64,000 nt of DNA from positions 1,302,001 through 1,366,000 of the forward strand of contig NZ_LS483364.1 of the NCBI RefSeq assembly GCF_900475275.1, given 5' to 3'. The notes under the pieces are model-generated. The model saw nothing but the letters and a program-made list of their open reading frames with translations, was not told where the DNA came from and did no database searches. Below are positions 1 to 64,000 of the stretch, in pieces. The first letter of the stretch is position 1. The number at the start of each line of letters is the position of its first letter. The DNA is from Streptococcus sanguinis. Lineage in GTDB: Bacteria > Bacillota > Bacilli > Lactobacillales > Streptococcaceae. The translations under genes and the position numbers were made by a program.

Positions 1-325
1 GACGATAAGACTGCAAGTCCTTGCTTTCATAAAAGACATTGTAAAAAACCAGAAAGCCCTGAGACATAGAAAAGAGAGCAAAAGCAGAAACCAAATTGGC
101 AAAGAGACCAGGATTGCCAACTAGTTGGTTCAGGGAGCCCATCAAGCCGAAAAGAAAGAGATAGACCAGTCCTAAAATCAGATACATGCGGATGGCCTTC
201 AGCGATACATTGACCTTGCGCTCAGGATTCTTAGCTTGCATCTTGCGGTACTGCTGCAGCTGAGACGGCTGAATGGCGTAGAGGATGTTGATATCAACGA
301 GTTTTTTTATAGCTTTAATGCGCAT
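1..325 (-). CDS. ABC transporter permease, N-terminal part (cut by window edge)
   Basis: The reading frame starts at ATG 325 and runs off the left edge, giving about 108 residues. The first ~50 residues are basic and hydrophilic. Hydrophobic segments follow (around LILGLVYLFLFGLMG, then FANLVSAFALFSMSQGFLVF), as expected for an integral membrane permease. The start overlaps the end of the upstream ATPase gene by 11 bases, so the two are almost certainly translated together as one exporter. Substrate cannot be told from the sequence. Confidence 0.75.
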   Translation of the reverse strand, partial: MRIKAIKKLVDINILYAIQPSQLQQYRKMQAKNPERKVNVSLKAIRMYLILGLVYLFLFGLMGSLNQLVGNPGLFANLVSAFALFSMSQGFLVFYNVFYESKDLQSYR

Positions 326-1058
326 CAGGACTCACCTCTTCTCTACGGCCAGCTAGACCAAGATAAATGGTTTCAAGAGACTGTTCTGGATGTTGGCCTT
401 TTAGTTCTTCAATCGTTCCGTAGAAAATCAATTTCCCTTTTTTGAGAACGGCCACCTTATCACAGAGCTGCTCTGCCACTTCCAAGACATGGGTTGAAAA
501 GAGAACTGTATTTCCTTTATCTGCATGCTGGCGCATCATCTGCTTGAGGTCAAAAGCTGCCTGCGGATCAAGACCAGTAAGCGGCTCATCCAGCACCCAA
601 ATATCCGGATCAGACAAAAGTGCCGCTATGACGAAGACTTTTTGCCTCATCCCATGAGAGAATGAATCAATAACCTCATAGCGATGAGAGCCAAAGTCGA
701 AAAGATGGAGCAGATTTCCCAATCGCTCTTCTACTTCAGCATTTGTCATATCGTAAGAAGTCGCTACCAGCTCCCAAAACTCATTGGCAGTTAGGCGCAA
801 AAATAGATCAGGTGAATCAGCTACATAGCCGATTTTTTTCTTGATTTCCAAGCGATTAGCGGACAATTCTTTCCCATCCACAAAAATCTGTCCACTGCTA
901 GGATTGATAACGCTGACCAATGACTTAATGGTAGTAGATTTGCCGGCGCCATTGTGACCAATCAGACCGACGATTTCTCCGCTCTGCAAGGTCAGATTCA
1001 GCTGATTGAGAGCTACCGTTCCTTCATAAACTTTAGTGACATCTTTAAATTCAATCAT
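315..1058 (-). CDS. ABC transporter ATP-binding protein
   Basis: 247-residue nucleotide-binding subunit. It shows Walker A GHNGAGKST (residues 34-42), a degenerate signature FSHGMRQK, Walker B DIWVLDEP and the H-loop STHV. It would hydrolyse ATP in the cytoplasm to drive the membrane permease encoded directly downstream (1-325), whose start codon it overlaps. The short length and lone permease partner fit a bacterial exporter (ABC-2-like), but the substrate is unknown. The ribosome site AAAGGAGC precedes ATG 1058. Confidence 0.9.
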   Translation of the reverse strand: MIEFKDVTKVYEGTVALNQLNLTLQSGEIVGLIGHNGAGKSTTIKSLVSVINPSSGQIFVDGKELSANRLEIKKKIGYVADSPDLFLRLTANEFWELVATSYDMTNAEVEERLGNLLHLFDFGSHRYEVIDSFSHGMRQKVFVIAALLSDPDIWVLDEPLTGLDPQAAFDLKQMMRQHADKGNTVLFSTHVLEVAEQLCDKVAVLKKGKLIFYGTIEELKGQHPEQSLETIYLGLAGRREEVSPDAH

Positions 1059-1153
1059 AAGAGAGCTCCTTTACCGATTTCTATACAGATTAGTATACTC
1101 TTTTTGCGGCTTTTTGTCTCGTCTCTGCCTAACGACTGCTACAAGATAAAGCT

Positions 1154-1199
1154 AAAAGCAGCTGAACTTCATCTAACTATGAAATTCCAGCTGCTTTAT
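1154..1199 (-). terminator. Intrinsic terminator behind the surface dipeptidyl-peptidase gene
   Basis: The arms AAAGCAGCTG and CAGCTGCTTT extend inward with a nearly matching AACTTCAT/ATGAAATT, giving a long hairpin just beyond the stop at 1212. T-rich sequence follows on the minus strand. Confidence 0.75.
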
Positions 1200-1211
1200 T
1201 AAACAGAACGA

Positions 1212-4163
1212 CTACGGTTGTTTGTATTTCTTTGCTAAACTAGATAAGCCTAGTGTGCTGACCAGCAGAGCCAGGCCAAGATGCAGGATTCCCTTATCTG
1301 AATTGCTTCCTGTTTTAGGTAAGGCAGCTGGAGCTTGCTGCTTGCTGATCTTCTGAACTTTTCCTACTGCCTGATCATAATGTTCTGCATAGTGAACCGC
1401 CAACTGAACTGACGGAACTTCTTTTCCTTCTTCGCTGTCAAAGATATACTCAGGAACTTCTAAAATTGCTGGTGCAACTAATTTGGCACCAATAATCTCT
1501 GGTAGAGCTGCATAAGCTGTATCAAGAGCATTCGGTATATAGTTCGCCTTTTGCAAACGACTAGCTTCCAAAGTAGGTATTAGCGCACTGATGGAGTCCG
1601 TCTTGAAAGTTACTTCATATTGACGATCAATCGTGAGGTCGCTTGGGTCGTACGTGTTGAAAACAAGAGCCAGCTTATGACCTTTTTTCACCGTATAGAG
1701 ATTAGGCTGCAAATAGACTGTATAGTCTTGGAATTGACCAATTTGAGGATCAATACTATTTTGCGAGCTAGACGGTGTATAGCCCGATTCTGGATTAGCC
1801 AGATTGACCCATCCTTTTGCAATGACTTTGTATTTGGTTTTGATAGTCGCAAAATTTTTGATATCCATATTGTTGAGATTGCTGCCCATCCAAAAGCCGT
1901 CTTTCTGACTTTCATCACTGGCTGCGCCGTTTCCAACCACATCAAACTCTTGGTCTGATACATCTACTAGGAGGGCATTGACCTGCAGATTACTGCCGCC
2001 CCACTTTGCCAGAGCTGCCTTGAAATGGACTGGGATATGTCCTTTAATGGTCATATCCTCTTTGACATCTGTCATAAAGGTCAAATTAGCTTTAGAAGAA
2101 GCTTTGCTAACCGCTTCATCACGCTTGCTGGTATCAATTCCCGCTCCCGCGTAGTCACTGGAAATCGTTTCTTCTAAGCGCTTGGACTGAGCTGTCAGAA
2201 TCAAGCGATTACTGCTTTTCCAATCATCATAACTGGTCCATTTATTTGGATCATAGTTATTTTGCGCTAAAACAGCTGGAAGTTTGCTGACATCATTTTC
2301 TACATCATAGAGGTAATGAGAGAACCAGGTATTGAGTAAGTCATAAAAATCTTGCTTGTTAGCTGTAATACCAAAGCCTCTAGATACGGCAGCTGGATTG
2401 ATATGATTTCCTTGGTGAAGATAAAGTTTCACATCTTGACCGGCTTTTTTTAGCGCATCATACATGAGCTCAAAGTGTTTGGTTTTGACATTGTCATCAT
2501 TCAAACCATGAACTAGCAGGGCACTGGTCTTTATCTTTTCTGGATGTAGCGTGTAATCCCGCTCCTGCCATACCGGACTATAGTTACGGCCGTGCGCATT
2601 CTGGTCCTTATTTAACTGATTAATGTAGTCAGCATACTTGTTACTAATAGCAGACCAGTCTTTTTGATCCAGCAACCGTGTAGCGACATAGAGCGACAGC
2701 CAAGATAAATCACTGTAGGGCGGATTGGTGTAAGCCGACCCTTGACTATTGAAATAATCATACCAGCTGGCAATTCCAGCTGCTGGAACAATGGTTTTCA
2801 AGCCTTCAACGCCAGTCGTTGCCACACCGAAAGTTGTCGTACCAGCCCAAGACAGACCAGTCATGCCGACCTTGCCATTAGCCCAGTCGGCCTTGATTTC
2901 GATATTGTTAGTTCTGTCTGTGTAGGCCGTTCGTTTACCATTGATCCATTCGACAATATTTTTAAATGCTTCAATTTCTAAATCAGAGCCAGTTGTATTA
3001 AAACCTTCAGAACCTTTGGTTCCTAGACCAGCGCTAGAAACAAAGGCATAGCCCCGGACGAGGAAATAATCATACCAGTTCAAGTTTTCATAGTCATAAA
3101 TCCCCTCATATGGACTGTAGTAATACCAATCCGATGACATTGCTCTTTTTGCTGCATCAATACTGCTCATGCTAGAAACTGGCTGACGCTTAGCTGGCTG
3201 ATTGCGGAGGCTCTTCATGTCATAAGAACCGTTTGTCGGCAGATTGAGACTTTCCAGCGTCACATGGTCTTCATCCAAGGTTCCAGCGACATAGGGACGA
3301 GCTTCCAAGATTGTCGCAGCCTTATAATCACCCTTAGCAGCTGCCTTAGGAAGCTGCACAATAGCCTTGACTAAATCTCGCTTACCGTCACCATCCGTAT
3401 CGTAGTCAGTCTCTACATAGACTGGGAAACGAACAATCTCACTGCCTTCATAAGTATACTCCTCATATCTGTCTTCACCACTACTATATGGAAAAATTGG
3501 CTGTGAACGACCATTCAAAAAGAGGGGCTCTTTCTTTTCGGAGCGATAAGCATCATGCAGTCGCTTGGCAACCGAATACATAGATTGCAGATTAGCACCC
3601 TGAACACTGGCTGTCAAATCAGCCTCTTTTTCAATCATCCCCAGGCTCTTTGCTAGATTTGCTCTATCCTCGGCACTGCTCCCCAACTGAGAATCACTGA
3701 CTGCTGCCCACTTGAGCAATTCATCTACAGCCTCCTGCAGGGTTATTTCCTTATCTGAGAGTGAAGGATTTGAAAGACCGCCGGTATAGGCAGATAAATC
3801 TTGACCTTTCACAGCAGTTGAGGCAGCGGAAGGTGCTGAGCTGACATCTTTAGCCAAAGCAAGAAGCTCCTGCTCCTGCGCTGGGCTAAGACTAGGTACC
3901 GTTCCCTCAGCTGCAAGCGGTGGCTTGTCTTGCTTTTCCTGCACCGAATCTTCTGAAGAAGTCTGATTTGAAGTTTCTACTGTCGTTGACTCTTGGTCCT
4001 TGGAGCCAGTTTCAGAAGCCTTTGCAACTGTTTCTGTCTTGAGATTGTCCGTGCGCTCGCTGCTAGCTTGAGTCGCCTCATCCGCCTGAACAGCTTGTGC
4101 CAATACCAAAGGTGCAAGTAACAAACTTGGCAGGAGTAATGTAACTAGTCTTTTCTTTCTCAT
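1212..4163 (-). CDS. Cell-wall-anchored Xaa-Pro dipeptidyl-peptidase (S15/PepX-like)
   Basis: 983-residue serine peptidase that would remove Xaa-Pro dipeptides outside the cell. Residues 1-27 form a signal peptide (MRKKRLVTLLLPSLLLAPLV) ending at AVQADE. A Ser/Thr/Glu-rich linker follows to about residue 110. The alpha/beta-hydrolase core has the nucleophile elbow GLSWAG (Ser438), an acidic site in HGLNDDN (Asp556 or 557) and His587 in HQGNH, in the order expected of family S15. The C-terminal beta domain precedes a sorting signal, LPKTG near residue 948, then a hydrophobic stretch and a KKYKQP tail. Ordinary PepX is cytoplasmic, so the signal plus LPXTG place this one on the wall. The gene is transcribed alone, divergently from the amylase. 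Confidence 0.92.
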   Translation of the reverse strand: MRKKRLVTLLLPSLLLAPLVLAQAVQADEATQASSERTDNLKTETVAKASETGSKDQESTTVETSNQTSSEDSVQEKQDKPPLAAEGTVPSLSPAQEQELLALAKDVSSAPSAASTAVKGQDLSAYTGGLSNPSLSDKEITLQEAVDELLKWAAVSDSQLGSSAEDRANLAKSLGMIEKEADLTASVQGANLQSMYSVAKRLHDAYRSEKKEPLFLNGRSQPIFPYSSGEDRYEEYTYEGSEIVRFPVYVETDYDTDGDGKRDLVKAIVQLPKAAAKGDYKAATILEARPYVAGTLDEDHVTLESLNLPTNGSYDMKSLRNQPAKRQPVSSMSSIDAAKRAMSSDWYYYSPYEGIYDYENLNWYDYFLVRGYAFVSSAGLGTKGSEGFNTTGSDLEIEAFKNIVEWINGKRTAYTDRTNNIEIKADWANGKVGMTGLSWAGTTTFGVATTGVEGLKTIVPAAGIASWYDYFNSQGSAYTNPPYSDLSWLSLYVATRLLDQKDWSAISNKYADYINQLNKDQNAHGRNYSPVWQERDYTLHPEKIKTSALLVHGLNDDNVKTKHFELMYDALKKAGQDVKLYLHQGNHINPAAVSRGFGITANKQDFYDLLNTWFSHYLYDVENDVSKLPAVLAQNNYDPNKWTSYDDWKSSNRLILTAQSKRLEETISSDYAGAGIDTSKRDEAVSKASSKANLTFMTDVKEDMTIKGHIPVHFKAALAKWGGSNLQVNALLVDVSDQEFDVVGNGAASDESQKDGFWMGSNLNNMDIKNFATIKTKYKVIAKGWVNLANPESGYTPSSSQNSIDPQIGQFQDYTVYLQPNLYTVKKGHKLALVFNTYDPSDLTIDRQYEVTFKTDSISALIPTLEASRLQKANYIPNALDTAYAALPEIIGAKLVAPAILEVPEYIFDSEEGKEVPSVQLAVHYAEHYDQAVGKVQKISKQQAPAALPKTGSNSDKGILHLGLALLVSTLGLSSLAKKYKQP

Positions 4164-4213
4164 AAAGACACCTTTCTTTAGATAGAATCTTTTATAACAA
4201 GTCCATTATACTA

Positions 4214-4227
4214 TGTAAGCGCTTTTG
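4214..4227 (-). promoter_or_regulatory. cre-like CcpA site upstream of the surface peptidase gene
   Basis: On the minus strand the site reads CAAAAGCGCTTACA, which matches the catabolite-responsive element TGNAANCGNTNNCA except at the first base or two. It lies about 50 bases upstream of the peptidase start. The call rests on sequence match only. Confidence 0.4.
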
Positions 4228-4287
4228 TTTCAATCTATTCTATCTTTTATCTATGGAAATGTCAAAATATCTATAGTAGCAGAAAAA

Positions 4288-4301
4288 CGCAAACGATTGC
4301 G
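4288..4301 (+). promoter_or_regulatory. LacI-family (MalR-like) operator upstream of the alpha-amylase gene
   Basis: CGCAAACGATTGCG is a near-perfect palindrome about 60 bases upstream of the amylase start. It resembles the GCAAACG/CGTTTGC operators bound by streptococcal MalR. Control by a maltose repressor would suit a starch-degrading enzyme. No malR gene lies in the window. Confidence 0.5.
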
Positions 4302-4360
4302 CCTTTCCTCTTCTTTTGGTACAATAAAGCCAATCAGTGAGAATGAAGAGGAAAATTTAT

Positions 4361-5809
4361 ATGGAAAACCAAACTTTAATGCAGTATTTTGAATGGTATC
4401 TGCCAGATGATGGTCAGCATTGGAGTCGCTTAGCGGAAGATGCACCAAACTTAGCAGCGAAAGGAATTCGCAAAGTCTGGATGCCGCCCGCTTTCAAAGG
4501 AACAGGCTCTAATGACGTCGGTTATGGTGTATACGACCTTTTTGATTTGGGTGAATTTGATCAAAAAGGGACCGTCCGCACCAAGTATGGATTGAAAGAA
4601 GAATACCTCCGAGCGATTGAAGCACTTAGCCAGAACGGTATCGAAGCTATTGCTGATGTGGTTCTCAATCACAAGGCTGCAGCTGACTATAAAGAGCGCT
4701 TTACCGTTGTTGAAGTTGATCCTAACGACCGCACAAAGGTCTTGTCAGAACCTTTCGAGATTAAAGGCTGGACTAAGTTTGTCTTCCCAGGCCGCAATAA
4801 AACTTACAATGACTTCAAATGGCACTGGTACCACTTCACCGGCACTGACTATGATGCCAAAAACAACAAGTCAGGCATTTTCCTCATTCAAGGAGACAAT
4901 AAAGGTTGGGCAGATGATGAGCTAGTGGACAATGAGAACGGCAACTACGATTATCTGATGTATGCGGATATTGATTTCAAGCACCCCGAAGTCATCCAAA
5001 ATCTCTACGACTGGGCCCATTGGTTCATTGAAAGCACTGGTGTACATGGATTTCGCTTAGATGCTGTCAAACACATTGATTCTTTCTTTATGAAGAATTT
5101 CATCCGCGATATTACTGAAAAATACGGTGAAGATTTCTATGTTTTTGGGGAATTTTGGAATAGCGATGAGAAGGCCAATAATGATTATCTAGAAAATATT
5201 GACTATCGCTTTGACCTAGTCGATGTCAAGCTCCATCAGAATTTATTTGATGCCAGCAAATCTGGAGCAGACTATGACCTGCGAACTATTTTTGATCAGA
5301 CACTTGCAAAAAATCACCCCGAATCAGCTGTAACCTTTGTGGACAACCACGATACTCAGAGAGGGCAGGCCCTGGAGTCTACCGTCGAAGAATGGTTCAA
5401 GCCTGCGGCCTATGCTCTCATACTTCTAAGAGAAGCTGGATTGCCCTGCGTCTTTTACGGAGACTACTATGGCATTAGAGGAGAATTTGCACAAGAGAGC
5501 TTTCAAGAGGTACTGGATAAACTTCTAGACATCCGCCTCAATCTAGCCTATGGCGAGCAGAACGACTACTTCGACGATGCCAACTGTATCGGCTGGACCC
5601 GCCAAGGTAAGGACGATGGTCAGCCAATCGCTGTCCTTATCAGTAATGACCAAGCAGCCAGCAAATCCATGCTTGTCGGTTCAGAATGGGCTGGCAGAGA
5701 ATTCAGCGACTATCTGGGCAACAGCTCCCAAATCGTAACCATTGACGACCAAGGCTGGGGAGAATTTCCTGTGGAGGAAAAATCAGTTAGTGTCTGGAGT
5801 GTTAGATAA
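4361..5809 (+). CDS. Cytoplasmic alpha-amylase (GH13)
   Basis: 482-residue enzyme hydrolysing alpha-1,4-glucan bonds of maltodextrin or intracellular glycogen. There is no signal peptide. The four GH13 regions are present: DVVLNH, GFRLDAVKH (nucleophile Asp234), FGEFW (acid/base Glu264) and VDNHDT (Asp331). The spacing matches liquefying Bacillus-type amylases. I chose ATG 4361 because GAAGAGGA sits at normal distance before it; an upstream GTG at 4337 is in frame but has no better ribosome site. It is the only plus-strand gene in the first 45 kb and stands alone between a possible MalR-type operator and a terminator. Confidence 0.95.
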   Translation: MENQTLMQYFEWYLPDDGQHWSRLAEDAPNLAAKGIRKVWMPPAFKGTGSNDVGYGVYDLFDLGEFDQKGTVRTKYGLKEEYLRAIEALSQNGIEAIADVVLNHKAAADYKERFTVVEVDPNDRTKVLSEPFEIKGWTKFVFPGRNKTYNDFKWHWYHFTGTDYDAKNNKSGIFLIQGDNKGWADDELVDNENGNYDYLMYADIDFKHPEVIQNLYDWAHWFIESTGVHGFRLDAVKHIDSFFMKNFIRDITEKYGEDFYVFGEFWNSDEKANNDYLENIDYRFDLVDVKLHQNLFDASKSGADYDLRTIFDQTLAKNHPESAVTFVDNHDTQRGQALESTVEEWFKPAAYALILLREAGLPCVFYGDYYGIRGEFAQESFQEVLDKLLDIRLNLAYGEQNDYFDDANCIGWTRQGKDDGQPIAVLISNDQAASKSMLVGSEWAGREFSDYLGNSSQIVTIDDQGWGEFPVEEKSVSVWSVR

Positions 5810-5834
5810 GTCGCAGTAAAATATGGAAAAAGAA

Positions 5835-5862
5835 AAATAAGACCAAATTGGCCTTATTTTTT
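5835..5862. terminator. Bidirectional terminator between amylase and LPXTG protein genes
   Basis: AATAAGACCA / TGGCCTTATT forms a hairpin with A-runs before it and T-runs after it. It serves the plus-strand amylase and overlaps the last codons of the minus-strand surface protein. Confidence 0.7.
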
Positions 5863-8730
5863 TCGTTCTTTCTTGGAATATAGTAAGCTAAAGGAAGCCA
5901 AAAGACTGATGACTGCTGCTCCCAAGAATGATGAATTTGTGTTTCCAGTATTTGGTAATTGATGTTTGGACACTCGAGATAGAACTGGACTAGTCTCAGA
6001 GTTTTCAACCCTTACAGGACTCTTCTGCTCAGAAGTTTCTGTTCCCAAAGGTGTTTGAGTATGCGTTTTTGGCTTGTAAACATAAGTGCGAACGCCATTG
6101 GCATCTGATACAGAAACGAATCCATACTCCTCAATAGTCTTAGCATCTAGCAAACCAAATTCCTCAGCTGCTAAAGGTCTTCCTTCTACATCTACAAAGC
6201 GAGTGATTTCGATAGAAGGCTTGTCCTCAACCGGAGCATCTGTCGGTACTTCATGCACGCTGGTACGATAGACATGTGTGCGAATACCATCCTCGTCACT
6301 GCTGGATTGGTAGTCATAACCAGCGATACTCTTAGACGCCACCAAACCACGTTCAGGATCTGACAGCTCTTGACCATTTTCATCTACAAAGCGGGTCATT
6401 TCTAAGACTGGTAGGTCTTCGCTTAGAACATCTGTCGGTAGTTCATGTACACTTGCTCGGTAAACATGAGTACGAATGCCGTTCTCATCAGTACTAGACT
6501 GAAAGTCATAGCCAGAAATTCTCTTAGATGGCACTAAACCTTGTTCAGGAGCTGATAATTCTTGACCTGATTCATCTACAAAGAGGGTCATTTCCATGAC
6601 TGGCTTGCCTTCACTTGGAGCATCTGTCGGGACTTCATGCACGCTGGCGCGATAGACATGAGTACGAATGCCGTCCTCGTCACTGCTGGACTGGAAGTCA
6701 TAGTTGATAATACTCTTAGACGCCACCAAACCTTGCTCTGGATCTGATAGTTCTTGACCTGATTCATCTACAAAGCGAGTGATTTCGATAGATGGCTTGT
6801 CCTCAATCGGAGCATCTTGCGGCACTTCATGCACACTAGAACGATAGACATGAGTGCGGATGCCGTCCTCGCTGCTGCTGGACTGGAAGTCATAACCAGC
6901 AATAGTCTTAGACGCCACCAAACCTCGTTCTGGGGCTGACAGCTCTTGACCGCTTTCATCTACAAAGCGGGTCATTTCTAAAACTGGTCGTTCTTCGCTT
7001 GGAGCGTCATTTGGAAGTTGGAACTGGCTGAGTACATACTCATAGACGATTCTTTTGGTTCTTCTTGCTTCGTACTCTCCCGATTCAGCATCATAGTATG
7101 ATAATCGAGATTTATAAGTATAGAGCTGATTCTTATAGGAAATAAGAGGCTTAGGGCTGACTGTGTATCTGGTTTTAGCCAATTGCTTATCCATAATGGG
7201 GTTAGCAATGGCATTGCCCTGATCGTCTTGGTAACGGACAAGAACCTTGCCCGGTTCCTCATCAACTTTCTTAACATCTGAAAGTTTAAAGACGAAGCCT
7301 TCAGCTTTGACCGTTCTAAAAACTCTATCTATGTCAGGTTGGTTAATACTTAAGCCAAGTATAGTCTTCCCTCCCCTATAAAAAGTTGGTTCAACAGGTG
7401 TAAGTCCACCATCGGGCGTCTCAATTAAATTATGTACGCCCTCAATTTGAATCGTGTAGTCCCTATCGATATAATAGCGAGTCCTGTCATGAGGTTTCAT
7501 CAGATACAGTTTGTAGTGGAAGGTTTTAATATTGTTTTCACCAAACCAAGGCGCCATTACAGTCGGATTATTACCCAGCCAGTCGATATACACTAGATCG
7601 TTATATTTATCTAATTCTAAAGGAAGTCTAAAAATTCTACCAATTTGAGATTCATTGAAACGATAATTTTGTTGTCTCCATGGCTCATTGGGATCTCTAT
7701 AACCAAATCCTAAGGGATCCGTATCTCGTGTATCAAACAATCCATTCTTTAAATCGTTATTGAAATGATGGGAATAAAAATCAACTTCCTTTTGATTAAT
7801 AACAATTTTCTGAAAGTACGGATTAATAGGTCCTCGTTCAGACAATCTCCTTTCAATAGGAAACGCTTCAACTCGGAACATATCTGGATTTTCAGAATAT
7901 ATTTGCCTTATCTCTTTCATAGATAATATCCTACGATCTGATTCAGGCAGATATTTTCTAGAAAAAGCCTCTTCGTAGGTTTTCCAACCATGCCATTCTC
8001 GTGGAGTATATGCTGTTCTCAAAAACACTCGTTTTGGAATAGATTCATCAACTGTCAAATCCAATTCAGAGCGCGGAATAATAGATTTTGGTATTCTAGC
8101 TACTTCTTCTGGCGTCGGATTTGGATTGAATATAGACTCCCACTTATTCAAAAAGAAAAGGGCTGTATTATTTTGGATAAATGAATCCCAACTAGATACT
8201 CTTTTTGATGGAACTTGTCTAAAATCCTCATCTTTGACTAGATTTAAATTTTCAACTTCCTTTAAGTTAATGTATTTAAAGACACCATCCATCTTACGGA
8301 TTGCATAAGCATGATCATACTTTTTAGCTGCTTCTTCTATTTGCTCCACCGACTGTATCTCTGGCATGACAGATGTCATGGTTGCAGCCTTAGTTATTTC
8401 ATCTCTCTCTTCCTGAGTATGATAGTCATAAAATTCTTGAGCTAACCGTTTGATTTCAGGCGTGACTTGGGCCGCACCATTCTCTCCTTGTTCTGAAACG
8501 GTTAGACCAGAAGGTCCCTCTGCTGGTGTATTTTTGATTGTACCATCATTTGGCAGTTCTTGAGTGATAGGAGGAGTCGACTGGTTATTCTGGACTTGAT
8601 TCCCATCTGTTTCATTATTTACCTCATCTGCTTGTATAGTCACTGCCATTGTCCCAGTAAGCAGTAAAGACAGAGGAATTGGAACTAATTTCAGTCCCAG
8701 TTCTACTTTTTTTCCTAAACTCTTTTTCAT
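5854..8730 (-). CDS. LPXTG-anchored surface protein with five 64-residue repeats
   Basis: 958 residues. A basic signal peptide (residues 1-35, ending VTIQADE) leads into a low-complexity Asn/Gln/Thr segment. A unique region at about residues 70-510 is rich in Tyr, Arg and Asp, and I do not recognise its fold. A MucBP-like segment (GKVLVRYQDDQGN, about 512-575) comes next. Five tandem repeats follow at about 572-891, each with the core FVDESGQEL...GLVASK...YDFQSS...GIRTHVYR. The wall-sorting signal is LPNTG near 924, then a hydrophobic helix and KKERKK. A role as adhesin is inferred from architecture. The gene lies 12 bases after a glycosyltransferase gene and has its own AAGGAGAA site, so the two probably form an operon. 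Confidence 0.88.
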   Translation of the reverse strand: MKKSLGKKVELGLKLVPIPLSLLLTGTMAVTIQADEVNNETDGNQVQNNQSTPPITQELPNDGTIKNTPAEGPSGLTVSEQGENGAAQVTPEIKRLAQEFYDYHTQEERDEITKAATMTSVMPEIQSVEQIEEAAKKYDHAYAIRKMDGVFKYINLKEVENLNLVKDEDFRQVPSKRVSSWDSFIQNNTALFFLNKWESIFNPNPTPEEVARIPKSIIPRSELDLTVDESIPKRVFLRTAYTPREWHGWKTYEEAFSRKYLPESDRRILSMKEIRQIYSENPDMFRVEAFPIERRLSERGPINPYFQKIVINQKEVDFYSHHFNNDLKNGLFDTRDTDPLGFGYRDPNEPWRQQNYRFNESQIGRIFRLPLELDKYNDLVYIDWLGNNPTVMAPWFGENNIKTFHYKLYLMKPHDRTRYYIDRDYTIQIEGVHNLIETPDGGLTPVEPTFYRGGKTILGLSINQPDIDRVFRTVKAEGFVFKLSDVKKVDEEPGKVLVRYQDDQGNAIANPIMDKQLAKTRYTVSPKPLISYKNQLYTYKSRLSYYDAESGEYEARRTKRIVYEYVLSQFQLPNDAPSEERPVLEMTRFVDESGQELSAPERGLVASKTIAGYDFQSSSSEDGIRTHVYRSSVHEVPQDAPIEDKPSIEITRFVDESGQELSDPEQGLVASKSIINYDFQSSSDEDGIRTHVYRASVHEVPTDAPSEGKPVMEMTLFVDESGQELSAPEQGLVPSKRISGYDFQSSTDENGIRTHVYRASVHELPTDVLSEDLPVLEMTRFVDENGQELSDPERGLVASKSIAGYDYQSSSDEDGIRTHVYRTSVHEVPTDAPVEDKPSIEITRFVDVEGRPLAAEEFGLLDAKTIEEYGFVSVSDANGVRTYVYKPKTHTQTPLGTETSEQKSPVRVENSETSPVLSRVSKHQLPNTGNTNSSFLGAAVISLLASFSLLYSKKERKK
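6055..7017 (-). repeat. Five tandem 192-bp repeats inside the LPXTG protein
   Basis: Each unit encodes 64 residues beginning P(N/Q/T)D and ending VHEV or similar. Units 1-4 are very similar; unit 5, nearest the wall signal, is divergent (GRPLAAEEFGLLDAK). Copy number may vary between strains by recombination. Confidence 0.9.
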
Positions 8731-8742
8731 ATTATTCTCCTT

Positions 8743-9858
8743 TTAATCTCCTATTTTTGACATTTTAAAAACTTTTTCCCATAGATTGACTAGTAATCCT
8801 TTGTGATAACGATTAGCAAGTTCTTTTGATTTTTCCGAAAATCCCCTCCATTCTTTTTCTCCAAATTGGCTAAATTGCTCTAGATGGGCAATATACTGAT
8901 TAGCGTCATTTTGCGGTATCAGCCAGCCATTCTCTCCATGCTTAATATAAGCGCGATTGGCATAACGCACATCCAAGCCTATCAGAGGTAAGCCATTAAC
9001 TAGAGCCTCGTAAAGTGATGTCGCAAAGGCTTCCGATAAGGAGGTGCTAATATAGGCATCATAAGCTTGATAAGGTACCTTAGACTGATAGCCCTTAAAA
9101 TGAACCATATCTTCCAAATCATTGAGCTGAACGACATCTTGCAGCATGGCCATATCTGGACCATCTCCATAGATATCTAAGCTAAATTGCTCATACCCTT
9201 TAAATTTGAGCAAAGCCATGATTTTCAGCAATAACAGAACATTTTTCTCCTCAGACAAACGACTAACTGTCACCAAGCGAATATCCTTAGGATCAAAGAC
9301 TCTCTCTCTTGGATATTGGACCACTTGATCTGCATAGGTTGTTGGAATAAAGAGGGCCTTATCCCTCATCTTTTGAGGCAGATAAGCCTCTTGGCTTTCC
9401 CCAACCAAAATCAAAGAGTCTAATACATCCTGATCCAGCCAGCCCATGACCTTTTTATTTAACTCTTGTCCGAGGGCGATCATATGATCCTGATGAAGGA
9501 CGCGACCTACATGAAAATCTTGTCCACGTCTCAAGAGAACATTTTCTGGAATATCCAGACGCTCCATCATCAACCAGTCTTCTGGCTCAAGCTCCTCCTC
9601 AGCAAACTCCTGCAGACTCCTGCCAGCTAATTCTATGCCCAGAAAACGGACTTTAGTCCTATCAATTCCCAAGGCTTCATAACTATCCAGCACAAGCTGC
9701 CTAGAAGAGACATTAGCATATATATCTGTATCCGCTTCAGAAACCCACAACTCATAAGGCACTTTCATTTCTTCAAAAAGCTCAAATCGATTGCGGAGGG
9801 CAATGTCAATCCCAAATGCCCTAGCACGGATACAAGAATCCACACAAACTACTTTCAT
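8743..9858 (-). CDS. Glycosyltransferase (GT4-like), partner of the downstream surface protein
   Basis: 371-residue cytoplasmic protein with a GT-B layout. The C-terminal half holds RLVTVSRLSEEKN and the nucleotide-sugar binding motif around EAFATSLYEALVNGLPLIG, typical of family GT4. The N-terminal half is less conserved (SEADTDIY, LMMERLDIP). ATG 9858 follows GGGAGAAA. The stop lies 12 bases before the LPXTG protein start, suggesting that the enzyme modifies that protein or supplies a surface glycan. The partner relation is inferred from position; donor and acceptor are unknown. Confidence 0.8.
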   Translation of the reverse strand: MKVVCVDSCIRARAFGIDIALRNRFELFEEMKVPYELWVSEADTDIYANVSSRQLVLDSYEALGIDRTKVRFLGIELAGRSLQEFAEEELEPEDWLMMERLDIPENVLLRRGQDFHVGRVLHQDHMIALGQELNKKVMGWLDQDVLDSLILVGESQEAYLPQKMRDKALFIPTTYADQVVQYPRERVFDPKDIRLVTVSRLSEEKNVLLLLKIMALLKFKGYEQFSLDIYGDGPDMAMLQDVVQLNDLEDMVHFKGYQSKVPYQAYDAYISTSLSEAFATSLYEALVNGLPLIGLDVRYANRAYIKHGENGWLIPQNDANQYIAHLEQFSQFGEKEWRGFSEKSKELANRYHKGLLVNLWEKVFKMSKIGD

Positions 9859-9950
9859 TTTCTCCCTTTTAACCTAAAGTAATTCTATATACGAACATAA
9901 CATATTTTTAAGAATTATACCAATAATCTGAGCAATAATTTTAGACAAAA

Positions 9951-10997
9951 TTATCCTTTTTGTTCAACCAAGCCACTTCTTAGATAAGCATCCACCATAC
10001 GCTCTGTCGCGACAACTGAATCAATATGGGTACGCTCATAAGAGTGGCTGGATTCGATACCAGCGCCTAACAGGGCATGCTTGACTTCTGCTCCTGCGCT
10101 CATAGCTGCAGAGGCGTCTGATCCGTAAAATGGATAGATGTCCAGTTTGTAAGGAATGTCCTGCTCCTTAGCCAAATTTACCAAATGCTGGCGGAAGCCG
10201 TAGTGATAAGGCCCCGAAGCATCCTTAACACAAATGGAAACCGTATACTCATCTGTCTGCTGGTCGTCACCCATAGCGCCCATATCAACCGCCAGATACT
10301 CTACAGCTTGTTCTGGCAGGCTGGAATTAGCCCCGTGACCAACCTCTTCAAAGACACTGAAAGCAAAATGAGTCGTCACCGGAAGCTGAATATTTTCCTC
10401 TTTATAAACGCGCAAAAGATTGAGCAAAATAGCTGCGCTGACCTTATCATCCAGAAAGCGAGACTTGATAAAGCCTGACTCAGTAACTGTGGTACGAGGG
10501 TCAAAGGAAATGAAATCACCGACTTCGATTCCTAAATCGCGAGTTTCTTTCTCACTCGTCACCTTTTCATCCAAACGGACTTCCATATTGTCCTGAGTAC
10601 GTTCAACCGTCCCAGCATCCTTATAGACATGGCAGGAAGTCTGGTGAACTAAGATAGTCCCACTGATAGTCTTACCACTGCTAGCCACGTGGACTAGGCA
10701 GTTTTCTCCTTCAATCATGTTCCAAGGGAAACCGCCAATCCGATCCAGCTTGAGACGACCATCTGGCTTAACCGCCCGAACAATAGCCCCCAGTGTATCC
10801 ACATGGGCAGTCACTACCCGATGCTGGGCATCATTTTCGCCCTTAACCACAACATGAACGCCGCCTTTATTGGTCCGGACAGGCTCATAGCCCATTTCCC
10901 CCAGCGTTTTCACCAGATAGTCTGCCACCTCAGCCGTAAAGCCTGTTGGCGAAGGGATAGCCGTTAATTCTTGTAAATATTGAACAGTTTGATTCAT
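9951..10997 (-). CDS. M42-family metalloaminopeptidase
   Basis: 348-residue cytoplasmic aminopeptidase of the glutamyl-aminopeptidase/FrvX group. Expected metal and catalytic residues are visible in order: VTAHVDTLG (His, Asp), DDKVSAA (bridging Asp), FEEVGHG (catalytic and metal Glu), DMGAMGDD and the final His in ESSHSYERTH. It would work as a dodecamer on peptides taken up by the cell. The gene has its own extended -10 promoter and a normal ribosome site (GAGGAGAC). It is not the usual streptococcal PepA sequence as I remember it, so I give no symbol. Confidence 0.88.
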   Translation of the reverse strand: MNQTVQYLQELTAIPSPTGFTAEVADYLVKTLGEMGYEPVRTNKGGVHVVVKGENDAQHRVVTAHVDTLGAIVRAVKPDGRLKLDRIGGFPWNMIEGENCLVHVASSGKTISGTILVHQTSCHVYKDAGTVERTQDNMEVRLDEKVTSEKETRDLGIEVGDFISFDPRTTVTESGFIKSRFLDDKVSAAILLNLLRVYKEENIQLPVTTHFAFSVFEEVGHGANSSLPEQAVEYLAVDMGAMGDDQQTDEYTVSICVKDASGPYHYGFRQHLVNLAKEQDIPYKLDIYPFYGSDASAAMSAGAEVKHALLGAGIESSHSYERTHIDSVVATERMVDAYLRSGLVEQKG

Positions 10998-11022
10998 GAA
11001 TGTCTCCTCATCGTTTTTCTTT

Positions 11023-11031
11023 ATTATAGCA
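11023..11031 (-). promoter_or_regulatory. Extended -10 promoter of the M42 peptidase gene
   Basis: On the minus strand TGCTATAAT (extended -10) lies about 25 bases before the start codon. No clear -35 is needed for this type. Confidence 0.55.
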
Positions 11032-11036
11032 CAAAG

Positions 11037-11070
11037 AAAGCCTGAGCAAATAGATTTTCAGCAGGCTTTT
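11037..11070 (-). terminator. Terminator after the small membrane protein gene
   Basis: AAAGCCTG and CAGGCTTTT pair across a 17-base loop, between the membrane protein stop (11096) and the M42 peptidase promoter. The run of T on the minus strand is short. Confidence 0.5.
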
Positions 11071-11095
11071 AAGGATTAAATGCAATAAAAACTCC

Positions 11096-11578
11096 TCAAT
11101 TACTATCGCTATACTGCTGCTCTTTCTCCTCTTGGACTTCATTCTTTCCCAACTCCCAGAAGAAGAGATTGCCTAACAATCCTAAGAGAAAAAGCAAGAT
11201 AGGAATGGCATAAGCTGCTAGGGGATTATAAGCTTCTCCAGCACTAATTTTCATCTGTGGGCCGTATGGAGCTATCAACTGATAATAATTAAGACCGCAA
11301 AACAAAATCGAAAAGAAAAAGATAGAAAAGTAAAGACGATAGAGATGTCCTAACAGCTGTCCTTTGAGTAAATAAGTAACTTCCCCCATCAGTGTTGCAA
11401 AATTCATAACAGCAACTACAAAATAAGCAATGACAACAGGAACTAAAAATAGAAAAAGGTAAAGATAACCATAAGCAACCCCCGGCTCTGGCTCAATTCC
11501 CGAATAACCGTACTGAAAAACCAGTAGATACAAAACTAAGGGCAAAAAAGGAATCACCCTAAACTTCTTATTTTTCAT
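11096..11578 (-). CDS. Hypothetical membrane protein with four predicted helices
   Basis: 160 residues, family not recognised. Hydrophobic segments are seen at PFLPLVLYLLVFQYG, YLYLFLFLVPVVIAYFVVAV, FSIFFFSILFCGLNYY and IPILLFLLGLLGNLFFW, with a charged C-terminal tail (ELGKNEVQEEKEQQ). I prefer ATG 11578 over the upstream ATG 11584, because GGGAG stands 6 bases before the former and overlaps the latter. It appears to be a single-gene unit ending at the hairpin at 11037-11070. Function cannot be inferred. Confidence 0.7.
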   Translation of the reverse strand: MKNKKFRVIPFLPLVLYLLVFQYGYSGIEPEPGVAYGYLYLFLFLVPVVIAYFVVAVMNFATLMGEVTYLLKGQLLGHLYRLYFSIFFFSILFCGLNYYQLIAPYGPQMKISAGEAYNPLAAYAIPILLFLLGLLGNLFFWELGKNEVQEEKEQQYSDSN

Positions 11579-11801
11579 CCACATCTCCCTTTAAATAAAG
11601 AAACTTCTTCTTATTTTATTATAACAAATCTTCTTTATAAAACAATATTTACTTTTATTTTAAGGTATTTATTGACTATAAAATCAAGCTTAGCAAATTT
11701 CAGCCAATGTAAAAACAGCCATTCAAATGTCTGTTTACTTTAGAGTTTATAAGTTTAAACATCAGTACATTATCGAGAATAGATGGTGACAAAGACAAAA
11801 A

Positions 11802-11827
11802 AATCATCTCAGCTAGCTGAGATGATT
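11802..11827 (-). terminator. Strong terminator after the FctA/SHIRT adhesin gene
   Basis: A perfect 26-base palindrome, AATCATCTC-AGCTAGCT-GAGATGATT, lies just beyond the stop at 11841. A T-run follows on the minus strand. Confidence 0.88.
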
Positions 11828-11840
11828 CGTTTGGCTAATT

Positions 11841-14258
11841 TTAATTAGCTTTTTTGAAACGATAGACAAGAGCTGATAAAAGAATCAGTGCAAATCCTGC
11901 TGCTATCGCAAAGATAGATGTTTCACTGCCAGTTTTCGGCAAAACTTTTTTGCCAGTTGCTGATCCACGAACATCTTTTCCATCTTTATCTGATGAATTA
12001 CCTGGGGTTCCATCAGTCGAACCGACTGGTTTGTCACCAGATGATGACGGTGGTGTAGAATCTGAAGAAGATGGTGGTGGTGTTGGTCCTTGTGGACGTC
12101 TAGCTTCAAATGTCCATGTGCCTGTAAATTTGACATCTGAGCCTGCAATAGTTTTACTATCCGCGTCATATTTAAGGAATTTCCAAGTACCTCCAGTTAC
12201 TTCAATAGAATCCTTAGCTGGCTGAACCGCTTGAACTGCAGTACCATCTGTGTATTCATTGGCATCGGTCGGCAACAATTCTGTTACCTCTGCTGGTAAG
12301 GCGCGATTCGGATCTTCGCTTACAAATTCATACGTTACCTTATATTTCGGTGCTGGAGTGAAATTCCATTTACCGGTAAATTTAAGGTCCTTATCCGCAA
12401 CAGTCTGTGCATTCGTTTCTGCATAGCCTTCGAAAGTCCATGTGCCTTCAGTAACTGTAACACTTGTTTTAGTAGGCTGCTTAGCGTCTACATTAGTACC
12501 ACTAGTGTAGCGATTAGTATCTGCTGGAAGCAAATCAGTTACTTCTTTTGGCAGGTTTGGATAGGCTGGGTTAGAGCTGAGAAACTCATAGCTGACACCA
12601 TAGTCTTTATAACTGTTGGTGAATGTTGGATTGTTGTCTGTAACAGCAGCTTCCAACTTGGCATTGTTTTCAGTCACTGTGACAGTCACAGTATGTTCTG
12701 CACTGTCATAAGTCACTCCCGCTTCATTTCCAGCTACTTCTGTCAGCTTGTAGGTATAAGTCCCTTCTTTATCATAGTTGATTTCAGGAAACTTGATATT
12801 ACCATTGGCGTCATTTGTTGCTTGAAGTTCCACGTTATTTCCGCCAACCTCAGTCAGCTTGAAAGTGTACTTACCAGCTTCAAGTGCTTTACCATCCAGA
12901 ACTTTTTTAGCAGTAATTGTTGCAGTCGCTGGCTCTAACTTGTATGTATTGGTGAAAGCATCACGGTCATAGGTAACCGCTGCTGTCTTAACGCCGTTGT
13001 TGTCTGTTACAGTAACAGTAACATTGATGTCTGAATTGGCATCGTTTGTCACACCTGGCAGATTACTTGCGCGTTCACGAATGACGTAGTTAAAGGTTCC
13101 TTCTTTTTTGAAACGAAGTTTCTTAAAGGTTACGGCACCAGCTTTATTGGTTACCGTTTGAACAACTTTGTCGTTGTCATCCTTATTGATCAAATCAAAA
13201 GTAAATTCACCATCTGCCAAATTGCGGCCAGTCAATTCCTTTTTGACTTTGAAGATAACTTCATCAGAACGGGTACCTTCCCCGACACCATCAAGTGTTG
13301 TCAAAGGCGCGAATGGACGTGCTAACAAATCAGGCATCTTTTGCCCATTAGATGTAACGGTTACATCGTTAAAGGCTTTTTTGGTTACCTTATCTACTGG
13401 CTCAGTCAAACGAGTTCGGTAGATAACATAAATACCTCTTCCACTCAAATCCCCAGCATTAACTGTGAAATGATTGGAGTCTGTAATTGAAACGACATCG
13501 CTTGGGTTAAAGGATTTACGTGTGCCAGAAGCACCTTCCCACTCAGTAAAGTAGTAACCTGTAATCCCTGTATCTTCATCCAGCTCTTGACCTTCTGGAA
13601 TAGCGTCCTCAATGACAACTTGACCAAGATTTTGGACATCACGATTGACACGGATACGCCAGTTGACATAATTAGGATCCTTAGAATCCTGAACACCCCA
13701 CTTGGAATACCCCTGTGGTTCTTCATCAACCTTGATACGCTTCAGCCTATAGGTTCTAGCACCTGGGAAATTAACTTCTTGCTCTTGGTCATAAGGCATA
13801 TTATCAGCCCAAACCACTGTGAAAGAAGATTGAATACGCTTGGTATCTGGCATTTTCGCAAAATACTCAGCATTTGTGACAGTAATATTTGCTGTATTGG
13901 AAACAGGATCTGTCACCAACTTGGCAACAACAGTGCCATCCGGTGCACTAATGTTTTCCTCCAAAGTTCGCTCAATTTTGAACTGTGATGGAACACGATA
14001 AACCATGGTATCACCATTATTTAATACTTTGCTATCCTCAAATGTATAGGTCGGAGCAATGTAAAATTTACCTTCACCGTAGCCTGTATCCTTTAAAGGA
14101 TTAGTATTAATAGTGACATCTGTAGTTAGCTGATAATCACTTTCACCTAACTCTGCAGCAGAAACCCTAGGACTTGAGCTTAACAAGGGAAGAAAGGTTG
14201 ATACCAAAAGCAGCAAAGTCATCAAAGCATGAGACACTTTATGATAAGTTTGTTTCAC
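11841..14258 (-). CDS. LPXTG adhesin with FctA-like isopeptide domains and two SHIRT-like repeats
   Basis: 805 residues starting at GTG 14258; AAGGAGG lies upstream, at a slightly long distance. A signal peptide covers about residues 1-35. The N-terminal region (36-330) resembles the beta-rich binding head of Gram-positive adhesins. Two pilin-type domains (about 334-444 and 446-549) each begin with a Lys-containing strand (FKVKKELTG, ITAKKVLDG) and end with an FTNTYK/FTNSYK strand. This is the Lys...Asn pattern of FctA-like domains with self-formed isopeptide bonds. Two ~80-residue repeats (about 552-632 and 638-716) start YEFLSSNP/YEFVSEDP and end FTGKW/FTGTW, resembling SHIRT domains. A Pro/Ser-rich stalk, LPKTG near 773 and a membrane helix complete it. 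No sortase or pilin partner is adjacent, so it is probably a single-chain adhesin. Confidence 0.85.
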   Translation of the reverse strand: MKQTYHKVSHALMTLLLLVSTFLPLLSSSPRVSAAELGESDYQLTTDVTINTNPLKDTGYGEGKFYIAPTYTFEDSKVLNNGDTMVYRVPSQFKIERTLEENISAPDGTVVAKLVTDPVSNTANITVTNAEYFAKMPDTKRIQSSFTVVWADNMPYDQEQEVNFPGARTYRLKRIKVDEEPQGYSKWGVQDSKDPNYVNWRIRVNRDVQNLGQVVIEDAIPEGQELDEDTGITGYYFTEWEGASGTRKSFNPSDVVSITDSNHFTVNAGDLSGRGIYVIYRTRLTEPVDKVTKKAFNDVTVTSNGQKMPDLLARPFAPLTTLDGVGEGTRSDEVIFKVKKELTGRNLADGEFTFDLINKDDNDKVVQTVTNKAGAVTFKKLRFKKEGTFNYVIRERASNLPGVTNDANSDINVTVTVTDNNGVKTAAVTYDRDAFTNTYKLEPATATITAKKVLDGKALEAGKYTFKLTEVGGNNVELQATNDANGNIKFPEINYDKEGTYTYKLTEVAGNEAGVTYDSAEHTVTVTVTENNAKLEAAVTDNNPTFTNSYKDYGVSYEFLSSNPAYPNLPKEVTDLLPADTNRYTSGTNVDAKQPTKTSVTVTEGTWTFEGYAETNAQTVADKDLKFTGKWNFTPAPKYKVTYEFVSEDPNRALPAEVTELLPTDANEYTDGTAVQAVQPAKDSIEVTGGTWKFLKYDADSKTIAGSDVKFTGTWTFEARRPQGPTPPPSSSDSTPPSSSGDKPVGSTDGTPGNSSDKDGKDVRGSATGKKVLPKTGSETSIFAIAAGFALILLSALVYRFKKAN
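12100..12605 (-). repeat. Two tandem SHIRT-like repeats in the adhesin gene
   Basis: Two ~80-residue units share the pattern YEFxSxxP...LP.EVT.LLP.D.N.YT.GT.V.A.QP.K.S. and end with W.F.GYA/W.FLKYD...FTG. In other streptococci such repeats occur in long identical arrays; here there are only two and they have diverged. Confidence 0.7.
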
Positions 14259-14436
14259 CTTGAATGCGGTCCTCCTTCTTTTTATATTTTATTTTAGACA
14301 AATGCTGGCATGCACACCATCACCTGTCTACCCCCTCATTTTCAGTCGGTTCTAAATCAAGATTTATTACCAAACTAAAAATGATAGTACTCGTATATGA
14401 TAAGCAAATATGACATATACATATCAATTATAACAT

Positions 14437-14473
14437 AAAAATTATAATTTACGCCCTGTAAACTATAATTTTT
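14437..14473. repeat. Long AT-rich inverted repeat upstream of the adhesin gene
   Basis: The arms AAAAATTATAATTTAC and GTAAACTATAATTTTT (16 bases, one mismatch) enclose the loop GCCCT. It lies about 180 bases upstream of the adhesin start and about 150 bases beyond the metalloprotease stop. It could be a second terminator, an operator, or a small palindromic element. Confidence 0.6.
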
Positions 14474-14582
14474 ATTATCATTTTTCTATTCTTTGTCTAC
14501 TTTCGTTACAAAAAAGTTACAAAAAATTGCTTTATTCAGGCTTGGATGGATTATTATTGATATATTAGAAATAAATGGCAGA

Positions 14583-14618
14583 AAAAATACCTAGACTTTT
14601 TACAGTCTAGATATTTTT
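14583..14618 (-). terminator. Terminator after the giant metalloprotease gene
   Basis: CTAGACT and AGTCTAG pair across TTTTAC, extended outward by AAAAATA/TATTTTT. It lies 30 bases beyond the stop at 14648. A-rich and T-rich flanks on both sides make it look bidirectional. Confidence 0.8.
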
Positions 14619-14647
14619 AAAGGTATTTCTGAAAAACATTTTGTCGC

Positions 14648-17600
14648 TTACTTATTAAAGATTGACTGTCTGAAGTCATCTGTCTCACGAATATAAGCAT
14701 TGTAAATCTTCTTCTTAAGCAGATTGACCCAGCTAGAATCTACACGGCTGGTAGCATTGGCAATGTTGCGTACATCCTCTGCTACTGCTTCGTCCATCAG
14801 CTTCTGCATCTCTTCATAAGAGCGAATAGTTACTTTCTTGGTACTACTTGGATTTCTAAGCTCGTACTCAATGGTGATTGGTTTAAGCTTGGTCAGCTGA
14901 TTAATCCGCTCTTGGTACATGGCCTTCTTGAAGGCTACCCAAGAGTCATATTCACCCTTGAATACATTTTCCAAGACTTTCTGGTCTGTTATCAGACCAA
15001 CATCTCTTCCGGACCATCCATCCCATGTTTTCTTACCTTCATCAAAGGCTTCCTTAGAGTACTTACCAGAAACATAAGGGATAAATCCTTCATGGTAACC
15101 CTTGGCTGCCAGCAACTCATAGGCTGTGCGGCGGAACATGACATCACCCGGCGCTCCATTTGGATTGCTCAAGGCTGAGTAGATTGGTGAGAAGAGGCTG
15201 AGACTGAGGTAGCCATTTCGGCCGTATTTCCCACTATCCTTATTCTCCCGACGAGTGATAACATCATTTTCAATCAGGGAGTTAAAAGTCTTCAGCTGCT
15301 TGATTTCCTCAGCAGTAAAGCTTCGCGTCTGGTTACCTGCATGGGTCTCCTTACCATACTTATCTGTAATATAGTAATTCTCCATCTTCCTGAACCACTG
15401 AAGCTTAGCATCATCGCTCTGCTTCAGCATAGAGGTACCTTCTAGGTAATCTAGGGTGTAGATCATGTCAAACATACCATGGACATAGTGTTGCAGGTCT
15501 TCTGCATTTTGAACGCGTTCCTTGAAGTTATATGTGTGTAGACGCGTCTTAGAATCCTTGTCCACCTTGAAAAGGGTATTGAGTGTAATGGTTGCCTCAT
15601 CTGCACTTGGAGTGGACTGCAGGAGTCCGCGAGCATAAAGCTCAGCTCCCAGACCTTCGCGGCGGCCATTGCCCTCAAAGTAGATACCACCGTCAGAATT
15701 ATGGGTCATTTCATGCGTGTAGACAGAGTTACCATAGTCTTCTAACAATTTAGCTGCATCAAAGTGGGTTACACTTCCTGTAGCATAGGCATTATAGCCC
15801 TTGCTAGGATACCACTTGCCGGCTGGTCCAAAGAATTCCTGCATAGCCAGTGATTTTTTGTCATTAGCTGGAGCCCAATATTTTTGACCATTCTTGTCAA
15901 CCAATGAGAATCCATCGTAAACCAGAACAGAACGGAAGAGCTTGTCCTTGCTTTCATCGCTTAGAATCTTATACCAGAAGTCATAGTGATCGCGCTGGTA
16001 TTCAGCAGTTTTTCTCACTCTGTCTTCGACAAATTCAGCTAGCTCTGCATCTGTCCGAACCCTGCCATTGGCATCAAGGCGATAACGGTCATAAGCCCCC
16101 ATGGAGATGGTAGACATATTGGAGATAGCATAGACACCTTTCTCAGTCATGGTCAAGAGTGGCAAGAGCATGCCCTTGTGTTCCCAGTTATCAGCAGTAA
16201 TCTTGTCGTAAACGCCGACAGAATACTTACTCTTGTCCTCGGCTGCATCCTGAAGCTGTCTCGCTTCTGCTATATCCGACTTAGCCTCAACGATGTAGGC
16301 TTTTGTATTGGTCTTGAGCCATTCATTATTGGACTTGTCCGGCAGGAAGAGCTGACGATAACTTTCTAGATAATTGAAGAGCCCTCGTTTACCAGTCGCT
16401 TCAGAAAGCGAGGCATCATAAGCCATATAGTTGTTCTTAGCTTTAAGATTGTTCATGCCTGACTTACCAAGTGAAATGATGGTATCTAAGGTTGAAGCAT
16501 TATGATTTCCAAAGAAGTCAAATTTATAGGCTGACAATTCCTTGACATTGATATTGTCATAGTTGATATTATACCAACGGTTGAGATAGGTTAGACCAAG
16601 TAAGAAGGCTTCTTTATTGTCTTTAATTTGCTGAGCTATATAGTCTGCTACAACATTGCCTTCCGTATTGATAGACTTGTCCATAGCCAGTACCTTGCGT
16701 AACTCTTCTGACAGCTTGGTCTTGACTTGGTCAAAAGCCGTATCCAGATAGAGATCATCCAGAGAAGTGTCAGCATTCACGCCTAAAACAGTTCGCATAG
16801 CCGGTGAGTCCAGGACAACCTGGTTCAACTCCGGCAGCACTTGATTGAGAATTCTGCTATAGTCTGATAGGAACGCTTCTGGAGTATAAAGGAGGTCTAA
16901 GCCGTTTACACTGTACTCTGCAATTGCCTTATATTTGAAATCTCCCTTATAGGTCAGATCCAGGTAGTCAACCGTATTATCCTCAAAGTGCAGCATCAGA
17001 CGGTTAATTCCTGTCTTATTGCTATTGATATCAGTGATAATCTGATCGCCCTTCATCGGAACAACATCCAGCAAGTACTCGGTATTAAGCTTGTGATTAT
17101 CTGGAAGTTTATTTCCATAAGCAACGATGGTCTCCTTATTGTAGAACGGAAGGAGTTTTTCCATGTTAGCATAAGCTATCAGGCGGTCTTCTCGAGCATT
17201 CTTTTCCTGAGCGTAGTTGACAGAATAAATATTGAGATTCGTGTCTTCTAGCGTGGTCGTAATGTCTAGGTCAGCCAGCTTTTCTTCTGCCTCGTTCAGA
17301 GTCAGTGTCGAAGTGACAAACTTGTCATTTTCCAGTGTAGTATTTCCTTCAACTGCATAAGCTTCTGTGATGCGGTTGTTCTCATAACCCTGATCGCCAG
17401 AAATACTGTAAACATTTGTACCGCTGACATTGCTGATGACATTATCGATCAAGCCATTGAAGTAATTGGAACCTACTACGCCACCAATCTGACCGTTCTT
17501 AGTAGAGTTTTGAATCTTTCCAGCTACATAAGAACGGCTGATGCGGGCATTGTTTTCTAAACGGCCAACCAGACCGCCGAAGCGTTGGTTGTTGGCTCTA

Positions 17601-20600
17601 GCGCCTGCTAGAATGGTCACATCTGCCCTGCTTTGGCTAATCAAGGAGTTTCCTCCCTTAAGATTGGCAACCAAACCACCGACATTGTATTCTTTGCCCT
17701 GTTTATCATTTGACACGATAGTTCCAGTAAAGGAGCTATTGGTGATTTGGGTATTGTTAGCAATAACTACCAAACCTGCTACCTGTGAAGCATTTTCTTT
17801 TACTTCTACTCTACCTTGGACTGAAACATCTGTGATTCGAGCATTTTCTGCATTGCGAGCTAGGGCAGCTGAGTCGTAAGTACCGACAATATTGACCTCT
17901 TTCAGATCCAGATTAGAAATAGAAGAACCACTCTTGAGGTTTTCAAATAAAGGCTTGGCTAGATTATAAATCGCATACTGCTTGCCATTATGGTTACCTG
18001 TCAGACTGCCTGTGAAGTTCCCTTTGAGATAGACATAGTCCGCAGGTGCCAGACTAACTTCGCTAGCATCCAAATCAGCTCCCAGGACATAGTTGCCAGC
18101 CATATTTTTCTTCATAGCGTCTATCAAACCAGCAAAGCTGGTGTAGACATTTTGCTGGCTAGGGACTGCCTTACTGATATAGAAGTCATAGCCAGACTTA
18201 TAGCCTGTCTCACCTTCTTGGACCAGCTCAGGCAGAGAGACTGTCACCTTATAAACATCCCTGCCATCCTTATGGCTTTCCGCTATGCTGTGAACCGGCA
18301 GGAGCATTTCCTTAGATTCACTTGATTTGACTTTGACAAAGTAGGTAGACAGATCTGTAGGCATAGAGCTCATAGATACGACGCGCTTAAACTGGTCGTT
18401 TTCTTTTCTGTAAAACTCAGCCGAATCAATATCTCGGAAGGCAATCTTCTTGTATTCCAATTCGAAATTGCGGCTGTCCGTTTCAAGATCTGTGAAGCTG
18501 CCATTATCCAGTTCATAAGTAAGCTTGGTTTTCAGGGTATAGCCTGTGTAGTAGTCTAAGTCGCCAATCTTCAGACTTCCTGCGAAATTGGTAATCGGAA
18601 GAGTACGAACAAGCTGATCACCCTGGTACAATTCTGCAGTTGCTGAACGGAAGGACTGGGTCAGGTCTTCTAATCTATATTGGACTGTAACCGACTTGTC
18701 ATCTGCATTTTCTGTCAAACTTAGAATAGAAACTGTCGGCTTAACTTTAGGCACTCCATTTAGAGCTTCTTTAGCTGCTGTCAGGCTAGCAAATGCTTGA
18801 TTGACCTGCACTTGTGTAGCAGTTTGATTGTTCAGAACCCCTTCTGCCTTGGCCAATTCGTCAGTATAAGCTGTCTGCTTATTTGAATCCGCATTTTTAT
18901 ATTTAGCAGTTGTTTTAACAGTTGGATTTAAATCGTACTCTGTTTGAAGAGCAGTTTTGACAACTTCAAGACCGCTTAATTGAGCCTTGGCTTGATTGAT
19001 TTGTCCCACCAGTTGGTTAACTTCTGCTTGGCTAGCATGTGATTGACTCAGAAGCGCTTGACCCGCTGTCAAAGCAGTATCATAGCTAGATTGATGACTC
19101 TGACTATCATTGAAATAACGTGCCTGAGCTTTAATCTGATCTGCTTCCGCTAATAAATTATGCAGTTGAATTAAATCGAACTCTTCTAAAGCATCTGCTT
19201 TTGGCGCATCGTTCGGTACCATATGCGGCTTAGCTGTTCCGACTTTGACCACTTGCGTTACCGGAGCTAGAGTTTCTTCATTGGAAAGCTCCTGGCGGTC
19301 GATTTCTTGTCCGTTGGAACTATAGACGCGAGTCTTAATCGTACGCTCACCCTGAACTCCTGGAATGGCGATTTGACGGGCATCTCGAACAAGCTCGTCT
19401 GTCTCTTCTTCACGAATAGAGAAGTTAATCTTCTCAACACGCGTTTCATCCGTGTAAGTCAGTGGATACTCTGGCAAAGCATCTGCTTTTGGTGCATCAC
19501 CTGGTACCATGTTCGGCTTAGCAGTACCAACTTTTACAACTTGCGTTACTGGAGCCAGAGTTTCCTCATTAGATAGCTCTTGGCGGTCGATTTCTTGTCC
19601 GTTGGAACTGTATACACGAGTCTTGATGGTCCGCTCGCCTTGCACTCCTGGAGTCGCGATTTGACGGGCATCACGAACCAGCTCGTCCGTCTCTTCTTCA
19701 CGAATAGTAAAGATGATTTTTTCTACGCGTGTTTCGTCTGTGTAAGTCAACGGATATACTGGCAAAGCCTCTGCTTTTGGTGCTTCGTTTGGTACCATGG
19801 TTGGCTTAGCAGTTCCGACTTTGACAACTTGCGTTACTGGAGCTAAAGTTTCTTCATTAGACAGCTCCTGGCGGTCAACTTCTTGACCATTGGAACTGTA
19901 GACACGAGTCTTAATCATCCGCTCACCTTGGACACCCGGTGTTGTGATTTGGCGAGCACCTCGAACCAGCTCGTCCGTCTCTTCTTCACGAATTGTGAAG
20001 TTGATTTTTTCAACTCTAGTTTCGTCTGTGAAAGTCAGTGGATACTCTGGCAAAGAATCTGCTTTTAGTGCATCACTCGGTACCATATTTGGCTTAGCAG
20101 TTCCTACCTTGACAACTTGCGTTACTGGAGCTAGAGTCTCCTCGTTGGACAGCTCTTGACGATCGATTTCTTGACCGTTAGAGCTGTAGACGCGGGTCTT
20201 GATGGTTCGTTCACCTTGCACACCTGGAGTGGCAATTTGACGGGCATCGCGAACTAGCTCGTCCGTCTCTTCTTCACGAATTGTGAAGTTGATTTTTTCA
20301 ACTCTAGTTTCGTCTGTGAAAGTCAGTGGATACTCTGGCAAAGAATCTGCTTTTGGTGCATCACTCGGTACCATGTGAGGCTTAGCCGTGCCAACTTTGA
20401 CGACTTGCGTTACTGGAGCCAATGTTTCCTCGTTAGAAAGCTCTTGGCGGTCGATTTCTTGACCGTTAGAACTGTAGACACGAGTCTTAATCGTACGCTC
20501 ACCTTGCACTCCCGGAGTTGCGATTTGACGGGCATCCTGTGGCAACTCATCGGTATATTGTTCCTCGATGTTGAAAGCAACTTTCTCTACTCGGGTTTCG

Positions 20601-23600
20601 TCCGTGTAAGTCAGTGGATACTCTGGCAAAGCATCGGCTTTTGGTGCATCACCTGGTACCATGTTCGGCTTAGCAGTACCAACTTTTACAACTTGCGTTA
20701 CTGGAGCAAGAGTTTCCTCGTTCGAAAGCTCTTGCCGGTCGATTTCTTGTCCGTTGGAACTATAGACGCGAGTCTTAATCGTACGCTCACCCTGAACACC
20801 CGGGGTTGCGATTTGACGGGCACCACGAACCAATTCGTCCCTTTCTTCTTCACGAATAGTGAAGTTGATTTTTTCAACTCTAGTTTCGTCTGTGAAAGTC
20901 AGTGGATATTCTGGTAGTTCTTCAACCTTTGGTGCTTCACCTGGAATCAGACTTGACTTACTTGTTCCGACCTTAACAACTTGCGTTACTGGAGCTAGAG
21001 TTTCTTCATTGGAAAGCTCTTGGCGATCAATTTCTTGACCGTTGGAACTATAGATGCGAGTCTTGATGGTTCGCTCACCTTGAACGCCCGGAGTCGCAAT
21101 TTGACGGGCATCACGAACCAATTCGTCCGTTTCTTCTTCACGAATTGTGAAGGTGATTTTTTCAACTCTAGTTTCGTCGGTGTATGTCAGCGGATATTCT
21201 GGAAGAACTTCTGTTTTTGGCACATCACTTGGTACCATGTGCGGTTTAGCTGTACCGACTTTGACGACTTGCGTTACGGGAGCCAAGGTTTCCTCATTGG
21301 ACAGCTCTTGACGTTCAACTTCTTGACCATTGGAACTGTAGACACGGGTCTTGATAGTCCGTTCACCCTCAACACCTGGAGTGGCAATTTGACGGGCGTC
21401 CTGAGGCAATTCATCGGTATATTGCTCCTCGATGTTGAAGGCTATTTTCTCAATACGAGTCTCATCCGTATAAGTCAGCGGGTATTCTGGCAAGGCGTCT
21501 GTTTTTGGTGAATCGGTTGGAACCAAATATGGTTTAGCTGTACCAACTTTGACTACTTGCGTCACTGGAGCTAGGGTTTCCTCATTAGATAGCTCTTGGC
21601 GATCAATTTCTTGACCATTGGAACTATAGACACGGGTCTTAATCGTACGCTCACCCTCAACTCCTGGAGTCGCAATTTGACGGGCATCACGAACCAGCTC
21701 ATCAGTCTCTTCTTCACGAATAGTATAGTTGATTTTCTCTACGCGCGTTTCGTCGGTGTATGTTAGCGGGTATTCTGGTAGTTCTTCAACCTTTGGTGCG
21801 TCAGCCGGAATCAGGCTTGACTTACTTGTTCCAACTTTAATAATCTGAGTGACTGCTGCAAGAATTTCTTCATCCGATAAAACTTGGCGGTCAACCTCTT
21901 GGCCATTCGAGGTATAGATACGAGTGGTAATAGCCCGCTCACCCTGGACACCTGGTGTGACAATTTGGCGACTGCCTTCTGGAATCTCATCAGTATACTG
22001 TTCTTCGACGGAAAAATCGATCTTTTCTCTTCTTGTTTCATCCGTCGCAGTCAGCTCTAATTCTGGAGCTTGATGCATGGGTGCTTCATCTGGTGCGGTA
22101 CCATAAGTTGTTAGTTCCGGAACTTCTTGTACTGGCGCTGTATCTGGTGCAGTGCCATACGTTGTCAATTCGGGAACTTCATTCACAGGTGCGGTATCTG
22201 GCGAAGTGCCATAAGTTGTCAATTCGGGAACTTCATTCACAGGTGCGGTATCTGGCGAAGTGCCATAAGTTGTCAATTCGGGAACTTCATTCACAGGTGC
22301 GGTATCTGGCGCAGTGCCATAAGTTGTTAGCTCTGGGACTTCTTGAACCGGTGCTGTATCTAGCGTTGTGCCATAAGTCGTCAATTCGGGAACTTCTTGC
22401 ACGGGTGCTTCATCTGGTGAGGTACCATAAGTTGTTAGCTCAGGCACTTCTTGTACTGGTGCGGTATCCGGTGTAGTTCCATAGGCCGTCAATTCGGGAA
22501 CTTCTTGCACGGGTGCGGTATCTGGTGTAGTTCCATAAATAGTCAATTCTGGGACTTCTTGAACTGGCGCTTCTTTTGGAACAGATTTTACTGCAGCAGT
22601 TCCAACCAACACAATTTCCGAAACTGGCTCTGCAGTTACCTGGTCTGAAACCACTTCGCTTTTTACAATTTCTTTACCTGCAATATAATTGCGAGTGACA
22701 ACAGTACGTGTACCAGCGACACCTGCGCGAATGACCTGAGATTGCCCCTCTGCGAGCTCATTTGAATATTGGTATTCTGTTTGATAAGGCAGGACTTGGG
22801 TTTGGCTGCTTTCTTGGCTCTTGAATTCCAGTTCTGGTACTTCAGTGACTGGAGAAAGCCGAGCAAATTCGCGCTCTTTGGCAGCAATAATCTCTTTTTC
22901 TTGCTCGGTTAGTTTCTCTGTTTCAGTAGATGCTGGCTTGTTGGCAGCACTCGGATTCCCAGAAAGACTAGCAGATTTGCCCGCCTGCTGATCGACTTCA
23001 ACAGCTGACAAGTCCTTCTGTGCCGTAGGAAGCTGATGACTTCCTGCTGTGTTTTCCTTGCCTTGTTCACCGCTTTTAAGATAGCCGACATACTCAAAAC
23101 CAGCAATCTCTAAAGGCTCCGGCAGCTTATCTCCTACTGTCAAATTTAGCCTTTGATTGTAGGCGGCTAATTCAATATTAGTCACTGCAAATACAGAAGG
23201 AGCTAGGAGAATAGAGCCTAGACCCGTCACCAGTAAAATAGAAGACAGGTATCGCTTACCATTTCTACCTCGTGCAATTACTAAGACTGCTAAAGTCAGC
23301 CCAGCAGCTGCAAAAGTTGCTTCCCACAGACTTGAGTAGCCTGTCTTTGGCAAACTTTTTGCCGAAAGCCCCTGGGTCTTAGGACGGTAAACCAGATAAT
23401 AAGCATCAGAGTTTTCTTCCACAAACTTTGGAAGCTCCTTAACAACTGCATTCTTCTCAGCTTCAGTCAGTTCAGACTCTACTACGTAGTGATACTGAAC
23501 TGGAACGGTTTTGCCGGCTGAGACTTCTGCAGCCTCAACCGTACTTATATTTCCCCCTATTGCGGTACTCAAAAAGAAGCTTCCGATAGTGGCGGAAACC

Positions 23601-23665
23601 AATCCTACTGATAACTTTCTAAAAGAATAACGCTGGAGCGTATCGCCAGTGATTCTTTTTTCCAT
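14648..23665 (-). CDS. zmpC: Giant surface zinc metalloprotease, M26 family (ZmpC/IgA1 protease type)
   Basis: 3005 residues. The N terminus has a YSIRK-type signal (YSFRKLSVG, from residue 13). LPKTG at 105-109 followed by two hydrophobic helices (about 116-160) is the unusual N-terminal sorting arrangement of streptococcal M26 proteases. Then come a divergent G5-like segment, nine 18-residue repeats (about 364-526), ten 96-residue G5 repeats (about 532-1491), two FIVAR-like helical segments (about 1495-1640) and GLUG-type beta-helix repeats (about 1920-2090). The C-terminal protease domain has HEMTH (His2651, Glu2652, His2655) and Glu2675 twenty residues later, matching the HExxH-X20-E zinc site of the family. 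The stretch EGNGRREGLGAE and the C terminus look closer to ZmpC than to IgA1 protease, but this is from memory. Its host substrate cannot be read from sequence. It is transcribed alone. Confidence 0.92.
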   Translation of the reverse strand: MEKRITGDTLQRYSFRKLSVGLVSATIGSFFLSTAIGGNISTVEAAEVSAGKTVPVQYHYVVESELTEAEKNAVVKELPKFVEENSDAYYLVYRPKTQGLSAKSLPKTGYSSLWEATFAAAGLTLAVLVIARGRNGKRYLSSILLVTGLGSILLAPSVFAVTNIELAAYNQRLNLTVGDKLPEPLEIAGFEYVGYLKSGEQGKENTAGSHQLPTAQKDLSAVEVDQQAGKSASLSGNPSAANKPASTETEKLTEQEKEIIAAKEREFARLSPVTEVPELEFKSQESSQTQVLPYQTEYQYSNELAEGQSQVIRAGVAGTRTVVTRNYIAGKEIVKSEVVSDQVTAEPVSEIVLVGTAAVKSVPKEAPVQEVPELTIYGTTPDTAPVQEVPELTAYGTTPDTAPVQEVPELTTYGTSPDEAPVQEVPELTTYGTTLDTAPVQEVPELTTYGTAPDTAPVNEVPELTTYGTSPDTAPVNEVPELTTYGTSPDTAPVNEVPELTTYGTAPDTAPVQEVPELTTYGTAPDEAPMHQAPELELTATDETRREKIDFSVEEQYTDEIPEGSRQIVTPGVQGERAITTRIYTSNGQEVDRQVLSDEEILAAVTQIIKVGTSKSSLIPADAPKVEELPEYPLTYTDETRVEKINYTIREEETDELVRDARQIATPGVEGERTIKTRVYSSNGQEIDRQELSNEETLAPVTQVVKVGTAKPYLVPTDSPKTDALPEYPLTYTDETRIEKIAFNIEEQYTDELPQDARQIATPGVEGERTIKTRVYSSNGQEVERQELSNEETLAPVTQVVKVGTAKPHMVPSDVPKTEVLPEYPLTYTDETRVEKITFTIREEETDELVRDARQIATPGVQGERTIKTRIYSSNGQEIDRQELSNEETLAPVTQVVKVGTSKSSLIPGEAPKVEELPEYPLTFTDETRVEKINFTIREEERDELVRGARQIATPGVQGERTIKTRVYSSNGQEIDRQELSNEETLAPVTQVVKVGTAKPNMVPGDAPKADALPEYPLTYTDETRVEKVAFNIEEQYTDELPQDARQIATPGVQGERTIKTRVYSSNGQEIDRQELSNEETLAPVTQVVKVGTAKPHMVPSDAPKADSLPEYPLTFTDETRVEKINFTIREEETDELVRDARQIATPGVQGERTIKTRVYSSNGQEIDRQELSNEETLAPVTQVVKVGTAKPNMVPSDALKADSLPEYPLTFTDETRVEKINFTIREEETDELVRGARQITTPGVQGERMIKTRVYSSNGQEVDRQELSNEETLAPVTQVVKVGTAKPTMVPNEAPKAEALPVYPLTYTDETRVEKIIFTIREEETDELVRDARQIATPGVQGERTIKTRVYSSNGQEIDRQELSNEETLAPVTQVVKVGTAKPNMVPGDAPKADALPEYPLTYTDETRVEKINFSIREEETDELVRDARQIAIPGVQGERTIKTRVYSSNGQEIDRQELSNEETLAPVTQVVKVGTAKPHMVPNDAPKADALEEFDLIQLHNLLAEADQIKAQARYFNDSQSHQSSYDTALTAGQALLSQSHASQAEVNQLVGQINQAKAQLSGLEVVKTALQTEYDLNPTVKTTAKYKNADSNKQTAYTDELAKAEGVLNNQTATQVQVNQAFASLTAAKEALNGVPKVKPTVSILSLTENADDKSVTVQYRLEDLTQSFRSATAELYQGDQLVRTLPITNFAGSLKIGDLDYYTGYTLKTKLTYELDNGSFTDLETDSRNFELEYKKIAFRDIDSAEFYRKENDQFKRVVSMSSMPTDLSTYFVKVKSSESKEMLLPVHSIAESHKDGRDVYKVTVSLPELVQEGETGYKSGYDFYISKAVPSQQNVYTSFAGLIDAMKKNMAGNYVLGADLDASEVSLAPADYVYLKGNFTGSLTGNHNGKQYAIYNLAKPLFENLKSGSSISNLDLKEVNIVGTYDSAALARNAENARITDVSVQGRVEVKENASQVAGLVVIANNTQITNSSFTGTIVSNDKQGKEYNVGGLVANLKGGNSLISQSRADVTILAGARANNQRFGGLVGRLENNARISRSYVAGKIQNSTKNGQIGGVVGSNYFNGLIDNVISNVSGTNVYSISGDQGYENNRITEAYAVEGNTTLENDKFVTSTLTLNEAEEKLADLDITTTLEDTNLNIYSVNYAQEKNAREDRLIAYANMEKLLPFYNKETIVAYGNKLPDNHKLNTEYLLDVVPMKGDQIITDINSNKTGINRLMLHFEDNTVDYLDLTYKGDFKYKAIAEYSVNGLDLLYTPEAFLSDYSRILNQVLPELNQVVLDSPAMRTVLGVNADTSLDDLYLDTAFDQVKTKLSEELRKVLAMDKSINTEGNVVADYIAQQIKDNKEAFLLGLTYLNRWYNINYDNINVKELSAYKFDFFGNHNASTLDTIISLGKSGMNNLKAKNNYMAYDASLSEATGKRGLFNYLESYRQLFLPDKSNNEWLKTNTKAYIVEAKSDIAEARQLQDAAEDKSKYSVGVYDKITADNWEHKGMLLPLLTMTEKGVYAISNMSTISMGAYDRYRLDANGRVRTDAELAEFVEDRVRKTAEYQRDHYDFWYKILSDESKDKLFRSVLVYDGFSLVDKNGQKYWAPANDKKSLAMQEFFGPAGKWYPSKGYNAYATGSVTHFDAAKLLEDYGNSVYTHEMTHNSDGGIYFEGNGRREGLGAELYARGLLQSTPSADEATITLNTLFKVDKDSKTRLHTYNFKERVQNAEDLQHYVHGMFDMIYTLDYLEGTSMLKQSDDAKLQWFRKMENYYITDKYGKETHAGNQTRSFTAEEIKQLKTFNSLIENDVITRRENKDSGKYGRNGYLSLSLFSPIYSALSNPNGAPGDVMFRRTAYELLAAKGYHEGFIPYVSGKYSKEAFDEGKKTWDGWSGRDVGLITDQKVLENVFKGEYDSWVAFKKAMYQERINQLTKLKPITIEYELRNPSSTKKVTIRSYEEMQKLMDEAVAEDVRNIANATSRVDSSWVNLLKKKIYNAYIRETDDFRQSIFNK
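19190..22070 (-). repeat. Ten tandem 288-bp G5-domain repeats in the metalloprotease gene
   Basis: Each unit encodes 96 residues with the core YPLTYTDETRVEK, RQIATPGVQGERTIKTR, VYSSNGQEIDRQ and VTQVVKVGTAKP. Two alternative cassettes occur in one segment: EEQYTDELPQ or similar in units 1, 3 and 6, and REEETDELVR in the others. Nearly identical units and mixed cassettes point to recombination among repeats. Confidence 0.9.
22085..22575 (-). repeat. Nine tandem 54-bp repeats in the metalloprotease gene
   Basis: Each unit encodes about 18 residues of the type APVQEVPELTTYGTTPDT. Units 6-8 carry VNEVPEL instead of VQEVPEL and are almost identical in DNA, which suggests recent duplication. Confidence 0.9.
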
Positions 23666-23811
23666 AATAATTCCCTTTTCTCCATATAATAATCTCTTAA
23701 AATTTTACAGAATTTCCTACAAAAATTCAATGCTTTTGCTTAAAAATATATCTTTGAAAGCTGAAATCATCATGTTTTTGAACAACCTGAAAATAGTGTT
23801 CATTTTTAACT

Positions 23812-23847
23812 AAAAAAACAAATCTTCGGTTAGAAAATTTGCTTTTT
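23812..23847 (-). terminator. Terminator at the end of the seven-gene lipid operon
   Basis: On the minus strand AAAAAGCAAAT pairs with ATTTGTTTTTT (one G-T pair) and runs into a T-tract, 20-30 bases beyond the GNAT stop (23870). The metalloprotease promoter must lie between this hairpin and 23665. Confidence 0.65.
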
Positions 23848-23869
23848 AAAATGTGATTTACTTTGTTAG

Positions 23870-24943
23870 TCAGGAGTTCAAATTCAACTCAAAGAGACCA
23901 TACTCATGCTTGTCTCCTTGCAATTCCGCTGCATAGTGGCGCGTGACTGTTTTTTGATGAATCAAGGCTCCAATAGCTGAGGCTTGTCGCTTCTGCGCTT
24001 CTTTAAAAATCGGATAGGCCAAGGCAGAGCCCAACCCCAAGAATTCTTCATCTACTCCTAGATACATAATCGTATAACGTTTGGGAAAGCGCTTAGCCCA
24101 AAAAAGCTTGGCTAGGTTAAGAGGAGTCAGTTTTTGATAAACCAGAGAACCGTAGTCCGGCATGGCAATCAGAAAACCAGCCAGCATGCCCTCCTTATAG
24201 GCCAGCTTAACCATAGAAAAATCAAGAATATACTGGTATTTCTGAAAAATCTGACTGAACTGCTGACTGGAAATAGACCGATAAATCGGAAAATCTTGAT
24301 AGAGGCGATTGAGAAGCTCAAAAACCTGCAGCGAAGCTTCTTCCCAATCCTGCTTCTTAGGAGAGCAAATGGTGAAACCTGCTTTTTCAAAAGACTCAAA
24401 GCGATGAGCCAGCTTGTCCTGATGAGTTTGATTGCTGACCTTGGGATAAAAATTGGATAAATAGCGCTCCTTGAGCTCAAAACCAGCAGCCTGCCACATC
24501 CGGGGATAATAGTCTGGATTATGAGGTTCTCCAGTAAAAGGAAGCTCCTCTGTTCCAGTCAGCTGCATTCGATAGCCCAGCCAAAAACTTGCCTGTACGG
24601 GGCCGATTATCTTAATCGCTCCGAGACTGCGAGCAAAACCTGCTAAATGCTCGATAAAAGCAGATGCAATCCGTTGATCATTGATCGACTCGAAAAATCC
24701 CAAGTAAGCAGCCTCATCACCTGGATAGAAGGTCAGGAGCCCTCGAATACAAGGCCGACTGTCCACATAGCCAATAAAAGCATAGGTTTCTAAGTCAGAA
24801 CTCAGCGGGTGACTGCCTTCAATCAAAGCCAGTTCTTCCTCTTCCGACTGCATGAGGTGGACTGGCTGGTAAATCTGTTTGGGCAGGGCTAGAAAATCGG
24901 CCAGCTCTACAGTATTGGGTTTGACTGGTTTAATTTCCAGCAT
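23870..24943 (-). CDS. GNAT-like N-acyltransferase, last gene of the lipid operon
   Basis: 357 residues, long for a single GNAT domain and possibly two tandem GNAT folds. The C-terminal half shows a motif-A-like acyl-CoA segment, LGVDEEFLGLGSALAYPIFKEA. The middle holds KIIGPVQASFWLGYRM and a Pro/Tyr-rich stretch. ATG 24943 overlaps the preceding dikinase gene by 14 bases and follows GGAGGA. By position it would transfer an acyl group in the pathway encoded upstream, for example to an amine made by the decarboxylase-like protein; that is inference. The family is recognised only at the fold level. Confidence 0.7.
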   Translation of the reverse strand: MLEIKPVKPNTVELADFLALPKQIYQPVHLMQSEEEELALIEGSHPLSSDLETYAFIGYVDSRPCIRGLLTFYPGDEAAYLGFFESINDQRIASAFIEHLAGFARSLGAIKIIGPVQASFWLGYRMQLTGTEELPFTGEPHNPDYYPRMWQAAGFELKERYLSNFYPKVSNQTHQDKLAHRFESFEKAGFTICSPKKQDWEEASLQVFELLNRLYQDFPIYRSISSQQFSQIFQKYQYILDFSMVKLAYKEGMLAGFLIAMPDYGSLVYQKLTPLNLAKLFWAKRFPKRYTIMYLGVDEEFLGLGSALAYPIFKEAQKRQASAIGALIHQKTVTRHYAAELQGDKHEYGLFELNLNS

Positions 24944-27413
24944 GGTCTTCCTCCTTGATTAGTCGAATCTTGCCAGTAAGGCCATCCATCTCAATCCAGT
25001 CACCATTTTGCAGCTGGCTGCAGGCGCCTCTAACATTGACAATGGAAGGAATACCTAGCTCGCGGGAAATAATGGCCGTGTGCGAGAGCAAAGACCCCTG
25101 CTCGGCAATGACACCCTTGGCTTGGGTCAGAAGATAAACCCAGCCCGGATCGGTCATCTTGGTCACGATAATCCGGTCCTGAGCAGACTCAATCTCCTGC
25201 ACATCTTCCACGACCAAAACCTGAGCCTTAACGCAGCCAGGTGAGCAGCCAATCCCTTGTAAGGCTTGATTGCTCGTATTATAACTGCTGGTGCGGTTTT
25301 GCGGTTTCATATATTTCTCAAAGACTTGTCCAGTAAAAACATAGCGACTAAAGGTTGGCAGTTCCTTGTCAGCCTCCAACTTCTCCCGACGCTCGGCTAT
25401 CAAGCCACTAACATCTCTGGGCTTTCTGGTCAACTCAAACAATTCTTCCTTTGTCAGGTAAAAAACATCGTCAGGCATAGCCAGCAGCCCTTGCTCGGCT
25501 AATTGCTGCCCCAATGTTCGGAAAATCTGCCGCATCATACCGTAGATCCGTGTGCGGTTTAAGCGTGAGCTTTCCCGATATTTAACACCAGCCATGGCTC
25601 GCTTGCGAAGAAAATTCGCCCACCAACCTGATTTTTGCTCCTCTTCTTCAAGTTTCTGAGGAGCCAACTTCTTCTCCTCTTGCTGGCACATTTGCAGCAG
25701 GAGCTTGAGCAGACGCTCTGGATGCGTTCGGAAGGTTGATGTTTCTAACTTCAACTCTTCCGGAGCCCGATCGCCAAATTCATGGATAAAATGGACTATT
25801 TCTTGAACCAAAGGATGCTGGCGACTTAGAAAGACTGCTGAGCTTTCAGTTTCCATAGCCTGTCTAATATCTGCATTTTCTTCTGCTTTCAGCTGAGCTG
25901 TTAAAGCCTGCAGAGCCAAAGCCGGCCTCATACTTTCAATCTGCTCAATTCCTGCAATCTCAGCCTGAACAGCCCCGCCGCGACGCGACTTCTTTAGCAG
26001 TCCAGTATAGACAAAAGCATAGAGGTCATTGACTAGCGTAATGTCCCAGTGAGCCAGAATATCCTCTTTTAGCTTGCTGACCAAGGTAATCAAGGTCTCC
26101 GCATCTGCATCAGGAGAAAAGCTCGCTTCGTATTCGCGCTGAATCTGGGCAAACTGCTCTTCCAATTGTCGCATTTGCTTGGGAGCCGTCCAAAACTCTC
26201 GGATGATTCGGAGCATGATTTGCAGGCGTTTGAAAGCGGACAGGTGCACTGGCATCTGAGGCACCTCCGTCTCTCTCACTCCCAGCATATCCTGCCAGAT
26301 AGGAATGATTTTCTTAGAAAAAGGCAGAAGCTGCAAGAGCTGATACCAGCTCTGAATCTGGTAATAAACACGACTATTGACCGGCTGCAGCATATTTTGA
26401 AAAGTAGCTTCATAGGCAGCCAACTCAGGGGCACCCTTGCCAACCAAGCGCTGGGCCAGACTGCGGAAAATGCTAGCATAAGCCTCTTGGATAAAACTAA
26501 TAGTCAGAGGGCTAGAAACTCCCGGATAACTTTCAACAATATTGCTATTATCCAGAATAATCTGCTGTCCCTCTGGCAAGGTGGTAATAGGTCGTGCTTG
26601 CAAGAGATAGAGTTGGCCATTGGCGAAGGTAAACTCCATATCCATATAAGGTCCGAAAAGCTGACTCACCTGACCAGCTAAAGATTGTAGCTCCTTGAGT
26701 TGTTCCTGTGATACGTCTGGTGAGTCCTCCGTCTGCTCTGTATAAAAGAGCTGGTCCTTGGGATGGAGGGTCACCATTGTCGTAGGAATCTTATCCTCAA
26801 CAACCTTGTTGCCCAAGCCCCGACCGATAACAATGATATGCTCGTTCAGAATGCCCTTGGGATTAGCTGTGAAGTAAATCCCAGACAAGTCTCCCTCCTG
26901 CATGACCTGCACAAGACAAATCATCTGAGCTTGCTTCAAAGATAGGCCTTGCTCAAACAGATAACTAAGAGCTGACTCCTGATAAAGAGAGAGTAAGGTC
27001 GCTTGAATAGCTTCTTTAAGCCCCTCTGGCTTCACGTTGAGCTGGCTCTCAAACTGACCGGCAAATGAGGAAGCCTTGCCATCCTCAATGGTAGCAGATG
27101 AGCGGACTGCAAAGCGACAGTCTTTCTGAAAAAACTCCTGCCGGATCCAGCTTTCTGCTGCTGTCAGATCTTCCCGCGCAAACTGCTCTTTAGCCCAGTC
27201 CTGCAGTTGTTGACTGAGTTGGGACAAGTCCAACTCTCCAGACCGATAAGCTTCTTCCATCCGCTCCAAGTCAGCAGAGCTGGCAGATTCTTGAAAAAAG
27301 TCAAAAGCAAACACAGCAAAGTCAGGAACCGGCAAACCAGCAGCCTGCATTTTCAGCAAATGATAGGCCTTGCCTCCAACCCGGTCAAGCCCTGTCTGCT
27401 TGATTCTTTTCAT
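24930..27413 (-). CDS. PEP-synthase/rifampin-phosphotransferase-like dikinase (second copy)
   Basis: 827 residues. The N-terminal ATP-grasp domain (1 to about 280) holds VRSSATIEDG (103-112) and LQARPITTL (271-279), as in pyruvate,phosphate dikinase and PEP synthase. A central helical region of about 400 residues is unlike known enzymes. The C-terminal swivelling domain has the phosphohistidine motif SLLSHTAIISRELGIP (His778). The protein ends soon after it, so the PEP/pyruvate TIM barrel of true PEP synthase is missing. Known enzymes with this layout (rifampin phosphotransferase) move the beta-phosphate of ATP to an alcohol, releasing AMP and phosphate. Here the acceptor is presumably a lipid intermediate. 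ATG 27413 shares its A with the UbiA-like stop (TGATG). Confidence 0.85.
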   Translation of the reverse strand: MKRIKQTGLDRVGGKAYHLLKMQAAGLPVPDFAVFAFDFFQESASSADLERMEEAYRSGELDLSQLSQQLQDWAKEQFAREDLTAAESWIRQEFFQKDCRFAVRSSATIEDGKASSFAGQFESQLNVKPEGLKEAIQATLLSLYQESALSYLFEQGLSLKQAQMICLVQVMQEGDLSGIYFTANPKGILNEHIIVIGRGLGNKVVEDKIPTTMVTLHPKDQLFYTEQTEDSPDVSQEQLKELQSLAGQVSQLFGPYMDMEFTFANGQLYLLQARPITTLPEGQQIILDNSNIVESYPGVSSPLTISFIQEAYASIFRSLAQRLVGKGAPELAAYEATFQNMLQPVNSRVYYQIQSWYQLLQLLPFSKKIIPIWQDMLGVRETEVPQMPVHLSAFKRLQIMLRIIREFWTAPKQMRQLEEQFAQIQREYEASFSPDADAETLITLVSKLKEDILAHWDITLVNDLYAFVYTGLLKKSRRGGAVQAEIAGIEQIESMRPALALQALTAQLKAEENADIRQAMETESSAVFLSRQHPLVQEIVHFIHEFGDRAPEELKLETSTFRTHPERLLKLLLQMCQQEEKKLAPQKLEEEEQKSGWWANFLRKRAMAGVKYRESSRLNRTRIYGMMRQIFRTLGQQLAEQGLLAMPDDVFYLTKEELFELTRKPRDVSGLIAERREKLEADKELPTFSRYVFTGQVFEKYMKPQNRTSSYNTSNQALQGIGCSPGCVKAQVLVVEDVQEIESAQDRIIVTKMTDPGWVYLLTQAKGVIAEQGSLLSHTAIISRELGIPSIVNVRGACSQLQNGDWIEMDGLTGKIRLIKEEDHAGN

Positions 27414-28312
27414 CAAAGTACCCCCATCAAGAGATAAACAGCAACGGACAGAACCATGGTCGTCTCCGTGATATAAGTATAACGCTCTACCCGCTCCCGG
27501 ATATTAAAGCGAGTCGGATCCTTGATAAACTGCTCAAACTGGACAGTCATCCAGATGACATTCAGCACCAAGACCACCACTCCGACATGGGAAATATTCC
27601 AGAGAAGAGCGAAATTGGTCAAGATATCCAGCAGAGTCACCACCTCGATAAAGCGAGTGGCTTTTTTGTAGCCAAAAAGCTTAGAATAGGTCACATACTC
27701 TGTCTCGTCTTTGGGAGCCCGAATCTTGCGGCAGACTTCCCAGATCAGACTTGGGAAATACATGGTAAAGGCCAGCAAAACGGTCGGCAGGGACAAGAGA
27801 GGCAGGTTATACTTGTAGCAGACAAAAGAGATAGTATAGAGATTCAAAATCATCATGACTGGATTATGGGTCACTAGAGCCAGTGGCAGAGAATTTTGAA
27901 TCTTATCACGCTTGAAGAACCAGAAGGACATGAGAGTTCCGTAGATATAGAGAAAGAGGAACCAGCCGATATTATTCATAAAGAGAACATTGAGAAGTAC
28001 AGACACAGCTACGATAAAGCTGAGGGCAATAGCCAGGTCCTTCTTTTTCACCCGGCCAGATGGCAGAGCCCGATGAGGAAAGAGCCGTCTGTCGGTCTCA
28101 TAGTCCTTGAAATCATCTGCAATCCGCAGAATCATCAGAAAGACAAAAATCGTAAAAATCCCAATCAACTCCTGATGGTCAAAGTGAAAGGTGGTCACTC
28201 CGTCATTGAGCAAGAGGACAAAATAAATCTCAAAAAACATGATGGCAGCCACAAAAAAGCGCGGCAGCAAAGGAAACATTTCCTTATAATAAACAGCTAA
28301 TCGTTTAAACAT
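27413..28312 (-). CDS. UbiA-family prenyltransferase-like membrane protein
   Basis: 299 residues with about eight hydrophobic helices. The first Asp-rich motif IADDFKDYETD (Asp66, Asp67, Asp70, Asp74) and the following PHRALPSGRV match the NDxxDxxxD site of UbiA enzymes. The second site is a looser EVCRKIRAPKDETEYVTYSK. UbiA enzymes transfer a prenyl group from a diphosphate to an acceptor inside the membrane. The family includes digeranylgeranylglyceryl phosphate synthase of archaeal lipid synthesis as well as quinone and haem enzymes. The acceptor here is unknown. The start overlaps the decarboxylase-like gene by 16 bases. Confidence 0.8.
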   Translation of the reverse strand: MFKRLAVYYKEMFPLLPRFFVAAIMFFEIYFVLLLNDGVTTFHFDHQELIGIFTIFVFLMILRIADDFKDYETDRRLFPHRALPSGRVKKKDLAIALSFIVAVSVLLNVLFMNNIGWFLFLYIYGTLMSFWFFKRDKIQNSLPLALVTHNPVMMILNLYTISFVCYKYNLPLLSLPTVLLAFTMYFPSLIWEVCRKIRAPKDETEYVTYSKLFGYKKATRFIEVVTLLDILTNFALLWNISHVGVVVLVLNVIWMTVQFEQFIKDPTRFNIRERVERYTYITETTMVLSVAVYLLMGVL

Positions 28313-29169
28313 AGCTTTTCTCCAATCTTTTCACCCATTTGAATCTGGGTTTCTATTCCGAGGTCTGAGTAAGTCAGGATATCCTGATCCAAGCGAATCG
28401 TGTCTGCCGGATAGAGGACAAGAATAGTTGAGCCGCCCAGACCAAAGCAGCCCTTCTCCTGTCCCCTAACCAAATGATCCTGACTGTGATTGTATATTCT
28501 TCCGACCAAGAGAGCCCCTACTTCCATCTGCAGAACAGGTCCTAGGTCGGTATCTAAAAGACAGTATTCTCTTTTATTTTCCTTATAAATCAAGCGCCGC
28601 TTCTGGGCTACCTGCCTGACCGTATGGAGGCGTCCCTTGATTTTTCGACTTTGGGTAATTCTGTCGGATTCAGCTGCTAGATAGCGGTGCAGGTCTTCCA
28701 CTCCCAAACGATAGACAAGAGCTGTTCCGCCACTAAACAGTTGAGCCAATTCTTCATCCAGCAGTAAGTCAGCTAGACTATAAATCTGACCCTTAATCGT
28801 CAACTGTAAGTCCTGACTGATGGTAAAAGCCTCCAGCTTGGCATCCGCCACAGCCAGTACTTGACTGTCAGGACAGACTGGACGCAGGGCGGGCTTGATT
28901 TTCCGCTGAAAAAAAGCCGCAAAGCTAGGATAGGGTCCATCCTCATAGTCAGCCAGATTCAGCTGATAATTTTCCACAAAAGCTGCTATTTTCTTGCGAG
29001 AAAAAGGAGTGTAGTCTTTCAAAGTTAGAAGATAAGACAGGCTAGGTCGGGTCAAGAAAGGCAACAAGATGCGGCCCCAAGCAGTACCATAAAGCTTATC
29101 TAACAGACCCGCCTTGTATTCTGTTGGTTCCAGTACTTGGCCAGTCCTTCTCTGATAGACCTTAACCAT
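28297..29169 (-). CDS. Phosphatidylserine-decarboxylase-like protein
   Basis: 290 residues. Family landmarks are SFAAFFQRKIKPALRPV, a VADAK segment (Asp109), EDLHRY (His161), KIKGRLHTV, EVGALLVGRI and the self-cleavage/pyruvoyl site GLGGST (Gly246-Ser247). The closest resemblance I recall is to clostridial-type decarboxylases. The enzyme would turn a phosphatidylserine-like lipid into its ethanolamine form at the membrane. One oddity: the usual HRxH after the conserved Asp-Tyr reads HRYL, so the second His is Leu164. I chose ATG 29169 because it overlaps the upstream gene by only 8 bases; an upstream TTG at 29190 is in frame. Streptococci generally lack phosphatidylethanolamine, so the gene is unexpected. 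Confidence 0.82.
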   Translation of the reverse strand: MVKVYQRRTGQVLEPTEYKAGLLDKLYGTAWGRILLPFLTRPSLSYLLTLKDYTPFSRKKIAAFVENYQLNLADYEDGPYPSFAAFFQRKIKPALRPVCPDSQVLAVADAKLEAFTISQDLQLTIKGQIYSLADLLLDEELAQLFSGGTALVYRLGVEDLHRYLAAESDRITQSRKIKGRLHTVRQVAQKRRLIYKENKREYCLLDTDLGPVLQMEVGALLVGRIYNHSQDHLVRGQEKGCFGLGGSTILVLYPADTIRLDQDILTYSDLGIETQIQMGEKIGEKLCLND

Positions 29170-29794
29170 GCGGGAGAACCCCCAGACCAATCAGACTTGC
29201 AACAGCTAAAATCGCAAAGACTAGATAGGCCAGCTTATTTGGCTTGGGAATCCGGCAGTTGTAGACAAATAGAAAGGTCAGCAAAAGAGACAAGCCCAGC
29301 CACACCCAAGCAAAGAGACCAGGCGCCAGCCATTGACTGACCAGATAGGTCAGAGGGAAAAATAGGGCACTGTAAGTCACGGGCAAGCCGATAAAATAAG
29401 ATCCAGATCCTTCATCATGCTTGGCCAAGCGGTTAAAATGTGCCAAGCGCGTAACCGCAGCTAAGGCATAGAGGACAGCCAAGATGATATTGGCCGCTCC
29501 CAAGGGCAGCTGAGTCATGAGGAGCATAGCCGGGAGAGCCGCAAAGCTAATCATGTCGCAGAGCGAATCAATTTCAATGCCGAAGCGCTTCTGACTTTCA
29601 GTCCGCTTCATCCGTCGCGCCACCACACCGTCAAAGAGGTCGCAGATACCGCTAACGATAAAGGCCATCATGGCTAGCCGCAGCTGGGACTGAATGACGG
29701 CATAGACTGCCAACAGTGCAAAAGCAGCGCCCATATAGGTCAGGATAACAGATTTATCGTATTCACCGATAAACAAAGGTTCATTCTTCTTCAT
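29162..29794 (-). CDS. CDP-alcohol phosphatidyltransferase (phosphatidylserine-synthase-like)
   Basis: 210-residue membrane protein with the complete family signature: DLFDGVVARR (Asp52, Asp55) and FGIEIDSLCD (Asp76, Asp80). These residues bind divalent metal and the CDP-activated lipid. A GLPVTYSALFFPL stretch further on recalls PssA rather than PgsA. It would swap CMP for a small alcohol, plausibly serine given the decarboxylase-like gene that follows. I chose ATG 29794, with GAGGAG some 12 bases upstream, over ATG 29821, which has no ribosome site. The start overlaps the first dikinase gene by 14 bases. Confidence 0.85.
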   Translation of the reverse strand: MKKNEPLFIGEYDKSVILTYMGAAFALLAVYAVIQSQLRLAMMAFIVSGICDLFDGVVARRMKRTESQKRFGIEIDSLCDMISFAALPAMLLMTQLPLGAANIILAVLYALAAVTRLAHFNRLAKHDEGSGSYFIGLPVTYSALFFPLTYLVSQWLAPGLFAWVWLGLSLLLTFLFVYNCRIPKPNKLAYLVFAILAVASLIGLGVLPHG

Positions 29795-32276
29795 GAATTC
29801 GTATTTCTCCTCTTCTTCCATCTAAAGTTACCATCATGCCAGTTTCTAGCAGCTGAGTTGCATTCTTAGCGCAGACCAGAGCTGGAATTCCGCATTCCCG
29901 AGCGACAATGGAGGCATGACAGAGAACTCCACCGTACTCTGTCACTAGACCGCCTAGAATACCAAAAACATAGCTCCAGCCCGTATCTGTATAGCGAGTG
30001 ACAAGAATTTCTCCTGGCTCAATCGTCTCAATATCAGCCAAATCCAAGAGGACGCGAACCCGACCGGTCACCTGACCACTGCTGGCTGGCATTCCCGTCA
30101 GCAGAGCCCGACTGTCATGGGCTACCTCTTCCAAGCTCATCTCTTTGTCGGTCAAATCACCCACTGGTTCAAAATTCCGATAGGCCTGGCAATAATGCTG
30201 ATTATCAGCCGCTTCTTCTTGAAGCTTGTCGGCAGTCTTTTGCCCTTCCATAAAGGCAGTCAGACTTTCTTTCTTAATGTAAAAAATATCTTGAAAATCT
30301 TTCAGAAAACCTCGCTTTTCATAAGCTCGACCGAGTTTGAGGCTAATCTGACGAATGAGGTGGTAATAGCGCGTGGAAATATCCTTGAACTCCTCCCGCC
30401 ACCAGAGCAAGTTCCGCAGGTCTTCACTAATTTTTTCTATCTTTTTCTGCTTGGCTCGAGATAGATGAGCAAGATCAAGTTCAGACTCTGAGACAGGACT
30501 GAGCGAAGCTTTGGCCGCCTGGTAGTAAGCTGAATCAGCAACCAACTGTTGAATCGCTGTCAGGACCTGATGAGCATCTTCTTCGTAACTCGCTACTCGT
30601 AAGTCCAGCTCCCGTGCCGAGTGATAGCCAAAGTCCTTTTGGAAATCCTGAATCTTGATAAAATCAGCTCGCTCAGGATATTGTGCAGTCAGTCCCTGCA
30701 ACTCTTCCACTGATAGCTTCAACCAATCGTCTGTCAGTTTCTCGTCTTCCAAAATAAGATCCGCAGCTTCCAGCATCCGAGCCAAAGGCTTGGTATGCGA
30801 AACATTTCCTAACTTAGCTATCAGTTGGAAAAATTCATCGACCGTCAGCCATTTGAGGAGACTGGTCTTTTTCATAGACAGCTGGACCGTATTGATGTAG
30901 GCCTGCCAGAAATAAGTTCCCTCACTGTCTAAATAAGCCTGATTTAGCACTAATTGCCAAAGACTCTCGACCTGCTGCAGTGGACTTTGATCGTCTAGTT
31001 CTTGTATTTTTTGATTAAGATGGTTAAATTGCTGGCGCAGCTCTTGCAGCTTCTCTGGCGCCTGATGCAGAAAAGTCTTAGTTACCTTTTGTGTTTTTAA
31101 AGCTACCCGCAGGAAATTCAAGAGCAAGGCTGGACTTAATTTGCTGGTAAAACCTTGACCTTGGTAGTCTTTATTAACTCCCAGCTCATCATCAAAGTCA
31201 CGTTCAATATAGCCTGGAATTTGCTCCATGCCTTGCTTGACCACGCCTAAGTTCCAGAAAGGCCGTGCATAATGGAGACGCATCAGCGGAGGCATCACAC
31301 CATCTGGCTCTAGGCCAATTGCCAGCAAAAAGCTAGAGAGTGCCTCTTGCCAAGAATAACGATAAAGGCTCCACATCAGGTTTGGACAGGGCTGGGCCGC
31401 CACGCCTCCATCCCGAAAATTAGCCGTCGTCCAGCGGCCACTGTCTATTTTAGTTGGAACTGTTGTGATGGGCCGAGCCTGCAGCAAATAGACTTGCTCT
31501 TGTACGGCACACCACTCAATATCCATCGGCCGACCAAAATACGCTACAATCTCCAAAACCTGCGAGTGCAGCTTCTGCAAGACTGCCATAGGCATTTCAA
31601 CTATTTCAAGCTGGCTCCAGTCCGGCTTGTACCAAGAAAGAGTCAGTTGCTCAGGATTAACTTGACCGCTAACCAAGCTCTCAGCTGAGCCTTTTACATA
31701 CTCCAATAGCATGGTCTGGTCCTGATTTGTTGCCACGTCTAGGGAAAAGCAGACACCGCTAAAGTCAGGCTTTATCTGCTCCTGAATCAGCACCGCCATG
31801 GCAAAATCCTGTTCTGCCAGACCCTGACGCTGCCAGTAGGCCAAGGCTTCAGGATTAAAAAGGGAAAGCAGACAGGAACGAATGCCCTGCTCAATTTCTG
31901 ACAGTGTCCGGCAGTTGCCGATCGAGTCATATTGGCCAGCAAATGACATGGCCTGTCCGTCTTCTAAGAGGGCACTGCTGCGAACGATATAAGCTTGATT
32001 TTGCTGACAAAAGGCTGCTAACTCCCGCTGCCAAGCTGGATCCAAGGGATAGTGCTGCAAACGCTCCGCAATTTCCTCCTTGCCCAGTTCGATGAATTCT
32101 TTAAGTCCCTGTTTTGAATATTCTGGCAGAGCCGCTCTTAGCCAAGCCATTACTTGATCCGCAGGCAAAATCAAACCCTTAGGAACCGAATGCCCCAGTT
32201 GACAGAGGTTGATTAACTGATTGATTTTACCGCCATAGACGACTGAAGGCTCTTTTTCCAGCCATAGTTCTTTCAT
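29781..32276 (-). CDS. PEP-synthase/rifampin-phosphotransferase-like dikinase (first copy)
   Basis: 831 residues from ATG 32276, chosen because GGGAG stands just before it. The domain order is as in the paralogue at 24930-27413. The ATP-grasp domain has VRSSALLEDG (98-107) and LLQARPITTV (264-273). A central region of about 450 residues follows, then the swivelling domain with GGVLCHASIVARECGIP (His787). It ends about 45 residues later without a PEP-binding barrel. Having both an ATP-grasp site and a phosphohistidine predicts a pyrophosphoryl and then phosphoryl transfer from ATP to a bound acceptor. The two copies are clearly homologous but their central regions differ, suggesting two acceptors or two steps. 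Confidence 0.85.
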   Translation of the reverse strand: MKELWLEKEPSVVYGGKINQLINLCQLGHSVPKGLILPADQVMAWLRAALPEYSKQGLKEFIELGKEEIAERLQHYPLDPAWQRELAAFCQQNQAYIVRSSALLEDGQAMSFAGQYDSIGNCRTLSEIEQGIRSCLLSLFNPEALAYWQRQGLAEQDFAMAVLIQEQIKPDFSGVCFSLDVATNQDQTMLLEYVKGSAESLVSGQVNPEQLTLSWYKPDWSQLEIVEMPMAVLQKLHSQVLEIVAYFGRPMDIEWCAVQEQVYLLQARPITTVPTKIDSGRWTTANFRDGGVAAQPCPNLMWSLYRYSWQEALSSFLLAIGLEPDGVMPPLMRLHYARPFWNLGVVKQGMEQIPGYIERDFDDELGVNKDYQGQGFTSKLSPALLLNFLRVALKTQKVTKTFLHQAPEKLQELRQQFNHLNQKIQELDDQSPLQQVESLWQLVLNQAYLDSEGTYFWQAYINTVQLSMKKTSLLKWLTVDEFFQLIAKLGNVSHTKPLARMLEAADLILEDEKLTDDWLKLSVEELQGLTAQYPERADFIKIQDFQKDFGYHSARELDLRVASYEEDAHQVLTAIQQLVADSAYYQAAKASLSPVSESELDLAHLSRAKQKKIEKISEDLRNLLWWREEFKDISTRYYHLIRQISLKLGRAYEKRGFLKDFQDIFYIKKESLTAFMEGQKTADKLQEEAADNQHYCQAYRNFEPVGDLTDKEMSLEEVAHDSRALLTGMPASSGQVTGRVRVLLDLADIETIEPGEILVTRYTDTGWSYVFGILGGLVTEYGGVLCHASIVARECGIPALVCAKNATQLLETGMMVTLDGRRGEIRIHEEE

Positions 32277-32290
32277 CAAAAACTCCCATC

Positions 32291-32881
32291 TCACATACGA
32301 TTTTTTCTAAGCTTAGCCCAGTAGAGCAGGCGATTGACTCCTAGATGCGTGCCTGCCCCTAGGATTAAAATGTCCAGCATCTGCTGCCAAGACAGAGGGA
32401 TATAGAAAAGCAAGAAAATAATACAGCCAATCAAGGAATCAATCTGGTCTATCCAGATAAAGGTCCATTTCCAGCCATTCTCCGCCGTCTTGCCCTCTCT
32501 GATTTCCAAACGGCGCTTGATAAAGCTATTGGGCAGCTCAAACAAAACATAAGCCAGCCCCAAAAGTGCTCCAAGCACCAGATTAAACAACACGGTATTT
32601 TCGTAAAAAGCATAGACCAAGTGCAGATTCTCAAGGGTAGGAATACTCTTTAAGAGCAATCCCCAAAGAATCTGCGCCAAAGCTCCCCAGATAATCATGC
32701 CTAGAAAGCCTTTCCAGGTCTTGTTAGCCCCAAACATCCTCTTCCCATCCTTTAAAATCAACCCACCATCCATTGGTCGATAAGCCGCCTCTAGCAGTGA
32801 AGACTTGCAAAAGATCATATTCAGTACTCCAGCCAGAATGACCGGCATCAGGGTGATATATAAGGCAAGAATCGAACGCAT
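32291..32881 (-). CDS. CDP-archaeol-synthase-like cytidylyltransferase (CarS/DUF46 family)
   Basis: 196-residue membrane protein, first gene of the seven-gene operon. It has the signature blocks of the CarS family, related to CdsA: a loop RPMDGG...RMFGANKTWKG (about 35-58), LGLAYVLFELPNSFIKRRL (107-125) and FIWIDQIDSL (141-150). Such enzymes use CTP and a lipid phosphate to make a CDP-lipid. The cell would have its normal CdsA elsewhere, so a second and archaeal-like version suggests an unusual lipid phosphate as substrate. AGGAAA precedes ATG 32881. Confidence 0.8.
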   Translation of the reverse strand: MRSILALYITLMPVILAGVLNMIFCKSSLLEAAYRPMDGGLILKDGKRMFGANKTWKGFLGMIIWGALAQILWGLLLKSIPTLENLHLVYAFYENTVLFNLVLGALLGLAYVLFELPNSFIKRRLEIREGKTAENGWKWTFIWIDQIDSLIGCIIFLLFYIPLSWQQMLDILILGAGTHLGVNRLLYWAKLRKNRM

Positions 32882-32952
32882 ACTTATTTCCTATTCTTTT
32901 TATGAAAATCAGTTTGAAAAGATTAAGAGACTTCTCAAACTTTTATGACTTC

Positions 32953-32961
32953 ATTATATCA
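32953..32961 (-). promoter_or_regulatory. Probable extended -10 promoter of the lipid operon
   Basis: The minus strand reads TGATATAAT about 75 bases before the CarS-like start. A good TTGACA (32991-32996) lies upstream but 32 bases away, too far to be its -35; it may belong to another start or be chance. Confidence 0.5.
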
Positions 32962-33142
32962 TAAGTCTTTAAAGCCCTTACAAAACAAACTGTCAACATC
33001 TGTCTCATCTGATAGTGGTGCAAAAAATTCACTATTCTAAAATGTTACTTCCCGTTCCATCTGTAACTACCTGATTTTTCAAGACATACTAAGAGTTAGT
33101 AGCAACTAAACAAGATTGTAAATAATATGTCAATCAATCTTC

Positions 33143-33197
33143 CTTTTATTATAAAAGGCTTTTAAAACTTTGTAAAGAAGGGTTTTATAATAAAAAG
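33143..33197. repeat. Inverted repeat between the galE terminator and the lipid operon promoter
   Basis: CTTTTATTATAAAA (33143-33156) is repeated inverted as TTTTATAATAAAAAG (33183-33197), enclosing about 26 bases that are themselves partly self-complementary. It is separate from the compact galE terminator. Confidence 0.55.
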
Positions 33198-33201
33198 TAA
33201 A

Positions 33202-33224
33202 AAACCAGCTTTTCTAGCTGGTTT
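33202..33224 (-). terminator. Terminator of the gal operon
   Basis: AAACCAGC and GCTGGTTT pair across a 7-base loop just beyond the galE stop at 33231. A T-rich minus-strand tail follows. Confidence 0.8.
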
Positions 33225-33230
33225 GTCAGT

Positions 33231-34232
33231 TTATCCTCTGTCATCATAGCCGTTTGGATGACTGAAATGCCATTTCCAAGCGGTTTCGATAATGGTTTCA
33301 ATATTGTCGAATTTCGGCTGCCAACCCAGAACCTTCCTTGCCTTCTCAGAGGAAGCAATCAGCGTATCCGGATCGCCTGGGCGCCGCTCTGCTATTTCCA
33401 AAGGAATAGGATGTCCAGTCACCTTGCGGGCTGCTTCTACAATCTGAAGGTTGGAAAAACCAGTCGAAGAGCCAAGGTTAAAGGCATCTGAAGGTTGTCC
33501 GGAACGCAGATGCTCAACAGCCAGAATATGGGCGTCAGCCAAGTCGAAAGGATGGACATAATCGCGGACATTGGTCCCATCCAGAGTATTGTAATCGTCA
33601 CCAAAGACGGCAATCTTCTCACGTTTGCCCTGAGCCACCTGAAGCACAATGGGCAGGAGATGGGTTTCAGGTCCGTGGTCCTCGCCGATTGAGCCGTCGG
33701 GCTTGGCACCGGCCACATTGAAATAACGCAGAGCTACAAACTTGATCCCATAGGCCCGGTCTGCCCAGCGCATAATGGTCTCCATCATAAGCTTGCTCTC
33801 ACCATAAGGATTGATCGGCTTTTGCGGAGTCGTTTCCAGAATCGGAACTTCCTCAGGAATGCCATAAGTCGCAGCAGTTGAAGAAAAGACAATGTTTTTA
33901 ACGCCGCATTCCTGCATGACCTCCAAAAGAGAAACCATGCCGGCCGTGTTATTATCAAAATACTTGAGCGGGTCCGCCATGGACTCGGCGACCAGTGAAA
34001 AGGCAGCAAAATGAATGACTGCATCGATGGACGGATGTTTGGCAAAAACGCCACGCATAAAGTCCTTATCCGCCAAATCTCCCTCATAAAAAACTGCTTG
34101 TGGATGGACGGCTGCCCGATGACCAGTCACCAAATTATCAACGACGACTACTTCTTCCTTACCTGCTGCTACCAGACGGTCTACCATGTGCGAGCCGATA
34201 TAGCCAGCTCCACCTAATACTAAAATTGCCAT
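33231..34232 (-). CDS. galE: UDP-glucose 4-epimerase
   Basis: 333-residue cytoplasmic enzyme interconverting UDP-galactose and UDP-glucose, the last step of the Leloir pathway. The N-terminal Rossmann motif GGAGYIGSH (NAD binding) is followed by the SDR catalytic segment: Thr/Ser in SSTAATYG, then the YxxxK pair in NPYGESK. The C-terminal part has [15 protein letters not shown] and the RPGDPD motif of GalE. ATG 34232 follows GGAAGGGAAG; an in-frame ATG 42 bases upstream lacks a ribosome site. It is the third gene after galK and galT. Confidence 0.96.
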
Positions 34233-34277
34233 AAAACTTCCCTTCCTTGTTACATTAGATTCATTATAACACATTTC

Positions 34278-35759
34278 CTAGGGCTGGATGCCGACGGATT
34301 GGACGAAGCGCATGAAAGCCTCTTGCCCTTCCTCTGTTCGCTTGTAAACTCCCGCATCTTCCAACACACGGCTGAAAATGTGTCCAACCGAGGCCTGAAC
34401 TACTCCTTCCACCGTCTCAGCGGTAACATCTGGATTCTGGTCTTTGAGTTGATTGGCCCACTCCTGATGATAGGCAGCAACCTGACAGTCTTCTCCCAGC
34501 AGGAATCGTTCCACCTGCTTGAGTTCTTCCTTGAGCCGAGGCGGCAGAATGGCCAGTCCCATAACCTCAATCAGACCGATATTTTCTTTCTTAATATGCT
34601 GCACATCCCTATGAGGATGGTAAATGCCGTCCGGATGTTCTGGGGAAGTTTGATTGTCCCGCAAGACCAAGTCCAGCTCAAAACGTCCATCTTTCCTGCG
34701 GGCAATCGGTGTGATGGTATGGTGAGGCTCACCCTCAGACTCTGCCAACACCTGCACACTGGGGTCAGAATAAGTCCGCCAAGCTTGCAAGATCTTGTCA
34801 GCCAACTCAATCAACAATTGCTTTTTCTCAGACCTTAGACGAATGACGGTCATGGGCCACTTGACAACACCTGCTTCCACCTCATCAAATCCGCTAAAAG
34901 TAAAGCTGCAATCCAGCTCTGCCATTTCCATAGGGAAGGTATGACTTCCGCCCTGATAGTGGTCGTGGGTCAGGATAGAGCCACCGACAATAGGCAAATC
35001 GGCGTTGGATCCTGCGAAATAGCCTGGAAAGGTCTCAACGATGTCCAGCAGACGCTCAAAGGTCAGCCGACTGATAGACATGGGAAGGTGCTGGCTGTGG
35101 AGAAAGATGCAATGCTCATTAAAGTAGGCATAGGGCGAATACTGGAAGCCCCATACCTGTCCAGCCAAGTCAAAACGGACAATTCGATGGTTGGCACGGG
35201 CTGGGTGATCCAAACGCCCTTGGTAGCCTTCATTTTCCATGCAGAGCTGGCAGGCAGGATAATGGCTGGTCTTAGCCTTTTTAGCTGCCGCAATTTCCTT
35301 GGGATCCTTTTCTGGCTTAGAGAGATTGATGGTGATTTCCAAATCTCCATATTCAGTCGGTGCTTTGAAAGCAATGTTTTTAGCAATGGCCTTGACCTTG
35401 ATATAGTCATTCTTTTGACTAAGCTGGTAAAAATCAGCCACGGCCTGTTCAGGATTGGTGGCATAAGTCGTCCAGAAGTCCTGATTGAGCCGACTAGGGG
35501 CTGGTGTGATTAAGTTCATGAGCTCAGCTCCCAGTATATCCTGCTCTGCCAGAGTATCACCAATCTTCCCATTCTTGACAGCCACAGCTACCAAGTCATC
35601 CTTAAGGTCAATTAGCTGCTCAGCCTCCATATCCTGCTCTGCCACTGCCTCTCCGACTAAAGCCATGACACGATTGCTCAGATAGATGGTGTCCATTTCC
35701 TCAAAAGCGCTATTGTCAATCACTGCTGATACGAAAGCATCCAGTAACTTCTTGGACAT
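34278..35759 (-). CDS. galT: Galactose-1-phosphate uridylyltransferase, class II
   Basis: 493 residues, the length of the Gram-positive class II GalT, which is unlike the ~350-residue E. coli type. It exchanges UMP between UDP-glucose and galactose-1-phosphate. Conserved stretches include [35 protein letters not shown] and [13 protein letters not shown], which supply the His residues of the site. It lies between galK (66 bases upstream) and galE (45 bases downstream) in one operon. GAAAGGAAG precedes ATG 35759. Confidence 0.96.
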
Positions 35760-35825
35760 AGTTCTTCCTTTCTCTTGCTAGTAAAGGGCCGGCATTCCTG
35801 TCAGCCCAAGTTCCTTTTCTGTGAT

Positions 35826-37004
35826 TTAGTCCAGTACTCGGCTTCCGCCAGCTACTTCTGCAATGTAAAAGCTAGGGGCATAGCCGACGACTTCTTGATA
35901 CTTGCGGCCGACATTTTCTTTGAAAGATTCCACCGCATCCTTACCAACTAAAGCAATGGCACAGCCACCGAAGCCTGCTCCGGTCATACGAGCCCCTAGA
36001 ACACCTTCTTGCTCCCAGGCCGTGTGAACCAAGGTGTCCAGCTCTAGACCAGTCACCTCATAGTCATGTTCCAAAGAAACATGGGACGCATTCATGAGAC
36101 GGCCAAACTTGTCAAGAGCACCTGCCTGCAAAGCTTCCCGCGCTTGCAAAGTGCGTTGATTTTCCAAAACAGCATGGCGAGCCCGTTTGAGACGATTTTC
36201 GTCCTCTATCAGATAGCTATACTCGTCAAAGGACCACTCATCCAACTCGCCCAAGGTTGCGATAGACAGTTTACGGTTCAGTTCTTCAACAGCTTTTTCG
36301 CACTCCGCCCGACGCTCATTGTACTTAGAATCAGCCAACTCACGACGCTTGTTGGTATTCATAATCACTACAACATTATCCTTGAGATCAAGCGGCACCA
36401 AATCATATTCAAGAGTATTGGTGTCTAGGTAAATAGCCCGCTGGTCAGCTCCCATTCCGATAGCAAACTGGTCCATAATGCCAGAATTAACCCCGATAAA
36501 CTCATTCTCAGTTAATTTACCGATTTTCACTAGGTCCAAACGTTCCAACTGCAAATCAAAGAGTTTCTCAGCAATGACACCCGCCAAAAGCTCCAGCGAT
36601 GCAGAAGATGATAAGCCAGAACCATTTGGAATATTTCCATAAACATAGACATCCATGCCTCGGTCAATTGTATGGCCTGCCTCCTGCAGAAAATGCAGAA
36701 CTCCTTTCGGATAGTTGGTCCAGTTATGCTCAGGCTCAAAGTGCAGGTTTTCCAGCGACACTTCAATAATCCCTTTTTCTTCAAAATTCCCTGAGAAGAA
36801 TCTTAAGAGCTGATCGTCCCGCTTGCGAGCCGCTCCATAAGTTCCTAGAGAAATCGCAGCAGGAAAAACACGGCCGCCGTTATAGTCCGTATGCTCACCA
36901 ATCAGATTGATCCGACCGGGTGAAAAGAAAGTGTGGTCCGCTTCTACTCCAAAAATCTTGGCAAAATCTGCGCGGACTTGCTCCGCTGAAATTAGGTTTG
37001 ACAT
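35826..37004 (-). CDS. galK: Galactokinase
   Basis: 392-residue GHMP kinase making galactose-1-phosphate. It shows the galactokinase signature [16 protein letters not shown] near residue 27, the ATP-binding loop [11 protein letters not shown] and the C-terminal [11 protein letters not shown]. It is the first gene of galK-galT-galE, behind a good promoter overlapped or flanked by a cre-like site and an 18-base palindrome. Galactose released by the alpha-galactosidase encoded nearby (42999-45161) would be its substrate. AAAGGAG precedes ATG 37004. Confidence 0.97.
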
Positions 37005-37037
37005 AAGCTAAACTCCTTTAAAATGAATAATCGATAT

Positions 37038-37051
37038 TGTAATCGTTTTCT
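37038..37051 (-). promoter_or_regulatory. cre site downstream of the galK -10
   Basis: The minus strand reads AGAAAACGATTACA, matching the CcpA consensus TGAAANCGNTTNCA at all but the first position. It lies just after the -10 box, where CcpA would block transcription when glucose is present. Confidence 0.65.
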
Positions 37052-37058
37052 TGGTTTT

Positions 37059-37087
37059 ATTATAACTGTTTCCGAGTAAAACTTCAA
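37059..37087 (-). promoter_or_regulatory. galK promoter
   Basis: TTGAAG (37082-37087) and TATAAT (37059-37064) on the minus strand, 17 bases apart, about 55 bases before the galK start. Confidence 0.7.
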
Positions 37088-37092
37088 TAAAT

Positions 37093-37110
37093 TTAGTAAA
37101 ATTTTACTAA
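37093..37110. promoter_or_regulatory. Perfect 18-bp palindrome upstream of galK, candidate GalR operator
   Basis: TTAGTAAAATTTTACTAA is exactly self-complementary and sits directly upstream of the galK -35. Its half-site TTTACTAA recurs before the galR-like gene (46096-46105, 46119-46126) and before aga (45177-45184), which suggests a shared regulator. Confidence 0.6.
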
Positions 37111-37134
37111 TTTTATAGATAGATTTTTTGTAAA

Positions 37135-37160
37135 AATCCAAACAGTAATCTGTCTGGATT
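37135..37160 (-). terminator. Terminator of the msm operon after msmK
   Basis: AATCCA-A-ACAG pairs with CTGT-C-TGGATT, followed by TTTTT on the minus strand. It lies about 20 bases beyond the msmK stop at 37181. Confidence 0.8.
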
Positions 37161-37180
37161 ATTTTATAAGGAGCAATAGA

Positions 37181-38317
37181 TTAGAAAATATTGTCTTCCG
37201 TCTCAGCATCAAAGTAATGCGCCTTGTTTAGGTCGAAGCCAAGTTTAATACTGCTTCCGGTATTCATATGATCACGTGCATCAACTTTGGCAACAAACTC
37301 ACTACCACCAACCGTACAGTAGAGGTGAGACTCCGCTCCAAGCAACTCAGAAACAGAAATCTTCGCAGTTAGAACCGACTCAGGGAAGGTTTCCAGAAAA
37401 GCTGGTTCCATGTTGATATCTTCAGGACGAATACCAAAAATCAACTTATTGCCTTCATAGCCCTTCTCCCGCAACCCCTTAAGATTGCCCTCTGGGACTT
37501 GGAGACTGAAGTCTCTGTTGGGGCCGACAAGACGGCCATCTTCCAGTGTCACTTCAAAGAAGTTCGTAGCTGGGCTGCCAATGAAGCCGGCAACAAACTT
37601 ATTTGCCGGATGTTTATAGACTTCCTGAGGAGTACCAATCTGCTCCACTCGACCAATCGTTCCAGTTCCAGCAGGATTCTTGGTCGCTGACATGATAACG
37701 ATACGATCCGCCAAGGTCATAGCTTCAGTCTGGTCGTGGGTAACATAAATAGTTGTTGCCCCGATACGGCGGTGAATCTTGGCAATCTCCGCCCGCATAG
37801 AAACACGCAGCTTAGCATCCAAGTTAGACAAAGGCTCATCCATAAGGAAAACCTTTGCATCCCGAACGATAGCGCGTCCCATTGCTACCCGCTGACGCTG
37901 ACCGCCAGACAAATCAGCTGGTTTGCGTTGCAAGAATTCCTTCAAGCCTAGGATTTCTGCTGCTTCATTAACTCGTTTGTCAATATCTTCCTTGCTGTAC
38001 TTGCGCAGCTTGAGACCAAAGGCCATGTTGTCATAGACAGTCATGTGCGGATAAAGGGCATAGTTCTGGAAGACCATGGCGATGTCACGGTCTTTGGGCG
38101 CCACATCATTGACCACTGTACCGTCAATAGAGGCAGTTCCTTCTGTAATATCCTCCAAACCTGCAATCATACGCAGCGTAGTTGATTTTCCGCAACCAGA
38201 CGGACCAACAAAGACGATAAATTCCTTGTCCTTGATATCTAGATTGAAGTCTTCCACTGAATAGTGGTCGCTGTTGGGATATTTTTTATAGATATTTTTC
38301 AGATTTAATTCTACCAT
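37181..38317 (-). CDS. msmK: Multiple-sugar ABC transporter ATPase
   Basis: 378 residues. Walker A GPSGCGKST, signature LSGGQRQR, Walker B VFLMDEP and H-loop YVTHD are intact. The C-terminal ~130 residues form the regulatory TOBE-like domain of the MalK/UgpC group. MsmK powers the MsmEFG importer encoded upstream and in streptococci also serves other sugar importers. It is the last gene of the operon, 21 bases after gtfA, and is followed by a terminator. Confidence 0.95.
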   Translation of the reverse strand: MVELNLKNIYKKYPNSDHYSVEDFNLDIKDKEFIVFVGPSGCGKSTTLRMIAGLEDITEGTASIDGTVVNDVAPKDRDIAMVFQNYALYPHMTVYDNMAFGLKLRKYSKEDIDKRVNEAAEILGLKEFLQRKPADLSGGQRQRVAMGRAIVRDAKVFLMDEPLSNLDAKLRVSMRAEIAKIHRRIGATTIYVTHDQTEAMTLADRIVIMSATKNPAGTGTIGRVEQIGTPQEVYKHPANKFVAGFIGSPATNFFEVTLEDGRLVGPNRDFSLQVPEGNLKGLREKGYEGNKLIFGIRPEDINMEPAFLETFPESVLTAKISVSELLGAESHLYCTVGGSEFVAKVDARDHMNTGSSIKLGFDLNKAHYFDAETEDNIF

Positions 38318-38338
38318 TCTTCTTCTCTTTTCTTATCT

Positions 38339-39784
38339 CTATTCAAAAGTGATAGCTTGGCCATTTTCACTAGCGCTATATGTCAATTCTTTGAGGTTGA
38401 TAACTACTTGAGCAGTGACTGACTTATCTGCATTGCTACGGACAATCCGGAGGCTATTTTCATCCAATAGATTGACTTCAATAGTGCCATCTAGGTCAAA
38501 GGCAGCAGACTGGTTTCGGTAACGGAAAAGCTTGAGCAAGGCTTGCACAACTGGACGCTTGACTTCTTCAGCAATCTCCTCATTACTGTAATAATGACGG
38601 TTGATATTGCGACCTTCCTTGGTGTTTTCTAGCAGTTCAAGGTCATTTTTCCCAGCTAAGAAACCAACATAATAGACCTGTGGAATCCCTGGAGCAAAAG
38701 CCTGAATCAGACGGCTAATGAAGTACTTCTTGTCGTCATCGCCCAAGGCTGAGTAGTAAGTCGAGTTAATCTGGTAAATGTCCAGATTATTGTACTCAGC
38801 TGAGGAATACTTACGCTTGACATTAGCTCCAACCTTATATAGTTCATTGGTTGCAAAATCAATTTCTTCATCAGTCAAAATATCCTTAACATCAACAACC
38901 CCAATACCATCGTGAGTATCCAGTGTTGTGAATTGCTTCATAGGACTCATTTCAAGCCACTCGACTAGACGCTCTGCTTTACCACTGTATAGAGAATAAA
39001 GAGTTACCATCGGCAGCGCAAAATCATAGACAAAGTAGCCATGCTCTGCAATCTTGAACTGGATAGAATAATGCTCATGAATTTCTGGTAAAATATCCGT
39101 CCCAAACTCAGCCGCTTGCTGCTGGACTTTTTCTAATAAATCCCAGATTTCTGGCTCAACAAAGAAATCATTGGTATCTAACTTTTTGACCGCATAGGCA
39201 AATGCATCTAAACGAATCAGATCACAGCCATGCTCTGACAGTTGACGCAATGTTTTCTTGATGAAATCATTAGTTACCTGACTGCGAACATCTAGATCAA
39301 TCTGCTCTTCACCAAAGGTGTTCCACAGATACTCAGTGCTTCCATCTGCAAAGACGATTTCCTGCTTAGGTGCCCGATCCTTACGCTTATAAATCAAATC
39401 AACATCAGCTTGCGTCGGACGATTTTCTGGCCAAAACTTATCCCAGCTGAGAAAGAGGTCACGATACTCACTCTGATCCTTCTTTTCCTGAAAATCCTTA
39501 TAATACTTGGACTGGCGTGAGATGTGGTTGATCATAAAGTCAAACATGAGATAATATTTCTCGCCCAGCTTTTCTACATCCTCCCAGTCACCAAAGGCTG
39601 AATCAACCTCTTCATAGTCTACTGGGGCGAATCCCCGGTCACCAGTTGATGGGAAGAAAGGAAGCAAATGCACTCCTCCAACCGCATCCCCAAAATGCTT
39701 TTCTAAATTGTCATATAGATCTTTTAAATTCTCCCCCAGGCTGTCTGAGTAAGTAATCAGCATGGTCTTATTTTGAATAGCCAT
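38339..39784 (-). CDS. gtfA: Sucrose phosphorylase
   Basis: 481-residue cytoplasmic GH13_18 enzyme that splits sucrose with phosphate into glucose-1-phosphate and fructose. The N terminus ([28 protein letters not shown]) is typical of the family. Nucleophile region IRLDAFAYA, acid/base region ILPEIHEHY and LDTHDGIG are in place. It would handle sucrose released from raffinose after alpha-galactosidase action, or imported sucrose. GAGGAGAAG precedes ATG 39784. Confidence 0.95.
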
Positions 39785-39999
39785 AGTCTTCTCCTCTAAA
39801 ATCTTGTCTTCTATATCCTTTCCTAGCGGTTTTAGGTTTTCTATTTATTAGCTCTGTGCGAAAAACACGAATCTTCCAAGAGGCTGAAGCTTCATTTTCA
39901 GATCCCCTATTTTTCCACAGGCGTTACAAATTCAATAGTTTACGGATGTGGTTGCCTTTGTATGCACTGTGAGCTTTTTACAGTCTTTGTATCTTGAGC
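39785..39999. other. 215-bp spacer between msmG and gtfA
   Basis: The longest gap inside the msm operon. It contains a short palindrome (CTGAA...TTCAG around a GAAGCTTC core, 39880-39900), but no convincing terminator or promoter. An internal promoter or processing site for gtfA-msmK is possible. Confidence 0.35.
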
Positions 40000-40833
40000 T
40001 TACTTCACAGCCCCGTTGCTCATTCCAGCAATAATATTGCGCTGGAAGATGAGATAAACGATAGTAATGGTGATAATCCCAACAACATAAGAAGCAAAGC
40101 TCGGTCCATAATCATTAAAGTATTGACCTGTGTAGTTATATTGGAAGAGTGGCAGAGTCCACATCTTGGAGTCTTTATTGAGTACCAAGAGAGGAAGCAT
40201 GAAATCATTCCAGAACCAGAGGGCATTGATAATCATGGTTGTCGCATGCATGGGTTTCATCATAGGAAAGATAATCTTGAAATAGGTTGTAAACTTTCCA
40301 GCACCGTCAATTTCTGCTGCCTCATCCAGACTGTCTGGAATGGAAATCTTAATGTAGCCTACATAGAGAAAGAGAGTCTGTGGAACAGCGTAAGCCAGAT
40401 AGAGGATAATTAATCCCCAAGTGTTGGCTAGTCCTAGCTTACTCATCATAACTGTAATAGGAATCATGATAACTTGAAAAGGAACGAAAATCCCTAAAAT
40501 CAAAAGCGTATACATAATACCAAAAGCTTTTCTCTTAGACATATTACGAGCGATAGAGTAAGCAGCCATGGGAATAAAAATCATGACAACAGCCAAAGAT
40601 AGAACCGTGATTACAATTGAATTCCAATAGTAGCCTCCGATACCATCAGCCAAAAGGCGTTGAAAATTTTCTAAAGTCGGTTGAGTCGGAAATCCGAAAA
40701 AATTATTAACGATGTCTTTGGTAGACTTAAAGGAACTGAATATCGTTGCTAAGAGTGGAATTAAAATGATAATAGACCCCAGTGTTAGCAAGATATATTT
40801 ACTAAAATTAGCTTTTCTTTCTGCATTTTTCAT
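40000..40833 (-). CDS. msmG: Multiple-sugar ABC transporter permease MsmG
   Basis: 277-residue inner membrane permease of the MalG type with about six helices. The cytoplasmic EAA loop reads EAAEIDGAGKFTTYFKIIFP. It forms the import channel with MsmF for raffinose, melibiose and related sugars. I chose ATG 40833 because AGGAGA lies just upstream; an in-frame ATG at 40857 would overlap msmF and lacks a site. msmF ends 13 bases before. Confidence 0.94.
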   Translation of the reverse strand: MKNAERKANFSKYILLTLGSIIILIPLLATIFSSFKSTKDIVNNFFGFPTQPTLENFQRLLADGIGGYYWNSIVITVLSLAVVMIFIPMAAYSIARNMSKRKAFGIMYTLLILGIFVPFQVIMIPITVMMSKLGLANTWGLIILYLAYAVPQTLFLYVGYIKISIPDSLDEAAEIDGAGKFTTYFKIIFPMMKPMHATTMIINALWFWNDFMLPLLVLNKDSKMWTLPLFQYNYTGQYFNDYGPSFASYVVGIITITIVYLIFQRNIIAGMSNGAVK

Positions 40834-40846
40834 CGGGCTTCTCCTC

Positions 40847-41713
40847 TTAGATTTCAAATTTCTTAGATACTCTCAACTGGATAATAGAAATAACCGCAAT
40901 CAAGAGAAACAAGATAACAGCAATGGCATTGGCATAACCAAATTGATTGCTCTTAAAAGCATAGTTGTATACCAGAAGTCCTAGAGAGGTGGTCGCATTA
41001 TTCGGACCGCCGCCTGTCATGGCAAAGACCTGGTCAAACGCTGTCAAACCACCTTTTAGAGCCAAGATAAAGACCATGGAAACGCTTGGTAGGAGATAAG
41101 GAAGTTCCACCTTCCAAAAGATTTGTTTGCTGCTAGCTCCATCAATTCGAGCTGCTTCTGTAATCTCAGTCGGGATAGACTGAAGACCAGCTAAGAAGAT
41201 GATAATAGGCATGGCTACCCCTTGCCAAAGCAAGACGAAGATTGCTGCAAAGATTGCACCGCCATTCGTTCCTAGAAGGCTGGTTTTAAGAAATTCAATT
41301 CCTAAGGCATTCCCTATAGCTGGCAACCCGTAGTTAAAAAGTTGCTTAAAGATAAGAGCCACAGTCAATCCAGATAGGACAGCGGGGAAGAAAAACCAAG
41401 CTCGGAAGAAAGTTTTCCCCTTTATCTTCGAGTTGAGAGCTCGTGCTATCCAGATCCCCAGCATAATCTCACCAACTACCATACAGATAGTAATGATAAA
41501 TGTAAAGCCTATTGCGTTCATAAACTTAGGATCGCTCATGAGGAGCATAAAGTTATTGAGTCCGACAAACTTATAATTATAGGTCAAACCAGTCCAGTTT
41601 GTCAGGCTGTAGAAGGCACCCTGAAACATGGGCACATAGAAGAATACAGCCTGTAGTACAAGGGGAACAAGGACAAAGAGCCAACCCCAATATTTCTCAA
41701 TCAATTTTTTCAT
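40847..41713 (-). CDS. msmF: Multiple-sugar ABC transporter permease MsmF
   Basis: 288-residue permease of the MalF type. The EAA loop EAARIDGASSKQIFWKVELP is clear, and several hydrophobic helices span the protein (e.g. WLFVLVPLVLQAVFFYVP). It pairs with MsmG. It starts 13 bases after msmE ends. Confidence 0.94.
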   Translation of the reverse strand: MKKLIEKYWGWLFVLVPLVLQAVFFYVPMFQGAFYSLTNWTGLTYNYKFVGLNNFMLLMSDPKFMNAIGFTFIITICMVVGEIMLGIWIARALNSKIKGKTFFRAWFFFPAVLSGLTVALIFKQLFNYGLPAIGNALGIEFLKTSLLGTNGGAIFAAIFVLLWQGVAMPIIIFLAGLQSIPTEITEAARIDGASSKQIFWKVELPYLLPSVSMVFILALKGGLTAFDQVFAMTGGGPNNATTSLGLLVYNYAFKSNQFGYANAIAVILFLLIAVISIIQLRVSKKFEI

Positions 41714-41726
41714 AGTGGATCTACTC

Positions 41727-42986
41727 CTACTCTACGTCTGCTTTCATCGGATTGAAGAAGGCATTTAGTGCTTTCGCCATATCCTCTTTGTTTCCAGTTG
41801 TAATATAGTTCCCAGTCAAGGTATAAAAATCACTTTCACTGGTCCAGTCTTGGGCTAGCCAAACGAGGTGTCGGTCTGTAAATGCTAGTTCAGCAAGACC
41901 GGCTAGCGGTGCATCTGAACCTGCTTCCTTGACACCTTCAATAGCTGTTGGTGAGCCGTCCACATCATAATATTTCTGCATAACTTCTGGACGTGACATA
42001 TATTCAACAAAAGCATTGGCTTCTTTCTTGTGCTTACTACTTGACGAGATAGACCAAGCTAGGTCTCCTGCTCCAATGGTCAAGCTTTGTCCTTTTTGCT
42101 TTCCAGGGAAAGGGAAAGTTCCAACATTAAACTTAGGATCTTGCGCATTGATTGCTGTGATAGCCCAAGAGCCATTTGGAGTCATCAGGGCATCGCCTCT
42201 AGCGAAGGCACCGACAACATCAGTATAGCCTGCTCCCTGCCAGTTGGTTTGCATGGCACCTTTTTTTCGGAATAAATCTAACAGTCTGAAATCATCTTTA
42301 AGCACTGAATCTGAAGACTTGATGGCATTTGGCTTGGAAAAACGTAGGTAATCATTCGCTTCCTTACCGCCACCCGTAGAAGTGGCAAGAGCTAACTGAT
42401 GATAACCATTCAAGGTCCAAGTATCTGCTCCTGCAATGGCAAAAGGTGTTTCCCCTTTTGCTATAATCGTATCAACTAATTCCTCAAATTCCTCCCAAGT
42501 CTCTGGAACTTTCAATCCCAGTTCTTTAAATTTATCTTTGTTGTAATAGATACCATAAGCATTAGCAGTATAAGGGATATTGTAAATCTTTCCATCTATC
42601 GCATATTTATCTGCGTAATGATTCTTAACTCGCTTGAGATAATCTTTATTAGATAAATCTTCAAAGTACCCAGCTTTAGCCCATTCTTGCAATTCAATAG
42701 ACTGGGGATAGATATTGACAACATCAGGAACATCTCCAGCCAGAACGCGAGTTTTGAGTACTTCCCCAGCGTTAGGGACATTCACCACTTTCACATGCAC
42801 ATTCGGATTTTCTTTTTCAAAGTCTTTTGCAATCTCACGAAGGGTATCAACCATTTCACCCTTCTGATTGAAATACTCAATCGTTACCTTACCATCTGTT
42901 GACTCCCCTTGGCTGCTACAAGCTGACAGCCCCAAAAGGGACAGTCCTGTAATAGCAGCTAAGCTCATCTTTTTATACCATTTCAT
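41727..42986 (-). CDS. msmE: Multiple-sugar-binding lipoprotein MsmE
   Basis: 419-residue extracellular solute-binding protein. A lipoprotein signal ends in LSAC (Cys23), so it is lipid-anchored to the outer membrane face. The rest has the two-lobed SBP family 1 fold (GDVPDVVNIYPQS, GAMQTNWQGAGYTDVVGAF). It captures raffinose-type sugars for MsmFG-MsmK. The gene lies 12 bases after aga and has AAGGAGG before ATG 42986. Confidence 0.95.
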   Translation of the reverse strand: MKWYKKMSLAAITGLSLLGLSACSSQGESTDGKVTIEYFNQKGEMVDTLREIAKDFEKENPNVHVKVVNVPNAGEVLKTRVLAGDVPDVVNIYPQSIELQEWAKAGYFEDLSNKDYLKRVKNHYADKYAIDGKIYNIPYTANAYGIYYNKDKFKELGLKVPETWEEFEELVDTIIAKGETPFAIAGADTWTLNGYHQLALATSTGGGKEANDYLRFSKPNAIKSSDSVLKDDFRLLDLFRKKGAMQTNWQGAGYTDVVGAFARGDALMTPNGSWAITAINAQDPKFNVGTFPFPGKQKGQSLTIGAGDLAWSISSSSKHKKEANAFVEYMSRPEVMQKYYDVDGSPTAIEGVKEAGSDAPLAGLAELAFTDRHLVWLAQDWTSESDFYTLTGNYITTGNKEDMAKALNAFFNPMKADVE

Positions 42987-42998
42987 GGTCTAGCCTCC

Positions 42999-45161
42999 TT
43001 ATTTTTTAATAAAATGCAACTGTCTGCTAAGATAATCTCCTTGCGGAAGATTCATAGTGATACCAGCATACATGAGTTCTGCACCTGAGTAAACTGCGCC
43101 ATTTCCCTGCAGCTCATAAAGCCCTTCTTCCTCTAAGTCTTTTAGTTTCAAGGTTGTTTCCATCGTTTCCACAACTGATAAGACTCGGACATAGGTTACA
43201 ATCGTTTGATCTTCATAGTTAAATTGAACTGCTGCTTCATTGGAGCCAACATCTGGATTGATTAGCCTATACTGACGCCCTAGCTGGACCACTGGCCGTA
43301 ATTCTTTATACAACTTCACCTGGTCAGCAATCGCAGCTTTCTCTTCATCTGATAGACTAGTCAAATCAAGCTCATACCCCAGATTTCCCATCATAGCCAC
43401 ATGACCCCGAGTTGCCAGCGGAGTAATTCGTCCCATCTGATGATTAGGCACTGCCGACACATGGGCACCCATTGAAATAGTCGGATAAAGATAAGAAGAC
43501 CCATATTGGATTGGCAAACGAGCTATGGCATCAGTATTGTCACTAGCCCAGACTTGAGGGAAATACCGCATCATACCAAGATCATTTCGTCCACCACCAC
43601 CTGAGCAGGACTCAAATAAAATATTCTCATATTTCTCTGTCAAATATCTTACAATTTCATAAAGCCCCAAGATATACTTATGTGACTGCATTTTGGTCGC
43701 CAGATAGTTAGTGCCATTCCCAAGATTGGTAATATTACGATTCATATCCCATTTTATGTAGTCAATATCGTGCTGACTCAACAGCTGATCCAGTGTTCCT
43801 TTGATATAGGCTACCACATCTGGATTAGCATAATCCAATACGAGTTGATTGCGAGAGTAGGTATGGTCCCGATCAGGCACTTGAATAGCCCAGTCTGGAT
43901 GTGCCCGATACAGCTGACTGTCTACGGAAATCATTTCTGGCTCAACCCATAAACCGAACTGCAATCCTCTGCTATGAACTTCTGCTATGAGCTCTGTCAA
44001 ACTGCCACCTAGCTTATCTTCATTGACAAACCAGTCACCCAGAGCCCGATTGTCATCAAAACGGTTACCAAACCAGCCATCATCAAGAACAAAGAGCTCA
44101 ATACCAACTTTCTGTGCCTCATCTGCTAACTCTAGCAACTTTTCTTTTTTGAAATCAAAGTAAGTTGCTTCCCAGTTATTGATTAAAATTGGCCGCTCTC
44201 GCTTCGCAAATGCTTTAGGAATGATATGCTCTTGAACAAAAGCTTGGCTCTCATGACTAAGACCAGTCAAACCCTGAGCCGAATAATTCAACAGAGCAAC
44301 AGGATTATAGAAAGTCTGCCCCGCTTCCAGTTTCCAAGCAAAGTTATCTTCACTGATACCGATACCTAGCCGAACTTCATTCAACTGATTTTGCTGAATC
44401 CAAGCTTCAAAGTTTCCGCTATAAAGGAGCTGAATTGCCCAAACTTGACCAGCCTCTTCCGTCGTTTCACTATCACAAAGGATAAGGCTCGGAGTCTGCG
44501 CGTGACCAGAAGCTCCTCGGTTGGAAGCTATTTTGAAAATCCCCTGTTCTAGCTTGTGACGACGAATTGTTTTCTCCCTAGCATAAGCTCCCTGTAAACT
44601 AATCACATCATAAGTCCCTGCTGGCAAATCTGCCATTAAGCTCAAGTTCTTATGTATGATTGCTGTCTCTCTACCGATATTTTCCAGCTTAGTAAAGGTT
44701 GCAATAGTATTGCTATCTTCAAAAGCTGTGTAATAAAGAGTGAGTCGTAAGTGAGCTACTGTATCCTCTAAAATAAAGGCCAGTGTTTCTGCATCTTCTG
44801 TACTGTGAGGGCTAGGCAGTCCTGGAACTTCCAAACCTCCCTTAATCAGCTGACTCTCAACAAACCGAAAATCTGTTACTTCATTATTAGCATGTTGGAC
44901 TTGCAGAGAAGGTTGCCGAAAGTCTCCTAAACCATGCTGACCCAAAACCTGCCGCTGGGTATCTAAGCTAAAACTTCGCTCATTCGACTTCGGATTACCA
45001 GAAAATGCATGATCTCGCTCAAATACTGTATTGGAAAAATGATAGGATTCGATTTTTCTGCCTAAGTGTTTAAGCAAAAGGTAGCCATCCCTTTCCTCAA
45101 TGATAAGACTGAAATTTTTTGTATTGATGTAGAATAGATGTTTGTCTATTTTGATAGCCAT
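42999..45161 (-). CDS. aga: Alpha-galactosidase (GH36)
   Basis: 720-residue cytoplasmic enzyme removing alpha-1,6-galactose from melibiose, raffinose and stachyose. The GH36 landmarks are [18 protein letters not shown] (nucleophile Asp472), [13 protein letters not shown] and the WASDNTD acid/base segment. The length is typical. It is the first gene of aga-msmEFG-gtfA-msmK and is divergent from msmR. Galactose from this reaction can feed galK-galT-galE encoded next to the same operon. Confidence 0.96.
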
Positions 45162-45176
45162 TTCTGAACCTCCATA

Positions 45177-45210
45177 TTTACTAATATTTTACCTTATGAA
45201 ATCGCTTCCT
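45177..45210 (-). promoter_or_regulatory. aga/msm operon control region with cre-like site and TTTACTAA motif
   Basis: A cre-like AGGAAGCGATTTCA (minus strand, 45197-45210) lies just upstream of a possible -10 TAAAAT (45186-45191). TTTACTAA at 45177-45184 matches the half-site of the galK palindrome. No good -35 is seen, as expected for a promoter needing the AraC-type activator MsmR. Confidence 0.5.
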
Positions 45211-45235
45211 AAAATAGAATTATGTTAGGGAAATA

Positions 45236-45244
45236 TGGTAAAAT
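45236..45244 (+). promoter_or_regulatory. Extended -10 promoter of msmR
   Basis: TGGTAAAAT (TG plus TAAAAT) ends 19 bases before the msmR ATG (45264), leaving a short leader that contains GGAGG. Confidence 0.5.
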
Positions 45245-45263
45245 GTTAGGTAGGAGGCAAAAT

Positions 45264-46094
45264 ATGCTTGTTTTTTCAGAATACCAAACAGGAACAATTG
45301 ATCTCTCACTTAGCTTCTACGGTTATGAAGAGTGCACACCTAGCTACTCTTTTGGACCAGCTATTAGAGATACCTACGTTCTTCACTACATTACCAAAGG
45401 GAAAGGTCAATTTCATTACAAAGGAAAAATTGTCGATTTAAAAGCTGGAGATCTCTTTCTGCTCAAGCCAAATGAACTTACCTTTTATCAGGCTGACAAA
45501 GAAGAACCTTGGTCTTACTACTGGCTGGGAATGACTGGAGGTAGGGTTTATGACTACTTCAATCACTCTCAGATTGCCGAAGACTGCTACCTACTTGCTA
45601 ACCAGGAACGAAAAACAGATAGGATTGGGAAAATTGTTGAGAACTTGGTTTACTTCGCCGAGCAGACCAAATCTAACCAACTAGCTCAACTCCACATTAT
45701 GGGCCAACTTTATGAACTCATCTTTCACTTGGGCAGCGTTGCCTATAAGCCCCAAGCAAATACCCTATCTGCAAGCCAGCAACTCTATCTAGCCTGCAAG
45801 CAGATAATTGACACTCAATATCCCAATCCTAACCTCAGCATTCAAGCTATGGCAATTAAGTTGTCCGTTCATCGCAGCTATTTAACAACCATTTTCAAGG
45901 AGGAGCACCAAAGCTCACCTAAAGAATATCTGGAATATGTCCGAATGCATCGAGCTAAACAACTCCTCAAAAGCACCCGTGAGCCTGTCCAATTTATCGC
46001 CTATTCTGTAGGTTTCTCAGATCCCCTTTACTTTTCAAAGGCTTTTAAAAAATATTTTGGCTTTTCACCCAGTTCCTTTCGAGAACAAAGTTAA
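45264..46094 (+). CDS. msmR: AraC-family activator of the msm operon
   Basis: 276 residues. The N-terminal cupin-like sugar-sensing part (about 1-150) includes HYKGKIVDLKAGDLFLLKP. The C-terminal double helix-turn-helix (about 175-275) reads LSVHRSYLTTIFKEE and ends FSKAFKKYFGFSPSSFRE, the AraC signature. It is divergent from aga, the arrangement of MsmR in mutans and other streptococci, so it should activate aga-msmEFG-gtfA-msmK when raffinose or melibiose is present. I chose ATG 45264 because GGAGG lies 7 bases upstream; the longer frame from 45222 runs through the promoter. Confidence 0.93.
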   Translation: MLVFSEYQTGTIDLSLSFYGYEECTPSYSFGPAIRDTYVLHYITKGKGQFHYKGKIVDLKAGDLFLLKPNELTFYQADKEEPWSYYWLGMTGGRVYDYFNHSQIAEDCYLLANQERKTDRIGKIVENLVYFAEQTKSNQLAQLHIMGQLYELIFHLGSVAYKPQANTLSASQQLYLACKQIIDTQYPNPNLSIQAMAIKLSVHRSYLTTIFKEEHQSSPKEYLEYVRMHRAKQLLKSTREPVQFIAYSVGFSDPLYFSKAFKKYFGFSPSSFREQS

Positions 46095-46095
46095 G

Positions 46096-46141
46096 TTTTA
46101 CTAAACATATCTTTGTTATTTACTAATTTTTGAGTTATAAT
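46096..46141 (+). promoter_or_regulatory. Promoter of the galR-like gene with two TTTACTAA motifs
   Basis: TTGTTA (46113-46118) and TATAAT (46136-46141) are 17 bases apart. TTTTACTAAA (46096-46105) lies upstream and TTTACTAA (46119-46126) lies in the spacer. These match the halves of the galK palindrome, suggesting autorepression. Confidence 0.6.
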
Positions 46142-46156
46142 TTATGTAGACAGTAA

Positions 46157-47179
<1,023 letters not shown>

Positions 47180-47195
47180 GTTAGAAAGACCACCT

Positions 47196-48131
47196 ATGAA
47201 AACCTACGAAAAAATCTTTGACATCCTCAGCCAGACTGACGACTATGTCAACGGCGAAAAAATAGCCCAAGAATTGGGCATTTCGCGAACTTCTATTTGG
47301 AAAGCCATTCAAAAACTGGAGAAAAAAGGCATCCAAATCGAGTCAGTCAAAAACCGAGGCTATCGATTGACAGCGGGTGACTTACTGATTCCTGATTGGA
47401 TTGAAGCGCACTCACCTGTTCAGATCTCCTTTAATCCTGACTGCCAGTCCACTCAGATGGACGCCAAAGCTGGCATGGAGGCCGGACGCCCTGCCGACAC
47501 TCTCTATCTAGCCGCTGCCCAATCTGCTGGCCGTGGCCGTTTCGGTCGTGCCTTCTTCTGCCCCAGCCAGGGCGGCTTCTATATGTCTCTCCATCTCAAG
47601 CCCAACCTTCCCTTCGACCAGCTCCCCTCCTATACAATCTTGACCGCAGGAGCTATCTACAAGGCAGTAAAAAATCTAACCCTTATAGAGGTTGATATCA
47701 AGTGGGTCAATGACATTTACTATCGAAACAAGAAAATTTCCGGCATCCTGACCGAGGCCACAACTTCTATCGAGACAGGTCTCGTCACTGATGTTATCAT
47801 TGGTGTTGGCTTTAATTTTTTCATTAAAGAATTTCCAGCTGAGATTAAAGAAAAAGCTGGCTCCCTCTTTGAAGAGAAACCAGCCATTAGTCGCAATGAG
47901 CTCATTGCCGAGATTTGGAAATGCTTCTACGAAAGTGACCCAGAAGAGCTCATCTATCTCTACAAGCAGCGCTCCTTGGTGCTAGGACGACAAGTGACCT
48001 TTAGTCAAAAAGGCGTAGACTACCAAGGTTTGGCCAAGGATATCTCAGACAGCGGGCAACTTTTAGTCCAGCTGACAGATGGTCAGGAAATATGGCTCAA
48101 TAGCGGCGAAGTCTCGTTGACCAGTTGGTAA
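47196..48131 (+). CDS. birA: Biotin-[acetyl-CoA-carboxylase] ligase, bifunctional BirA type
   Basis: 311 residues. An N-terminal winged helix-turn-helix (GEKIAQELGISRTSIWKAI, about 18-60) precedes the ligase domain. That domain has AAAQSAGRGRFGRAFFCP (the GRGRxGR biotinyl-AMP loop), GGFYMSLHL and KWVNDIYYRNKKISGILTE. A C-terminal SH3-like domain follows. It joins biotin to the carrier subunit of acetyl-CoA carboxylase and may repress biotin genes. It follows the galR-like gene by 16 bases, so it may be read from the same promoter, though the functions are unrelated. Confidence 0.95.
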   Translation: MKTYEKIFDILSQTDDYVNGEKIAQELGISRTSIWKAIQKLEKKGIQIESVKNRGYRLTAGDLLIPDWIEAHSPVQISFNPDCQSTQMDAKAGMEAGRPADTLYLAAAQSAGRGRFGRAFFCPSQGGFYMSLHLKPNLPFDQLPSYTILTAGAIYKAVKNLTLIEVDIKWVNDIYYRNKKISGILTEATTSIETGLVTDVIIGVGFNFFIKEFPAEIKEKAGSLFEEKPAISRNELIAEIWKCFYESDPEELIYLYKQRSLVLGRQVTFSQKGVDYQGLAKDISDSGQLLVQLTDGQEIWLNSGEVSLTSW

Positions 48132-48150
48132 TCAAAAATTTCATTTCAAA

Positions 48151-48176
48151 AGGACTGAGTCTCATAGCTCAGTCCT
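48151..48176 (+). terminator. Terminator after birA
   Basis: AGGACTGAG and CTCAGTCCT form a perfect 9-base stem with an 8-base loop, followed by a short T-rich tract. It also faces the end of the minus-strand DUF3272 gene at 48184 and may serve both. Confidence 0.8.
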
Positions 48177-48183
48177 GTTTTCA

Positions 48184-48375
48184 TTATTTCGGTCCTAAAT
48201 GTTTATCGATTTCATCCACAATCCGCCCCATGACATAGGAAATCTGCAGATTGCGCAGCACTAAAACTGCCCAGAAAGCAGCCATAAAATAGCGCCCCGC
48301 CATGATAGATTCATTGAAAAAATAGGTTTCTAAGGCCGTAAAAACAGCCATCACAATAAATTGTCGTCTGTTCAT
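48184..48375 (-). CDS. Small membrane protein, DUF3272 family
   Basis: 63 residues with two hydrophobic stretches (FIVMAVFTALETYFF and FMAAFWAVLVLRN) and a charged C terminus (GRIVDEIDKHLGPK). This short family is found next to dnaX in streptococci, as here (38 bases after the dnaX stop). Function unknown. Confidence 0.75.
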   Translation of the reverse strand: MNRRQFIVMAVFTALETYFFNESIMAGRYFMAAFWAVLVLRNLQISYVMGRIVDEIDKHLGPK

Positions 48376-48413
48376 AGATTTATTATAACACGAAAACCTA
48401 GAAAAATCTTTTT

Positions 48414-50084
48414 TTAGTCCTCTTGAATGGTAATTTTTTCTGCTAAAAAGTCAAATCCCTCTGGAATCAGGCTTTCCTCTTCCTTCTCTTCAGCCTCCGC
48501 CTTGCCATTGCGGCTGCGAGCTGAAAAGTCCGCCCGAATCTTGGTCCACTCTTCCAAGGAAATAGCCAAAATCTCTGGTGAAAAGCCTGCTGCATTGCTG
48601 AGGATATTACCAAACATGGTATTGAGATTGTCCCGCTTCATGGTCTGCTCAGCGTTGAAATTAGACTCAAAAGCTAAGATAGCATGACTTTCATTGGCCG
48701 CTACCGGCTGCGATCCTGCCAGCAAGGCCTTATCAGCTCCAGCCAGACTTTCGATAATCTCACCCCAAGCATTCTGCAGCTTAGTCAGATTGCTGCGAGC
48801 CAGACTAGGATTCTCAACAGCCTCTTCTAGGATGGCATTGACCTTATTGCGGTCTGCTCGATATCCCTTAGACTTCTGCGGCCGAATATCCGAAGTTTTG
48901 ACAGCTGCTGCAGGTTTCCCATTGCCATTAGCCAGCTGCTGTTTAAGACTATCAATCTCTTGCCTCAGGCCCTTGAGCTCATCAGCTAGATTATCCGGAA
49001 TCGCTGCCGCTGCAGGATGGTTGCTGGTCTCTGCCAGTCGAATGGTCATCATTTCTGTATAAATCTTAGGCTGTAGGCTATTCTTGATGTCTGCCAAACT
49101 CTTAGTCGCCATATCTATCATGGCAAAGAGAGTGTCCTGCGGTGTCTTGAGATTTTCCAGAAAGAGCTCGCTGGCATGATGATTTTCCCCGCCAGTTTTG
49201 ACAATAATCAAGTCACGCAGATATTGCAGGAGGTCCGTCACAAAACGAGCCATATTTTTGCCGCTATCAAAAATCAGATTGAGATTATCCAAGGCTGCAA
49301 CAGCATCATGAGCAATCAAGGCTGCTACATAGGCATCCAAGGCTCCCAAGCTGATAGAGCCAGTGATTTCTTCAGCAATGTCTGTAGTCAAACGATTTTC
49401 CTGAGTTAAGCTAAGAGCCTGATCAAGGATAGATAGGGCATCCCGCATACCGCCCTCAGCTCGACGAGCAATAATCTGCACACCTTCTTGCTCAAAATCA
49501 ATACCTTCCTGCTCTAAAATCCACTCAATATGACCAATAATGTCCTGCGTCTTGATAGACTTAAACTCAAAACGCTGGACACGGGAAAGAATGGTCGCTG
49601 GAATCTTATGCAACTCTGTCGTCGCTAGGATAAAGACCACATTTTCCGTTGGCTCTTCCAAGGTCTTGAGCAAGGCGTTAAAAGCTCCAGTCGAGAGCAT
49701 ATGCACCTCGTCAATGATATAGACCTTGTGCTTGGCCAGACTAGGCGCATAGGTTGACTTGTCCCTAATGTCACGAATCTCATCTACTCCATTATTAGAA
49801 GCAGCGTCGATTTCGATGACATCTTCAAGGCTCCCCTCAGTAATAGCCTGGCAGATATAGCAGTCATTACAGGGCTCACCGTCCTTTTGATTCGGACAAT
49901 TCATAGCCTTGGCAAAAATCTTAGCAACACTAGTTTTCCCTGTTCCACGTGGACCAGAAAAGAGATAGGCATGGCTGATTTTTCCTTGCTCCACAGCCTG
50001 ACGCAGAGTGGTAGCTACTACTTGCTGCCCCACCAGCTGACCAAAGGTCTGACTGCGGTACTTTCGATATAAAGCTTGATACAT
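48414..50084 (-). CDS. dnaX: DNA polymerase III subunit gamma/tau
   Basis: 556-residue clamp-loader ATPase. Walker A GPRGTGKTS, the zinc module Cys residues in CPNQKDGEPCNDCYIC, Walker B IIDEVHML and sensor ATTELHKIPATILSR are intact. Domain III (about 215-370) and a long C-terminal tail follow. I see no A-rich slippery site like that of E. coli, so tau alone is probably made. Its ATG (50084) shares one base with the stop of the GAF-domain gene (TAATG), so the two are translationally coupled. Confidence 0.96.
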   Translation of the reverse strand: MYQALYRKYRSQTFGQLVGQQVVATTLRQAVEQGKISHAYLFSGPRGTGKTSVAKIFAKAMNCPNQKDGEPCNDCYICQAITEGSLEDVIEIDAASNNGVDEIRDIRDKSTYAPSLAKHKVYIIDEVHMLSTGAFNALLKTLEEPTENVVFILATTELHKIPATILSRVQRFEFKSIKTQDIIGHIEWILEQEGIDFEQEGVQIIARRAEGGMRDALSILDQALSLTQENRLTTDIAEEITGSISLGALDAYVAALIAHDAVAALDNLNLIFDSGKNMARFVTDLLQYLRDLIIVKTGGENHHASELFLENLKTPQDTLFAMIDMATKSLADIKNSLQPKIYTEMMTIRLAETSNHPAAAAIPDNLADELKGLRQEIDSLKQQLANGNGKPAAAVKTSDIRPQKSKGYRADRNKVNAILEEAVENPSLARSNLTKLQNAWGEIIESLAGADKALLAGSQPVAANESHAILAFESNFNAEQTMKRDNLNTMFGNILSNAAGFSPEILAISLEEWTKIRADFSARSRNGKAEAEEKEEESLIPEGFDFLAEKITIQED

Positions 50085-50581
50085 TAGGCTTTTTCTCCAA
50101 ACATTTCAAAATTCCAAGTCGTTTTTTCAAGCAAAATCTGAACAAACTTTTCCAGATATTCCTGATCTACCTTATCATAATCACCCGTCAAGGCTGAGTC
50201 CAAATCCAGTACTCCCAGAAGTCGACCGTCTTTTACCATGGGAACCACAATTTCGCTCTTAGCCCGGCTATCACAAGAGATATAATTGGCATGCTGGGTC
50301 ACATCATCTACGATAATCGTCTCTTTTTTCTCAGCAGATTCCCCACATACACCCTTACCTAAGGTAATATGGACACAGGAAACACCTCCCTGAAAAGGCC
50401 CCAAAATCAGCTCTTTCCCATCAAAAAGATAGAAACCTGCAAAAACAGAATTAGGAAGAGCTTGATTGAGCAGGGCGCTAGCATTGGAAAGATTGACCAA
50501 AGCATTGGTCTCACCCTCCAACAAAGCTTCCAGCTGTGCCAATAAAAGTTGATAATTTGAAATTTTTTCTTTTGTGTTCAT
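50084..50581 (-). CDS. GAF-domain free methionine-(R)-sulfoxide reductase
   Basis: 165-residue cytoplasmic GAF protein. It has [34 protein letters not shown] and [15 protein letters not shown], supplying the three Cys residues expected of fRMsr. It would reduce free methionine-R-sulfoxide with thioredoxin. ATG 50581 is chosen because the homologous N terminus ([23 protein letters not shown]) follows it closely. A TATAAT box lies only 7 bases upstream, leaving no room for a ribosome site. It precedes and overlaps dnaX. Confidence 0.85.
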
Positions 50582-50588
50582 AGAGTCT

Positions 50589-50618
50589 ATTATATCAAAA
50601 AGCCGGTCTTTCAACCAA
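50589..50618 (-). promoter_or_regulatory. Promoter abutting the GAF-domain gene start (near-leaderless)
   Basis: TTGGTT (50613-50618), an 18-base spacer and TGATATAAT (-10 at 50589-50594) on the minus strand. Transcription would begin at or within a base or two of the ATG at 50581. The promoter overlaps the end of the hydrolase gene upstream. Confidence 0.55.
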
Positions 50619-51444
50619 GCTTTTCTTTAATTTTGTTATCCAAAAATTCATCAATCAGTCTATTTACAATATCGGGTTGGTCGGTATTAGAATTATGTCC
50701 CGCCTTATCAATCCATTGAACAGACTTCCCAGTATTTTTTTCATAGGCTTTCAAATATCGTATACAAGACCCTGCACGATCTTCTTTTCCACATATAACC
50801 AATTGTGGACATTTTACTTCATAAGAAAGCTTCTTCTCTACTGCTTCTGAAAATATCTTATATCCGTATCCCGCAAGACGAGCATACCTTTCTTGATCGC
50901 CATCATAAACCATCATCATATCATACATCAGTTTTCTTCCATAGTCTGTTGTTGATACGCTTTTAGGGCCTGATTTCAAAAGAAATTTCCATGGATAGAT
51001 TCTATAAATTGCCTCCATATTTTTTAAGAGCCACAATTCCATAGCTGTATAATACTTCCTTTGAAGGGATGGTGAATCAATCGTAACAAGACCTTTTAAT
51101 TTCTCAGGAAAAAGTTGAGCATAAACCTGTCCTACATATCCTCCCATTGACTGACCAATTACTATTGGATTTTCTATTCTCTCTTTGATAAATATTTCAT
51201 CCAGCCAAGTTGCTAAATCAAATAAAGTAAAATCGAGACGAAATGGATAAGATGAAGCTTGTCCAGGTGCGTCCCAAACCAAGGCTCTATATGTATCTTT
51301 AAAATATTCTATTTGTTTTTCAAATAACCTATGATCAGCAGTTAGCCCAGGTAAAAAGACAAGAGCACTTTGGTATGATTTAACAGCATCATTTGTCCAA
51401 TAATGAATTATTCCACTTGGTGTTTCATATATTCTTTCAATCAA
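50611..51444 (-). CDS. Alpha/beta hydrolase
   Basis: 277 residues. The nucleophile elbow GQSMGGYVG, an acid in [10 protein letters not shown] and His in KAGHNSNTD give a complete triad in the usual order. [14 protein letters not shown] near the N terminus supplies the oxyanion loop. Substrate unknown; no signal peptide. The region is more AT-rich than its neighbours, a weak hint of different origin. It stands between the S51 peptidase and GAF-domain genes. Confidence 0.82.
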
Positions 51445-51548
51445 AGTTCAACACTCACATTCTAATTTGTTTAATCTAGTTTATCGCAATTGCACTCATT
51501 TCTCTTATTAGAGTTTCTCAAGTAGGACAACTAGAACATATATTCTGC

Positions 51549-52172
51549 TTACTTATCCTCCTCCAAAACCTTCACTTCTTCACCCTCCACAAGCACAGCT
51601 TGGCGATTATTGAGGGGAAGCAGATTCAGCTGGTCGCTATATGTATCCAGAGTGTCCTGGGCACTTTCAACAAAAGGTTCTTCGCCAACATGAGGAAGAA
51701 CATAAAAATCCACCTCGTTTAGTGCCCCTGTATCGTGCAGTTCTGCTGCAACTCCTTTATCGTCCATGAGCTTATTGTAATCAATGTCCTTGGCTGTGAT
51801 GATAGCACCAGCAGATTCGCCCACATAAACCATGCCATCCGCAATCTGTTCTTTTATCAAGGACAGAAGCTGCTTTTTCTTTAGTTCTTGCAGAAGGTAA
51901 AAAGTATTGCCGCCAGAGACATAGAGGAGTTTGCTTTGGAAAATTTTGGCCTGAGCTGTCTCTCTATCACAAGCTGAAATATCTAAAATTTCTACTTGAA
52001 ATCCCAAATCTGCAAATGTCTGCAGGGCTTCGTCAATATAACCTCTGTACTCTTCTACATTTCCAGCCGTCGGAATAAAAAGCACATGTTTGCCCAATTG
52101 CTTTTCAGATGCATATTGTCTGAACAAGTTCTTGACTCCCGCAAAATATGAACATAAAAATAATTGTTTCAT
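51549..52172 (-). CDS. Peptidase E-like protein (S51 family)
   Basis: 207 residues of the class-I glutamine-amidotransferase-like fold. The nucleophile strand reads YVGESAGAIIT, and YVSGGNTFYLLQELKK is the typical segment before it. FYVLPHVGEEPF follows. Classical peptidase E cleaves Asp-X dipeptides; this group includes divergent members, so the substrate is uncertain. The gene lies just after the methyltransferase remnant and has AGGAGG before ATG 52172. Confidence 0.83.
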   Translation of the reverse strand: MKQLFLCSYFAGVKNLFRQYASEKQLGKHVLFIPTAGNVEEYRGYIDEALQTFADLGFQVEILDISACDRETAQAKIFQSKLLYVSGGNTFYLLQELKKKQLLSLIKEQIADGMVYVGESAGAIITAKDIDYNKLMDDKGVAAELHDTGALNEVDFYVLPHVGEEPFVESAQDTLDTYSDQLNLLPLNNRQAVLVEGEEVKVLEEDK

Positions 52173-52183
52173 AGGATACCTCC

Positions 52184-52502
52184 TTATTTTTTAACGATCT
52201 TATAAAGAATCCATTGATCCTTTCTTTGACTATCGATGAGATGCAGGTCCAAATCTGTCAAATAGTTTTCCAGTTTTTCTTGCTTTGTAAAGTCTGGTTG
52301 GTAATAAGCTAATTTGCTCCATTCACATGCCAGTAAGATGATTCCATCTGGCTTAAGTATCCGCTTAAGTTCTAGGAACGCTTGAGTTAGATTTGACCAA
52401 TGAAAATGAGTCTGAAAGGCTGTAATCAAATCAAATTCTTTGATTGGTACATTAAGTAAAGAAAAGCAAAAATAATCAGAAGACCAATCATTGCTATATA
52501 AA
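52184..52502 (-). pseudogene. Remnant of a SAM-dependent methyltransferase (C-terminal part)
   Basis: About 100 residues including FDLITAFQTHFHW, AFLELKRILKPDGIILLACE and a closing WILYKIVKK. This is the post-SAM half of a class I methyltransferase. The glycine-rich SAM-binding half is absent: upstream the frame runs into the GrpB gene in the wrong phase. It therefore looks like a 5'-truncated gene joined to the frameshifted grpB. Confidence 0.6.
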
Positions 52503-53083
52503 TCATCTGTCTTCCCCCTCATATCTTCTGCCATAAAGCCTTTTAGCTTCCTTGGTATATTTCTTGATAAAATCCGTCTTGGAGTTTGTATAGGCATCCC
52601 GATTGTGCTCATACTGTTTCCACAAAGACAGTTTGAGCTGTTCATAGTCCTTAGCTACAGCAGGGTGCTCCTGTAAATAGTCTCTAAAGTAAAGTTCATC
52701 ATGATCGCCTTCATAGCGCAAACGCAGATGGAAAACCCGCTCCGCAAAACCGCTCTGTGTGTAGCCTTTATTAAATGACATCCGCCCTTGCTTTCTGACA
52801 TGAGGAGATAACCATTTTGCAGCAGCAAGTCTCTCATTACCACCATATCTGTTTCTTTGGGAATTTCCAATAAGATATCCACTATTGGCTTGGCCCAAAT
52901 GGTCTCTACCGATGTTGAGCCAATATGGCTAAGACGAACAATCTGATGTTCTGGCAAAAAACTCAAAAGCCGAAGCCGTTCCGCCTCATACCAATCTTTC
53001 CACGCTGCCTGATGCTCTCTCAGAAAAATCGGAAAAAGCTGCCATAGCTCTTCGAGTGACATTTCCTCTAAAGATGGACTCAT
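52503..53083 (-). pseudogene. GrpB-family (UPF0157) nucleotidyltransferase-like gene, frameshifted
   Basis: The first part, from ATG 53083 behind AAGGAGG, encodes HIGSTSVETIWAKPIVDILL and NGYLLMSE. The second part is in another frame and encodes GRMSFNKGYTQSGFAERVF, RYEGDHDELYFRDYL and LKLSLWKQYEHNRDAYT. Both halves belong to one GrpB protein of about 190 residues. The switch occurs at an A-run (T-run on the plus strand at 52792-52794), and restoring one A would rejoin the halves as SEKQGRMSF. The cause is either a real one-base deletion or a sequencing error. Confidence 0.8.
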
Positions 53084-53212
53084 AAGCACCTCCTTAGGTA
53101 ATTTATACAAGCGTTTTCTCTAGTTATGATTATAGGAAAAATACGCATCCTAGTCAAACCTCGCACTTATTGAACAGATATTTATTTTTGTAATATTTTT
53201 GAAAAGTTTTAG

Positions 53213-53241
53213 TTGTCAAACAATCTATTTTTTAGTAGAAT
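53213..53241 (+). promoter_or_regulatory. Promoter of the secreted nuclease gene
   Basis: TTGTCA (53213-53218) and TAGAAT (53236-53241) are 17 bases apart, 35 bases before the nuclease ATG. AAAAGGAG is the ribosome site. Confidence 0.65.
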
Positions 53242-53276
53242 GATGTCGGAGATATATTATTTAAAAGGAGTTCTTT

Positions 53277-54038
53277 ATGAAAAAGTTTAGGTTTGGCACT
53301 TGGCTTGTCCTGTCAGCCGGCTCTTTGTTGTTACTTTCACAGGCTCTTCCTGCAGAGAATGTTGCTGCGAATCAGAAGAACCAGATTAAGGTCCAGCTGC
53401 TTAACCATAGCGATGAAACAGCTATCGGCACTCTGGAGTTGAATGGAGAGTATCAGCTAAAGCTTGGGAAAAAGGACAAGTACGGTCGGGCTACTGCTGC
53501 TCATGTCCAAATGCAGGAGCAACACAAAGCCAAAAAGAAAAAGGAGACCAAGGTCACTTACAATCCCATCGGTTGGCACAATTACAAATTTTACTATGGA
53601 AATGGAGATGATCGGGCTTGGCTCATGAATCGCGCTCATCTGATTGGCTTCACTTTCAGCGGCCTCAATAATGAAGGGAAAAACCTCGTTCCGATGACAG
53701 CTTGGCTCAACTCTGGCAGTTTCCAAGGACTGGATGACAATAACCCAGATAGCATGATCTATTATGAACATCGCTTGGAACGCTGGCTAGAGGAAAATCC
53801 TGATTATTGGCTGGATTACAAGGTTACTCCGATTTATACGGACAATGAGCTTCTTCCTCGCAAGATTGAGCTCCAGTATGTCGGGCTTGACGCAGAAGGC
53901 AATGTTGTCAGCATTCAGCTAGGGGGCAAGGAGACCATAGATGAAGACGGAATGTCTCATGTCCTCTTGGACAATGTTTCTCCAAATGCAGAGATTGACT
54001 ACCAAACAGGCACTGCTGTCAATACCATGATTGAGTAG
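53277..54038 (+). CDS. Secreted DNA/RNA non-specific endonuclease (Spd1-like)
   Basis: 253 residues. A signal peptide (about 1-25, ending ALPAEN) directs export. The beta-beta-alpha metal site is MNRAHLIGF with His121 and, after NLVPM, TAWLNSG with Asn145. These are the positions I recall for the catalytic His and Asn of the S. pyogenes nuclease Spd1. In many relatives the motif begins DRGH; here it is NRAH. There is no LPXTG, so it is probably released. It would degrade extracellular DNA, helping nutrition or escape from neutrophil traps; the role is inferred. Confidence 0.87.
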   Translation: MKKFRFGTWLVLSAGSLLLLSQALPAENVAANQKNQIKVQLLNHSDETAIGTLELNGEYQLKLGKKDKYGRATAAHVQMQEQHKAKKKKETKVTYNPIGWHNYKFYYGNGDDRAWLMNRAHLIGFTFSGLNNEGKNLVPMTAWLNSGSFQGLDDNNPDSMIYYEHRLERWLEENPDYWLDYKVTPIYTDNELLPRKIELQYVGLDAEGNVVSIQLGGKETIDEDGMSHVLLDNVSPNAEIDYQTGTAVNTMIE

Positions 54039-54060
54039 AATTATAGATAAGAACACAAAA

Positions 54061-54085
54061 ACAGACCATCGCTATGATGGTCTGT
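54061..54085. terminator. Bidirectional terminator between nuclease and DUF3307 genes
   Basis: ACAGACCATC and GATGGTCTGT form a perfect 10-base stem with a 5-base loop. A-rich sequence precedes it and TTTTTT follows. Confidence 0.9.
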
Positions 54086-54098
54086 TTTTTATTTATTT

Positions 54099-54836
54099 TT
54101 ACCAATACAGACAGCCGTAAACCAGCAAGACTGCAATCATACTGAAAAGCGAGCCAATCAGGTAGTATTCAGCAAAGGACTGGCTTTCTGAAATCTTATT
54201 ATAGCGGGCGATAGACTTAGCCGTAAAAACTAACCCAATTGCAGTAAACTGCCCGAAAATAAGAGAAAGTCCCATAATCAAGCGCTCTAATACCCCAATC
54301 ATGGCACCAGCCCCCGCAATAGTCTCCCCACTGTCTTCTCCTGCCTGATACTTGCTGAAGAAGAGTTTAAAGAGGATATTAACCGGCTTACCAGTAAGGG
54401 CGAAGAAAAAGAGAGCCTGTAGCATGAGGTAGCGCTCAGACAGCCAATTAGGAGCTGAAATTTTCTGCTGCCCTAAGAGAAAATAAAGAGCAAAAATGCT
54501 AATCAGATGCAAGACCTGATCCAGTATAAAGGCAAACTTTTGAGCATGATGGCGGACAATCGATGAATTCAGCCTATTCTTCAAGAAGTCAATAAGCGCA
54601 TGGCTGAGCCAGACCAAGGCGAAATATAGCAGATAATTAGGTAAGATGAGCCCCAAGAGCAACAAGGGCAAGAGAACAATTCCCAAATGAAGAATTAAGA
54701 AATTCATCCGCCGGCTTTTAAGGTCAGCCATTTTCTGACTTTGAAGCTGAAAATCAGCTAGTACATGAGCCAGCAAAGTCAATACAAGAATCGGATTCTG
54801 CACGAGAAATTCTGAAAATCCCATAAAATTTGTCAT
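54099..54836 (-). CDS. DUF3307-family membrane protein (SatE-like)
   Basis: 245 residues with about seven hydrophobic segments. The N-terminal part LLAHVLADFQLQSQKMADLKSR is the DUF3307 signature. Its start overlaps the SatD-family stop by 4 bases (ATGA). In S. mutans satD is followed by satE in the secretion and acid tolerance operon, so this is a plausible SatE counterpart. Molecular function is unknown. Confidence 0.75.
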   Translation of the reverse strand: MTNFMGFSEFLVQNPILVLTLLAHVLADFQLQSQKMADLKSRRMNFLILHLGIVLLPLLLLGLILPNYLLYFALVWLSHALIDFLKNRLNSSIVRHHAQKFAFILDQVLHLISIFALYFLLGQQKISAPNWLSERYLMLQALFFFALTGKPVNILFKLFFSKYQAGEDSGETIAGAGAMIGVLERLIMGLSLIFGQFTAIGLVFTAKSIARYNKISESQSFAEYYLIGSLFSMIAVLLVYGCLYW

Positions 54837-55498
54837 TCTTCAGCCTCCTTTGCTGCCTGTAGAATCATTTTCATAGCTAAACGGCGATTTCTCAGATAGA
54901 TCTTCAGTCCAGACGACTTGAGCCGCTTACTAAGCGCACTGGGACTAATCTGTAACAGATCTGCTATTTCTCCATGAGAAAAATTCTCGTCATAGATATA
55001 TTCCATGAGCATCCGCTCCAGAACCTCTCTCTGACTGGTATTCCACTTGCTCTGGATAAATGAAGTAGCTGCCAGCACCGTATTGACCGCCTGACTGAGC
55101 TCTTCATCTCCCAAGGATACAGCTATACGGCTGCTGCCGTAGTCGTTCTTCTCGTGAATAGCCTCAATGGCTGCGCGTGCCCTCCAGTAGGCCGGACCGT
55201 CGGCACCAATACTCTGCTCCCGATTGATATCCGTCACAATCTCCCCCAGGCCAAGCCCGAAGCGAATTGGGTGAGGAAAGCCCAAGGCAATCTGATCAAG
55301 GAGCTGCATAATCTCTGGATTAGGCCGCAGCAAAGCCTGAAACTCATCTCCAGTCGTCACCGTGAAAGGTGACACCAGATAATCCCGATAATCCTGATTT
55401 AGCACCGCCATCATGTCCTGCAGGTCCTTCTGCGCCTGCTTGCGATTTTTCAGCTGTTTGGATTCTATTAAATCTCCAATAAGAGCAATATAAAGCAT
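54833..55498 (-). CDS. satD: SatD-family protein with C-terminal helix-turn-helix
   Basis: 221 residues. The N-terminal two thirds (ALIGDLIESKQLKNR, TVTTGDEFQALL, FGLGLGEIVTDI) is the SatD domain. The C terminus (about 165-205) has a sigma-factor-like helix-turn-helix, HGEIADLLQISPSALSKRLKS. It may sense a ligand and bind DNA. It is co-transcribed with the DUF3307 gene. Two copies of a 16-base repeat lie upstream, one over the -10, and are candidate binding sites. AAAGGAGG precedes the start. Confidence 0.82.
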   Translation of the reverse strand: MLYIALIGDLIESKQLKNRKQAQKDLQDMMAVLNQDYRDYLVSPFTVTTGDEFQALLRPNPEIMQLLDQIALGFPHPIRFGLGLGEIVTDINREQSIGADGPAYWRARAAIEAIHEKNDYGSSRIAVSLGDEELSQAVNTVLAATSFIQSKWNTSQREVLERMLMEYIYDENFSHGEIADLLQISPSALSKRLKSSGLKIYLRNRRLAMKMILQAAKEAEE

Positions 55499-55515
55499 AC
55501 CAAACCTCCTTTAAG

Positions 55516-55587
55516 TCCATTATAAAGGAAAATTTAAAAAATGTCTATTTAAACGGCAACTTTTTAGAATATCCATTGTAAAGGAAA
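55516..55587 (-). promoter_or_regulatory. satD promoter with a pair of 16-bp direct repeats
   Basis: The minus-strand promoter is TAGACA (55542-55547), 17 bases, TATAAT (55519-55524). TTTCCTTTATAATGGA (55516-55531) covers the -10, and TTTCCTTTACAATGGA (55572-55587) lies 56 bases upstream with one difference. Confidence 0.6.
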
Positions 55588-55589
55588 GA

Positions 55590-55907
55590 CTATTTTTTAT
55601 TTTTAGGTGCTGGTAATGCAGGGTAAGCAGCTTCAATCAAATTACAGAGAAAGGCTGCATCTTCTACTTCTTTTATATGAAGCATTGGCTTTGCACCTGG
55701 ATAAGGGGTCTCATAAACCGGATTTTCACAAAAATCCAGGGCTGGCTGGACCGGCTTGAGCAGCAAGCGATTGTCATAAATCCCGCCAAATAAGCGCCCC
55801 CGATAATAGAGCAAATACTCTCCCATCATCTTGCGAAAGCTAATTTCTTGCCCTAAGCCCTGCAGCTGCCTCAGGATAAAATCCAAATATTCTTGACTAG
55901 ATGCCAT
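55590..55907 (-). CDS. TfoX N-terminal domain protein
   Basis: 105 residues with FRKMMGEYLLYYRGRLFGGIYDNRLLLKP, the TfoX/Sxy N-terminal pattern. In gammaproteobacteria Sxy controls competence, but short Gram-positive members have unknown function and no proven link to transformation. It is a single gene just upstream of the satD control region. Confidence 0.78.
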   Translation of the reverse strand: MASSQEYLDFILRQLQGLGQEISFRKMMGEYLLYYRGRLFGGIYDNRLLLKPVQPALDFCENPVYETPYPGAKPMLHIKEVEDAAFLCNLIEAAYPALPAPKNKK

Positions 55908-56020
55908 CGAAACACCTCCATGAATTGATACTTTATTATACCAAAAATGGATGAAGATTTCCTGACTAAGAGTTCAACTCATCTCCTTCAATCCGTATTC
56001 TGTCTTTCCTCAAGTAAGCA

Positions 56021-56050
56021 AAAAAGCTAGACCATATAAGTCTAACTTTT
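56021..56050 (-). terminator. Terminator of the MarR-SnoaL-ABC operon
   Basis: AAAAG-C-TAGAC pairs with GTCTA-A-CTTTT across a 7-base loop, directly beyond the permease stop at 56056. A T-rich minus-strand tail follows. Confidence 0.7.
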
Positions 56051-56055
56051 ATTTC

Positions 56056-57576
56056 TTATTTTTTTAAAAGTCCTTCCTTGACCAGATAGTCACGCGCGAT
56101 ATTTTCGGCCTTTTTACCTTCAATGCCAACTTGATAATTCATCTGGCTCATCTGGCTTTCCGTAATTTTACCAGCCAACTTATTGAGAATACCTTCCAAT
56201 TCAGGGTGTTTTTCGAGCAATTCAGCCTTCATGAGAGGTGCTCCTTGATAAGGAGGGAAAAGGTGCTTATCGTCTTCTAAAACTTGTAAATCATAACGCG
56301 CAAGTTCTGCGTCAGTCGAATAGGCATCCGTGATTTGAATATCACCCGACTGGATAGCTTGGTAGCGAAGCGCTGGCTCCATGGTTGACACATTGAGATT
56401 AAGGCCATATAGAGATTGCAAACCCTTGTTCCCATCTTCACGGTCGTTAAATTCCAAGGTAAACCCTGCCTTGAGCTTGTCTTGAACTGTCTTAAGGTCA
56501 GAGATGGTTTTAAGATTGTATTCTTTGGCGACACTCTTGGGTACAGCAATCGCATAGGTATTATGATAAGCCATGTGATTTAGCAAGACTAGATTGTCCT
56601 GTTTTCTGATTCCATCACGTGCTGCTTCAAAAACTTCTTCAGCATCAGTACTGGCTTTTGGAGCAGGCTGCAAGAGAGTTCCAGTAATCGTACCGGTAAA
56701 CTCAGGATAAATATCAATATCACCTTTTTTTAGAGCTTGATAAAGGAAGTCAGTCTTACCAAAGTTTGGCTTGACTGTCACAGTCATATCCGTATTTTCC
56801 TCAATGAGAAGTTTATACATATTCATGAGAATTTCTGGTTCTGGACCTAATTTCCCAGCTATAACCAGATGATCCTTCTCCTGCTTGGGAAAGAGACTTG
56901 GAGTGTAAGAAGCGCCTAGTCCGAGTATTAAGACAGCAAAAGCTGTAAATACAGTCCGAAGCTTAGCCTTTTCCATCCATTTAAGGAGACTGTTGAAAAG
57001 AATAGCCAAAACTGCAGATGAAATAGCTCCAATCAAGATCAGGCTGGCATTGCGACGGTCAATTCCTAGAAGGATAAAAGAACCTAGTCCGCCAGCTCCG
57101 ACAAGTGCTGCTAGAGTTGCTGTTCCGATAATCATAACCGTTGCAGTCCGAACTCCTGATACGATGACAGGCATAGCTAGAGGCAGTTCAAACTTTTTGA
57201 GTCGCTCCCACTTGGTCATCCCAAAGGCGATTCCAGCTTCTTCTAAACTAGGATCAATCCCATTCAAAGCCGTGACAGTATTTTCTAAAATCGGGAAAAT
57301 AGCGTAAATCACCAGAGCAGTCAGTGCTGGCAGTGTACCAATCCCCATGAGTGGGATAAAGAGTCCCAGCAAGGCCATTGAAGGAATAGTTTGAAAGATT
57401 CCTGCAATTTGCAGCACCCAATTGGCTGTTTTTTTGTGACTATGAAGATAGATAGCGAGCGGAATGGTCAGGAAGATAGCCACTAGTAAGGTCAGAAGAG
57501 ACAGCTGGAGGTGTTGCCCTAAGGCTGCCAACCATTCGCCAAAGCGCTCCTGAAAGGTAGAAAACAAATTAGCCAT
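56056..57576 (-). CDS. proWX: Osmolyte/choline ABC transporter, fused permease and substrate-binding protein
   Basis: 506 residues. About the first 215 form a permease with helices and the EAA loop [21 protein letters not shown]. The rest is an OpuC-type substrate-binding domain facing outward ([48 protein letters not shown]). This fusion is usual in streptococci for choline, glycine betaine or carnitine import. I chose ATG 57576 behind GGAGGTG; the start overlaps the ATPase gene by 8 bases. The exact ligand cannot be read from sequence. Confidence 0.9.
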
Positions 57577-58297
57577 GTTGAACACCTCCAAACAAATCTG
57601 CTACGAAGCTGGTTGCAGGTGCAGATAAGATTTCCTCAGGTGTCGCCACTTGACGAATCTCCCCGTCCTGCAGAACAGCAATCCGATTCCCCAACTTTAA
57701 AGCCTCGTCCGTATCATGGGTCACAAAGATTGTCGTCATCCCAAACTGGTCATGGATACTCTTGGTCAAGCTCTGCAATTGCTTACGCGAGATGGCATCA
57801 AGAGCTGAAAAAGGCTCATCCATCAGCAGGATTTTGGGTTGGGCGATAATAGCACGGACAATACCCACCCGTTGCTGCTCACCACCAGACAGCTCACTCG
57901 GCATACGCTGAGCATAGTCTTCTGCAGGTAAGCCCACTAGCTCCAGCAATTCAACGGTCTTCTGCTGAATATCTGCTTTGCTCCATCCTTTCATTTCAGG
58001 AATGAGAGCAATATTTTCTACCACCGTTAGATTTGGAAAGAGAGCAATCGCTTGTAAGACATAGCCTGTAGAAAGGCGCAGCTCACGCTCATCATAGTCT
58101 TTGATGCGCTTGCCATCCATGTAAATATCGCCATCTGTAGGTTCCAAGAGACGGTTGATCATCTTGAGCATGGTTGTCTTACCGGACCCAGAAGGACCCA
58201 CTAAAACCATAAATTCACCATCCTCAATCCGTAAGTTGACATCTCTCAAGACATCCTTTTCTGTATAGCGTAGCGCTACATTCTTGTATTCAATCAT
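57569..58297 (-). CDS. proV: Osmolyte/choline ABC transporter ATPase
   Basis: 242 residues. Walker [10 protein letters not shown], signature [10 protein letters not shown], Walker [14 protein letters not shown] and H-loop FVTHD are all present. It resembles OpuCA/ProV but lacks the C-terminal CBS pair that many osmosensing ATPases carry, so it may be less tied to ionic strength. It is coupled to the fused permease by overlap. RBS AAAGGAGG. Confidence 0.9.
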
Positions 58298-58311
58298 TGT
58301 TTGTCCTCCTT

Positions 58312-59076
58312 TTAAAACTTCCCTCGATTGGTCAAGTCTTCTACCTTAGGCATGACTTCTTTATTATCCCAATGCTCCACAATTTTCCCATTTTCTAGAC
58401 GGAAGATATCGTACTGGGCATAGGCCACCCCATCTATCTGAGTCTGCCCATAGCTGACCACATAGTTTCCTTGTCCCAAAAGCTGGAAAACAAAGTCGAA
58501 AGTAACACCATGTTCAGCCACATAGTTTTTATAAGCATCACTTCCTTGGCCAATCTCATGATTGTGCTGAATCAAATCTTCTGCCACATAATCATCCCAC
58601 TGCTCTAGTTCGCCGTTTTGAAAGATTTCTGTCAAGAAACGACGAACGGTTTTTTTATTTGCTACTGTCTTGTCCAAATCCATAATTTCAAAATCTCCAA
58701 AGATCTGATCTAACTGTCCATTTTCTGGAACACGATAGTAGTCAATGACATCCCAATGCTCCACGATACGGCCATTCTCATCCGCACGGAAAGTATCCGT
58801 CGTCACCCATTGAGCTTCCCCGCCATTGAGATATTGATGAACATGGACGAAGACTAGATTGCCGTCTTCAATGGTGCGAACAATCTTCATCTCACGCTCG
58901 GGATGGCGCTCAAAGAAATTTGCAAAGAAAGCCGCAAACCCTTCTTTCCCATCTGGCACACCTGTCGAGTGTTGAATGTAGGTATCCCCTACAGACTGAG
59001 CTTGAGCCTCGGCAACGCGCCCATCTTGAATGGCATGAATGTATAAATTTTGTGCATTTTCAACTTGTTTTGACAT
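58312..59076 (-). CDS. Tandem SnoaL-like (NTF2 fold) protein
   Basis: 254 residues with two similar halves. Each half ends in an RxxNGxIVEHWD-type strand (DENGRIVEHWDVIDYY and LENGKIVEHWDNKEVM), the SnoaL-like signature. Each also carries a QHS/QHNH segment (YIQHSTGVPDG, LIQHNHEIGQG). Single-domain members act on small molecules or have unknown roles. It lies 3 bases after the MarR gene and 14 bases before the ABC ATPase gene, so it is probably controlled by MarR. Function unknown. Confidence 0.8.
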   Translation of the reverse strand: MSKQVENAQNLYIHAIQDGRVAEAQAQSVGDTYIQHSTGVPDGKEGFAAFFANFFERHPEREMKIVRTIEDGNLVFVHVHQYLNGGEAQWVTTDTFRADENGRIVEHWDVIDYYRVPENGQLDQIFGDFEIMDLDKTVANKKTVRRFLTEIFQNGELEQWDDYVAEDLIQHNHEIGQGSDAYKNYVAEHGVTFDFVFQLLGQGNYVVSYGQTQIDGVAYAQYDIFRLENGKIVEHWDNKEVMPKVEDLTNRGKF

Positions 59077-59079
59077 GAT

Positions 59080-59517
59080 TTATGCCTCTTTTTCTTTTAA
59101 ATTCGCTAAGATGCGTTCCTGATAACTTTCAAACTGGCGAATTTCTTCCTCTGAGAAACCTTTATAAAAAATAGCATCCAATTTTTGACTGACGCGATGG
59201 CCAACTTCTTTCTGGGACCAACCTTGCTCCGTCAACTTGACATATTTTTTTCGCTTGTCTAAACCACACTGACTAAAGGTCACCAAACCCTGTTCTTCCA
59301 GCTTTTTCAGCATAGTCGTCAGCGTATTATTGGCCAATCCTGTCGCCAGTGCAATATCTGTCGCCGTAGCGCAACCCGTTTCACTATTCCATAAAACTGT
59401 GAGAATCTTGCCCTGTTCACTCCGATAAAGAGCTTCAGGATCCTGATTCAGTAACTTTTGAAAAATCCGCCCATTCAACAAACGAATATGATAGGCTACC
59501 AAATGACTGTCTTTCAT
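59080..59517 (-). CDS. MarR-family regulator
   Basis: 145 residues with a winged helix: TATDIALATGLANNTLTTMLKKLEEQGLV is the recognition region and CGLDKRKKYVKLTEQG the wing. First gene of a four-gene unit with the SnoaL-like protein and the osmolyte/choline transporter, so it likely controls them and itself. GGAGGGAG precedes the start. Confidence 0.9.
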   Translation of the reverse strand: MKDSHLVAYHIRLLNGRIFQKLLNQDPEALYRSEQGKILTVLWNSETGCATATDIALATGLANNTLTTMLKKLEEQGLVTFSQCGLDKRKKYVKLTEQGWSQKEVGHRVSQKLDAIFYKGFSEEEIRQFESYQERILANLKEKEA

Positions 59518-59555
59518 ACTCCCTCCAATTTATTTCTATATCGAATCGTTTTTAA

Positions 59556-59584
59556 ATTGTAACATCTAGAATTATATCTGTCAA
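59556..59584 (-). promoter_or_regulatory. Promoter of the MarR operon
   Basis: TTGACA (59579-59584), 17 bases, TACAAT (59556-59561) on the minus strand, close to consensus. The spacer contains the palindrome TCTAGA, a possible core for MarR binding. Confidence 0.75.
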
Positions 59585-59652
59585 GCATTTTGTTCTATTT
59601 GGAAATAATTTTAAACTGGGTAAAGATTTTAAAATCAAAGTTCCAAACTAAA

Positions 59653-59689
59653 AAGCCCAGTGTAAAGAGGCGACTCCTACACTGAGCTT
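59653..59689. terminator. Bidirectional terminator between the YrdC-like gene and the MarR operon region
   Basis: AAGCCCAGTGTA and TACACTGAGCTT pair with one G-T, with A-runs before and TTTTTTT after. It ends the YrdC-like gene (stop 59701). Confidence 0.85.
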
Positions 59690-59700
59690 CTTTTTTTATC

Positions 59701-60480
59701 TTAGTAATATTCACCCTGACGGTAATCCCATGAGTTGAAAGTATCGGACAGGTGCATCATGATTTTGTCAATGTCCAAGCCTTTGCGGATGACCACTGGT
59801 GCTGGTGAGATGGAACGTTGCCCACCTTGTTCTGGAATCAGTTTTCCATCTTTATCCACCATGGAAACCATAACACCTTGCTCATAGCGAGTTTCAATCG
59901 TCTTGTCTGGCTGGATAGAGGCTACATAGTCATCTGCTTCAATGACTAAATCAACAGCATTTTCGATGCGCTCGCCAATTCCTTCGACCTTGCCACGGTT
60001 TCCTTTACCGGATGGATTGGCTGAGGAAGCATAAACCATCTTGCCTTCTTCCCAAAGCTTAGCTGCCAGCTGCTCGCCCGCCTTACCAAACTTAATAACA
60101 AAACAGCTAGTTCCACGAACATCTGTCATCAGCTCTTCCCGACCGTCGCCAAAGGCCTTGAGCTTTTCAAAAGCTTCTGGCTTCCATGGAAGGATACAGC
60201 CCAAGAGGATGTCTTCATCCCAATGCTTTTGATAAAAAGCTTCAATTTCCGGATTTAGCTGAGCCAAAGCACGGAGCTCATCCATACTGCCACAGAGGAC
60301 AACACCTGGCTTATTACGGTTACGAGCCTTAGCTTCGAACTTACGCTCCAAGCCAGCTTTATCGCTAGTCATGATGATGTAACCTACCTTGGTCGGGCAA
60401 ACAATACAGCCGCCATCGCCTTTCAAGATGTCATAACCTTCTTGTGAAAGCTGTCCGTTCCATTGAATGTGTTTTGTCAT
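59701..60480 (-). CDS. YrdC/Sua5/YciO-family protein
   Basis: 259 residues. It shows the YrdC-domain landmarks CIVCPTKVGYIIMTSD, KARNRNKPGVVLC and SSANPSGKGNRG. The family includes the enzyme making threonylcarbamoyl-AMP for tRNA t6A. The longer C terminus and divergent motifs suggest a paralogue rather than the main TsaC/Sua5. It has its own promoter (60513-60541), so it is not simply the end of the leu operon. Confidence 0.8.
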   Translation of the reverse strand: MTKHIQWNGQLSQEGYDILKGDGGCIVCPTKVGYIIMTSDKAGLERKFEAKARNRNKPGVVLCGSMDELRALAQLNPEIEAFYQKHWDEDILLGCILPWKPEAFEKLKAFGDGREELMTDVRGTSCFVIKFGKAGEQLAAKLWEEGKMVYASSANPSGKGNRGKVEGIGERIENAVDLVIEADDYVASIQPDKTIETRYEQGVMVSMVDKDGKLIPEQGGQRSISPAPVVIRKGLDIDKIMMHLSDTFNSWDYRQGEYY

Positions 60481-60512
60481 AAGTTTCTTCCTTTTCTATT
60501 AAATTAAGATTT

Positions 60513-60541
60513 ATTTTACCATATATTTTTATCGGAGACAA
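60513..60541 (-). promoter_or_regulatory. Promoter of the YrdC-like gene
   Basis: TTGTCT (60536-60541), 17 bases, and TAAAAT (60513-60518) with an upstream TG (extended -10) on the minus strand, 33 bases before the start. Confidence 0.6.
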
Positions 60542-60580
60542 GATTTTTTCAGAATTTTCTCAATATAGCAAAAAATAAGG

Positions 60581-61171
60581 TTACTGCCAATAAGATGGAC
60601 GATTTTTTTCATATTCTGCAATCAAATCCTCATACTGAAGCGTAATGCCGATATCATCCAGACCGTTGAGGAGCTTATGTTTCCATTCTCCATCAATGTC
60701 AAAGGAGAATTCTCCCACCGGTGAAAAAATCTTCTGCTGCTCCAAATCCACCGTCACTTCATCTGTCGGCTTCAGGTTAGCCAAGGCTTGTCGGACTTCC
60801 AATGGCTGGACGATAGGCAGCATACCGTTATTAAGCTCGTTGTTGTAGTGAATATCCCCGAAAGATCCAGCAATGACTACCTTGAAGCCATAGTCAGCCA
60901 AGGCCCAGGCGGCATGCTCCCGAGAGGAACCGGCTCCGAAATTGTCACCTGTAATCAGAATAGTCGCCTTACGGTACTCCGGTCTATTAAAGACAAAATC
61001 AGGATCTTCCGTGTACTGATTGTCCAGATAACGCCATGCGTACATGAGGTACTTGCCAAAACCTTTTTTATCAATCAACTTGAGAAACTGCTTGGGCAAA
61101 ATTTGGTCCGTATCGATATTATCGTTCATGAGGGGCACTGTTGTCCCCGTGTAGATTGTAAATTTTTCCAT
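60581..61171 (-). CDS. leuD: 3-isopropylmalate dehydratase small subunit
   Basis: 196-residue partner of LeuC. It shows [37 protein letters not shown] and [17 protein letters not shown], the swivel-domain pattern. With LeuC it isomerises 2- to 3-isopropylmalate in leucine synthesis. It starts 9 bases after leuC ends and is the last leu gene here. Confidence 0.96.
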
Positions 61172-61180
61172 AAACCTTCC

Positions 61181-62563
61181 TTACTGGACCTCCGGTAGCT
61201 GGCGGACATCTACAAATCGCCCGGCAATGGCTGCTGCTGCTGCCATGGCTGGACTACAAAGATGGGTCTTTGCTCCAAATCCCTGCCGATCCTCAAAGTT
61301 CCGATTGCTGGTCGAGGCACAGTGGACTCCGTCCGGCACCTTGTCTGGATTCATTCCCAGGCACATGGAACAACCCGGATCGCGCCACTCAAAGCCTGCA
61401 TCCATGAAAATTTTATCCAGTCCCATCTTTTCAGCAGCCCGCTTGACCGGACGAGAGCCTGGTACGACGATAGCTGTCAGATTGGGAGCAATGTGCTTAC
61501 CAGCGACAAACTTAGCTGCCAGCTGCAAGTCACTGAGCCTGGCATTGGTACAGGAGCCGATAAAGATATAACCTAGGTCAATATCTTCTGCTTTCTTACC
61601 CGGTGAGAGGTCCATGTAATTGTAAGCCCGCTCGTCGTTCATATCGCGAATTTCTGGGAAAGCCGCGCCAAACTCTACTCCCATAGAAGGATTGGTTCCC
61701 CAAGTCACCATAGGTGCCAGCTCGGAGACATCAATCTCAATGACCTTATCATAGACGGCATCAGGATCACTGACCAAAGTCTTCCAATCAGCTACCGCTG
61801 CTTCAAAGTCCTTGGGAGCGCCCGGCCGCCCTTTAACGTAATCATAGGTCTTCTGGTCGGGATTCATAATGCCCATCTTAGAGCCAAACTCAATGGACAT
61901 ATTGCAGATGGTCATGCGCTCTTCCATAGTCAGATGATCAATCGCATCGCCAGCATACTCGACCACATGCCCAACACCTGCAGCCACACCATATCGGGCA
62001 ATCAGAGCGAGGATAAAGTCCTTGGAATAGACACCTTTAGGTGGCACCCCAGTAAATTTGACCAGCATTTTCTTAGGCTTGACCTGCCAAATGGTCTGCG
62101 TGGCAAAGACGTGCTCTACCTCCGAAGTACCGATTCCAAAAGCAATAGCACCAAAAGCACCGTGAGTGGCCGTGTGACTGTCACCGCAGACGATGAATTT
62201 GCCCGGCTGAGTCTTGCCAGTTTCCGGTCCAACCATATGGACAATCCCCTGCAACTCCGATCCGTGAGCCGCATGCTCGATACCAAAATCCTTGACATTC
62301 TCAGAAAGTTTATCAATCTGAGCCTTGGAAATCACATCCCGAATATCATAGATATTGACCGTAGGAACATTATGATCAAAGGTTCCAAAGGTCAAATCCG
62401 GCCGTCTAACTTTGCGCCCTGCATCTCGAAGGCCTTGAAAAGCCTGAGGGCTGGTTACTTCATGAATATAATGCTGATCCACATACATAAGCTGGGGCTG
62501 GCCTTCTTCACCAGTTATCAGATGCCTTTCCCAAAGCTTATCAAAAATCGATTTTCCAGCCAT
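61181..62563 (-). CDS. leuC: 3-isopropylmalate dehydratase large subunit
   Basis: 460-residue aconitase-fold enzyme with a 4Fe-4S cluster. Cys ligands are in [13 protein letters not shown] and [36 protein letters not shown] and [11 protein letters not shown] are typical. It lies one base after the DUF1294 gene and just before leuD. Confidence 0.96.
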
Positions 62564-62564
62564 A

Positions 62565-62831
62565 CTAGCTTCTCCATATGTAATATAAAATTCCGATTCC
62601 CACTATTATTCCGCAAATCCAAGCCAGCCAGAAATACCATTTTCTGGTCTTGTGATGAAAGAGGCGACCGCCTAATAAAGCGCCCAAACCTGCGGCTGCC
62701 AAAGCTGACAAGAGCAAGGTTTTCTCTGGAATGCGGTAGTGATTTTTCTTAGCCTTACGCTTATCCCAGCCATAAAGCAGGAAAACGACAAGGTTCCATA
62801 GCAGGCAAATACCTGTTAATATCCATTTCAT
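62565..62831 (-). CDS. DUF1294-family small membrane protein
   Basis: 88 residues with two or three helices ([62 protein letters not shown]). YGWDKRKAK...RIPEKTLL and [10 protein letters not shown] are the DUF1294 landmarks. It overlaps the leuB stop by 4 bases (ATGA) and ends one base before leuC, so it is translated as part of the leucine operon. Its role is unknown. Confidence 0.85.
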
Positions 62832-63865
62832 AAGTTATTAATAATTGCCTCCGTCATTTGAGCTGTCCCTGCCTGACCGCCAAGATCTCGGGTTAAAATA
62901 CCCTGAGCCAAAGTCTTCTCAACCGCTGCTTCAATCGCCTCTGCAGCCTCAAGCTCTGCAAAACTATCCCGCAGCATCATGGCCACAGAAAGTATCATAC
63001 TGATAGGGTTGGCAATGCCTTTCCCTGCAATATCAGGAGCTGAACCATGGATAGGCTCGTAAAGACTTGGTCCAGTTGCCGAATGACTGGCCGATGGCAT
63101 AACTCCCAGCGTCCCTGACAGGACACTGGACTCGTCTGAGAGAATATCCCCGAAGAGATTTTCCGTTACTACAACGTCAAACTTAGCAGGATTGGTAATC
63201 ATGAGCATAGCAGCGCTGTCCACCAGTTGGTGCTCCAAGGTCACATCTGGATAATCCTTGGCCACCTCATCTGCCACTCTGCGCCAGAGTTTGGATGTTG
63301 CTAACACATTTTGCTTGTCAATACTGGTCACGCGCTTTCTGCGACCACGCGCGATATCAAAGGCCTTACGGACAATCCGCTCCACCTCTTCATAGCTGTA
63401 GTCGTTGATATCACGAGCAGATTTATCCTCCAAAATATGCTCGCCAAAGTAAATCCCACCAGTCAGCTCACGCACGACAACGAAATCCACACCAGCAATT
63501 CTTTCAGCCTTCAAAGGCGACAAATGCTTAAGTGCATCGAAAATCTTAACTGGGCGGATATTGGCATAGAGTTCAAGCTCCTTGCGCAGAGCAAGCAAAC
63601 CTTGCTCCGGACGAACTGGAGCACTATCATACTGGGGACTTCCGATAGCTGCTAGAAGAATAGCATCCGCCTCCTTGGCCGCTTCTAGAGTTGACTGAGG
63701 CAGAGGATTACCTTCCGCATCAATACCAGCACCCCCAAAAGCCTTCTCTGTGACATGGTAAGTAAATCCAAACTTGCCCGCAACAGCAGCCAGTACTTTG
63801 AGACCGGCTTCCATGATTTCTGGGCCGATACCATCACCCGCCAGAGCTACAATTTCTTTTGTCAT
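62828..63865 (-). CDS. leuB: 3-isopropylmalate dehydrogenase
   Basis: 345-residue NAD-dependent enzyme of leucine synthesis. The N-terminal GDGIGPEIM, VVRELTGGIYFGEH, Lys in SIDKQNVL, VTENLFGDILSDESS and PIHGSAPDIAGKGIANP match the isocitrate/isopropylmalate dehydrogenase family. It follows leuA by 12 bases. Confidence 0.96.
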   Translation of the reverse strand: MTKEIVALAGDGIGPEIMEAGLKVLAAVAGKFGFTYHVTEKAFGGAGIDAEGNPLPQSTLEAAKEADAILLAAIGSPQYDSAPVRPEQGLLALRKELELYANIRPVKIFDALKHLSPLKAERIAGVDFVVVRELTGGIYFGEHILEDKSARDINDYSYEEVERIVRKAFDIARGRRKRVTSIDKQNVLATSKLWRRVADEVAKDYPDVTLEHQLVDSAAMLMITNPAKFDVVVTENLFGDILSDESSVLSGTLGVMPSASHSATGPSLYEPIHGSAPDIAGKGIANPISMILSVAMMLRDSFAELEAAEAIEAAVEKTLAQGILTRDLGGQAGTAQMTEAIINNL

Positions 63866-63877
63866 AGTCGCTTCCTT

Positions 63878-64000
63878 CTAATTATTTGCAGGCAGATCGC
63901 GGTAGGATACCTGATGGCCGATTTCACCCGCATTTTCCTTTTGCACAAAGGTATTGGCATGGATATAGGCAATGGCGCTGGCCTTAAGAACATCAAAGTC
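63878..64000 (-). CDS. leuA: 2-isopropylmalate synthase, C-terminal end (cut by window edge)
   Basis: The last 40 codons before leuB read DFDVLKASAIAYIHAN and end SYRDLPANN. They match the C-terminal regulatory domain of LeuA, and the position directly upstream of leuB fits. The bulk of the gene lies outside the window. Confidence 0.8.
   Translation of the reverse strand, partial: DFDVLKASAIAYIHANTFVQKENAGEIGHQVSYRDLPANN

Follow-up and report, generated by a model that had tools for sequence, protein, structure and literature searches.

What does a Streptococcus make with an operon that joins phospholipid headgroup enzymes to a prenyltransferase, two dikinase-like proteins and an acyltransferase? 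The operon lies in a 64,000-nucleotide stretch of a Streptococcus sanguinis genome (the window), to which all coordinates below refer. An initial reading of the DNA letters (the sequence-only reading) had proposed a route to a lipid that was unexpected in this genus.

Gene layout and flanking signals

The operon consists of seven open reading frames (ORFs) arranged in tandem on the minus strand of the window, from 32881 to 23870. The first gene, g1 (32291..32881), encodes a 196-aa CarS-like CDP-lipid synthase. It is followed by g2 (29781..32276), which encodes an Rph-like phosphotransferase of 831 aa (DK1) when read from its ATG; the ORF list starts it at GTG 32294. The third gene, g3 (29162..29821, with a likelier ATG at 29794), encodes a 219-aa CDP-alcohol phosphatidyltransferase of the PssA/archaetidylserine synthase type, and g4 (28297..29190, likelier ATG at 29169) encodes a 297-aa phosphatidylserine-decarboxylase-like protein of the pyruvoyl type. 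The last three genes encode a UbiA-superfamily prenyltransferase (g5, 27413..28312, 299 aa), a second Rph-like phosphotransferase (g6 or DK2, 24930..27416, 827 aa from ATG 27413) and a tandem-GNAT acyltransferase (g7, 23870..24943, 357 aa). The tight packing that had been noted initially was borne out, with all seven ORFs found at these positions. With the likelier ATG starts, g1 and g2 are separated by a 14-base gap, and the following neighbors overlap by 14 (g2/g3), 8 (g3/g4), 16 (g4/g5), 1 (g5/g6) and 14 bases (g6/g7).

One promoter before the operon and one terminator after it had also been proposed. A hairpin with a T run, a likely terminator, lies 3' of g7 on the minus strand (within 23805..23860; z -5.04, equaled by 0 of 200 shuffles). 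It was not listed by a simple terminator scan, whose total of 10 compared to 11.2 in shuffles is at chance level. The gal genes upstream of the operon are closed by a second hairpin (33195-33230, z -3.8). An extended -10 promoter-like element, TGATATAAT, was seen by eye on the minus strand ~70 bases 5' of g1 (32953..32961), and a promoter-like site at 33148..33176 on the same strand, a consensus match alone, agrees at 11 of 12 consensus positions. Because the window contains 19 promoter-like sites compared to 10.7 in shuffles, a single match is weak evidence. The operon is preceded by a galE-like gene (33231-34274) and followed by the gene for a 3005-aa surface protein (14648-23665). No Rfam families or tRNA genes were found in the window.

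Control by CcpA was considered and rejected: no cre-like site lies near the operon, and the window holds 5 one-mismatch sites where 5.5 are expected. The nearest of these is located before galK. Judging from locus order and product name, S. sanguinis SSA_1012 is probably DK1. SSA_1012, named phosphoenolpyruvate-protein phosphotransferase, was quantified by proteomics at 0.42-fold in a signal peptidase mutant (PMC5817204), and it is listed among the genes raised in a ccpA mutant, from 330.19 to 900.52 (PMC6904348). As the operon has no cre-like site and the nearest one precedes galK, read-through from the gal operon may be one cause of this rise.

Enzyme families encoded by the operon

The gene families named in the initial reading were recovered. 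Six ORFs scored over Pfam cut-offs, as CarS-like (g1), PPDK_N with PEP-utilizers (g2 and g6), CDP-OH_P_transf (g3), PS_Dcarbxylase (g4) and UbiA (g5), and g7 was recognized as GNAT from its predicted structure. g1 matched PF01864 with 62.7 bits (cut-off 22), and its family profile matched the solved CDP-archaeol synthase 5guf (E 3.5e-7), with which g1 shares the stretches DGxRLxG..KT and SFxKRRLxIxxG...LDQ. Its score was below the NCBIfam CarS equivalog cut-off (75.6 of 148 bits). We consider formation of a CDP-lipid by g1 likely.

g3 matched PF01066 with 47.6 bits. The best NCBIfam models, both of serine enzymes and both with scores under their cut-offs, were archaetidylserine synthase (89.7, cut-off 240) and pssA (82.5, cut-off 107). 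At E<=0.001, the g3 family profile matched only the solved PS synthases 7pow and 7b1k. The CDP-alcohol signature D-x2-D-G-x2-A...G-x3-D-x3-D is present, with D61, D64, G65, A68, G81, D85 and D89 invariant in 12/12 rows; the Arg after the Ala varies in 3 rows. The neighboring g4 matched PF02666 (E 4.8e-43), and its family profile matched E. coli PSD (7cnw, E 2.7e-30). Alignment to E. coli PSD placed the processing-site Ser254 and the D-x-H His168, both invariant in 16/16 rows (12 from operons and 4 other homologues), so that g4 has the self-processing Ser and the His of phosphatidylserine decarboxylases. It also scored best as phosphatidylserine decarboxylase, though under the NCBIfam PSD cut-offs (205.3 of 371 at best). 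A serine-to-ethanolamine headgroup is the step that these families predict with the greatest confidence, and we consider it quite likely.

The genome of the window encodes one CdsA-type match, separate from the operon (CdsA of S. mitis and S. oralis is the subject of PMC5404519). It has two CDP-alcohol transferases, g3 and another that is presumably PgsA, and no further match to the g4 Psd. One trans-prenyl synthase was found in this genome, two or three in some other operon genomes, and none within the operon. Given this separate CdsA, the other CDP-alcohol transferase and the trans-prenyl synthase, g1, g3 and g4 appear distinct from the housekeeping set. The operon adds a second CDP-lipid branch to the genome. 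The initial interpretation is supported in that this is a self-contained lipid operon, in which the serine-type transferase gene adjoins the only match to this Psd. With one prenyl synthase of the trans type in the genome and none in the operon, the isoprenoid donor would come from the housekeeping supply. A GGGP synthase (PcrB/GGGPS, PF01884) was found over the cut-off in none of 11 operon genomes, and the window's genome had no match to it. One PF01884 match under the cut-off, in genome G026, covered 54 profile positions.

g5 scored 597.9 bits with NF010118 (cut-off 443), and its family profile matched the solved DGGGPS 6m31 (E 6e-4). No other operon gene is as constrained: the dN/dS of g5 is 0.021, compared to 0.082-0.125 for the other six. 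The DGGGPS motifs, including D183, D187 and D190 of MjDGGGPS, were taken as defined in PMC9385802. Motif 1 (D66-x3-D70) is present in g5, with both Asp invariant in 11/11 rows. Motif 2 (Tyr and Lys, capping loop) is missing, as no Lys lies 5 or 6 residues after Tyr124. The second Asp-rich stretch, motif 3, is replaced by E192..R195-K196 in 11/11 rows. Because Arg195-Lys196 replace the third motif, ordinary diphosphate chemistry by g5 is not assured. We nevertheless somewhat favor isoprenoid transfer as its role.

DK1 has an ATP-binding domain, a middle part and a phosphohistidine domain (PF01326 and PF00391). Its nearest solved chains are 5hv2/5fbs/5hv1 (E about 5e-52; file label PEP synthase), which we take to be rifampin phosphotransferases with the Rph layout. 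The catalytic His motif was present in all 7 DK1 rows shown; the eighth row, L064, is a DK2 match. DK2 likewise contains PF01326 and PF00391, its ATP-binding and phosphohistidine parts align to 5fbs, and its His motif was present in 8/8 rows shown. DK1 and DK2 reached 230.3 and 197.7 of the 999 bits of the NCBIfam Rph cut-off. Prodigiosin ligases are among their kin (255 and 214 bits of a 1300-bit cut-off). DK2 scored 1638.7 bits with NF004882 (cut-off 850), a model named PEP synthase. PEP synthesis by g2 or g6 was considered and rejected, because no PEP/pyruvate-binding barrel was found and PPDK_N and PEP-utilizers were the only families over Pfam cut-offs; the missing barrel also makes the NF004882 name doubtful for g6.

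DK2 occurs in every Lactobacillales and Streptococcus operon compared, whereas DK1 is absent from 3 of 13 Lactobacillales operons (genomes G287, G438 and G481, of two genera). No DK1 orthologue was found elsewhere in these three genomes, where the best DK1 matches are their own DK2 genes; two dikinases are therefore not obligatory. Around dikinase relatives in Phaeobacter, Deinococcus and Natrinema, no lipid link was found (the Arthrobacter and Nonomuraea regions carry no gene annotation). Phosphorylation of a lipid alcohol by DK2 has, in our estimate, an even chance of being correct. The role of the dikinase is the weakest point of the mechanism, and its substrate may be either the chain alcohol or the acceptor.

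For g7, the Pfam GNAT score was just under the cut-off (Acetyltransf_1, 20.0 of 20.7 bits). The predicted structure consists of two GNAT folds in one chain, and its top structural matches were tandem GNATs, including glucosamine N-acetyltransferase and mycothiol synthase. g7 may be akin to bacterial ceramide synthases, a candidate kinship on which a literature search found nothing. N-acylation by g7 is a candidate role that we regard as evenly balanced.

Distribution and a second operon type

A search with g4 was positive in 22 of 247 Streptococcus genomes, and all seven genes were present in 22/22 of these, the window's genome included. The gene order was identical in the 21 loci where it was shown; for genome G046, presence alone was recorded. 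Two operon genes match in two pieces in genome G102. Carriers include S. sanguinis, S. cristatus, S. sinensis and one strain filed as S. gordonii. Among the Lactobacillales, NF010118 (UbiA) occurred in 13 of 295 genomes (9 of 74 genera). Ten of these 13 (seven genera) carry the seven genes in the same order, and three (two genera) carry six. Abiotrophia defectiva, Carnobacterium sp. 17-4, Desemzia sp. RIT804, 'Candidatus Enterococcus willemsii', Vagococcus sp. BWB3-3 and Vaginisenegalia massiliensis are among them.

The gene set proposed initially is thus conserved across genomes, its association is beyond chance, and the operon is a Lactobacillales cassette that is not specific to Streptococcus. 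The designation as unexpected in a Streptococcus applies to the genus, where the operon is infrequent, but not beyond it, as the cassette also occurs elsewhere in the Lactobacillales and the single UbiA and GNAT proteins have close homologues in Clostridia (UbiA in Acetatifactor; GNAT in Acutalibacteraceae, Oscillospiraceae and Lachnospiraceae). A phylum-wide draw of 398 genomes returned nothing besides the window's genome at E 1e-30, and no plasmid relatives of the g5 and g1 proteins were found at E 0.01. Close relatives share some flanking genes, but none is common to all 13 loci compared, and the cassette therefore looks self-contained.

Purifying selection acts on each of the seven genes (dN/dS about 0.02-0.13; the window compared to 10 of 20 sanguinis-group loci). 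UbiA of Abiotrophia is 93% identical to that of the window, the other six proteins 57-72%. In the DK2 tree, five sanguinis-group rows join two Abiotrophia-like rows (support 100/99), and two other Streptococcus rows (G190 and G026) fall outside this group. The tree, of one gene and with several long branches, suggests lateral transfer of the operon.

A different gene set around the same core was found on an alphaproteobacterial plasmid (Roseinatronobacter), where UbiA, DK, DUF3419, a 439-aa protein, GNAT and an AMP ligase are encoded in a row (type II, as opposed to the type I operon of the window). A class-wide search (398 genomes, E 1e-7) yielded the window's genome and 3 genomes of one Bacilli genus with the same type II order; in the family of this genus, the UbiA was found in 3/39 genomes, the same three. 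The Bacilli operons are preceded by an HMG-CoA reductase gene (by Pfam in L083 and L084; by place and a similar N-terminus in L085) and followed by a P450 gene (by Pfam in L083; by place and similar N-termini in L084 and L085). The UbiA, DK and GNAT of L083 are homologous to g5, g6 and g7 (BLAST E 5e-23, 4e-102 and 8e-11). The plasmid UbiA and DK are related to those of the operon by BLAST, and the plasmid GNAT to g7 by hhalign (97.9%). In the Bacilli type II UbiA rows, the sixth residue after Tyr124 is Lys. BtaA, known from betaine lipids, belongs to DUF3419. The 439-aa membrane-like protein matched no Pfam or NCBIfam family and no solved chain; read by eye, it looks like a phytol/dolichol kinase, and a profile comparison gave no link to CarS (0.7%). 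FecCD-like genes were seen by eye near the Bacilli operon. A phylum search with both UbiA types hit 2 of 398 genomes; the one further hit, G803, lies outside any such operon. Streptomyces clavuligerus has a distant AfsA-ICMT-DK-UbiA arrangement, with the UbiA under the Pfam cut-off (19.6 of 34.2).

By homology, UbiA-DK-GNAT is a recurring core, between whose genes type I operons carry the CDP, serine and decarboxylase enzymes and type II operons carry DUF3419. This second type favors a lipid core of isoprenoid nature on which the amine headgroup can be exchanged. The HMG-CoA reductase gene points to isoprenoid supply and is the strongest pointer to the isoprenoid part. Both operon types join an amine-bearing headgroup enzyme to a GNAT, and the N-acylation idea gains indirect support because the homologous GNAT of type II adjoins a different enzyme of this kind.

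Proposed pathway, its alternatives and known systems

In our best reading, which we hold at roughly even confidence, the operon encodes a pathway that is exchanged laterally and dedicated to a single membrane phospholipid; this lipid would be isoprenoid-containing, of a serine-derived ethanolamine type and probably N-acylated. All its reactions, substrates and the order of steps are deduced from gene families and context. UbiA (g5) would make or extend the hydrophobic core by adding an isoprenoid chain to an acceptor, either a small lipid or a molecule of the glycerol type. One or both Rph-like enzymes would phosphorylate either this core or the alcohol of the chain, using ATP via phosphohistidine, and the CarS-like g1 would then produce the CDP-lipid. 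In the headgroup steps, g3 would exchange CMP for serine, after which decarboxylation by g4 would yield the ethanolamine form, whose amine g7, the tandem GNAT, would acylate. Several observations count against this reading: the operon has no prenyl synthase of its own and would depend on a shared chain donor; three operons lack DK1; and type II operons lack the CDP route, so that a supply of substrate to CarS does not account for their DK.

A secreted small molecule (a prenylated, acylated amine, e.g., a signal or metal-binding compound) instead of a bulk membrane lipid is an unlikely product, although it would suit the AMP ligase of type II, the P450 of the Bacilli operons and the FecCD-like genes nearby, the distant UbiA-DK pair beside the A-factor gene AfsA in S. 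clavuligerus, the prodigiosin ligases among the dikinase kin, and a sporadic distribution that resembles natural-product clusters. Against it, the central genes of the Lactobacillales operon (CarS-like, PssA type and Psd) correspond to classical headgroup chemistry of phospholipids, and the 13 loci compared share no further gene and hence no exporter that would travel with the operon. Synthesis of ordinary PS and PE, with g3 and g4 acting on CdsA-made CDP-diacylglycerol and the remaining genes unrelated, appears rather improbable. The resemblance of g3 to pssA, the best scores of g4 and the CdsA of the window's genome would fit, but g3 and g4 occur with UbiA, the CarS-like enzyme and DK2 in 35/35 genomes whose operon was read (window included), and a separate CarS-like gene is kept in all 35 although the window's genome has CdsA. 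Lipidomics that covered S. sanguinis ATCC 10556 and S. gordonii reported PE as commoner in Gram-negatives and gave no more than very low levels for PE, plasmalogens and PA; phosphatidylserine is absent from its main text (PMC11052126). ATCC 10556 is the strain of one of our loci (L024), with all seven genes present. As far as the text of that report goes, its very low PE speaks against ordinary PS/PE synthesis as a source of abundant PE in this strain, but not against a modified lipid.

Decoration or recycling of the undecaprenyl carrier, in which UbiA and the dikinases would act on C55 isoprenoids and phosphoethanolamine-type groups would serve cell-wall or glycan work, is quite improbable. 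Polyprenyl diphosphates are substrates of UbiA enzymes, and two six-gene operons of one genus (L064 and L065) share upstream UppP/BacA-like and glycosyltransferase-like genes, as seen by eye; among the 13 loci compared, however, such neighbors occur in that genus alone. We consider an imported canonical archaeal-type diether phospholipid (archaetidylethanolamine) very improbable. The UbiA, CarS, Ass/PssA and Asd/Psd homologues cover 4 of the 5 archaeal steps reviewed in PMC9385802, but the route described there includes neither a dikinase nor a GNAT. A full match to canonical archaeal lipid synthesis was rejected because none of 11 operon genomes has a GGGP synthase over the cut-off and DGGGPS motifs 2 and 3 are missing from g5.

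The operon itself is real and a stronger finding than the sequence-only reading stated, as it now comprises an order-conserved cassette of seven genes and a homologous core in a second operon type, whereas the pathway is a proposed one. The recurrence of UbiA-DK-GNAT in that second type (one Bacilli genus and an alphaproteobacterial plasmid) is new here, and the core has a fair prospect of defining a new class of lipids. A tentative extension is that UbiA-DK-GNAT forms the core of an undescribed bacterial class of isoprenoid lipids with exchangeable headgroups, phosphoserine/phosphoethanolamine in Lactobacillales and an amino-carboxypropyl ether in Bacilli and alphaproteobacteria, the head amine being acylated in both; this would place an Rph-like dikinase in membrane lipid synthesis and an isoprenoid phospholipid in oral streptococci. 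We know of no Rph-like dikinase with an earlier recognized role in membrane lipid synthesis, and among the matches listed in the open-access literature there was no account of the seven-gene set. Should the proposal hold, a common oral commensal would produce a membrane lipid of an unexpected kind for its genus, and one lipid-core module would serve in several phyla with different headgroups. The dikinase family would extend to lipid chemistry, and archaeal-type and bacterial lipid pathways would be less sharply separated.

Of the known systems, the archaeal archaetidylethanolamine pathway (GGGPS, DGGGPS, CarS, Ass and Asd) shares with the operon a UbiA-family enzyme, a CarS-like enzyme, a serine-type CDP-alcohol transferase and a Psd/Asd-type decarboxylase, here encoded in one operon. 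In contrast to that pathway, the operon has bacterial hosts, in 11 of which no GGGPS scored over the cut-off, its UbiA is without DGGGPS motifs 2 and 3, and it includes a tandem GNAT as well as Rph-like phosphotransferases, either one or two. The bacterial PssA-Psd route to phosphatidylethanolamine has the same serine step followed by decarboxylation, but the operon uses a CarS-like enzyme despite CdsA, is tied to UbiA, DK and GNAT, and occurs in only 22 of 247 genomes of the genus. With Rph and PEP synthase-like dikinases, DK1 and DK2 have in common the ATP-binding and phosphohistidine domains and the catalytic His, and differ in their scores far under the Rph cut-off, their linkage to lipid genes and the lack of a detectable PEP-binding barrel. 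Betaine-lipid synthesis by DUF3419/BtaA is linked to the type II operon, where a DUF3419 gene accompanies UbiA, DK and GNAT; the Lactobacillales operon has no such gene, and the substrate of known BtaA is diacylglycerol, with neither UbiA nor a dikinase involved. In phytol salvage, two kinases feed a UbiA-type phytyltransferase. The operon resembles it in having kinase-like enzymes beside UbiA, and differs in that its enzymes belong to the dikinase class.

Database name of DK2 and a His position of g4

The second dikinase of the type I operon, DK2 (g6, 24930-27416, minus strand), and its relatives carry the NCBIfam label NF004882, "phosphoenolpyruvate synthase". A PEP-binding barrel was not found in DK2, and this label is likely a misleading database name for DK2 and its kin. 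E. coli PSD contains a DYHRxH stretch, the second His of which is mostly absent from the alignment of the Psd-like g4 (28297-29190, minus strand) and its homologues.

Related operons and their neighborhoods

The type II operon, comprising genes for UbiA, DK, DUF3419, a 439-aa protein, GNAT, and AMP ligase, was found in three genomes of one Bacilli genus (L083-L085, about 302-11825) and on a Roseinatronobacter plasmid (L072:523-8507). In the Bacilli, the set is preceded by HMG-CoA reductase (by Pfam in two of the three loci, otherwise judged from place) and followed by P450 (by Pfam in one, by position in the other two). Two of the three six-gene operons lacking DK1 belong to one genus; upstream of these two lie genes that, by eye, look UppP/BacA-like (undecaprenyl diphosphatase) and glycosyltransferase-like (L064:4606-6220 and L065:6046-7241).

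Dikinase genes also occur in Streptomyces. The S. clavuligerus megaplasmid row (L076:7355-14033) encodes AfsA, ICMT, dikinase, a UbiA-like protein (scoring below the Pfam cut-off and annotated as hypothetical), and an oxidoreductase, and the S. durmitorensis locus (L074) encodes AfsA, ICMT, nitroreductase, dikinase, and P450.

Irregular type I copies and other features of the window

The g1 and g6 matches in genome G102 (locus L069) were each split in two pieces, and g7 of S. gordonii DD07 (L034) matched over a shorter stretch, at 80% identity. These irregularities may reflect sequencing error or decay.

Within the window, a cre-like site with one mismatch (37037-37052, both strands) precedes a galK-like gene; such one-mismatch sites were not more numerous across the window than expected by chance. 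The 3005-aa surface protein (14648-23665, minus strand) contains many near-identical repeats and a HEMTH zinc-protease motif and, judged by eye from its sequence, is probably of the IgA1-protease kind.
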